A stretch of DNA of 37,914 nucleotides. Origin: Candidatus Zixiibacteriota bacterium. GTDB taxonomy: Bacteria > Zixibacteria > MSB-5A5 > GN15 > JAAZOE01. Under the pieces are notes generated by a model. That model was given only the letters and a program-made list of their open reading frames with translations. It did no database searches and had not been told where the DNA came from. The stretch is from assembly GCA_030668485.1 (NCBI GenBank), contig DAOUTW010000045.1, forward strand, positions 1-37,914, in the 5' to 3' direction. Below are positions 1 to 37,914 of this stretch, in pieces. How positions within the stretch are numbered: position 1 is the first letter of the stretch; every line of letters begins with the position of its first letter. Both the position numbers and the translations under genes were made by a program.

Positions 1-1800
1 CGTCTTTCGGCCCACTCATCGTCACCCAGGTTGGGTTGCTCGTTCCTGAGGCACCGCCGGACCAGTGAGAGAACTTCCATCCCTGGTTTGCATTGGCCGT
101 TACCTGAACAGACTGATTGCTGGCGTACCAGCCTTCCTGAGGTGTGACAGTCCCCGTGCCGTTCGGATTAACTGAGGTTGTCAACTGATACTCAGTGTTA
201 TAGTAGGCCGTATAGGTAGCGTTCCCAGTGACCGTGATCTGGTGGTTCTGACTTCCACCGTCACTCCAATGGTCGTAGACATACTGCGTTCCCGTGCCGC
301 CCGCCTGCGGAGAAGGTGCTCCAATGTTGTGAGTCGAACCGTCTTCCCATGTAAATGTCTGCGGCGAGTCGTAATCACTTCCGTCTACACTAACCTTACG
401 ACCGGATGGATCGGCCGTGATTGTCACCTGGTATGTCTGTTTAACAAAATTGGCGACTACATTTTTTGGACCGCTCATGGTCACCCAAGTTGGATTACTT
501 GTACCTGAAGTACCATCAGACCAGTGAGAGAACTTCCATCCTTGATTCGCAGTGGCTGTTACCTGTACCGACTGATTATTGGCATACCAGCCTTCTTGAG
601 GCGAGACAGTGCCTGACCCTGAAGGATCAACGGCAGTCGTCAACTGATATTCTGTATTGAAGTAAGCTGTATATGTGGCATTACCTGTGACTATGATTTG
701 GTGGTTTTGAATGCCTCCATCGCTCCAATGGTTATAAACATATTGCGCTCCCGTACCTCCAGACTGAGGCGACGGTACACTGATATTGTGATTTGATCCA
801 TCCTCCCATTCAAAGGTCTGGGGAGCAGTGTAATCTTGGCCATCGATAGTAATCTGACGGCCAGACGGACTTGTTGTGATCGTTACCTGATATGTCTGCT
901 TAGCGAAATTGGCAATTACATTTTTTGGTCCACTCATAGTTACCCAAGTCGGATTGCTTGTACCTGAAGTACCGTCAGACCAGTGAGAAAACTTCCAACC
1001 CTGGTTTGCACTGGCCGTCACCTGAACTGACTGATTACTCGGATACCAGCCTTCTTGAGGAGAAACACTTCCAGAACCGGATGGATTAACTGAGGTGGTC
1101 AGCTGATATTCAGTATTATAGTATGCTGTGTAGGTGACATTCCCGGTGACTGTAATCTGGTGATTTTGGCTGCCACCGTCACTCCAGTGGTCGTAGACAT
1201 ACTGCGTTCCCGTACCACCCGCCTGAGGGGAAGGCGCTCCAATGTTGTGGTTCGAACCGTCTTCCCAGGTAAATGTCTTGGGTGAGTCATAATCGCTGCC
1301 GTCTACATTGACCTTACGACCGGATGGATCAGCCGTGATGGTCACCTGATATGTCTGTCTAACAAAATTGGCGACTACGTTTTTTGGCCCACTCATCGTC
1401 ACCCAGGTTGGATTGCTCGTCCCTGAAGCACCGCCGGACCAATAGGAAAATTTCCATCCCGAACTTGCGTTGGCCGTCACCTGAACTGACTGATTACTCG
1501 GATACCAGCCTTCTTGAGGAGAAACACTTCCAGAACCGGATGGATTAACTGAGGTGGTCAGCTGATATTCAGTGTCGAAATAGGCAGTATATGTAGAACT
1601 TCCAGTGATTGTAATTTGATGGCTCTGACTTCCGCCATCGCTCCAGTAATCATAGGTATATCGGGTCCCTGTACCTCCTGACTGTGGAGATGATACACCA
1701 ATATTGTGACTCGATCCATCCTCCCATTCAAATGTCTTGGGAGCAGTATAATTTTGACCATCTACTGTGATCTGGCGGCCTGAAGGAGCGGTGCTTATGG
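1..1800 (-). repeat. 459-bp tandem coding repeats, about four copies
   Basis: The near-identical octamer CC(A/G)CTCAT recurs at 12, 471, 930 and 1389, exactly 459 bp (153 codons) apart. Each period encodes one WSDGG-type module plus one GWKFSHW-type module. The first copy starts near 1800 and the fourth is cut by the window edge. Bases 1012-1114 and 1471-1573 are identical over 103 nt, while other parts of the same copies differ, which suggests recent unequal crossing-over or gene conversion. Confidence 0.9.
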
Positions 1801-3373
1801 TCACATTGTAAGTTGGAATTTGCTCGATCTTTTGGTCATAATAGACTTGCTGTAGATCAGTTTGGTAAGAATATCCGAGTTGATTCCAACGGCTCTTTAT
1901 ATCTGCTATTTGATTTGGATGATAATCCGGCAAAATCGTCATTAAATTGCCAATTTTATATGGTACGCCATCGTCATTTGCCCCGTCGGTAATATCATGA
2001 AGCACTTCCGCCACTGCACCCTCAACGATTGCGCCATCGTAATCATGATTATCAGTAAAATCTGCATAAAGCGAGCTTTCAAATGTCGTACTACCTGTTA
2101 TGTATTTTCCCGCAAATTCTGCCCAACCCTCAATTAGTGCAAATCCAGCATCTGATTCCATACCATACCAGTGACTCGAATATGACCCATGAGGTGGCAT
2201 ATTGTTATTATACATTTTATACATTGTGGCGTGTGAAAACTCATGACACATTGCATAACTTTCCCATTCCCAACCTGATGGTATTTCGATTTTGTAACTT
2301 GGGTATAAAAACCAAGGGCCATCATTAGCTGGCCATATTGTCTCTACCTTATCAGTACGAAAAGAAGGGGATGCATTTTTAAAAAACTCATAAGCCTCTA
2401 TTCCTGAATCGTAGAGCCCCCAGGAACCGCGTTTATCAGCATCATTGACAACCCAACTGCCCATGCTGACACTGCCATCGGCAACGTCGCCCTCGACATC
2501 AGTCTTGCCCCAATAACTCATATCCAAAATATTGCCATCTGTCACATAAACACACTTATCACTTTCCTTCCAATATGTACAGTGAATTTCAACAAATATA
2601 TCTAGTCCGCCTTGAAATAATCCATCATCGTTATTTATGTCGCCGAAATAGTAGTAACCATTTGAATTTGTATAACCGGTTCGGAGATGCTGGGCTGGAG
2701 CCGGAAAAGGTTCATTATCGTAAACTATAACCTTTGCATATCTAATCGGTTGATGATTACCGTCACCGTCCAAATACCGCCAATAGCCATATACGTCTAT
2801 TGTACCATTTGGTGTTTTGGATTCCTTGGGACTATCGTCCTTATATTCAGGCTCATCATTTTTCTTTATTGCATCCATTCTGATGTTTTCGATAATGGTG
2901 GCAGAATCGGTTTGTAAAGCCGATGATTCACCGACAGGGAATATTGACTTATGTACCGAATCCACTTGACCAAGATGCGGTACAATTATAGAATCTTGAT
3001 CGATTGTTTTAATGATATATATTGATTTGTATGTAGGAGGCAATTCTCCCTCATCACTAAGTGGTATTATTTTTAGCTTGATGAGTCCTCTATTCGAAGT
3101 AGGAGTTTTGTATGTTATCGTAATATCGGCAGGAAATTCGTCAATAAATTCGGCTTTTTCAAATAGACAATCTACAAACAGTAAATTTACAACCTCCAGA
3201 CGAAAACCATTCATATCCAACGTTGGCCGATCAATAGTAACTAAGATTTCACCGGGGGTTTCACTCCCAATTTCAATAACCTCGAAATACGCCGGTTGCG
3301 ATGCTTGAAGGGACTGTCCCAATAATATTAAGCTGCAAACGACTATCGCCAGCCTTAAAATAAAGTTTCGCAT
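1..3373 (-). CDS. Exported putative zinc metalloprotease with tandem repeats (3' end beyond window)
   Basis: I translated this frame from ATG at 3373 to base 1 and found no stop, so at least 1,124 residues are present and the C-terminus lies outside the window. It opens with a signal peptide (MRNFILRLAIVVCSLILLG, cleavage near residue 24). Residues 185-260 look like a carboxypeptidase-regulatory-type beta sandwich (YTNSNGYYYFGDINND). A zincin motif HEFSH lies at 377-381, with EGWAEF at 415-420; E415 or E419 could be the third, gluzincin-style ligand. From about residue 525 alternating modules follow: one with SPQ-GGTGT...YDHWSDGG, and one resembling divergent InlB B-repeats (GWKFSHW...VTMSGPK-VVANF). 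A GGGGG-rich ribosome site precedes the ATG. A protease role is inferred from the motif; the repeats probably mediate surface binding or spacing. No stop or sorting domain is visible in the window. Confidence 0.8.
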   Translation of the reverse strand, partial: MRNFILRLAIVVCSLILLGQSLQASQPAYFEVIEIGSETPGEILVTIDRPTLDMNGFRLEVVNLLFVDCLFEKAEFIDEFPADITITYKTPTSNRGLIKLKIIPLSDEGELPPTYKSIYIIKTIDQDSIIVPHLGQVDSVHKSIFPVGESSALQTDSATIIENIRMDAIKKNDEPEYKDDSPKESKTPNGTIDVYGYWRYLDGDGNHQPIRYAKVIVYDNEPFPAPAQHLRTGYTNSNGYYYFGDINNDDGLFQGGLDIFVEIHCTYWKESDKCVYVTDGNILDMSYWGKTDVEGDVADGSVSMGSWVVNDADKRGSWGLYDSGIEAYEFFKNASPSFRTDKVETIWPANDGPWFLYPSYKIEIPSGWEWESYAMCHEFSHATMYKMYNNNMPPHGSYSSHWYGMESDAGFALIEGWAEFAGKYITGSTTFESSLYADFTDNHDYDGAIVEGAVAEVLHDITDGANDDGVPYKIGNLMTILPDYHPNQIADIKSRWNQLGYSYQTDLQQVYYDQKIEQIPTYNVTISTAPSGRQITVDGQNYTAPKTFEWEDGSSHNIGVSSPQSGGTGTRYTYDYWSDGGSQSHQITITGSSTYTAYFDTEYQLTTSVNPSGSGSVSPQEGWYPSNQSVQVTANASSGWKFSYWSGGASGTSNPTWVTMSGPKNVVANFVRQTYQVTITADPSGRKVNVDGSDYDSPKTFTWEDGSNHNIGAPSPQAGGTGTQYVYDHWSDGGSQNHQITVTGNVTYTAYYNTEYQLTTSVNPSGSGSVSPQEGWYPSNQSVQVTASANQGWKFSHWSDGTSGTSNPTWVTMSGPKNVIANFAKQTYQVTITTSPSGRQITIDGQDYTAPQTFEWEDGSNHNISVPSPQSGGTGAQYVYNHWSDGGIQNHQIIVTGNATYTAYFNTEYQLTTAVDPSGSGTVSPQEGWYANNQSVQVTATANQGWKFSHWSDGTSGTSNPTWVTMSGPKNVVANFVKQTYQVTITADPSGRKVSVDGSDYDSPQTFTWEDGSTHNIGAPSPQAGGTGTQYVYDHWSDGGSQNHQITVTGNATYTAYYNTEYQLTTSVNPNGTGTVTPQEGWYASNQSVQVTANANQGWKFSHWSGGASGTSNPTWVTMSGPKD

Positions 3374-3731
3374 GCTTACCCCCACATGTGAAAATGTTAG
3401 GTTGTAGCCATGATAAGAATTCCCGTAACGCCAATTCTAAATTGTGTGGTTGCCATTCTACCTTAAAATGGCTACGGTAAACTCATCATTTTGGTGACGT
3501 AATGCCGAGAACAAATATCTGAGATGAATGCTTTAAAGATGTAATTTTGATCCCAGTCTAAGGTCTATAATAAGAAAATTTTAGCATATGTCAAGATTTG
3601 GAACGAATATTTATAATTATATTGGCAAAAACAAACCCAATTTAATCCTCAAATTATAAGGGTTACTATTAACAGAAATGGTCCTGTGCCTATCTTAGAC
3701 TCAGGCCATTATTAAATGTCACTGATATTAT

Positions 3732-3760
3732 TTGACGAATCCTGCAAAAGTGCGTATTAT
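3732..3760 (+). promoter_or_regulatory. Sigma70-type promoter of the R-M operon
   Basis: TTGACG (3732-3737) is followed by a 17-nt spacer and TATTAT (3755-3760), which predicts a start near 3767 and a leader of about 29 nt. A G-rich ribosome site (CTGGGG, about 3786-3791) precedes the ATG at 3796. This is the only clear signal I see in the gene-free stretch 3374-3795, which is otherwise AT-rich and separates the divergent metalloprotease and restriction genes. Confidence 0.55.
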
Positions 3761-3795
3761 GTATTCAAATTTGTCTGAGGGTAATCTGGGGAACA

Positions 3796-6777
3796 ATGGC
3801 AACCACTACTATCGAAAATCCAATTCTCAACTCGCCGTACACCGAGCCGAACCGGCATTTTGAGTTCGACGATGAGGGGATTACTGATAAAATCATCGAG
3901 AAGCGGCGCGAAAGCGCCTATTTTGTACCTATCGCACAGCCGAGGCGTCAGAGTAGCAAACAGCTTGAAATAGCCACCGAATGGACCCAGGACCGGGTAA
4001 AATCCAACCAGGAAATTAATCGCATCAGAGACCGGATTGAGGTTTGGCGTAGAGGCAAGTATGCCGGGATTACTAACGTAACTCGGAGGCTTTTGGAACA
4101 TTGGAAAAGCAAAGACCGGGAGCCAAGGCTGTTTTTCTGCCAGATCGAGGCGCTGGAAACCTTTATTTATCTCACCGAGGTTGCAAAGAAATACGGGGAT
4201 ACCTGGATCGAGAATATGATCCGGGAGAAAAACGATATGTTTAATCCGGGATTGAATCGCATTGCCTGCAAGATGGCAACCGGAACCGGCAAAACCTTCG
4301 TGATGGGCATGCTCATCGCATGGCATACACTCAACAAGCTCGAAAATCCCCAAGACAACCGTTTTTCCGATACCTTTCTTATCATCGCACCGGGAATTAC
4401 AATCAAGGACAGATTACGTGTCCTTTTGCCCAGCGATCCCGATAACTACTATCGGAAGTATGACCTGGTGCCTGCTTATATGCGTGAGCAGCTTGGGCGA
4501 GCCAAAATTATTATTGCCAATTTCCACAAGTTCAAACTCCGAGAGCTAAGCAAAGCGCCTCGACTTACGAAAAAGGTCTTACGAGCCGATCAAACTTCTG
4601 CCTTTACCGAAACCCCGGATCAGATGGTCCGCAGAGTGTGCCGCGATCTGGGAAACAAGAAGAAAATAATCGTAATCAATGATGAAGCCCACCATTGCTA
4701 TCGGAAGAAGGAAGAAGCCCCAAAGGAAAAACTGACCCGCGATGAACGCTCAGAGGCCAAAGAGCGTGAGGAAAAAGCCCGTGTGTGGATATCCGGGATG
4801 GAGGCTGTGCAGAAGAAGATTGGTATTCGAGCAATCTACGATCTCTCGGCAACGCCGTTTTTCCTTCAAGGTTCTGGCTACGGCGAGGGAACTCTATTCC
4901 CTTGGGTTGTCTCTGATTTCTCCCTCATCGATGCAATTGAATCCGGTATTGTCAAGGTGCCCCGCGTGCCGGTCTCCGATGATGCCGGTGTCGGCACTAT
5001 GCCGACTTATCGCAATCTCTGGCCCAATATCCGCGATCACCTGCCCAAGAAAGGCCGCAGGGCCTCAGAGGCTTCGGTAGAGCCGAATCTCCCAACAGAA
5101 CTTGAAGGCGCGTTAATCAGTCTTTATGGCAACTATGAGAAGTCATACAAGCTCTGGGAAGGCAACTCGGAAGCTCGCGATAGAGGACTTACGCCACCGG
5201 TTTTTATAGTCGTCTGCAATAATACGACCGTGTCAAAAATGGTCTACGATCATATCTCCGGTTGGGAGAAAACGATATCAGAAGATCAGACCGTCCTGGT
5301 GCCGGGCAAGCTGGCCATATTTAGCAACGTGAAGGATAGTCGATGGATGGATCGGCCCAATACCATATTGGTCGATAGCACCCAGCTTGAATCCGGCGAG
5401 GCCATGAGTGATGAGTTCAAAAAGATAGCCGCTCGCGAAATCGAGGAATTCAAGGCCGAAATGCGCCAGCGGTTCCCCGGACGTGATACCGATAAGCTAA
5501 CCGATGAGGATATCCTTCGCGAAGTCATGAATACAGTTGGCAAATCCGGCAAACTTGGCGAACATATCCGATGTGTTGTAAGCGTGTCGATGCTTACCGA
5601 GGGCTGGGATGCCAATACCGTCACCCATATTCTTGGCGTTCGTGCTTTCGGCACTCAGCTTCTATGCGAGCAGGTAGTTGGGCGTGGTCTGCGGCGACTC
5701 AGTTTTGCTCTTAATGAAAACGACAAATTCAGTCCCGAATATGCCGAAGTCTATGGCGTACCCTTCTCGTTTATTCCCTGCTCAGGATCTACGACAGAGG
5801 TTTTGCCACCGGTCGAAACAACCCATGTGCGAGCCATAGAAGAGCGCAAGGCGCTGGAAATTACATTCCCCCGTCTGACTGGCTATAAATATGAAATTAA
5901 TGCCGAACGACTACATTATGAATTTACGGAAGACTCTCGCTTTGTTCTTTCAACGACCAATATTCCTACCAAGACAGAGTTAGCACCTATCGTAGGCGAG
6001 ACGGTTTATGATACTCTCGATGAATTCAAAAAACACCGGGAGAATGAGGTTGCGTTCTATATTGCCAAAACAACCCTTGAGCGATATTTCCGGGATGATG
6101 ACGGCAATGATCGGCAATGGCTATTTCCACAAATCCTTGAGATAACCAGACGGTGGCTGAAAGAATGCGTCCACCTGAAAGATAATACTTTCATCCAACT
6201 CATGCTTCTGGTCCGTTTTGCTCATAATGCCGCCGAAAAAATCTATCAGGCTATCGCATCATCCGAAAAAACCGAGCCAGTTCTGAAACCGATCCTGCGG
6301 TCCTTCGACAACATCGGTTCATCCAAATATGTCGATTTTGACACGGTCAAACCGACCTATCGCACACCTTCTGAAAAATGCCATGTGTCGCATATCGTCT
6401 GCGATACATTAACCTGGGAACAGAAAATGGCCGAGGCGCTGGAAAGCATGGATGAAGTCCATGCCTATGTTAAAAACGACCGTCTGGGATTCACAATTCC
6501 ATATACATTGGATGGCGAACAGCGCAATTATTATCCCGATTTCATTATCAAAATATGTGATGGACAGGGCAACGGTGAAATGCTTAATCTGATTGTTGAG
6601 GTCACCGGACGGAAGAAAGAGGATAAGGCGGTCAAAGTTGCAACCGCCCGCAAACTCTGGACTCCGGCGGTCAACAATCACGGCGGGCTGGGCCGCTGGA
6701 AGTTTATCGAAATCACTGATCCCTGGGATGCCAAACACATCATTCGCAAAAAGCTTCAACTCCAAGGTGAGGGGTGA
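3796..6777 (+). CDS. Type III-like restriction endonuclease subunit (SF2 helicase-nuclease)
   Basis: This 993-residue protein is a DEAD/DEAH-type DNA translocase fused to a nuclease domain. Visible motifs are Walker A ATGTGKT at 161-167, DEAH at 296-299, motif III SAT at 351-353, and motif VI QVVGRGLRR at 626-634. A C-terminal PD-(D/E)xK-like core has YPD (D915) and VEVTG (E935); the usual lysine of ExK is replaced by threonine (T937). The partner methyltransferase starts 9 nt downstream, so the two form one operon behind the promoter at 3732. The overall plan (about 1,000 residues, then a methyltransferase of about 900) recalls the BPTD_3080-type restriction family that NCBI names; that assignment is from memory. 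In type III enzymes Res hydrolyses ATP and cleaves DNA only together with Mod. The length is normal and nothing suggests a broken gene. Confidence 0.88.
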   Translation: MATTTIENPILNSPYTEPNRHFEFDDEGITDKIIEKRRESAYFVPIAQPRRQSSKQLEIATEWTQDRVKSNQEINRIRDRIEVWRRGKYAGITNVTRRLLEHWKSKDREPRLFFCQIEALETFIYLTEVAKKYGDTWIENMIREKNDMFNPGLNRIACKMATGTGKTFVMGMLIAWHTLNKLENPQDNRFSDTFLIIAPGITIKDRLRVLLPSDPDNYYRKYDLVPAYMREQLGRAKIIIANFHKFKLRELSKAPRLTKKVLRADQTSAFTETPDQMVRRVCRDLGNKKKIIVINDEAHHCYRKKEEAPKEKLTRDERSEAKEREEKARVWISGMEAVQKKIGIRAIYDLSATPFFLQGSGYGEGTLFPWVVSDFSLIDAIESGIVKVPRVPVSDDAGVGTMPTYRNLWPNIRDHLPKKGRRASEASVEPNLPTELEGALISLYGNYEKSYKLWEGNSEARDRGLTPPVFIVVCNNTTVSKMVYDHISGWEKTISEDQTVLVPGKLAIFSNVKDSRWMDRPNTILVDSTQLESGEAMSDEFKKIAAREIEEFKAEMRQRFPGRDTDKLTDEDILREVMNTVGKSGKLGEHIRCVVSVSMLTEGWDANTVTHILGVRAFGTQLLCEQVVGRGLRRLSFALNENDKFSPEYAEVYGVPFSFIPCSGSTTEVLPPVETTHVRAIEERKALEITFPRLTGYKYEINAERLHYEFTEDSRFVLSTTNIPTKTELAPIVGETVYDTLDEFKKHRENEVAFYIAKTTLERYFRDDDGNDRQWLFPQILEITRRWLKECVHLKDNTFIQLMLLVRFAHNAAEKIYQAIASSEKTEPVLKPILRSFDNIGSSKYVDFDTVKPTYRTPSEKCHVSHIVCDTLTWEQKMAEALESMDEVHAYVKNDRLGFTIPYTLDGEQRNYYPDFIIKICDGQGNGEMLNLIVEVTGRKKEDKAVKVATARKLWTPAVNNHGGLGRWKFIEITDPWDAKHIIRKKLQLQGEG

Positions 6778-6786
6778 TTTCGAATC

Positions 6787-9525
6787 ATGGCTGACAAAAA
6801 GGCAAAGACCGCTCGCAAGACCAGCAGCAAGGCAAAAACGACTACCGGGAAAAAGACCTCGAAAACGAAAAAGACAGTTGCCAAAAAGGTGATTGCAAAA
6901 AAGACTACCACCAGAAAAACGGGGGCCCAAAAGCCAAGTACCAGAGTCGATGCTATCAAGCACAAGGACAAGCGGGCTAATATCCCCACCAAGGAGTTGC
7001 GCGGATTCGTGGCTGAAGATGAATTAAAACCCAAAAATATGCTTTACCCTCGTGATCCTTCTCTTGATCCGCAATTGGTCTGGAAGGGCAAAGACGAGCA
7101 GGATAGCGAAGACCTCGCTGTCCCGGTTGTGCCTATCTATATTCAGGAAAAAATTCATCCCCAGGCAATCATCGAAAACGTCCGTACTCAGGCAAAGAAG
7201 GACATACCCGATCATGCTATAGACTTCTTTGGTGATTTCAACAATATCAAATTTGAGGATATGGTTGACTTTTATAAACACGAAGCCAACTGGTCTAATC
7301 GAATGATCCTGGGCGATTCGTTATTGGTCATGGCCAGCCTTGCCGAGAAAGAGAATCTCAAAGGCAAGGTTCAGATGATCTACATCGATCCGCCCTATGG
7401 AATCAAATTTGGATCGAATTGGCAGGTGAGTACACGTAATCGAGAAGTAAAGGATAGAAAACAGGATGTTACTCGCGAACCCGAACAGGTGCGTGCATTT
7501 CGTGATACATGGGAATTAGGAATACATTCATATCTTGCCTATTTGCGTGATCGCTTCATGGCGTCGCGGGATCTCCTGACTGAAACAGGCAGTATCTTCA
7601 TCCAGATCGGTGATGAAAATGTCCATTTGGTTCGGTGTCTTCTTGATGAGGTTTTCGGAAGTGGCAATTTTTGCTCGTTAATCACAATTATTAAGACAAG
7701 TAGTCAGACATCGGAATTATTGCCAGGGATTAGTGATTATATTATCTGGTATTCACGAGACCGCAACCAGACCAAATATCGAAAACCTGTTCAGGAAAAA
7801 ACCGAAGAAGACTTATGGATGTTTGACCGGGTTGAGCTGGAGGATGGTTTAATTGTGGCGGAGGATAATGCGAAGGCTCAAATAGCATTAAGCAGAGGAA
7901 ATGGCAAACTTATTCATTTCGAAGATTTGACTTCACAGACCGGCAATGTTACCACCAGAGTACAATACGATTATGATGGAGGACGGTTCAAACCACCAGG
8001 CAGCCGCGGATGGCGAACAAATCAAAAGGGGCTTAGGAAGCTTGAATATGCGAAACGCCTAATCGTTTCTGGTAACCGGCTTTCCTATCGACGATATGCT
8101 GATGACCTGCCTGTAAAGGAGATGGGCAATTTATGGGATGATTTACCGACAGGATACGGCAGCGACGAGAGGCTATATGTAGTTCAGACCAATAGCGAAA
8201 TAGTCAAACGCTGTCTCCTGATGTCTACCGATCCCGGCGACCTCGTCCTTGATCCCACCTGCGGAAGCGGGACGACCGCATACGTCGCCGAACAATGGGG
8301 GAGACGATGGATCACTGTTGATACCAGCCGAGTGGCTTTGGCGCTGGCGCGAACCCGATTGATGGCAGCAAAATATCCATATTATCACCTGGTCGATTCG
8401 CCCGAAGGTATTAAGAAAGAAGCCGAAATAACAGGGAAGACACCGCCCGATCATAAAACCGATAACGATATCCGCAAGGGATTTGTCTATAAACGAGTGC
8501 CGCATGTTACTCTGAAATCAATTGCCAATAATTACGAGATCATAGAAGGCATGACCCGCGAAGAAATTGACAAAGCCATCGCCCGCCACGCAGATGTCGA
8601 ATATCTATACGATCAACCCTACCAGGATAATAAACGCATCCGAGTATCAGGGCCGTTCACGGCAGAAAGCCTCAGCCCATACCGTGTACTCTCACCGGAA
8701 GTGGAAAGACCCGCCACCGAAGTGACCGGCGAACAGGAATCAACTGCCGGGCAGTTTGCCACTCTGGTAATCGAGAACCTAAAAAAATCAGGCGTTCAAA
8801 ACACGCAGAAAAAAGAACGTCTTAAATTCGATTTTCTTGAACCGCATTCCGGTTTATACGTGCATGCCACCGGCGAGTACACGGATAAGGGTGGCAAAGC
8901 TAAACGTGTGGCCGTGTCGGTAGGTCCCGAGTATGGCGCAGTCGGCCCGGATCAGGTCAAGGAAGCGGCCAAGGAAGCTGTCCAGGGCCTCGGCCATGAT
9001 TTGTTGATTGTTTGTGGATATGCCTTTGATCCTCACGTCTCGGAAGAAGCCTCCAGATACGGCAAGCTGGCAGTACTGCCAACTCGCATCAATGCCGAAC
9101 TGTGGATGAAAGACGATCTGCTCAAGAAAACCGGCGCGGGCAATCTTTTCATGGTCTTTGGCGAACCGGATATTTCCATCAAAACCGGCAAAGACGGCAA
9201 GATCACGGTCGAAATTCACGGTGTCGATATCTACGATCCCACTACCGGCGAAATCCGCAGTTCCGCCACCGATGATATTGCCTGCTGGTTTATCGATACC
9301 AATTATAATGGCGAGAGCTTTTTTGTCCGCCATGCCTACTTCACCGGCGGCAAGGAGCCATACGACAAGCTCAAACGCGCTCTCCGAGCAGAAATCGACG
9401 AAGTCGCTTGGAGCCAATTATACAGCGCCAAAAGCCAGCCCTTCGAAAAGCCGGAAACCGGCAAATTCGCCGTCAAAGTAATAAACCACTACGGCGACGA
9501 AGTCCTGAAAGTTTACGAGGTGTAA
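6787..9525 (+). CDS. Site-specific DNA adenine methyltransferase, type III Mod-like, with lysine-rich tail
   Basis: This 912-residue protein carries DPPY at 201-204 (catalytic motif IV) before the SAM-binding motif DPTCGSGT at 489-496. That order defines beta-class N6-adenine or N4-cytosine methyltransferases, as in type III Mod. The stretch between, about 205-485, should hold the target recognition region. The first 50 residues are a histone H1-like tail with 17 lysines and 2 arginines among T/A/S, probably disordered and DNA-binding. Residues from about 560 to 912 extend well beyond a typical Mod and may contact the restriction subunit. The ATG lies 9 nt after the res stop; a GGTGAGGGG ribosome site sits inside the end of res. 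A hairpin with a T-run follows at 9661-9704. It should protect host sites and direct the restriction subunit to unmethylated ones. Confidence 0.9.
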   Translation: MADKKAKTARKTSSKAKTTTGKKTSKTKKTVAKKVIAKKTTTRKTGAQKPSTRVDAIKHKDKRANIPTKELRGFVAEDELKPKNMLYPRDPSLDPQLVWKGKDEQDSEDLAVPVVPIYIQEKIHPQAIIENVRTQAKKDIPDHAIDFFGDFNNIKFEDMVDFYKHEANWSNRMILGDSLLVMASLAEKENLKGKVQMIYIDPPYGIKFGSNWQVSTRNREVKDRKQDVTREPEQVRAFRDTWELGIHSYLAYLRDRFMASRDLLTETGSIFIQIGDENVHLVRCLLDEVFGSGNFCSLITIIKTSSQTSELLPGISDYIIWYSRDRNQTKYRKPVQEKTEEDLWMFDRVELEDGLIVAEDNAKAQIALSRGNGKLIHFEDLTSQTGNVTTRVQYDYDGGRFKPPGSRGWRTNQKGLRKLEYAKRLIVSGNRLSYRRYADDLPVKEMGNLWDDLPTGYGSDERLYVVQTNSEIVKRCLLMSTDPGDLVLDPTCGSGTTAYVAEQWGRRWITVDTSRVALALARTRLMAAKYPYYHLVDSPEGIKKEAEITGKTPPDHKTDNDIRKGFVYKRVPHVTLKSIANNYEIIEGMTREEIDKAIARHADVEYLYDQPYQDNKRIRVSGPFTAESLSPYRVLSPEVERPATEVTGEQESTAGQFATLVIENLKKSGVQNTQKKERLKFDFLEPHSGLYVHATGEYTDKGGKAKRVAVSVGPEYGAVGPDQVKEAAKEAVQGLGHDLLIVCGYAFDPHVSEEASRYGKLAVLPTRINAELWMKDDLLKKTGAGNLFMVFGEPDISIKTGKDGKITVEIHGVDIYDPTTGEIRSSATDDIACWFIDTNYNGESFFVRHAYFTGGKEPYDKLKRALRAEIDEVAWSQLYSAKSQPFEKPETGKFAVKVINHYGDEVLKVYEV

Positions 9526-9660
9526 ATTTCCGCAATAATTGGCCTTTTCTGTCATACAATTTCACCAATTTTATGAAAACTACATCTACTATTGCACTTT
9601 TTGACCATTTTCGTGTGTAAATCAAAAAAATGTATTGATTTTTATTAACTCTGTCCTTAT

Positions 9661-9704
9661 AAAATCTCCATGAGGATTCGCGAAGCGAAAATTTGGAGTT
9701 TTTT
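9661..9704 (+). terminator. Probable intrinsic terminator of the R-M operon
   Basis: Nested stems CTCCA/TGGAG (9666-9670 with 9694-9698) and TTCGC/GCGAA (9677-9681 with 9685-9689) are followed by six T (9699-9704). The stem is interrupted by unpaired bases, so strength is uncertain. Confidence 0.55.
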
Positions 9705-9722
9705 ATGACTTAGAAAAAAGAA

Positions 9723-9823
9723 CCCCGGCAGGTGCAACTGCCGGGGAATGCTTGCAGAAACGTTTCCTGAACGTGCCCTTTCGGGCTGCAGAGCTTGCAA
9801 GCGTATATTTGTTTATACGCTTG
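9723..9823 (+). other. Densely structured non-coding RNA-like region
   Basis: Within 100 nt there are four stem-loops: a perfect 9-bp stem CCCCGGCAG/CTGCCGGGG (9723-9731 with 9738-9746), ACGTT/AACGT, GCCC/GGGC, and a perfect 10-bp stem CAAGCGTATA/TATACGCTTG (9798-9807 with 9814-9823). An outer stem GCTTGCA (9750-9756) with TGCAAGC (9796-9802) would enclose the middle two, but it shares bases 9798-9802 with the last hairpin, so the two are mutually exclusive. No T-run follows the last hairpin. It lies in the gene-free stretch 9526-9999, in which I see nothing else except the terminator. I recognise no known RNA family, and its strand is assumed from the flanking genes. Confidence 0.45.
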
Positions 9824-9999
9824 TCAAAAGGCTTAGTCAAGTGGAAATGAGAAGTATTTTTTGAATATTTTCAAGAAGTATAAACTCATTGAAGCTCAAG
9901 ATTAAGCCCACAAGTTAGAATCTGCATGCATTCCCCCATGAAAGCCATCTGCCGGGTTGTTTTAAGCTAAGAAAAGATAACATCTTGGAAGAAACCAGC

Positions 10000-10173
10000 A
10001 TGGATGCTGCCCAGCAGATCATATCAGACTGGCAGGAATATTCTGACCGGTCTTTAACAGATGAGGACGTCAGAGAGATCGTCGAAAACCTCGATGGCTA
10101 TTTCTCTATTCTGGCTCGCTGGAAGCGCGAAAGGGAAGATGCCGAAAAGAAAATTCCGCCTGAATCGCATTAG
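10000..10173 (+). CDS. Small acidic protein of unknown function, first gene of the recombination cassette
   Basis: The 57-residue product begins MDAAQQIISDWQEYSD and is mostly predicted helical, with an acidic middle and a charged KREREDAEKK tail. An in-frame TTG at 9985 is possible, but the ATG at 10000 has GGAAGA 7 nt upstream and is preferred. The end overlaps the next gene by 35 nt, which suggests co-translation. I do not recognise a family; position ahead of an HTH protein and an integrase suggests an accessory role, but this is only context. Confidence 0.5.
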   Translation: MDAAQQIISDWQEYSDRSLTDEDVREIVENLDGYFSILARWKREREDAEKKIPPESH

Positions 10174-10585
10174 GGTCAGGCGCTCGTATTCGACCGCCGA
10201 AATCTGTGACCTTTTTAATTGTCATGTCCAGACTGTCCGCAACTGGCATCGGCGAGGAATGAAATCTATCGATCCGAACAATCGGCCTTTATTATTCATC
10301 GGAACCGAGATCAAGAGATTCTTATCCGAGCGTCAAAATTCTCGAAAAATCAAACTCAAAGAGGATGAATTCTACTGTCCCCGATGCCGCAATGCTCGGC
10401 AATCAATACCGGAGGAAATCGGGATATTTGAGACTGGAAGACAGATGGGAAAACATGATGAGCAAGTTCTAATCAAGGGTGAATGCAAAGAATGCAATTG
10501 TTCCCTAACCAGATTCGGTACAAAGAACGGCGTGAAAGGCACCTTTTTTGAGCGAATCATAACGCAAGGCAGTGGAAGATTATAA
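10139..10585 (+). CDS. HTH and zinc-ribbon DNA-binding protein
   Basis: The 148-residue protein starts at the ATG at 10139, which follows AAAGGGAAG; a longer frame back to 10061 only mirrors the upstream gene in another frame. A basic N-terminus is followed by a helix-turn-helix of MerR/excisionase style at about 17-42 (YSTAEICDLFNC, then TVRNWHRRG). A zinc ribbon is built from C80-x2-C83 and C116-x2-C119. It stands 49 nt ahead of the tyrosine recombinase. Such a protein could be a recombination directionality factor or a transcription regulator of the cassette; the sequence does not decide between them. Confidence 0.7.
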   Translation: MPKRKFRLNRIRVRRSYSTAEICDLFNCHVQTVRNWHRRGMKSIDPNNRPLLFIGTEIKRFLSERQNSRKIKLKEDEFYCPRCRNARQSIPEEIGIFETGRQMGKHDEQVLIKGECKECNCSLTRFGTKNGVKGTFFERIITQGSGRL

Positions 10586-10634
10586 GGTGACTCCATTGCT
10601 ATCTAAAACACTCACTTAGGGGAGGGCAAAAAGA

Positions 10635-11735
10635 ATGAAAATCAATGCCGGGAATGAGCGAATGAAACGGAAGTATTTCAAATGGTGCAGAGAAGCATTG
10701 GGCTTTTCAGATTCGACAATCAACAGTATTGAAAAATCGATATTGCTGTATGATGACTTCAGCAAAAATGCCAATTATGTGACATTTTCGGAGTCAGGGG
10801 CAACTCGTTTCAAAAAATGGATTTCTGACAGAAAGAACAATGGAAAATCGTTATCGGCCACTACGATTTATCATCACCTGCGTCATTTGAAAAACTTCTT
10901 CACCTGGTTATCCGGCCAAACAGGTTTTAAGTCAAGAATACGCCTGGATAGCGTTTCGTATCTTACGATGGATAAGAAAAAGGCCCGAGAGGCGCTTTCT
11001 CCAAAATCTGTGAAGGCTCCTACTTTGGAGTATGTTAAACAACTGACTGATTCGATTGAGATCAAGACCGAAATTGACCGCCGGGATCAGGCGCTTATAT
11101 CATTTCTTCTCTTGAGTGGTATGCGGGACAAGGCCATTGCAACACTACCCCTGGGCTGCTTTGACTGGAAAACTTTCGAAATCCGGCAGGACCCCAAAGC
11201 TGGTGTAGATACGAAATTCGGCAAGACCATCATATCTACACTAATTCAATTTGACAAAGGACTCATCAAGTATGTGGTCGAGTGGGCAGAATATTTGGAG
11301 AAGGACAAGTTATTTGGCCTTGCCAACCCTCTTTTCCCTCGAAGCAAGGTAGAGCAAATCAAAGGCGGTCTCACATTTATCTCTAAAGAGGTAGAGCCTG
11401 TCTTCTGGAAAGGAACCGGCAGTATCCGAGAAATCCTAAAAAAGAGGTCCACTCAGGCTGGTCTTGATTATTACTATCCGCACTCATTCCGTCACGCAGC
11501 AGTTGCTATTGCATTCAAGCACTGCCAAAACGGCGAACAATTAAAGGCAATCAGCCAGAATCTCGGACACAGCAATTTGGGGACGACAGTAATGTCGTAT
11601 GGGAACCTCGATGATTTCCGAGTGCGGGAAGTGGTTTCTGGTCTGGACTTTAGTCCTCATGAAAAACCTCAAATAAGCCGTGAGGAAATCGACAAGGCGA
11701 TTCGATTTCTGTCTGAGGTCAAAGAAAAGACTTGA
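10635..11735 (+). CDS. Tyrosine recombinase (phage-integrase family)
   Basis: The 366-residue enzyme has an N-terminal SAM-like core-binding region (about 8-105, with KSLSATTIYHHLRHLKNFF) and a C-terminal catalytic domain. Active-site residues are visible in order: R164 (SGMRDKA), H283 and R286 (HSFRH), H312 (LGHSN), and the nucleophile Y322 (MSYGN). The ATG is preceded by GGAGGG at 10621 with 8-nt spacing. It lies 32 nt ahead of a small Cro/CI regulator and upstream of a large serine recombinase, an unusual pairing. Family members cut and rejoin DNA through a 3'-phosphotyrosine and often integrate elements into tRNA 3' ends; a tRNA-Gln lies 1.7 kb downstream. All catalytic residues are present, so it is probably active. 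Confidence 0.92.
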   Translation: MKINAGNERMKRKYFKWCREALGFSDSTINSIEKSILLYDDFSKNANYVTFSESGATRFKKWISDRKNNGKSLSATTIYHHLRHLKNFFTWLSGQTGFKSRIRLDSVSYLTMDKKKAREALSPKSVKAPTLEYVKQLTDSIEIKTEIDRRDQALISFLLLSGMRDKAIATLPLGCFDWKTFEIRQDPKAGVDTKFGKTIISTLIQFDKGLIKYVVEWAEYLEKDKLFGLANPLFPRSKVEQIKGGLTFISKEVEPVFWKGTGSIREILKKRSTQAGLDYYYPHSFRHAAVAIAFKHCQNGEQLKAISQNLGHSNLGTTVMSYGNLDDFRVREVVSGLDFSPHEKPQISREEIDKAIRFLSEVKEKT

Positions 11736-11769
11736 CACAGTAAACATAAAACGATATATTACGATATAT
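11732..11769 (+). promoter_or_regulatory. Near-consensus, apparently leaderless promoter with direct-repeat operator
   Basis: TTGACA (11732-11737), a 17-nt spacer and TATATT (11755-11760) form an almost perfect sigma70 promoter. The expected start is 11767, one base before the ATG at 11768, so the message would have practically no leader, and no Shine-Dalgarno is visible. ACGATATAT is repeated at 11751-11759 and 11761-11769, across the -10 box and start codon. That is a plausible operator for the regulator encoded immediately downstream. Confidence 0.6.
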
Positions 11770-11961
11770 GAAACAGGAAGAGAAATTAATAGAGAACCTG
11801 GAAGAGTACCGATTGGAGAACCGGATCACTCAGCAGGAATTGGCCAAAATGCTCGATGTGGCATTTGTAACCGTTAGCCGATGGCTAAATGGACACCAAT
11901 TGCCAAACAAGATTCAGGCGTATCATATCAGGAAGCTGATTTCCGGCAAGGGACGGAAAAA

Positions 11962-11965
<4 letters not shown>
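11768..11965 (+). CDS. Cro/CI-type (XRE) HTH transcriptional regulator
   Basis: This 65-residue protein is essentially one helix-turn-helix domain: ITQQELAKMLDVAFVTVSRW at about 21-40, then LNGHQLPNK, with a basic GKGRKK tail. It starts right at the predicted transcription start of the promoter at 11732, and its stop overlaps the serine recombinase start by ATGA (11962-11965), so the two are translationally coupled. It probably represses its own promoter and thereby the recombinase, perhaps through the ACGATATAT repeats. The family call is firm; the autorepression is inference from layout. Confidence 0.85.
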
Positions 11966-13473
<1,508 letters not shown>

Positions 13474-13718
13474 TCTTTACTGGTCTCAATCAAACCAACA
13501 GTGATTCCAACTACGCAGGACTCAGTAAGTCGAGAACGGCGTCATCAGAGTCAACCGGCAGGTCAACCGAGCTATGTCAGTTACCAGTCATATCGACCGG
13601 AATACAGAATATATTTATTATTCCGCCCCTGTCAAGTCACATTTTCAACAAATACCCTTTATTCAAAGACCTCGAAAATCGACTGTCTGCCACCTTCAAT
13701 CTCCTGAGAAATATCGCC

Positions 13719-13747
13719 AAAAAAAAGGCCCGCCAAAAAGGCGGGCC
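13719..13747 (-). terminator. Intrinsic terminator of the giant BACON/cohesin gene
   Basis: The hairpin GGCCCGCC-AAAAA-GGCGGGCC (13727-13747) has eight A on its plus-strand left side, which are the U-run for minus-strand transcription. It sits 30 nt past the stop of the 13777-19143 gene. I see nothing else in the stretch 13474-13718. Confidence 0.9.
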
Positions 13748-13776
13748 CTCATATATATCAGTGCTGAATAACAGAA

Positions 13777-16700
13777 TTACTTGACCAGCATCATTTGCCT
13801 GGCCATACTCACACCATCGCCGATCAAGCGATAGGTGTAAATGCCGCTCGCCAGACTATTCCCGTAATAAGTGAAAGAATAAATACCGGCGGTCTTGCGA
13901 CCCAGATCGATCCGATCAACCACCTGCCCCGATACGTTGTAAACCTCGAAAGACAGCGACATAGCCTTGTCAACCGTGTATGATATCGTGGTCGAGGGGT
14001 TGAATGGGTTGGGATAATTCTGCTTCAGTTCCAGACTCATCGGCAGTAAATGGCCGTTCTCATCGACATCGGTGACATTGATTTCGAGGCTTCCATTATT
14101 GAGAACCAGTTCATAAGGATTACCGACCTCATCGGTCAATTCGCAACGTCCGGTAAACTCAAGCGGTACCGTAGTGCCCGGGCCGGGAAGAATATGAGTG
14201 TGCAGAATCGCCAGGGTTGCTCCGTCATCGAGAGTCAGAGGACTAAGGAAATCATCCCAAATGATATGAGCCTCGCCAGTGCCGCCGTTGACGGTCGGAT
14301 CGGTCATATGAGCCGATGATATGCTGTCGACCACCACATAAGCCACATCATAGGTGATATGGATTTCCACGCCGGCTACTGCATTGAAATTCGAGACCAG
14401 TATCGGGATATCCAACGGCCCGGAGGAATTGGCGACCAAGGACGGAATCGTTAGTTCGACACCGGCATAAGCGCGACTACTTGGTGCCGGCATATCCGGA
14501 TACCCGGTGAAGTTGACATCACCCATACGGACTCCGTAAAAGTCGACCATACTGACATCGCTGTTGGTGATCATTACGTCGCATGTCCTCGGAGCTGTCG
14601 ACCAATTGTCCATATCGAGCATACTCGCGGCATCGACAAAGGCCCAGTTACCGCTCGGAAGAGCATCCAGGTCGGCCAGGTAACGACGAATAATTACGAC
14701 ATCGGAAACAGTAACCGTGGCGCTATTGTTAACATCTCCGGCTATCATTTGGAACGGCGAATAGAACAGTTCCTCAAAAGCGATATGCCTGCGAATCTTG
14801 ATAACATCGGCTACCGAAACACCGGGATCGTCATCCGGGCGATCGGGATCAACCATATAACTGCCCGGAGCCAGGTCGGTGAAACGGTATTCACCCATCC
14901 CGCTCGTCATCTCCATGATCGACGCCCCACCGGTCAGATCAACAGTGACACCGGGGAAACCCATTAATGAATCGAAGTAAGGATCGGCAAACCAGACCGT
15001 ACCGGCCAGATCGTAATTGGATGAGATGACCATTAGATCACCACCGCAATAAATAACTCCGGTATAAGGTATCCCGTAAGGATCGGTGATCTCATTGATC
15101 CCGGCCCATTCCAACGGGCTGTTCTGGCCAACATCACCGATAACCGTGAACCACAGCGTCATGATCATTTCGCCCTGAGCGACCGTGATCGGATTGACAA
15201 TGTCATCCCAGACGTAATGCACCTGATTATCGGCAAAACCGATAGTCGGTCCGGCCATGTAACCGGAGGTAACCGAATCAGGTGACAGGACCGCCGGATC
15301 GTAATCGACATTGAACTGCAAACCGGCAACATCGGTAATTCCGTTAGTATACACCGGAACTCCAACCGGCATGCCCTGAGGTCCATCCACCTCGGCAATA
15401 TCGAAAGTGCACTCGTCGCAATTAACGATAAACAGCTTTAGCGTCACCATCTGCGGTGAATGAAGGGCTGCATCGGAAGTGACTACCACGTCCAGCGAAT
15501 GTTGACCGTATTCCAGCATGTCGGTCATAATTTCAAAGGTTACCATCGAAGGAGCGGTGCCGCTATGATCGGATAGCACAACAGCCTCAACAGCGTCAGC
15601 TATCCAGTCAAGGGTTTCATAACCGACATTGGTGACCTCAAATGATCCGGCAAGGATTTCGCCGCGACACACCTGACCGTAATCGATCATGTCCGGCGTC
15701 ACACTGAGAATCGGAACCGCACCGAGATTGAGGATAACTATCACCGGATAAGGAGTGTTGAAACCGTTCGACTCGAAAGTTGCCGTAGTTTCATAAGTCC
15801 CCGGCACCAGACCGGTAGTATCGATGTTGAATGTCACATCGTCAAATTGGTTGCCCGAAGCAGGAGTATTAAACAGCCAGTCGGCGCCATCGGCTACCGA
15901 CCACTCCAGCACTCCGCCGCAGGTGTTAGTGACCGGGAAACTGATCGACGGAACGATATCACCCAGATCAAACTCGAACACTACCGTATCGGTCGGGAAA
16001 TCGAAACATGGCGTATCGGATATGTCAATACCACCGGCCGTGAAATCGGTTTCTTTCGGATCGCCGACAGCATCGGTGAATTCAAAGATACCGTTCGGCT
16101 CGATAAACGTGCTGTCGATCGGCACGAACTGAGCCACGGCAGAAGCATCTACTGTGAAGAACATCCTGGCTATTACACCAGATCCGGGACTGAGAATCGG
16201 GCCGCCCATGGCAAAGCCGAAGATGTGGATTGTTCCGGCAGCGTTATCGATGGTGATGACGCTTTCATCCAGGGCCACCATCCGCGTGCCCTGGAACGAA
16301 ACCGAATCGCAGAAAACATCGGTATTCACAAAACTTAAAGGTAGCGAGAACTGACCGGTAAAAGTAGCGTTATCATATAAAACTTGGACTTCGACATGTT
16401 CACTGGGGAAGCCACTGACTGTCTCGATGAAAACATTATCGGTTGCAAAAACCGTCAGGCTGATCACCGTATGTTGCGGATCGTTGGTGGCTGCCGGATC
16501 GCTTACGAAAACGGTATCATAATAAGTTCCCGGCCCGATACCGATGATATCGAATGACAGATTAATCATTCCATCACCGGTTCCTGACGTGGGATCAAGC
16601 ATTACCCACCCGGTCTGATTAGAAGCGGTCCAATTAAGCGTCCCGCCGCCGGTATTGGTTATATTTATCTGTTCGCCGGCGAGCGTTCCACCTTCATACA

Positions 16701-19143
16701 CGGACAATTCTATAAGAGTTGGATCAAGCGCGATAGTGGAAGGAGGAGTGTTGATGGTTAACATCACCGGAACATCAACCGGACTGTTGGTCGCTGCTGG
16801 ATCGGAAACCGTAATCGTATCGTAATAAACGCCGGCTGGTAATAAAGCCACATCGAAAGCAAGAGTAACCGTGGCGTCGCCGGAACCGCTTGTCGGATTG
16901 AGCATGATCCAGCCGGAAAGATTGGCAACTGTCCAAGCTAATGTTCCGCCACCGACATTGGAAATCATCAAATCGTTGTCCGGCAAAATGTCGCCTTCAG
17001 TAATCGTATAATTAAATTCAATCGGATCAACCGCGATAACCGGTAGAGCCTCGATAGTAAACGTCACCGGCACCAGAACCGGACTGTTGCTGGCGATAGG
17101 ATCGGTAACCGTAATATCAGTCGTGTAAACGCCCGGCATGAGACCGGTCATATCGACACTAACCGTAACGCTGCCAGCACCCGTCCCAGACAGCGGAGTC
17201 AGATCCAGCCAGTCAGCAGCTTCGCTGACCGTCCATTCCAGTGTACCGTCACCGATATTGGTGATCGCCAGAGTCTGTGACGGAGGGTTGGCGCCGCCTT
17301 CAGTGGCGTCAAAATTGAATTCTGTCGGAGTCACGCTGATAACCGGAATCGGTATGGCATTGATCGTCAAAGTCACTACCGAATACTGCGGATTGTTGGT
17401 GGCATTGGGATCGGATACCGTAATCGTATCGTAATAAGTACCGGCTGTCAGGCCGCCAACGTCAAAGCTCATGGTTACCACACCGTCACCGGAACCGCTG
17501 GTGGGGACCAGAGTCATCCATGCCGTCTGATTGCCGGCGGTCCAGTTCAACAGACTGCCACCGACATTGCTGATGTTCAACAGATCGCCGGCCAGTCCGC
17601 CACCTTCGGTGATGGCATAGTTAAAGCTGGTCGGATCAAGAACGATGGTGGGGGGAGGAGATTCCACTTCAACCATCACCGCAGCTTTCTGAGGCGAATT
17701 GCTTGCTGCCGGATCGATGACGGTGATGGTATCATAATAGGTTCCGACCGTCAAACCGGCGACATCGAAACTCAGGGTAACCACCCCGGTTCCGGTTCCG
17801 CTGGTCGGGCTGATCATCAACCAGCCGGAGATGTTTGCGGCGCTCCAGTTGAGAGTGCCGCCCCCCCCGTTGGTTATGCCCAACATATTTGTGGGCAGGC
17901 CGTCACCCTCGGTTATGGTATAATTAAACTCTGTCGGGGTAAGAACGATCGCCGGAGGCGGTTCTTCGACCACCAGCATTACCGTCGAAGTCTGTGGATC
18001 ATTGGTCGCCGCCGGATCGGAGACCGTAATCGTATCGTAATAAGTACCTGCTGGTAGAGAGGCGATGTCAAAAACCATTGTTATAATACCATCGCCGACT
18101 CCACTACCCGGGGTACGTTCCAACCACGCTGATACATTACTTGATGTCCAGTTGAGTGTACCGCCGCCGCTGTTGGTTACTGATAGCTGATCGTTGGGTA
18201 ACGCGTCACCTTCCGTCACGGTGTAGGAGAAACTGGTGGGGCTGAGGACAATAGTCGGCGGAGGCTGTTCGATAACCAGCGTTACCGAGACGGTTTGAGG
18301 ATCGTTAGTGGCGGTGGGATCGGAGACCGTGATCGTGGCATTATATGTTGTCGCCGAAAGCCCGGTAATATCCACCGCAAGAGTAACTGATCCATCTCCC
18401 GCACCTGAGGTCGGTGTCAGTGTCAGCCAGTCGGCATTGTCATCAGCGGTCCAGTTCAGGCTGCTGGCGCCGACATTGGTGATGTTGAGGGTTTGATTAC
18501 CCGGATCAACACCCCCCTCGACGGCGTTAAATGTAAACGAGGTCGGAGCGAGGGCTATGGTCGGGTCGGTCTGCAGATCGCCATATCTCATTTCTCCCTG
18601 TTTTACCTGGGGAACGAAATTGAATCCACTGGTAAGGGTCAGCGCGAAATTTCCGGCCGGAGGATAGAAAGTGGAATCGAAAATTATGACCTGGTCAGTA
18701 GTAGCCGGATTGACCGAAAAATAGGCGGTATAGATAAGGCCGTCGCCGGCATGGAGATAATCTTCCATAATGATTACCATGCCTGCCTGCAGTCGTCGGT
18801 TAGTGTTGTCTATCGAAAAAAGCAGGGTATTTATATAATCGATCCGAGTGCCGACGAAAGAAACCGAATCGCAGACGATGTCGGGTGAATCCCATTTCAT
18901 AGGCAGGTTAAAACCGCCAATATCCTCGTCATTGTAAAGTGTCACCGGAACCACAAAACTGGTCGTCCCGAGGGGAATATCGGGAGCCTCAAACCTCACC
19001 GTATCGGGAATCCCGGGATCTTCCGCATCTGGGCCGTTGAAGGTGAGCTGTTGTAGGTCCGGTTCAATGCTGTTCTGCGCCGCGACAAATCCGCTCAACG
19101 CAAAAGCAAACATAGCTACAAAAAGGACAACCTTCATATTCAT
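13777..19143 (-). CDS. Giant secreted cohesin-like/BACON/dockerin protein with T9SS sorting domain
   Basis: The ATG at 19143 sits 6 nt after GGAGG; a TTG two codons earlier is less likely. The product is about 1,788 residues. In order: signal peptide (1-24); a cohesin-like domain (about 40-185); seven BACON-like repeats of about 100 residues (about 195-904; typical GGGTLNW...W...PTSGTGDG...GTYYDTITVSDPAATN); a second cohesin-like domain (about 904-1045); two diverged BACON-like domains (about 1045-1247); a third cohesin-like domain (about 1248-1380); an SdrD-B-like beta domain; a dockerin pair (about 1440-1500; DPGVSVADVIKIRR and GDVNNSATVTVSDVVIIRR); a fourth cohesin-like domain (about 1562-1695); and a C-terminal T9SS type A sorting domain (NYPNPFNPST, ending in YRLIGDG...QMMLVK). 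It should be exported by Sec, moved across the outer membrane by T9SS and held on the surface. Its ligand is unknown. Confidence 0.88.
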   Translation of the reverse strand: MNMKVVLFVAMFAFALSGFVAAQNSIEPDLQQLTFNGPDAEDPGIPDTVRFEAPDIPLGTTSFVVPVTLYNDEDIGGFNLPMKWDSPDIVCDSVSFVGTRIDYINTLLFSIDNTNRRLQAGMVIIMEDYLHAGDGLIYTAYFSVNPATTDQVIIFDSTFYPPAGNFALTLTSGFNFVPQVKQGEMRYGDLQTDPTIALAPTSFTFNAVEGGVDPGNQTLNITNVGASSLNWTADDNADWLTLTPTSGAGDGSVTLAVDITGLSATTYNATITVSDPTATNDPQTVSVTLVIEQPPPTIVLSPTSFSYTVTEGDALPNDQLSVTNSGGGTLNWTSSNVSAWLERTPGSGVGDGIITMVFDIASLPAGTYYDTITVSDPAATNDPQTSTVMLVVEEPPPAIVLTPTEFNYTITEGDGLPTNMLGITNGGGGTLNWSAANISGWLMISPTSGTGTGVVTLSFDVAGLTVGTYYDTITVIDPAASNSPQKAAVMVEVESPPPTIVLDPTSFNYAITEGGGLAGDLLNISNVGGSLLNWTAGNQTAWMTLVPTSGSGDGVVTMSFDVGGLTAGTYYDTITVSDPNATNNPQYSVVTLTINAIPIPVISVTPTEFNFDATEGGANPPSQTLAITNIGDGTLEWTVSEAADWLDLTPLSGTGAGSVTVSVDMTGLMPGVYTTDITVTDPIASNSPVLVPVTFTIEALPVIAVDPIEFNYTITEGDILPDNDLMISNVGGGTLAWTVANLSGWIMLNPTSGSGDATVTLAFDVALLPAGVYYDTITVSDPAATNSPVDVPVMLTINTPPSTIALDPTLIELSVYEGGTLAGEQINITNTGGGTLNWTASNQTGWVMLDPTSGTGDGMINLSFDIIGIGPGTYYDTVFVSDPAATNDPQHTVISLTVFATDNVFIETVSGFPSEHVEVQVLYDNATFTGQFSLPLSFVNTDVFCDSVSFQGTRMVALDESVITIDNAAGTIHIFGFAMGGPILSPGSGVIARMFFTVDASAVAQFVPIDSTFIEPNGIFEFTDAVGDPKETDFTAGGIDISDTPCFDFPTDTVVFEFDLGDIVPSISFPVTNTCGGVLEWSVADGADWLFNTPASGNQFDDVTFNIDTTGLVPGTYETTATFESNGFNTPYPVIVILNLGAVPILSVTPDMIDYGQVCRGEILAGSFEVTNVGYETLDWIADAVEAVVLSDHSGTAPSMVTFEIMTDMLEYGQHSLDVVVTSDAALHSPQMVTLKLFIVNCDECTFDIAEVDGPQGMPVGVPVYTNGITDVAGLQFNVDYDPAVLSPDSVTSGYMAGPTIGFADNQVHYVWDDIVNPITVAQGEMIMTLWFTVIGDVGQNSPLEWAGINEITDPYGIPYTGVIYCGGDLMVISSNYDLAGTVWFADPYFDSLMGFPGVTVDLTGGASIMEMTSGMGEYRFTDLAPGSYMVDPDRPDDDPGVSVADVIKIRRHIAFEELFYSPFQMIAGDVNNSATVTVSDVVIIRRYLADLDALPSGNWAFVDAASMLDMDNWSTAPRTCDVMITNSDVSMVDFYGVRMGDVNFTGYPDMPAPSSRAYAGVELTIPSLVANSSGPLDIPILVSNFNAVAGVEIHITYDVAYVVVDSISSAHMTDPTVNGGTGEAHIIWDDFLSPLTLDDGATLAILHTHILPGPGTTVPLEFTGRCELTDEVGNPYELVLNNGSLEINVTDVDENGHLLPMSLELKQNYPNPFNPSTTISYTVDKAMSLSFEVYNVSGQVVDRIDLGRKTAGIYSFTYYGNSLASGIYTYRLIGDGVSMARQMMLVK
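16440..18567 (-). repeat. Seven in-frame BACON-like repeats of about 300 bp
   Basis: Repeat starts fall near 18567, 18256, 17955, 17650, 17342, 17042 and 16738, a spacing of about 300 bp. Each encodes the same pattern from (T/V)IxLxPTxF to SDPAATN(D/S)P. The copies are clearly diverged in DNA, unlike the near-identical repeats at 1-1800, so this array is old or held by selection. Confidence 0.85.
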
Positions 19144-19341
19144 TATCAACCTCCGGTCACTGGTTTTTGCTATACAAAATCCCCACGAAGTATTCCTAAA
19201 GGAGACTATTTTTTTATCTCAAGATTATATTAATACTCTACCACTTAGCAATATAGCCTACTTTCATTGATTGTCAACATCGAATGAACGCCAGAAGTGC
19301 CTTATTTTTATACAGTTGCAAACTTTTGCGGCATTTGTAGT

Positions 19342-19731
19342 CTAAGACGCAGAACTCGTGTCTCTGTGGAGGAAAAAAAGGAATATTCCTGCAAAAAAAA
19401 CGCCCGCCGAATCGGCCACCACATCATAAAAATCGGCATGGCGGCCCGGTACAAACGATTGATGATATTCATCCGATACGGCGAACAGAATCGATATTGC
19501 CGCCGCCATAAAATATATGGTGAATCCTCTGGATTTGGGGGAAGAACCGGCCAGAGCACGGAAGGCCAGGAGCATGAAAACGAAATACTCAGCCGAGTGT
19601 ACCAGCTTGTCCAGATGATCGAAACCCAGGTCGGGAGTCGGCATTTTATGTATCGAAGATAATGCAAAGATGATACCGGCATACATTATGACCGGCAATT
19701 GATAGGCGGCAAATCGTCTCATACTTACCAT
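19342..19731 (-). CDS. VanZ-like membrane protein
   Basis: The 129-residue protein has about four membrane segments and the VanZ-family signature DKLVHSAEYFVF followed by DEYHQSFVPGRHADFYDVVAD near its third and fourth helices. The start at ATG 19731 (MVSMRRF) is chosen over a TTG at 19806, which has no ribosome site and would add a non-conserved stretch; ATG 19722 is also possible. The family was named from teicoplanin resistance but is mostly of unknown function in envelope biology. It is transcribed in the same direction as the giant gene at 13777-19143, 198 nt ahead of it, and divergently from the DUF819 gene. Confidence 0.82.
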   Translation of the reverse strand: MVSMRRFAAYQLPVIMYAGIIFALSSIHKMPTPDLGFDHLDKLVHSAEYFVFMLLAFRALAGSSPKSRGFTIYFMAAAISILFAVSDEYHQSFVPGRHADFYDVVADSAGVFFAGIFLFFLHRDTSSAS

Positions 19732-19908
19732 GATATATTGTATAACATCTTTTCCTCTTCTGCCATGATTATTATCGGCTGTTGGAATATATTGAAAGAC
19801 CGGCAACCAGACGTGACCGGCTTTTTTTTAAGAGAAGAATTATGATCTTGCGATTCGGCTGCGATTATCGTAATCTGGATAAACAAACTTTTTCCAAAAC
19901 GGGTAATA

Positions 19909-21099
19909 ATGGATTCAACGCTGATCTCAAGCTCCGCCGGAATACTGGCCGTGCTCGCTGGCGTGGCGGCGATTTTCTTCTTTATCGAAAAGAAAACCGG
20001 TTCGAAACTTTTTAATTATTTTCCGCCCCTGATTTTTATCTATATCATCCCGGTTGTGCTTTCCAATACCGGCATCATCCCCAGCAAAGCTCCCGTTTAC
20101 GATTTCATGGGAGCCAACCTGTTGCCGATGTTTTTGGTTATTATGCTCCTTGATGTCGACCTGATGGCAACCATCAGAGTCATGGGCAAGGGGATCTTTG
20201 TCATGCTTCTGGGGACATTAGGTGTCGTCATCGGCGCCCCGATAGCCTTCCTCATCGTCAAAAGCGGCCTCGATCCGGAAGCTTGGAAAGCTTTCGGCAC
20301 TCTGGCAGGAAGCTGGATCGGTGGAACCGGCAATATGCTGGCGGTCTCCAAAATGGTAGATCTGGATGAATCATCGGTAATGTACGGCTACGCCATCATT
20401 GGCGACAACGCCGTTTATCTGATCTGGCTGCCGATTATGCTCGGCTCCAAAAACCTCGCTAAATGGTTCGGCAAATTTACCCGTGTCCCCAAAGATCGCG
20501 TCGAAAAAATCGAAAAAGCGGCCGCAGAACTGACGCTGGATAAAGGCAATATCGAAATGCGCCATTTTCTTTATCTGGCTTGTTTCGGTTTCGGAGCCAC
20601 TGCTTTTGCCACCTGGCTCTCTCAATTGATCCCAACCGTGACCACCGATGCCGGAACCACCATCATCTCGGCCAATACCTATAAAATCCTGCTGGTAACC
20701 TTCATTGGAATCGCTCTATCATTTACCAAAGCCAGCAAAATCCCCGGCTCGCACGCCCTCTCGATGGCGCTGGTATATCTTTTTGTCGCCCGCATGGGCG
20801 CCAAAGCCGACCTGTCGAACCTGAGTTCATCCGTTTTCTGGTTCCTGCTGGGAGCCTATATCTGGATCTTTATCCACGGTACCTTTCTCGTTATTTCAGC
20901 ACGGATTTTCAAGGTGGATGTGCATACCGCCGCCATTGCATCAGCAGCGAACATCGGCGGGGCAGCCTCGGCTCCGATTGTCGCCGCCTATCACAATAGA
21001 GCCCTGGTTCCGGTTTCGATTTTGATGGCCATGATCGGCTATGCTATCGGCAACCCGGCTGCATGGCTGGCGGCAATGCTATGTTACTGGGTATCGTAA
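19909..21099 (+). CDS. DUF819-family integral membrane protein
   Basis: The 396-residue protein has about 10-11 hydrophobic helices and the family hallmarks GSWIGGTGNMLAV near residue 143 and SAANIGGAASAPIVAAYH in the C-terminal part. These resemble half-sites of an inverted-repeat transporter. Family members (YjcL-like) have no firmly established substrate that I can state. The ribosome site is weak (GGGT). The stop codon directly abuts the stop of the convergent lipoprotein gene. Confidence 0.85.
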   Translation: MDSTLISSSAGILAVLAGVAAIFFFIEKKTGSKLFNYFPPLIFIYIIPVVLSNTGIIPSKAPVYDFMGANLLPMFLVIMLLDVDLMATIRVMGKGIFVMLLGTLGVVIGAPIAFLIVKSGLDPEAWKAFGTLAGSWIGGTGNMLAVSKMVDLDESSVMYGYAIIGDNAVYLIWLPIMLGSKNLAKWFGKFTRVPKDRVEKIEKAAAELTLDKGNIEMRHFLYLACFGFGATAFATWLSQLIPTVTTDAGTTIISANTYKILLVTFIGIALSFTKASKIPGSHALSMALVYLFVARMGAKADLSNLSSSVFWFLLGAYIWIFIHGTFLVISARIFKVDVHTAAIASAANIGGAASAPIVAAYHNRALVPVSILMAMIGYAIGNPAAWLAAMLCYWVS

Positions 21100-21783
21100 T
21101 TATTGGTGGATAACAAATTCCCGCAGGCAGAAGCTATCATAATCGCCGTCGGGACTCCACGTATTGTAAGCTTGCAAAAGCTCGTTATGCTGTGCGACAA
21201 AAGCCGAATCGCCATAATTGATCGGACAATAAAAGCGCTCGTTGGCGCCTTCGCCCAGGCTTATACTGAGAATAAATCGGCGAATGGTATCGTTCCAGTT
21301 GCCCGCCTCACCGAGAGTGTCGCCCGGCATTACCTGCGATATCTGCAAAACGTTTACTTCATTGACATGATCGTAAATTATCATATAATCCGAACCCGGC
21401 GTTGCCACAACTCGTATCTGATAATCGCCCTCAATCGGATTCTCGATGATTGCATCGACAATCCCGGCAGTTACCGCCCGGACCGGAGCTCCGGGAATGG
21501 TAAAATATTCCATCCCCGGTAAAAATTGATCATTGCCAATCGAAGCCCCGAACGGTGTCAGAACCGGATCTTCGAAAATAATATTACCATATGAAGCATC
21601 AGCGGGATTATAACTTATATCGACCGGAGTCACCGAAAATACCGGAAGTACGGCAGTTGTCGGATCGTCATCATCTGAACATGAAACACAAAAAACAAAA
21701 ATGCTGGCAAGCAGCAGAATGAGTCCGGTTGTTTTAGCCAGGTACGGTGTACTGAAATCACTTTTTGGAAAATTACGAATCAT
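21100..21783 (-). CDS. Lipoprotein with degenerate M23/LytM-like domain
   Basis: The 227-residue protein has a lipobox FCVSC (lipidated C35) followed by SDDDD. Residues about 85-155 keep the frame of an M23 beta core (GAPVRAVTAGIVDAI, then DYMIIYDHVNEV, then VMPGDTLGEAG), but the metal-binding HxxxD and HxH positions are missing, so peptidase activity is unlikely. The start ATG overlaps the upstream glycosyltransferase stop as ATGA (21783-21780), behind GAGGAG. The last codon ends flush against the convergent DUF819 stop. It may be a structural or binding LytM relative of the envelope; the M23 relation is my reading of the pattern. Confidence 0.7.
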   Translation of the reverse strand: MIRNFPKSDFSTPYLAKTTGLILLLASIFVFCVSCSDDDDPTTAVLPVFSVTPVDISYNPADASYGNIIFEDPVLTPFGASIGNDQFLPGMEYFTIPGAPVRAVTAGIVDAIIENPIEGDYQIRVVATPGSDYMIIYDHVNEVNVLQISQVMPGDTLGEAGNWNDTIRRFILSISLGEGANERFYCPINYGDSAFVAQHNELLQAYNTWSPDGDYDSFCLREFVIHQ

Positions 21784-23285
21784 AGTCTCCTCGCATTCGT
21801 TGACGATTTTTCGTCCGGCCGTCGGAAGATTACGAACAACTTATCTTCGTACACCACCTCCCACCATTGAGGGAGATCACGAAATATTGCTTTCTTGGGA
21901 TCGGTTCTGCTTAATACCGCAATTTTCATATTATACTTATTGCAAATATACTCAATTTCATCCCGATCTTTGCATTGTATCAATACGATATAATCCCGAA
22001 GCATGTCCTTTGCCAGGGTGGAATTGAGTTGATAATACTCGCCCGATTTGTAGGCCAGCAAACCATGAACGAGAATATTGGGCATGATGTATCGACGATA
22101 TGTTTTGGCATCCGCCAGGACGAAGTCACCGGGCTTCACGTGTGGTCCCAAACCAGCTTTGATGCTCTCCACCTGCTGGCTGTACATTGTATAACGATTC
22201 AAGCGTTTATTATAAAACTGAAACGTACTCATCACATGATTACCCAAGCCCAGCAGAACTAAAATGCTCATTATCACCAAAACCGGTTTTCTTTTTGATT
22301 TAAAAGAGAGAAGAAAACTAATGGCGTAGGCCATAAGGAACAACGAGAAGAAAATTAGTATGCGCGAAGCGTATTGAGTATTAAAATGGTAGTACGTGAA
22401 AAGATAGGCCAGCCCTGCAATAGCAGGGATTTTATGCATCGGGCGTAACCGCCATATTCCAGCCAGGCCCATGCCGACTATTGCAAGTAGAGGAATCATA
22501 TGCCAATGTATCAGGTTGCCATCTCGGGGAGATAATAAATCAACGATAAGAGATTTCAGCCAGGCAAAATTGGGAAATCCGTGCCAAAAGGAAAATACTG
22601 ATGTTTCCAATAAGCCAAAACGTCGAATGACATAGGCCTGGTAGAAGAATGGTGTGATAACTATCAGAAAAACCACCGTCAATAAGGCAAAGCGCCCATA
22701 CCGTCTCTTGAATAATAGTTCATAAGCCAGGGTGAATGCAATCAGGAACAGGTACCCGGGTGACACCAGAAAGGCACATCCCCAGAGGACGGCGGTCAGA
22801 ATATTCTGCAGAATGGTCGGATCCTTCTTTGTATATATCCACAAACCGGCCAAAAAGATCGGCACCGAAAAGGAGAAGGAAGATGCCAGAAAAAGATAAC
22901 TCGGCCCCATATATTGGCTGATAAAGGGGAGCAACAGAATGGTCAATAAAGCTATCGTCGAATCAAATAGCCTCCGCAGCAATAAATATCCGAACAACAT
23001 CAGTAGCGCAACATTCATTATCGAAACTGCAATTAGCAGAAAATCGATTCCGATGCCAAGGCGTACAAACAGCGATAAGAAAAGATGATAGTAAGGGGGA
23101 TGGAAAGTCGGCATTCCCGTCACCGGATCGGTGTAAAGATGGCCGTTCATGACCCACATGGTTTTGGCTTTAACGTAAAGGATATCCGGCGTCAGATAAT
23201 AATGGGGTATGAAAATGTAGAGAATTGGCCCTGCCATAATAAGAAAAAACAAGGTCAGGACCAGTATTACTCTGTACTTACTCAT
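21780..23285 (-). CDS. Polytopic GT-C-like glycosyltransferase
   Basis: The 501-residue protein starts at ATG 23285 (MSKYRVILVL), 19 nt after the secA stop; the frame upstream of this ATG lies inside secA. About ten to twelve transmembrane helices are seen. An acidic residue (D34) sits in the first extracytoplasmic loop (LTPDILYVKAK), followed by NGHLYTDP and PTFHPPYYHLF, the usual layout of lipid-phosphate-sugar-dependent GT-C enzymes (PMT/ArnT type). The C-terminal 130 residues are soluble. It probably transfers a sugar from a polyprenyl carrier on the outer face of the inner membrane; the acceptor is unknown. It is translationally coupled to the lipoprotein gene. Confidence 0.72.
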   Translation of the reverse strand: MSKYRVILVLTLFFLIMAGPILYIFIPHYYLTPDILYVKAKTMWVMNGHLYTDPVTGMPTFHPPYYHLFLSLFVRLGIGIDFLLIAVSIMNVALLMLFGYLLLRRLFDSTIALLTILLLPFISQYMGPSYLFLASSFSFSVPIFLAGLWIYTKKDPTILQNILTAVLWGCAFLVSPGYLFLIAFTLAYELLFKRRYGRFALLTVVFLIVITPFFYQAYVIRRFGLLETSVFSFWHGFPNFAWLKSLIVDLLSPRDGNLIHWHMIPLLAIVGMGLAGIWRLRPMHKIPAIAGLAYLFTYYHFNTQYASRILIFFSLFLMAYAISFLLSFKSKRKPVLVIMSILVLLGLGNHVMSTFQFYNKRLNRYTMYSQQVESIKAGLGPHVKPGDFVLADAKTYRRYIMPNILVHGLLAYKSGEYYQLNSTLAKDMLRDYIVLIQCKDRDEIEYICNKYNMKIAVLSRTDPKKAIFRDLPQWWEVVYEDKLFVIFRRPDEKSSTNARRL

Positions 23286-23304
23286 TTCCCATATCCCGTC
23301 GGCC

Positions 23305-26280
23305 TCAGGATTCCTCCCGGCCGTGACATTTCTTGTATTTCTTGCCCGAGCCGCACGGACAGGGATCATTACGACCTACCTTTGCCTCCATCCGTTTAAC
23401 CGGTTTGCGTTTGCCGCGCTCGCTTGCCTCAGCCATCGGACTGACTTCGACACCTCCGGTTCCGGTCGGACCCGCCTGTTGCGCTCCTGCCTTCATTCCC
23501 ATACCGGTTGTGTCAGCATGATGTGCTGTCAGTTCCGGCTGTTGCCGCCGCTTATCGCGCGTCGGTTCCGGGATATTCACCTGCATCCGGTATACTTTGC
23601 CGGCTGTCTCGCGATCGATCTCATCGATCAGATTGCGAAACATTTCAAAAGCTTCCTTCTTGTACTCCAGCAAAGGATCGCGCTGGCCGTAAGCACGTAA
23701 ATTAATACCGGTCCTCAGTTCGTCGACCTCATTAAGATGATCGCGCCAGTACTGGTCAATCGTCACCAGAGCGGCGTATTTCTCCAATTTGCGCATTAAT
23801 TCGCTGCCGTATGCTTCTTCCTTCTTGTTATAGATCATGGTTACGGCTTTATGGATTTCATCGAAAAGTTTCTCCCGGGTAAGCTCGGGAATATCCTCCT
23901 CCTTGAACTTCAAATTTAACAGGAAGATGCGCCGGATCTTCATCTGAAGATCGGCGATATTCCAATTTTCAGGATATTCCTTCTCGGGGCAGTAGGCTTC
24001 GATAGTCGCCTCGATCGTATTGTCGATCAACTCCAGAATCGCCGCCTTGATATCGTCATCTTCCAGTGCCTGCAACCGGCGGGTATAAATCACCTGCCGC
24101 TGCTGATTCATGACATCATCATATTTCAAGGTATGCTTACGAATGGAGAAGTTCTGCGCCTCAACCCGTTTCTGAGCTCGTTCGATCGCCTTTGAGATCA
24201 TCGCATGAGTGATAACCTCGCCCTCCTGAACGCCCATCTTGTCCATAATCCCGGCAATCCGATCGGAACCGAAAAGCCGCATCAGGTCGTCCTCGAGCGA
24301 CAGGAAGAACTGCGATGACCCTGGATCGCCCTGACGTCCCGCACGGCCCCGCAACTGCCGATCGATACGCCGCGATTCATGTCTCTCGGTGGCCAGGATA
24401 TGCAATCCGCCTGATTCTACTACGCCGGGACCGAGCTTGATATCGGTACCACGACCCGCCATATTGGTGGCGATGGTAACCGCTCCGGCCTTTCCGGCGT
24501 TCGACACGACTTCCGCCTCAGCCTGATGCCGCTTGGCATTGAGGACATTGTGATCGAGTCCTACGCGGGTCAGCATCTTCGACAATACTTCGGAAACCTC
24601 AACCGAAACCGTGCCGACCAAAACCGGCCGCCCGGCATTGTGGAGCCGTACAATCTCCTCGATAATAGCCTTGTATTTTTCCTGACGGGACCTATATATC
24701 TGGTCTTCCATATCATCCCGAACCACCGTCTGATCTGTCGGGATAACCACCACATCAAGTTTGTAAATATCAAAAAACTCGGCCGCTTCCGTTTCAGCCG
24801 TACCGGTCATCCCGGCCAGCTTATCGTACATCCGAAAGTAATTCTGTAACGTAATTGACGCCAGCGTTTGCGTCTGCGATTCGACTTTAACTCCCTCTTT
24901 GGCCTCAATCGCTTCATGAAGTCCATCGGAATAACGTCGCCCGGACATCAAACGACCGGTAAACTCGTCGACAATGACAACCTTGCCATCCTGAACCACA
25001 TATTCGTTATTCTTCTCGAACAGGGAATAGGCCTTCAGCAATTGGCTGATATTATGAACCTTCTCCGAACGAATTCCGTGCAGACGATACGCCTCGTCAC
25101 GCCGGCGAACCTTTTCCTCTTCAGGAAGATCTTCATCCCCTTCGATGCCCGACAATTCGACCGAAATATCAGGAATGGTGAAGAGTTCCTGCACATCTTT
25201 GGGAAACTTGGTCCGTCCGTTATCGGTCAGGTTGATCGAATGTTCCCGCTCATCGATAACATAATAAAGCTCCTCATCCAACTCGTGCAATTTCTTGTCA
25301 CGCATAAGAGAACCTTCAACCTGCGAAATCAGCTTTTTGACCCCGGTCTCTTTGATCAGCTTCAAGTATTTTTTATGTTTGGGAGCCCCCCGACTGGCGG
25401 CCAGAAGATTGAACCCGATCGCATATTCGTCACCGTCTTCACCCGCGATCAACTTCTCGGCCTCGACAATATAATTGCCGACCAACTGATTCTGTTTTCG
25501 CACCAGGTCGTTGACCAACGGCTTCATCTCGTTATAACGTCCGGTATCGCTGCTGGCCACGGCCCCGGAAATAATCAGCGGCGTCCGCGCTTCATCGACC
25601 AGCACCGAATCAACCTCGTCGACTATGGCATAATGATAATTGCGATGGACCCGGTCATTGTTCTCCTGAACCATATTGTCACGCAGGTAATCGAAACCGA
25701 ATTCGTTGTTGGTGCCATAGGTGATATCGCAACCATATTGCTCTTTGCGTTCCTGGGGGTCCATGTCATGCTGAATACAGCCAATCGTCAGCCCCATAAA
25801 TTCGAAAATTTTACCCATCCACTGGCTGTCGCGTAGCGCCAGATAATCGTTGACTGTAACCAGATGCACGCCTTTTTTATCCAGGGCATTGAGGTACATC
25901 GGCATCGTCGCCACCAGCGTTTTACCCTCACCGGTAGCCATTTCGGCGATTTTGCCCTCATGCAAAACTATAGCGCCAATCAACTGGACATCGTAGGGGA
26001 CCATGTCCCAATCGGTTTCGATTCCGGCCACATCCCATGATGTGCCGACCAGTCTTTTGCAGGCCTGCTTAACGGCGGCAAATGCTTCCGGCAGAATATC
26101 ATCCAACGTTTCGCCCGCTTCCAGCCGCGATATAAACTCATCTGTTTTGGCCCGCAACTGCTCTTCGCTCAACGATTCAAATTTATCGAAGTGACCGTTA
26201 ATCACATCCACCATCGGGTTCAGTTTCTTGATATCCCGATCATGCTTGGTCCCGAATAATGCCGTAATTATATTTTTCAT
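23305..26280 (-). CDS. secA: Preprotein translocase ATPase SecA
   Basis: The 991-residue protein starts [10 protein letters not shown] at ATG 26280, behind AAGGTG; a longer frame to 26379 has no ribosome site. SecA hallmarks are Walker A MATGEGKT (114-121), [19 protein letters not shown] in NBD1, the [10 protein letters not shown] and [15 protein letters not shown] stretches, [17 protein letters not shown], and a C-terminal zinc-binding SEC-C motif (C974, C976, C985, H986). It is longer than E. coli SecA by an insertion of about 70-90 residues in the preprotein cross-linking region. It drives ATP-dependent export through SecYEG and would serve the many signal-peptide proteins encoded nearby. 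It heads the operon with the glycosyltransferase and lipoprotein genes. Confidence 0.98.
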
Positions 26281-26313
26281 ATCACCTTTTCTTTTCTTGT
26301 TATACAACCAAAC

Positions 26314-26343
26314 AAAATAGCGGTTTCCATAATGAATTTGCAA
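26314..26343 (-). promoter_or_regulatory. Possible secA promoter
   Basis: Reading the minus strand, TTGCAA (26343-26338), an 18-nt spacer and TATTTT (26319-26314) lie about 35 nt before the secA ATG. The match is moderate only. Confidence 0.3.
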
Positions 26344-26390
26344 GTACTTTCCGTTGCACTCAAATAGTTCTAATAACAATCAGAACTTTC

Positions 26391-26419
26391 TTGTTTATTG
26401 AGACGGTTAAGTCTATATT
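26391..26419 (+). promoter_or_regulatory. Possible promoter of the SBBP/dockerin gene
   Basis: TTGTTT (26391-26396), a 17-nt spacer and TATATT (26414-26419) precede the ATG at 26518 by about 100 nt. The -10 is good and the -35 poor. A TTGAGA closer in would leave only 10 nt of spacer and was discarded. Confidence 0.35.
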
Positions 26420-26517
26420 AGTCATGCGAGCGATCTCATTCGCATCGTCCGGCATCCATAGTTTCACTCGCAAAGTATTTTAAAGTCCTAACTATTTACT
26501 GTCTGAAGGAGGCGTTT

Positions 26518-28947
26518 ATGAAGCGTCGATCGATTGCTTTGGCAGTTTTATCTCTCACTATTCTTGTTTTGCCGGCCCTGGCGCCAGCGACAACTCAGGT
26601 TAATGAGGGATATATAGCGACAAACCTGAATGGCATGCCGTTGGCCTTTACGCAAAACAATGGCCAATGGGATGAGCAAGTATTATTTCGAGCCGATGCC
26701 GGTTTGGCAACGGTCTGGATCACCAAAGAAGGCGTATATTATCAGTTCACCCGCCGAATCGAAGAAGGAAGTGACTGGAGTGCCGATCCTGAGCAGTTTC
26801 TGCCGGATAAGTTCGGACTCGAACGCGACAGTGTCGAGCAGATGGTAATCAAGGCCACCTTCGTCGAGGCCAATATCAATCTTAGCGCCGCCGGCGAAGA
26901 GGTCATGGAGTACAAATGCAACTACTTCTTTGGAAACGACCCGGCCCAATGGCGTACAGATGTCCCCAACTACAGCGCGGTCATTTTGAAGGAAATTTAT
27001 CCTGGAATTGATCTCCGCTACTACGGCAACGGCGATGGCAAGCTGGAGTATGATTTTATTGTCGCCCCCGGCGCGGATATTTCGTGGATTCAGGTTCAGT
27101 ACGAGGGGGCAAACTCGGTATCGGTCGACCAATCCGGTCGCCTAGTGGTGGCGACTGACTGGACAGACGTAATCGAGGAGACGCCAAGGGTCTTTCAGGT
27201 TGTTGAGGGAAGAGAAATCGCCATAGAGGGCGAATACGAACTTCTAAGCGACAACACTTTTGGCTTTCATCTTGGCCAAGGCTATGACCCGTCCCTGCCG
27301 GTGGTTATCGATCCCGTACTTTCTTATAGCACTTACCTGGGGGGAGGGGATTCTGACGAGTCTCATGGTATTGCGGTTGACGGTTCAGGATGTGCGTATG
27401 TGATTGGTTGGACACAGTCTTCCGATTTCCCCACTCAGAATCCGTATGATGGCAGTTACAATGGCGGTTCTGATGTATTTGTGTCCAAGCTGTCGGCGGC
27501 AGGAAATGGCCTGGTTTATAGCACTTACCTTGGAGGAGGACATATTGATCGCGGTTATCGTATTGCGGTTGATGATTTAGGATGCGCGTATGTGACGGGT
27601 TATACGTGGTCTTCGGATTTCCCGACGCAGAACCCGTATGACGGCAGTCACAATGGCAATTCTGATGCATTTGTGACCAAGCTGTCGGCGGCAGGGAATG
27701 GCTTGGTGTATAGCACTTACCTTGGCGCAATTTGTGATCAGGGTTCTGATGGCGGTATGGGTATTGGGATTGACGGTTCAGGATGTGCCTATGTGGCAGG
27801 TTGGACTCAGTGTTCTGACTTTCCGACGCAGAATCCGTTTGATGGCAGTTACAATGGACTATATGATGTTTTTGTCACCAAGTTTTCTGCGGCAGGGAAT
27901 GACCTCGTGTACAGTACTTACCTGGGGGGAGTAGATAATGATGATATCTGGCGTATTGTGGTTGACGGTTCAGGATGCGCGTATGTAACAGGTTGGACGG
28001 AGTCTTCCGACTTCCCGACGCAGAATCCGTACGATGACAGCCACAATGGAGGTCGAGATGTTTATGTGACTAAGCTGTCGGCGGCAGGGAATAACCTCAT
28101 ATACAGCACCTACCTCGGGGCAGGAAGTAAGGATGAGGGTTGGGGTCTTGCGGTTGATGGCTCAGGATGCGCATATGTGACCGGTCATACGTGGTCTTCC
28201 GACTTTCCGACGCTGAACGCCTTTGACGCAAGTTATAATGTAGATTCTATTACTAATTATTCTGATGCTTTTGTGGCCAAGCTGTCATCGGCAGGGAGTG
28301 ACTTGGTGTATAGTACTTACCTGGGTGGAGAAATCAGTGATGGGGGTTACGATGTTTCAGTTGACAGAGTGGGGTGTGCATATGTGATTGGTAAGACAAA
28401 TTCTTTCGACTTTCCGACACTGAATGCGTATGATGGTAGTTTTAATGGTGATTCCAACACTTTCCTTCCTGATGTTTTTGTAACCCAGTTATCGGTGGCA
28501 GGGAATGGCTTGGTGTACAGCACTTATCTTGGGGGCGAAAGTTCTGAATACGGTATTGGTATTGCGGTTGACGGTTCAGGATGCGCGTATGTTACCGGTT
28601 ATACGATGTCTTCGGATTTTCCTACGCAAAACCCGTATGACGGCAGTCTCAATGGCTATAAAGATCCTTTTGTGACCAAGCTGACATACGTCTGCGATTG
28701 CCTTCCCGGCGACGCCAATGGCGACGGTAGTATCAACGCCGGTGACGCCGTATATATTATTGCTTTTGCATTCCAGGGCGGTCCGGCGCCGACTCCGTAT
28801 GCGACCTGCAGCGGTGACGCCAACGGTGATTGTCAGTGTAACGTCGGTGATGCCGTGTACCTGATCAGCTACGTCTTCAAGGGCGGACCAGCGCCGGTCA
28901 CCTGTGATGATTGGGTGGCGAATTGCGGTACGCCGATTTACAAGTAA
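26518..28947 (+). CDS. Secreted SBBP-repeat beta-propeller protein with dockerin pair
   Basis: The 809-residue protein starts behind GGAGGCG with a signal peptide (MKRRSIALAVLSLTILVLP, cleaved near 24). Residues about 30-265 form the conserved domain that usually precedes SBBP repeats (FTQNNGQWDEQVLFRAD, then YPGIDLRYYGN). Seven SBBP repeats of about 62 residues start at about 268; each has YSTYLGG, the AVDGSGCAYVTG type, and SDFPTQNPYDGS, and they should form a beta-propeller. The C-terminus from 726 is a dockerin type I pair with calcium loops GDANGDGSINAGD (731) and GDANGDCQCNVGD (766). No T9SS tail is present. A dockerin on this protein and cohesin-like modules on the giant protein raise the possibility of docking, though neither pairing nor ligand is shown. 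Confidence 0.88.
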   Translation: MKRRSIALAVLSLTILVLPALAPATTQVNEGYIATNLNGMPLAFTQNNGQWDEQVLFRADAGLATVWITKEGVYYQFTRRIEEGSDWSADPEQFLPDKFGLERDSVEQMVIKATFVEANINLSAAGEEVMEYKCNYFFGNDPAQWRTDVPNYSAVILKEIYPGIDLRYYGNGDGKLEYDFIVAPGADISWIQVQYEGANSVSVDQSGRLVVATDWTDVIEETPRVFQVVEGREIAIEGEYELLSDNTFGFHLGQGYDPSLPVVIDPVLSYSTYLGGGDSDESHGIAVDGSGCAYVIGWTQSSDFPTQNPYDGSYNGGSDVFVSKLSAAGNGLVYSTYLGGGHIDRGYRIAVDDLGCAYVTGYTWSSDFPTQNPYDGSHNGNSDAFVTKLSAAGNGLVYSTYLGAICDQGSDGGMGIGIDGSGCAYVAGWTQCSDFPTQNPFDGSYNGLYDVFVTKFSAAGNDLVYSTYLGGVDNDDIWRIVVDGSGCAYVTGWTESSDFPTQNPYDDSHNGGRDVYVTKLSAAGNNLIYSTYLGAGSKDEGWGLAVDGSGCAYVTGHTWSSDFPTLNAFDASYNVDSITNYSDAFVAKLSSAGSDLVYSTYLGGEISDGGYDVSVDRVGCAYVIGKTNSFDFPTLNAYDGSFNGDSNTFLPDVFVTQLSVAGNGLVYSTYLGGESSEYGIGIAVDGSGCAYVTGYTMSSDFPTQNPYDGSLNGYKDPFVTKLTYVCDCLPGDANGDGSINAGDAVYIIAFAFQGGPAPTPYATCSGDANGDCQCNVGDAVYLISYVFKGGPAPVTCDDWVANCGTPIYK
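27319..28680 (+). repeat. Seven in-frame SBBP repeats of about 190 bp
   Basis: The TATAGCACTTACCT-type segment coding YSTYLGG recurs seven times through 27319-28540, followed by similar GCGGTTGACGGTTCAGGATG segments. DNA similarity between copies is high, so the copies are probably still being homogenised. Confidence 0.85.
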
Positions 28948-28971
28948 GCTTAATCGCCCAATTCAAACATC

Positions 28972-29010
28972 AAAACCTGCCCTTCCTAACAGAAGGGCAG
29001 GTTTTGGGTT
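28972..29010 (+). terminator. Strong intrinsic terminator after the SBBP gene
   Basis: A perfect 14-bp stem, AAAACCTGCCCTTC with GAAGGGCAGGTTTT (28972-28985 with 28992-29005), encloses the loop CTAACA. The stem's own T-run and the following GGGTTTT complete the signal. The A-run on the other side makes it potentially bidirectional. Confidence 0.9.
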
Positions 29011-29106
29011 TTAAATTGGCGTTAGCTCTGCATTGACTGTTAGAGTTCATGTTGCTATATTAAGACAGCTTCTATCATAATCGAGGATGAATAAAGTAAG
29101 CAAGGT

Positions 29107-30012
29107 ATGGCGGAAAAAAAATTAGATGGCATAGTTACCAGGGGGCATGGCAATCGCTTTATGGTCTTTGCCGAAGGCCGGTATTATGACTGTCAACTGC
29201 GAAAAAAAGTTAAATTCAAAACCGACCAGACAACTCCGGTCGCCGTGGGCGATGATGTCAGAATCACCGTCATCGGCGAAGACGAGGGCGCCATCGAGGA
29301 AGTCCGCGAAAGACGCTCGGTCCTCTCACGACCGGCCGTGGGGCGCGAAACTAATGAACATGTCCTCGCCGCTAATATCGATTCCCTCGTAATCGTCGTC
29401 TCGATCCAATCCCCGATCCTGAAGCCGGGGCTGATCGACAGATTTCTGATCGCCGCCGAAATCGGAGGCCTGACTCCCGCCATTGTCATCAATAAGCTCG
29501 ACCTTGGTCTCGATAAATCCGATGCCGAGGCGATAGAAGTCTATCAATCTCTGGGATACGACCTGTTTTTGACCTCCGCCCTGAATGGTGATGGCCTCGA
29601 CGAGTTTCGCGAATTTCTCGAAAATCACCGATCGATTCTATCCGGACATTCCGGTGTCGGCAAATCGACCCTTCTCAATCGCATTCTCCCCGACTTGAAT
29701 TTGCGCACCCTTGATGTCTCGCATTCCACCGGTCGCGGACAGCATGCCACCAGCCATATTGAACTGTTCTACCTCTCAAAAGATGGCTTCGTAATCGACA
29801 GCCCGGGAATCAAGGTCCTCGGTTTGTGGCAACTCGAAAAGGAAAACCTGTCGGAGTATTACCAGGAAATGCATCCGTATCTAGACGGCTGCCGTTTCAC
29901 CCGTTGCAGCCATATCCACGAGCCGGATTGCGCCGTCAGGGAGGCGGTCGAAAAGGGTGACATTTCAGCCCTGAGATACCAGAATTATACTCAGATTTAC
30001 AATTCTCTGTAA
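29107..30012 (+). CDS. rsgA: Ribosome small subunit-dependent GTPase A
   Basis: The 301-residue protein shows the circularly permuted GTPase order of RsgA/YjeQ: an N-terminal OB-fold (to about 75), G4 NKLD (129-132), G5 TSA (near 158), G1 GHSGVGKST (180-188), then G3 DSPG (231-234). The C-terminal zinc finger has C262, C267, H269 and C275. RsgA checks late maturation of the 30S subunit and releases RbfA, with GTPase activity stimulated by the ribosome. An AAGG lies just before the ATG. It is 66 nt ahead of the MCE gene, so the two may share a transcript. Confidence 0.96.
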   Translation: MAEKKLDGIVTRGHGNRFMVFAEGRYYDCQLRKKVKFKTDQTTPVAVGDDVRITVIGEDEGAIEEVRERRSVLSRPAVGRETNEHVLAANIDSLVIVVSIQSPILKPGLIDRFLIAAEIGGLTPAIVINKLDLGLDKSDAEAIEVYQSLGYDLFLTSALNGDGLDEFREFLENHRSILSGHSGVGKSTLLNRILPDLNLRTLDVSHSTGRGQHATSHIELFYLSKDGFVIDSPGIKVLGLWQLEKENLSEYYQEMHPYLDGCRFTRCSHIHEPDCAVREAVEKGDISALRYQNYTQIYNSL

Positions 30013-30078
30013 TGCGAATTACGTATTAGCAGGCAAAGGTATCGGCCTTTTTCGCCGACACTATACAAAAGGATTTGT

Positions 30079-30981
30079 ATGGCCTCCAAAAACGTTGAAC
30101 TCAAAGTCGGGCTTTTGGTTCTGGTCGGAGCGGCGATTCTGATTTTCGCCCTCTGGCTGGCTAAAGGTTATCGTTACGGACAGGATTACTACCCGGTTGC
30201 GGTAATATTCCCCGAAGTCGGCGCTCTCTCGCCGGGCGATCCCGTTGCCGTGTCAGGCGTCACCAAGGGAAAAGTCAAGCACGTCGGCCTCCATCACGGA
30301 CAAGTCATGGCAACGCTTGATATTTCAAGCGATGTTATCCTCAAGGAGGATGCCTCCTTCATCGTAAAAAATATAGGCCTGATGGGTGAACGATTTGTCG
30401 CCGTCAAAACCGGAATCTCTGAAACCCAGCTCGACCTGACCGCCCCCGCCGAAGGACTCTTTGATGCCGGCATCCCGGAGGTTATGGGAATGATGGGCGG
30501 CGTCATCGAAAGCATGAACGACCTTGTCATTCTATTGAAAGAAACGATTATCTCTCCGGCAACCCTTGATAAATTCTCAGAAACCATAACCAGCCTCGAA
30601 AAAATCGCCGCTCGCCTCGAAGAAACCACCGAAACAAATGCCCCCAAGGTAGACCGTGCCGTGGATGATTTTGCCCTACTGGCCGAAACACTCCGCAAGG
30701 GTCTCGACCGCAATCAGGTTTACATCGACACCGCCGTTCAGAATTTCGATTCCGCCTCGCGCCGCCTGATCACTCTGGTGGCCGATATGGAAGATGCCTC
30801 GGCCAAATTCAAATCTTTTGCAATCGACCTCGATCAATCCGAGGGTTCGCTGCGTATGCTTATGGAAGATCGGCGCTTGTATGACGATGTCCGGCGCACC
30901 GCCCAGAATATTGACAGCCTGGTAAATGATATCCGCCGGGACCCGAGAAAGTACATCAATTTTTCATTGGAGTTGTTCTAA
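30079..30981 (+). CDS. MCE/MlaD-family lipid-transport protein
   Basis: The 300-residue protein has a single N-terminal membrane anchor (VGLLVLVGAAILIFALWL, about 11-28) followed by an MCE domain (about 38-115; FPEVGALSPGDPVAVSGVTKGKV and VKNIGLMGERFVAV). The rest, about 140-290, is helical with amphipathic repeats, as in MCE proteins that form a periplasmic channel. MCE proteins carry lipids between inner and outer membranes, usually with an MlaE-type permease and MlaF-type ATPase; neither is adjacent here. The stop is 2 nt before the GH57 gene, so the two are co-transcribed and probably coupled. Confidence 0.88.
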   Translation: MASKNVELKVGLLVLVGAAILIFALWLAKGYRYGQDYYPVAVIFPEVGALSPGDPVAVSGVTKGKVKHVGLHHGQVMATLDISSDVILKEDASFIVKNIGLMGERFVAVKTGISETQLDLTAPAEGLFDAGIPEVMGMMGGVIESMNDLVILLKETIISPATLDKFSETITSLEKIAARLEETTETNAPKVDRAVDDFALLAETLRKGLDRNQVYIDTAVQNFDSASRRLITLVADMEDASAKFKSFAIDLDQSEGSLRMLMEDRRLYDDVRRTAQNIDSLVNDIRRDPRKYINFSLELF

Positions 30982-30983
30982 CT

Positions 30984-33167
30984 ATGAGATTCAAGCTCGC
31001 CTTTGCACTGCATAATCATCAACCGGTAGGAAATTTCTCGGCAGTCTTCGACGAAGCCCATAAAAAATGCTACCTCCCGTTCCTCGAAGTCCTCAAAGAA
31101 TTCCCGAAATTGCGTATTTCCCTGCATCAGTCCGGGATACTCTGGGACTGGCAGAAAGAACATAAACCGGATTTCTTCAAATTCGTTGGCGAAATGGTCG
31201 ATTGCGGCCAGTTGGAACTCCTCTCTGGCGCCTTCTACGAACCGATTCTTTGCGCCATCCCCGACAGCGACAAAGCCGGCCAGATTCAGATGCTGAATAA
31301 TTATCTCAAGGACCATTTCGAATTCGAGTCCAACGGCATGTGGCTGGCCGAAAGAGTATGGGAACCACACCTGCCGCGAATTATCAAAGAATGCGGCATC
31401 GATTTTCTCCCTCTCGATGATACCCATTTCAAATACGCCGGCCTTAATGATGAACAACTGTACGGGACATATATTACCGAAGAGTCGGGCCGGACAGTGA
31501 CCCTGTTGCCGATTTCACAACAACTCCGCTACCTGATACCGTTCGGAACCCCTGAAGAAGTAATAGGATTTCTGGGCCGAGCGGCTCAGAAACATCCCGA
31601 CGGCCTTGCCGTTTATGCTGACGACGGCGAAAAATTTGGCAGTTGGCCCAACACCCACAAACACTGCTATCGCGACGGCTGGCTCAGGAAGTTCTTCAAA
31701 CTGCTGGAAGATAACTCCGATTGGCTTGAAGTAATACCGCTTGGCGACGCTGTAAAACGGACCAAACCGCTGGGGCGAGTCTATCTTCCGACCGCTTCAT
31801 ACAGCGAGATGCTCCAATGGGCTTTGCCGGCCGATAGTTATGTCGCCTATGAGGAATTCGAGAAAAAACTGAAGGAATTCGATCTCGACAAGGACTACGG
31901 CCGTTTTGTGCGCGGTGGACACTGGCGCGGTTTCCTGGCCAAATATCCAGAATCGAACCTGATGCACAAGAAAATGCTGGCGGTTTCAAACCTTTATAAC
32001 GAAGTCTCACAATTGCCCAATCTGAATCAGGAGGAGTTGAGCAAGGCTGCCGACGCTCTCTATGCCGGGCAATGCAATTGCCCGTACTGGCATGGTGTCT
32101 TCGGCGGGCTGTATCTGGCTCATCTCCGCTGGGCGATCTACCGCAAATTGATCGAGTCCGAAAAAATCCTGCGCCGTATTTCCGATCGGCAAATATTCTC
32201 CGAATTCAAAGATCAGGACTGCGATGGCTATGACGAAATCATCCTCGGGGGCGCCGATCTATCTATGGTCCTGCATCCGGGCAGGGGAGGTCAGATAACC
32301 GAACTGGTCAGTATTGAAAATACCGCCAATGTGGTAGATTGCCTCTCGCGAAAACAAGAAGGGTATCATCAAAAACTGATCGATTTGGAAACCGATTCGG
32401 GTAATAAATCGACCAAATCAATTCATGACACGGTTGTGGCTAAAGAAGAAGGACTCGAAAAACTGCTGGTTCACGATTGGTATCTCCGTCGTCCCCTTAC
32501 AGATCATTTCCTTGGAGAAGGAACCGCCGTCGAAAACTTCCTGGCCGGCAACTATGACGAACTGGGTGATTTCATCCTCGAACCGTTTGAATCTTCGATA
32601 AACGAGAGCGATGATAATTATCTGGTAACCCTCTCGCGAAGCGGGCATGTCTGGCACCGAGATTTTCATTGCCCCTTGACAATGAAGAAAATAATAACCT
32701 TCCCGAAACAGGGGCATACGATTGGTGTCGAATACCGCCTGCTCCAAAAAGATATCGAAATTATGCCGATCAGGCTTGGTGTTGAATTCGACTTCAACCT
32801 CCTCGCGCCCGTTGCCGAAGATCGCTATGCCGAAATCGATGACCGACGCCCCAAATTTTCAAACCTGGGAGCAACCGCCGAAGCTATACAGGCTTCGAAA
32901 GTTGCCTATATTGATGAATACCAGCAACTCGGAATCGGTGTCGAGGCCAATCGCTCGGGGAGAATCTGGCGTATGCCGATCAATACCGTATCGCTCTCCG
33001 AAGGTGGTTTTGAAAAAGTCTTTCAGGGCAATTGTACCATGTTTGTTTTCGAGCAGGCCTTGTCATCCGGCGAAGAATTCAGCCTCAAATTTGAATTATT
33101 CACCGGCCCTCTCGATAAAATGAAGCGAAACAACAATTCCCGCCGCGAGGCGGTTGATAAGCTGTGA
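30984..33167 (+). CDS. GH57 4-alpha-glucanotransferase
   Basis: The 727-residue protein carries the GH57 conserved regions: LHNHQP at about 9-14, GQLELLSGAFYEPIL, WLAERVWEP with nucleophile E123, and ADDGEKFG with acid/base D214. E123 and D214 have the same numbers as the catalytic pair known for Thermococcus litoralis 4-alpha-glucanotransferase. The C-terminal beta-rich half (from about 390) fits the DUF1925/DUF1926-type tail of that subfamily, which favours glucan transfer over simple amylase activity. No signal peptide is visible, so it should act in the cytoplasm on glycogen or maltodextrin. It follows the MCE gene by 2 nt and is closed by a terminator at 33197. Coupling to an MCE gene is functionally unexpected. 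Confidence 0.92.
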   Translation: MRFKLAFALHNHQPVGNFSAVFDEAHKKCYLPFLEVLKEFPKLRISLHQSGILWDWQKEHKPDFFKFVGEMVDCGQLELLSGAFYEPILCAIPDSDKAGQIQMLNNYLKDHFEFESNGMWLAERVWEPHLPRIIKECGIDFLPLDDTHFKYAGLNDEQLYGTYITEESGRTVTLLPISQQLRYLIPFGTPEEVIGFLGRAAQKHPDGLAVYADDGEKFGSWPNTHKHCYRDGWLRKFFKLLEDNSDWLEVIPLGDAVKRTKPLGRVYLPTASYSEMLQWALPADSYVAYEEFEKKLKEFDLDKDYGRFVRGGHWRGFLAKYPESNLMHKKMLAVSNLYNEVSQLPNLNQEELSKAADALYAGQCNCPYWHGVFGGLYLAHLRWAIYRKLIESEKILRRISDRQIFSEFKDQDCDGYDEIILGGADLSMVLHPGRGGQITELVSIENTANVVDCLSRKQEGYHQKLIDLETDSGNKSTKSIHDTVVAKEEGLEKLLVHDWYLRRPLTDHFLGEGTAVENFLAGNYDELGDFILEPFESSINESDDNYLVTLSRSGHVWHRDFHCPLTMKKIITFPKQGHTIGVEYRLLQKDIEIMPIRLGVEFDFNLLAPVAEDRYAEIDDRRPKFSNLGATAEAIQASKVAYIDEYQQLGIGVEANRSGRIWRMPINTVSLSEGGFEKVFQGNCTMFVFEQALSSGEEFSLKFELFTGPLDKMKRNNNSRREAVDKL

Positions 33168-33196
33168 TCCGATTCTGATATAGAATTAAAAACGGC

Positions 33197-33230
33197 AAAA
33201 AGGGAATCGACGCCTGCGATTCCCTTTTTT
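33197..33230 (+). terminator. Intrinsic terminator after the GH57 gene
   Basis: The stem AAAGGGAATCG pairs with CGATTCCCTTT (about 33199-33209 with 33217-33227) around the loop ACGCCTG, followed by T to 33230. It ends the rsgA-MCE-GH57 run. I see no other strong signal before the acyltransferase gene at 33391. Confidence 0.9.
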
Positions 33231-33390
33231 CTATTTGTAGCCGCTTATAAAACATTCTATTTTTGTCGATATATTTCAGGTGGAGAAACCGATTCGTCAG
33301 TAAAAACAACAATCGGCGGTTTCGGAACCGTATAGAGATTTATGATAATGATATTTACCATTAGGCGGAGATCCCTCAGGGTAAACTGAT

Positions 33391-34818
33391 ATGCTCTTCA
33401 ACTCGCTTGTCTTTGTAGTTTTCTTCATGGTCGTCTATGCCGCCTATTTGCTGCTGCGTAAACACTACAAACTGCAAAACCGCCTTCTCCTGATCGCAAG
33501 CTATGTTTTCTATGGCTACTGGGACTGGCGCTTCCTCTCCCTGATAGCCATATCGACTGTAATAGATTATTTTGTCGGCTGGGCGCTTCATTCCTGCGAA
33601 AAGCGGTGGTTTAGAAAAATTCTGCTGGCCTTCTCGGTATTGGCCAACCTGGGAATGCTCGGGTTTTTCAAATATTTCAACTTCTTCGCCGACAGTTTCG
33701 CCGGTATGCTCGGTATGTTTGGCATGGAAGCTGGATACGTCACCATGAATATCGTCCTGCCGGTCGGTATCTCCTTCTATACCTTCCAGACCATGAGCTA
33801 TACCATAGATATCTATCGCCGCAAAGCCAAACCGACCCGCAGCTTTCTCGATTTCGCTCTCTTCGTGTCATTCTTCCCACAACTGGTAGCCGGTCCGATT
33901 GAGCGCGCTGTCAATCTTCTGCCGCAGGTCTCCGCCCCACGCAAAATAAAAAAAGCGCAACTCAATGCCGGGCTGTTTCTCATTCTCTGGGGATATTTCA
34001 AGAAAGTCGTCATCGCGGACAATATGGCCCTGATAGCCGATCAGATCTTCAACGGCTATACCCAGTACCAGGGACTCGACATTCTCATCGGAGTCCTCGC
34101 CTTTACCGTGCAGATTCTCTGCGACTTTTCCGCATATTCAGACATCGCCCGGGGGCTGGCCAAAGTCATGGGTTTCGATTTGATGGTCAATTTCAAACTC
34201 CCCTATTTCGCTCTCAATCCCAGCGATTTCTGGCTCCGATGGCATGTCTCCCTCTCCTCATGGTTGCGCGATTACCTCTATTTTCCGCTGGGAGGAAGCA
34301 AGGGAGGCACTGTCGCCACCCAGCGCAATCTGGCATTGACGATGCTGCTGGGAGGCCTCTGGCATGGCGCCGCCTGGAACTTCGTTATATGGGGCGCCTT
34401 TCATGGCCTGATACTGGCCTTATATCGGATATTCGATCGCAATCCGGAACACAAAGATCCCTGGAGCGGGAAGTACTCCTACGCCCGCATCCTCAGTAAA
34501 ATGCTGTTGATGTTCATCCTGACCCTGATCGGTTGGGTTATTTTCCGGGCCTCATCAGTCCATCAAATATGGTATATGCTGACCAATGTATTCCACGGCT
34601 GGACATGGTCGCTGGAAACTCTTGATATCGGTCATCGGCTGATCTTTTTCTCACTGCCGCTGATACTGATCCAGATATACCAGTATAAAAAGAAAGATCT
34701 GTTGGCGCTGGTCAAACTCCCTGCCTTAATAAAATATGCGCTCTACACCTTTTTCATTTTATGGATATTCATTTTCGGTGTGCGCGATGCGGCGGAGTTT
34801 ATCTATTTCCAATTTTAA
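33391..34818 (+). CDS. MBOAT-family O-acyltransferase (AlgI-like)
   Basis: The 475-residue membrane protein has about eleven helices and the AlgI/DltB signature: FGYWDW-like YGYWDWRF near the start, LPVGISFYTFQTMSYTIDIYR, FVSFFPQLVAGPIER, FSAYSDIARGLAKVMGF and WHVSLSSWLRDYLYFPLGG. The catalytic histidine is H325 in GLWHGAAWNF, with a second conserved histidine H338 (AFHG). It should pass an acetyl group across the membrane for O-acetylation of an extracytoplasmic polysaccharide. The gene 31 nt downstream encodes an SGNH-like protein, the usual acetyl-transferring partner. No alginate or teichoic acid genes are adjacent. Confidence 0.93.
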   Translation: MLFNSLVFVVFFMVVYAAYLLLRKHYKLQNRLLLIASYVFYGYWDWRFLSLIAISTVIDYFVGWALHSCEKRWFRKILLAFSVLANLGMLGFFKYFNFFADSFAGMLGMFGMEAGYVTMNIVLPVGISFYTFQTMSYTIDIYRRKAKPTRSFLDFALFVSFFPQLVAGPIERAVNLLPQVSAPRKIKKAQLNAGLFLILWGYFKKVVIADNMALIADQIFNGYTQYQGLDILIGVLAFTVQILCDFSAYSDIARGLAKVMGFDLMVNFKLPYFALNPSDFWLRWHVSLSSWLRDYLYFPLGGSKGGTVATQRNLALTMLLGGLWHGAAWNFVIWGAFHGLILALYRIFDRNPEHKDPWSGKYSYARILSKMLLMFILTLIGWVIFRASSVHQIWYMLTNVFHGWTWSLETLDIGHRLIFFSLPLILIQIYQYKKKDLLALVKLPALIKYALYTFFILWIFIFGVRDAAEFIYFQF

Positions 34819-34849
34819 CCGGGGAAGATATAGCAGGTTATAAAAGAAT

Positions 34850-35929
34850 ATGGCACGAAAAGATAACATACAACTCACCAAAGAGATTGTCGAACCGGCC
34901 ACCAGGCGAACCGTCGTGCTTTCGATTATTATTCCCATCCTCTGCGTGATCGCCTTTAATTTCTTTGCCGTATGGTATCTGGCCCGCTATTCACCCAATA
35001 TCGGCTACCTCCTGATAACGGCCAAATATAATCTGGTAAAGTCACTACCTGTTCCGATTGATCTCCTGATCCTCGGCGACTCCAGCGGCAATCAGGGAGT
35101 CGACCCCGCCGTTATCAAAGATAAGCTTGGTTACTCGGCTCTTAATGCGTGCACCATTGGAGGCACCATCGCCCTCGATGATGTCTGGATGCTTGAAGAA
35201 TACCTGAACCATCATGAAGCACCCAAAGCGGTTCTAATCGTGCACGGTTATGACGTCTGGTCGCGAGGGCTGATAATCGAAGCTCTGTCAAAAGTCCCCG
35301 GATCATGGTGGCAACGACAACCGGATCTCAATCTGACATTGAAACAAAAAGTGAAAATATATCTGAACCGCTATGCCCCCCTCTATACTGAAACCCAATC
35401 ATTGGGTATGGTATTTAAATATCCTTTCCTGGCCTTTAAGAGTGGCCTGAGGTTTGATCCCATCGGCTATACCGAAGAGCCCGTCGCCGATCCCGAACAG
35501 GTAAGAAAAGATGTCCGGGTTCATCTCGATTATCTCGATACCATCACCACCATCGGTGAGGTCGTTTCGCAACCGAACCGGAAGGCCCTGGAACGTATCA
35601 AAGAACTGGCCGAAAAACATAAATTCGATGTCTTCATCGCCAATGGCCCGGTATATCAGGGTCTTTACGATGATCCCGATTTTCAGAAATACTATGATGT
35701 CGTGCGTCAGTCGATAGGGGAGATAACCGCAACAAGCGATTACCTGCATTATATCCTCGATCCTCCGATGACCTTTGACGCCAACAAAATGCAGTCGGCC
35801 GATCATGTCATCGCCTCCTCCGCTCGCGATTACACCGCCAAAATTGCCGAAAGCATCGATTCCGTGTTGAATCAAATTCCCGAAAATCAGGAGCTCGGCG
35901 AAGCAGGCTTCCTACACCCATCGCATTGA
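34850..35929 (+). CDS. Membrane-anchored SGNH-like acyltransferase/hydrolase partner of MBOAT
   Basis: The 359-residue protein has one N-terminal membrane segment (about 23-47) and an extracytoplasmic domain beginning LLILGDSSGNQGV, with S78 as the expected nucleophile of the GDS block. A C-terminal D318-H319 (SADHVIASSARDY) fits the Asp/His pair of SGNH enzymes. Between them the family's Gly and Asn blocks are less clear (ACTIGG, FIANGP). By context it probably takes the acetyl group delivered by the MBOAT protein and places it on a polysaccharide, as AlgJ/AlgX-type proteins do. The class is well supported; the substrate is unknown. Confidence 0.72.
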   Translation: MARKDNIQLTKEIVEPATRRTVVLSIIIPILCVIAFNFFAVWYLARYSPNIGYLLITAKYNLVKSLPVPIDLLILGDSSGNQGVDPAVIKDKLGYSALNACTIGGTIALDDVWMLEEYLNHHEAPKAVLIVHGYDVWSRGLIIEALSKVPGSWWQRQPDLNLTLKQKVKIYLNRYAPLYTETQSLGMVFKYPFLAFKSGLRFDPIGYTEEPVADPEQVRKDVRVHLDYLDTITTIGEVVSQPNRKALERIKELAEKHKFDVFIANGPVYQGLYDDPDFQKYYDVVRQSIGEITATSDYLHYILDPPMTFDANKMQSADHVIASSARDYTAKIAESIDSVLNQIPENQELGEAGFLHPSH

Positions 35930-35999
35930 AAGCCATTTCAAAGCCAAAATAAGGCGTTTTTGGGCCATTTTATGTCAAAAAATTGGCTTAAAATGGCTT
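35930..35999. repeat. Long imperfect inverted repeat directly after the SGNH stop
   Basis: The left arm AAGCCATTT-CA-AAGCCAA (35930-35947) is the near complement of TTGGCTTAAAATGGCTT (35983-35999), around a 35-nt loop. There is no T-run, so it is not a standard terminator; it may stabilise the mRNA 3' end or be a repeat-family member. Confidence 0.6.
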
Positions 36000-36220
36000 A
36001 GATTGGGATAGGTAAAAACGGTATGTTGTTGCCGTTCAACGATATCTTGGCTTTGTTTGCTCATTTTTACACATTTTTTGGGCTTGTCCTCCTTTGGGAT
36101 CATATTTGGACTGCTTCTCAGGTTGCTTTGTTTCATAAATATACCTTTCTCGTTCAGGTTCACTTAACAAGATAGTATCAGGATTAACAGCGATCCTATG
36201 GTGAAAATGTAATTTTGCCC

Positions 36221-36460
36221 GCAGGGGCGGGTTTTGGGCTGTTGCCAGGATGACCACACTTGGGAGAATGAAGCCAAGGCTATCGCGGTGGCAGGGGCGG
36301 ATTTCTGCTGTCGCCAGGATGATTAAGAACCAGAGCTTCAGACAAACTGATTTATTAAGGAAACGTCTCAGGATCAAAAGATAAACCCACCTGGCGCCCG
36401 CAGACGGGCTTAGATGGGGTACAAGTGGTAGAGCCACTTTTTGGCTGTCGCCAGGATGAC
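36221..36460. repeat. Direct repeats ending in GCCAGGATGA
   Basis: GCAGGGGCGG...GCTGT(T/C)GCCAGGATGA occurs at 36221-36253 and 36291-36322, 70 nt apart. A third partial copy GGCTGTCGCCAGGATGAC lies at 36443-36460. A small hairpin GCCCG-CAGA-CGGGC (36396-36409) sits between. They look like dispersed intergenic repeats rather than coding DNA; a frame across them on the minus strand has no protein-like character. Apart from these and the two repeats listed next, I see no gene in 35930-36935. Confidence 0.65.
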
Positions 36461-36519
36461 CTAAAGCTGGGTTTGTAAGCCGCGATCAAAGATTTCGGTC
36501 ACACACCAGTTCTCGACGG

Positions 36520-36572
36520 GTCATTGCGAGAAACGAGTGACGCCTTAGGCGGATCGAGTGACGAAGCAATCT
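36520..36572. repeat. ATTGCGAG...GAAGCAAT palindromic dispersed-repeat element
   Basis: ATTGC (36523-36527) pairs with GCAAT (36566-36570), enclosing CGAGTGACG twice (36534-36542, 36555-36563) and the mini-hairpin GCC-TTA-GGC. It resembles the widespread intergenic repeat of the form TCATTGCGAG...GACGAAGCAATCT found in many bacterial genomes. Confidence 0.65.
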
Positions 36573-36662
36573 ATGGGTAGGATGATACTGTGATTTGAAT
36601 CATAGCTGAGAATACAAATCCTCCCAGGCCGGATTACTCCGGTGTACAGCGCTGATTCATCG

Positions 36663-36708
36663 TTCCGTTAGGTCTTGGCCCGCTTTGGCGGGGTGTGACC
36701 TGACGGAA
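36663..36708. repeat. Strong nested hairpin
   Basis: The outer 12-bp stem TTCCGTTAGGTC with GACCTGACGGAA (36663-36674 with 36697-36708) has one G-U pair. An inner stem CCCGC-TTTG-GCGGG (36679-36692) lies within. An AAAAAC follows on the plus strand, so it could also terminate minus-strand transcription from the membrane-protein gene at 36936. Confidence 0.6.
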
Positions 36709-36826
36709 AAACAAACATACACATAATATTGATTATTCATAAGTGTCACCTATAGATTGCCGCGTCGATCATCCCGCCTCACCTCGTTCGGGGTTGGGCC
36801 ATTCTCGCGACGACAAATTTTTTGAC

Positions 36827-37800
36827 TTTTTCAACATGCCCGAAAGTCCGGGCCACACAGAGAGAGAAATGGTCCCGGGCACCCGGCTTGAATAATTATT
36901 GCTTATCGAAATCACTAGAGTATAGTTAGTGGAAATTATGATAGATCCAGAATACCATGGCGAATCAAAAATGAAATTAATCCAATTAAGATAAAACTCA
37001 TAACTAAAATTCCCACTAAACAGCCTGCCGTGACTTCGAATAGACTATCTGCGCGGAGAGCTGCCTTGTACATTCTTCTGAATTTCCAATAGAACAATAG
37101 TAACATTAATAAGCTGACATATCTTCGGCTGCCAGGCAAGAGATACTCACCGATGGGTTTAAGGGGTATTGCCGACACGAAGCCCATACAATATAGCCAC
37201 ACCGACATGAATTGCGATTTCGTAATATTCAAGGGCGTAGCTGTAAGAAATTTAAGTACACTCCAGGCCACATTTCCCGCGCAAACAAATTGAAAAGCTA
37301 TTATGATAATAACAATGAACTCTGTAATTTGTGAGCCGGTGAGCAATGTGTTCGGAAGGTAATTGGGTAGAGAAAATGCAACCAGTGCCCATACTGATAG
37401 ACTGGTTGCAAGGAAAGAAATAGGGCTTATTATTTTACTGTAGTCTTCAGACATGAGATAAGAAACTACCTCATCATCTCGGAATAAAGTCAGAAACCAT
37501 GATCTAAAAAACCGTATAGGGAAAAACTCTATGAAAATATCTTTAAATCTCATCTGATCTAGCCTGAACTAAATTTATTTGCCAGCTTACCAAAGAAAAA
37601 CCTGATATCATCTTTCCATGCCTATTCCCCGTCTTCCTTGCCTTTCTCTTTGTGCTATTAGATACCGATGCAGTGTCAATTGGAAAATCCTGTATCAAAG
37701 GTATTAAATTTCAATTAAGAAAAAACTTTTTTCGCGACTCGTCAAATATTTTTATGTATTGATAAAATCAGGTGCCCACAGCTTGGGGCTTGTTGAAAAA
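36827..37800. repeat. Pair of 15-nt near-perfect inverted repeats around one gene
   Basis: TTTTTCAACATGCCC (36827-36841) and GGGCTTGTTGAAAAA (37786-37800) are inverted complements at 14 of 15 positions, 944 nt apart. The enclosed segment holds only the membrane-protein gene 36936-37553. The motif resembles IS-end sequences, but no transposase is present. Confidence 0.4.
36936..37553 (-). CDS. Hypothetical polytopic membrane protein
   Basis: The 205-residue product has an amphipathic N-terminus rich in F and R (MRFKDIFIEFFPIRFFRSWF) and about four to five hydrophobic helices: 45-62, 75-93, 110-130, 143-156 and 172-195. The layout recalls Yip1-like or small permease-like proteins, but no diagnostic motif is present, so I give no function. 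The ribosome site is weak. It stands alone in AT-rich DNA between inverted repeats and after a repeat-rich intergenic stretch, which suggests a recently gained gene. Confidence 0.65.
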   Translation of the reverse strand: MRFKDIFIEFFPIRFFRSWFLTLFRDDEVVSYLMSEDYSKIISPISFLATSLSVWALVAFSLPNYLPNTLLTGSQITEFIVIIIIAFQFVCAGNVAWSVLKFLTATPLNITKSQFMSVWLYCMGFVSAIPLKPIGEYLLPGSRRYVSLLMLLLFYWKFRRMYKAALRADSLFEVTAGCLVGILVMSFILIGLISFLIRHGILDLS

Positions 37801-37914
37801 CACCTGTTTTTGATTTGTTTGTTAGGCATTTATCAGACTTGGCTCTGGATGTGAGTTTTTGTCGTCAGATAAGGCCAGAATTAGCCGAATCGTATCCATG
37901 AGGGTCTTAAATAG
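37554..37914. other. Gene-free AT-rich end of window
   Basis: No reading frame with protein-like content is seen. A weak CAGGTG/CACCTG stem (37769-37774 with 37801-37806) is followed by TTTTTGATTTG and overlaps the right inverted repeat at 37786. Nothing else is recognisable. Confidence 0.4.

Follow-up and report, generated by a model that had tools for sequence, protein, structure and literature searches.

A T9SS-sorted cohesin and dockerin protein of Zixiibacteriota, apparently fused to its neighbour's cohesin, as a candidate cellulosome-like surface scaffold

The gene P0001, which lies on the minus strand of the window (the whole stretch of 37,914 nucleotides of Candidatus Zixiibacteriota DNA that was analysed), encodes a single chain in which cohesin-like domains, BACON repeats and a dockerin are combined with a C-terminal type IX secretion system (T9SS) sorting tail. 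The preferred reading, which is given somewhat better than an even chance, is that P0001 would serve as a cellulosome-like surface scaffold working by cohesin-dockerin pairing, fused to the cohesin and tail of a former partner, and that dockerin proteins encoded across the genome would dock on such surface cohesins. An original prediction, made from the letters of this DNA, had named most of the modules and suggested a scaffold; it gave no strand, and it missed the CNA-B-like holder of the dockerin, the fusion with the neighbour's cohesin and the genome-wide parts list. The open reading frame (ORF) spans 13777-19149, with a probable ATG start at 19143 preceded by GGAGG, and profiles place its modules in the order signal peptide, cohesin 1, seven BACON repeats, cohesin 2, two BACON repeats, cohesin 3, CNA-B-like module with dockerin, cohesin 4 and T9SS tail, as listed here.

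13777..19143, minus strand: whole P0001 gene, 1788 aa, T9SS-sorted cohesin/BACON/dockerin protein (ORF, translation, domain profiles)
19078..19143, minus strand: putative signal peptide (by eye)
18565..19014, minus strand: cohesin-like 1, FxLP/DSVSF class (own profile; class profile reaching the PDB cohesin 4uyp, E 3e-4)
16450..18561, minus strand: BACON repeats 1-7 (Pfam and own profile)
15961..16437, minus strand: cohesin-like 2, FxLP/DSVSF class (own profile; class profile against the PDB; genome profile search)
15421..15957, minus strand: BACON repeats 8-9 (own profile)
15022..15417, minus strand: cohesin 3, predicted type I-like fold (PF00963 over its first half, above cut-off; AlphaFold2; 4uyp_A)
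14494..15021, minus strand: predicted CNA-B/transthyretin-like module with the dockerin inside (AlphaFold2, pLDDT 94.1, pTM 0.88; structural alignments)
14662..14841, minus strand: dockerin that appears inserted in the CNA-B-like module; loop of repeat 1 degenerate, repeat 2 GDVNNSATVTVSD canonical
14071..14460, minus strand: cohesin 4, apparently partner-derived (6kgf_A fold match; trees)
13777..14046, minus strand: T9SS type A C-terminal sorting tail, apparently partner-derived (PF18962, TIGR04183; identity, tree)
13396..13469, minus strand: tRNA-Gln (CTG); in the related loci L089 and L090 a small cohesin-T9SS gene sits between this tRNA gene and the large gene
28705..28875, plus strand: GGPAP-type dockerin at the C-terminus of the SBBP protein (26518-28947), a possible cargo class (PF00404, 26 bits, over cut-off)

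Profile searches of each module, which the original prediction had proposed, confirmed the modules that it had named. Its nine BACON-like repeats were borne out as 7 + 2 by a dedicated profile, with BACON_2 of Pfam matching eight stretches (166.9 bits), and its T9SS tail passed the cut-offs of both PF18962 and TIGR04183 (29.6 bits for the latter, cut-off 23). Its four cohesin-like domains also hold, cohesins 3 and 4 by profile and fold and cohesins 1 and 2, more weakly, by profile. When P0001 was searched as a single sequence, Pfam recognised no more of the cohesins than the N-terminal half of cohesin 3, at 32.7 bits against a cut-off of 24.1, and cohesin 4 alone gave no Pfam match at E<=0.01. 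A profile of the class formed around these two domains (24 sequences) retrieved 28 PDB rows at E<=1, with cohesins in rows 1-25 and a best E of 4e-10, and 17 of the 24 members match PF00963 at E<=0.01. Cohesins 1 and 2 seem to be cohesin-like domains of a separate class, with weaker support than cohesins 3 and 4: their class profile reached two rows of the PDB, each of them a cohesin, at E 3e-4 and E 0.95, and the 168 bits scored by cohesin-like 1 in a search of its own genome come from a profile that includes cohesin 1 itself.

Modelling of residues 1245-1710 with AlphaFold2, from an alignment of 72 locus rows picked from 111, gave a mean pLDDT of 92.5 and a pTM of 0.79, and in this model cohesins 3 and 4 have the predicted beta-sandwich fold of a cohesin. 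Cohesin 4 aligns with 6kgf_A over 129 residues (Z 19.0, rmsd 1.3 Å) and cohesin 3 with 4uyp_A over 130 residues (Z 17.6, rmsd 1.9 Å). A chance match to an Ig-like domain was ruled out by the PDB profile rows (25 of 28 cohesins) together with these fold matches; a phage origin was ruled out separately, the 466-aa region having no match in the phage collection. For the model from cohesin 3 through the CNA-B-like domain and dockerin to cohesin 4, the top Foldseek match was the cohesin-X-dockerin end of CipA from Clostridium thermocellum (4fl4_C, E 9e-12), with 3kcp also among the best. This best fold match shares with P0001 the order of cohesin, Ig-like module and dockerin. The domain angles differ from those of CipA, since the rmsd reaches 10.9-11.5 Å over 224-231 residues (4fl4_I against model residues 1-249: Z 17.0, 231 aligned, rmsd 11.5 Å). 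In CipA, the X module stands ahead of the dockerin as a separate domain, whereas the P0001 dockerin appears to be inserted before the last strands of the CNA-B-like domain.

The dockerin pair of the original prediction gained support from its family profile and the PDB, and was narrowed in one respect: by eye, the calcium loop is canonical in repeat 2 only, the loop of repeat 1 being without its position-1 acid, a degeneracy that counts against the scaffold reading. On its own the P0001 dockerin scores below the PF00404 cut-off of 22.9 (17.5 bits, or 22.5 for the domain alone). Of the 35 PDB rows that the family profile retrieved at E<=1, most are dockerins or dockerin-bearing enzymes (best 4uyp_B, E 1.6e-11), PF00404 is matched at E<=0.01 by 21 of the 22 family members, and the helices of both repeats are predicted in the model of the CNA-B-dockerin module. 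Across 11 rows of the Zixiibacteriota type, KIRRHLA and KIRRYLA are the commonest residues of the repeats, with the basic RR pair standing where type I dockerins have KR.

The holder of this dockerin emerged mainly from structure. The SdrD_B profile reached 22.2 bits on P0001, below its cut-off of 29.7, and in the AlphaFold2 model of the module alone (input alignment of 95 of 107 rows) strands flank three helices on both sides. SdrD, CnaB and carboxypeptidase-D regulatory domains can be aligned with the module, the alignments extending to the strands before as well as after the helices: all 81 residues of 5aq0_A are aligned over model residues 3-166 (Z 7.6) and 101 residues of SdrD (10ps) with Z 8.9, Z values near 8 being modest and the sub-cut-off SdrD_B match agreeing in direction. 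No solved dockerin occurred among the 50 matches listed in that search; another structure listing placed type II X-dockerins at ranks 11, 23 and 26. The compact predicted module differs from an X-dockerin dyad, in which a separate X module lies N-terminal to the dockerin, in that its sandwich strands flank the dockerin helices on both sides, and the dockerin seems to interrupt a CNA-B domain ahead of its final strands. The CNA-B-dockerin module recurs in T9SS proteins of Bacteroidota and Zixiibacteriota.

Cohesin-like domains lacking a dockerin-binding face were what the original prediction had set against its scaffold; in the class of cohesins 3 and 4, for which the face was scored, that face is conserved. 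Among the 24 Zixiibacteriota-type cohesins, outward conservation was 0.58 over the 14 positions of the binding face versus 0.36 over 16 positions of the other face (p 6e-4), and for 62 other rows, nearly all from Bacteroidota, plus the query row it was 0.46 versus 0.29 (p 0.005); the position lists were set by strand alternation after the column table was known, with strand 1 excluded, and the p values are descriptive. The residues kept in the 24 cohesins are G at 349 (100%), E or Q at 351 (82% and 18%), H at 353 (82%), N at 377 (83%), H at 384 (85%) and E at 426 (87%), and at several of these face positions the Bacteroidota-rich rows carry others (Q, T, T, S, N). In P0001 the conserved set is intact in cohesin 4 and partly kept in cohesin 3, with Q and N replacing E and H; cohesins 1 and 2 are without the E/H face residues of this class. 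When the region was compared by hhalign (probability 67, E 5e-5) with what we take to be the CipA sequence, CipA Asn37 and Asp39 fell on G349 and E351. According to the available text of PMC5772552, the Ser/Thr motifs of the dockerin are contacted by Asn37, Asp39, Gly123 and Ala125.

Conservation of this kind bears on a quite different account, in which the modules, although cohesins and dockerin by descent, would be generic spacers of an adhesin, beta-sandwich and calcium-binding, and the tree pattern described below would reflect domain shuffling that means nothing for function. Such remnants fit the degeneracy of the first calcium loop, the divergence of cohesins 1 and 2, and the existence of non-cellulosomal cohesins and dockerins, which Peer et al. 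in 2009 reportedly found to be widespread. Since the face is conserved in two lineages, the C-terminal dockerins retain two near-identical repeats (25 of 28 consensus positions, in 19 of the 30 listed sequences) and the genes are linked, this account is considered improbable.

The fusion became apparent from comparison of loci. In L089 and L090 (L108 is a longer copy of L090) the order SecA, VanZ, large gene, small cohesin gene and tRNA-Gln is conserved: SecA, glycosyltransferase-like, M23 peptidase, DUF819 and VanZ genes resembling those of the window flank the large gene on one side and tRNA-Gln on the other, with SecA, DUF819 and VanZ assigned by eye. L099 has the same flank minus DUF819, its locus ending at the other side. 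Between the large gene and tRNA-Gln, L089 and L090 hold an ORF of 260 or 274 aa made up of a signal peptide, a cohesin and a T9SS tail. This small gene is absent from the window, where tRNA-Gln follows directly after P0001. The cohesin 4 and tail of P0001 are 36-45% identical to four such small proteins versus 28-34% to the ends of eight large proteins, and in a tree of cohesin plus tail P0001 joins the small proteins at 100/100, apart from the ends of its orthologues. A tree of the cohesin alone gives the grouping with small partners 68/70, and the group of main cohesins that excludes P0001 98/96. Because the P0001 end groups with the small proteins and the small gene is missing, the large gene appears to have lost its own cohesin and tail and gained those of its neighbour. 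This lineage-specific fusion was found in one genome, the large and small genes being separate in four relatives (L089-L092).

Window positions 3796-13473 carry genes for type III restriction-modification (ResIII, N6_N4_Mtase) and for two enzymes of recombination, a tyrosine integrase and a large serine recombinase; the ORF of the latter runs into the tRNA-Gln gene on the opposite strand; at the same tRNA, L089 holds a recombinase piece of 156 aa that is 65% identical. A mobile element probably uses a shared attachment site near tRNA-Gln, and it may have contributed to the loss of the small cohesin gene.

Linkage between the two kinds of gene was also counted over a wider set of loci. In 9 of 13 distinct loci with room downstream, a cohesin gene begins no more than 386 bp after the CNA-B-dockerin gene or the last gene of its cluster, one overlapping by 43, and in the remaining four no cohesin gene lies downstream; the 13 leave out same-contig copies, loci at contig ends, the window, a weak partial match (L101) and a module fragment (L096), the last of which is likewise followed by a multi-cohesin gene. 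Of the nine linked genes, four are small cohesin-T9SS genes, two look by eye like lipoprotein genes with FN3 and cohesin, and three encode multi-cohesin proteins. One neighbour of two CNA-B-dockerin genes, the 2073-aa ORF at L087 10445-16663, which combines a T9SS tail with five cohesins of the 3/4 class, is the best scaffoldin candidate found. Elsewhere, ORFs of 238 aa (L102, 5239-5952) and 256 aa (L098, 4954-5721) combine a signal peptide (by eye), a cohesin and a GGPAP dockerin, the layout of an adaptor scaffoldin.

The same neighbourhood of modules within single chains invites another explanation, namely that CNA-B-dockerin-cohesin-T9SS forms a rigid C-terminal stalk of large adhesins, through packing in cis or calcium-stiffened spacers, and recruits nothing. 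Across Bacteroidota and Zixiibacteriota, 62 of 111 near-full CNA-B-dockerin modules are followed by a detected cohesin at a near-constant 15-27 residues, 57 of the 62 then by a T9SS tail, a share that is biased upward since the set was ranked by similarity to a cohesin-containing query. The pTM values of the region and of the module suggest defined packing, and giant BACON-rich chains resemble adhesins. Small cohesin-only T9SS proteins and multi-cohesin proteins such as that of L087, in which dedicated profiles found no dockerin in cis, speak against a stalk, as do the conserved face and the nine loci with a cohesin gene after the dockerin gene. A purely structural cassette is held to be less likely than the scaffold, and is the more serious of the two alternatives.

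A scaffold needs partners, and the genome that encodes P0001 has many. The genome-wide count of dockerin proteins that the original prediction had suggested came to at least 146 ORFs with 150 PF00404 matches, all over cut-off; this is a lower bound, as 150 of 359 candidates were scored, best first, and ORFs were separated by contig, strand and length only. A GGPAP-type motif gave 246 matches versus 0 for the reversed pattern. In 29 of the best 30 dockerins the ORF ends 63-68 residues past the dockerin start, and in one 82. T9SS tails over cut-off occur in 79 ORFs, and two ORFs carry both a tail and a listed dockerin, a near-exclusion that describes the best-scoring, mostly C-terminal dockerins, weaker ones being unlisted and P0001 itself having both. 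That cargo dockerins are mostly without a T9SS tail, so that their crossing of the outer membrane is unexplained, also counts against the scaffold reading. The T9SS machinery is represented by SprA, with 597 bits over its pieces.

Cohesin-like domains number about 47 in this genome: 5 of the cohesin 3/4 class, 24 of the cohesin 1/2 class (20 used, the four weakest matches being left out) and 22 of a GGFDF class. The total is soft because the GGFDF class is cohesin-like on weak grounds, its PDB rows at E<=1 comprising 5 MHC chains beside 11 chains of cohesins or scaffoldins, for which the best E is 0.0034. The 22 divergent GGFDF domains lie in 20 ORFs, several of which, when read, carry a dockerin-like stretch with long inserts after the domain, another cis layout. 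T9SS proteins that are small and cohesin-only occur at lengths of 272, 287 and 428 aa, the longest having a pair of cohesins, and lie on the contigs C62, C95 (two cohesins) and C119. One genome holds both a candidate multi-cohesin scaffoldin (P0001, four cohesins) and dockerin-bearing enzymes (some peptidases among the ORFs counted above). A second large surface protein is encoded at window positions 2-3385 (minus strand), where an open-ended ORF of at least 1128 aa matches PEGA and, in 4 stretches, divergent InlB B-repeats.

As for cargo, Pfam searches of 28 of the 30 best dockerin ORFs identified C25 peptidases in three, M1 in three, S8 in one and PAD_porph in one, together with PcRGLX_1st in one and Ig_Rha78A_N in two, names that point to polysaccharide enzymes. 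No catalytic family of glycoside hydrolases was found in these 28 ORFs (up to about 565 aa each) among the families listed, 25 of 28. C25 peptidases are usual T9SS cargo; in the genome of P0001 they carry dockerins. The SBBP protein, which the original prediction had put forward as a recruit, ends in a dockerin whose recognition positions differ, by eye, from those of the internal P0001 dockerin. At the level of the phylum, dockerins occur in 94 of 97 genomes and the cohesin 3/4 class in 14 of 97 at >60 bits, or 45 of 97 at E<=0.001. Since that class is far rarer than dockerins, most dockerins of the phylum must have another partner or role.

Based on these parts, a working scheme can be proposed. 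Briefly, P0001 would be exported by the type IX system by means of its C-terminal tail and sit at the cell surface, where the BACON repeats would act as spacers, the cohesins would offer binding faces to dockerins, and the CNA-B-held dockerin would plug into a cohesin. In relatives, that cohesin would most likely be the one of the neighbouring small gene (signal peptide-cohesin-T9SS). In the lineage of the window, a deletion would have joined the large protein, as far as and including its dockerin module, with the cohesin and sorting tail of the neighbour, leaving the former partners in one chain, and many C-terminal dockerin proteins, peptidases included, would dock on surface cohesins. The CNA-B-dockerin and the neighbour's cohesin are likely a cognate pair, which is singled out because the gene pair is conserved and the fusion exists. 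The surface scaffold of the original prediction is supported in part, as it fits the dockerin ORFs, the cohesin-like domains, the small cohesin-only T9SS proteins and the conserved face. The identities and folds of the domains, the fusion, the linkage of the genes and the parts list come from computation, whereas binding between cohesin and dockerin, the choice of partners and the arrival of cargo at the surface are inferred. A wider proposal is more tentative, with rather less than an even chance: that Zixiibacteriota have a T9SS-anchored, cellulosome-like network for protein breakdown made of lone-cohesin anchors, multi-cohesin scaffolds, cohesin-dockerin adaptors and well over 100 C-terminal dockerin proteins, in which the CNA-B-inserted dockerin would be a new kind of module that plugs scaffolds into the next-door cohesin, with P0001 as a natural fusion, and the C-terminal dockerin would be a second surface tag beside the T9SS tail.

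Cellulosome-type assembly is textbook knowledge for clostridia. The P0001 system should not be filed as a cellulosome, because no cellulase occurs in the sample of 28 dockerin ORFs and no complex is known. The original prediction had held that such an assembly outside Firmicutes would be notable, a claim weakened by the 2021 proposal for Ca. Stygibacter (Cloacimonadota). According to the accessible part of that report (PMC8542988), this was a sequence-based proposal of a large cohesin scaffoldin-like protein with a conserved C-terminal surface-attachment domain, for which a T9SS review is cited, and of dockerin enzymes. Both systems come from Gram-negative candidate phyla, and in both, peptidases (C25 and S8) as well as further secreted enzymes end in a dockerin. 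Ca. Stygibacter differs in having cohesins in tandem together with CBM2/CBM3, and its cargo includes GH18 and GH57 (PMC8542988, same part), whereas the P0001 system has BACON spacers, a dockerin held by CNA-B, a linked gene for a lone cohesin, the fusion, and peptidases as the commonest enzymes in the 28 partial dockerin ORFs, beside one or two matches each to accessory domains of polysaccharide enzymes. No report of dockerins in Zixibacteria was found in the open-access literature searched, and none of the papers listed there for Zixiibacteriota names dockerins; PMC8810776 and PMC10266427, as far as their available text goes, deal with the dockerins or cohesins of other communities and do not touch on a system of the P0001 type. 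Judged by the open-access literature searched, three features are new: the CNA-B holder of the dockerin, the lone-cohesin gene linked to it, and the fusion.

Two further systems offer instructive parallels. The small partner genes, each with one surface cohesin, are reminiscent of the lone surface cohesins of Ruminococcus flavefaciens (the anchor ScaE and an autonomous cohesin; 4n2o, 4wkz), with the difference that ScaE is sortase-anchored, as stated in the accessible text of PMC12484212, whereas the small partners here have a T9SS tail. In Pseudobacteroides cellulosolvens, 78 cohesins and >200 dockerin ORFs are reported, with cellulolytic enzymes and tested binding (PMC5590126, in the part available); the counts for the genome of P0001, about 47 cohesin-like domains and at least 146 dockerin ORFs, are on a similar scale. 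Anchors, scaffolds, adaptors and tagged enzymes, the parts of a cellulosome-like system, occur here with T9SS instead of sortase or SLH anchors.

Taken together, a Gram-negative phylum has a parts list of cellulosome-like size with another anchor, the T9SS, and with peptidases among the sampled cargo. That a C-terminal dockerin and a T9SS tail are hardly ever used together poses a new question, that of the route by which dockerin-tagged proteins come to the surface. Through the natural fusion and the conserved gene pair, a particular cohesin and a particular dockerin can be picked out, which makes the old question of the function of non-cellulosomal cohesins and dockerins directly testable.
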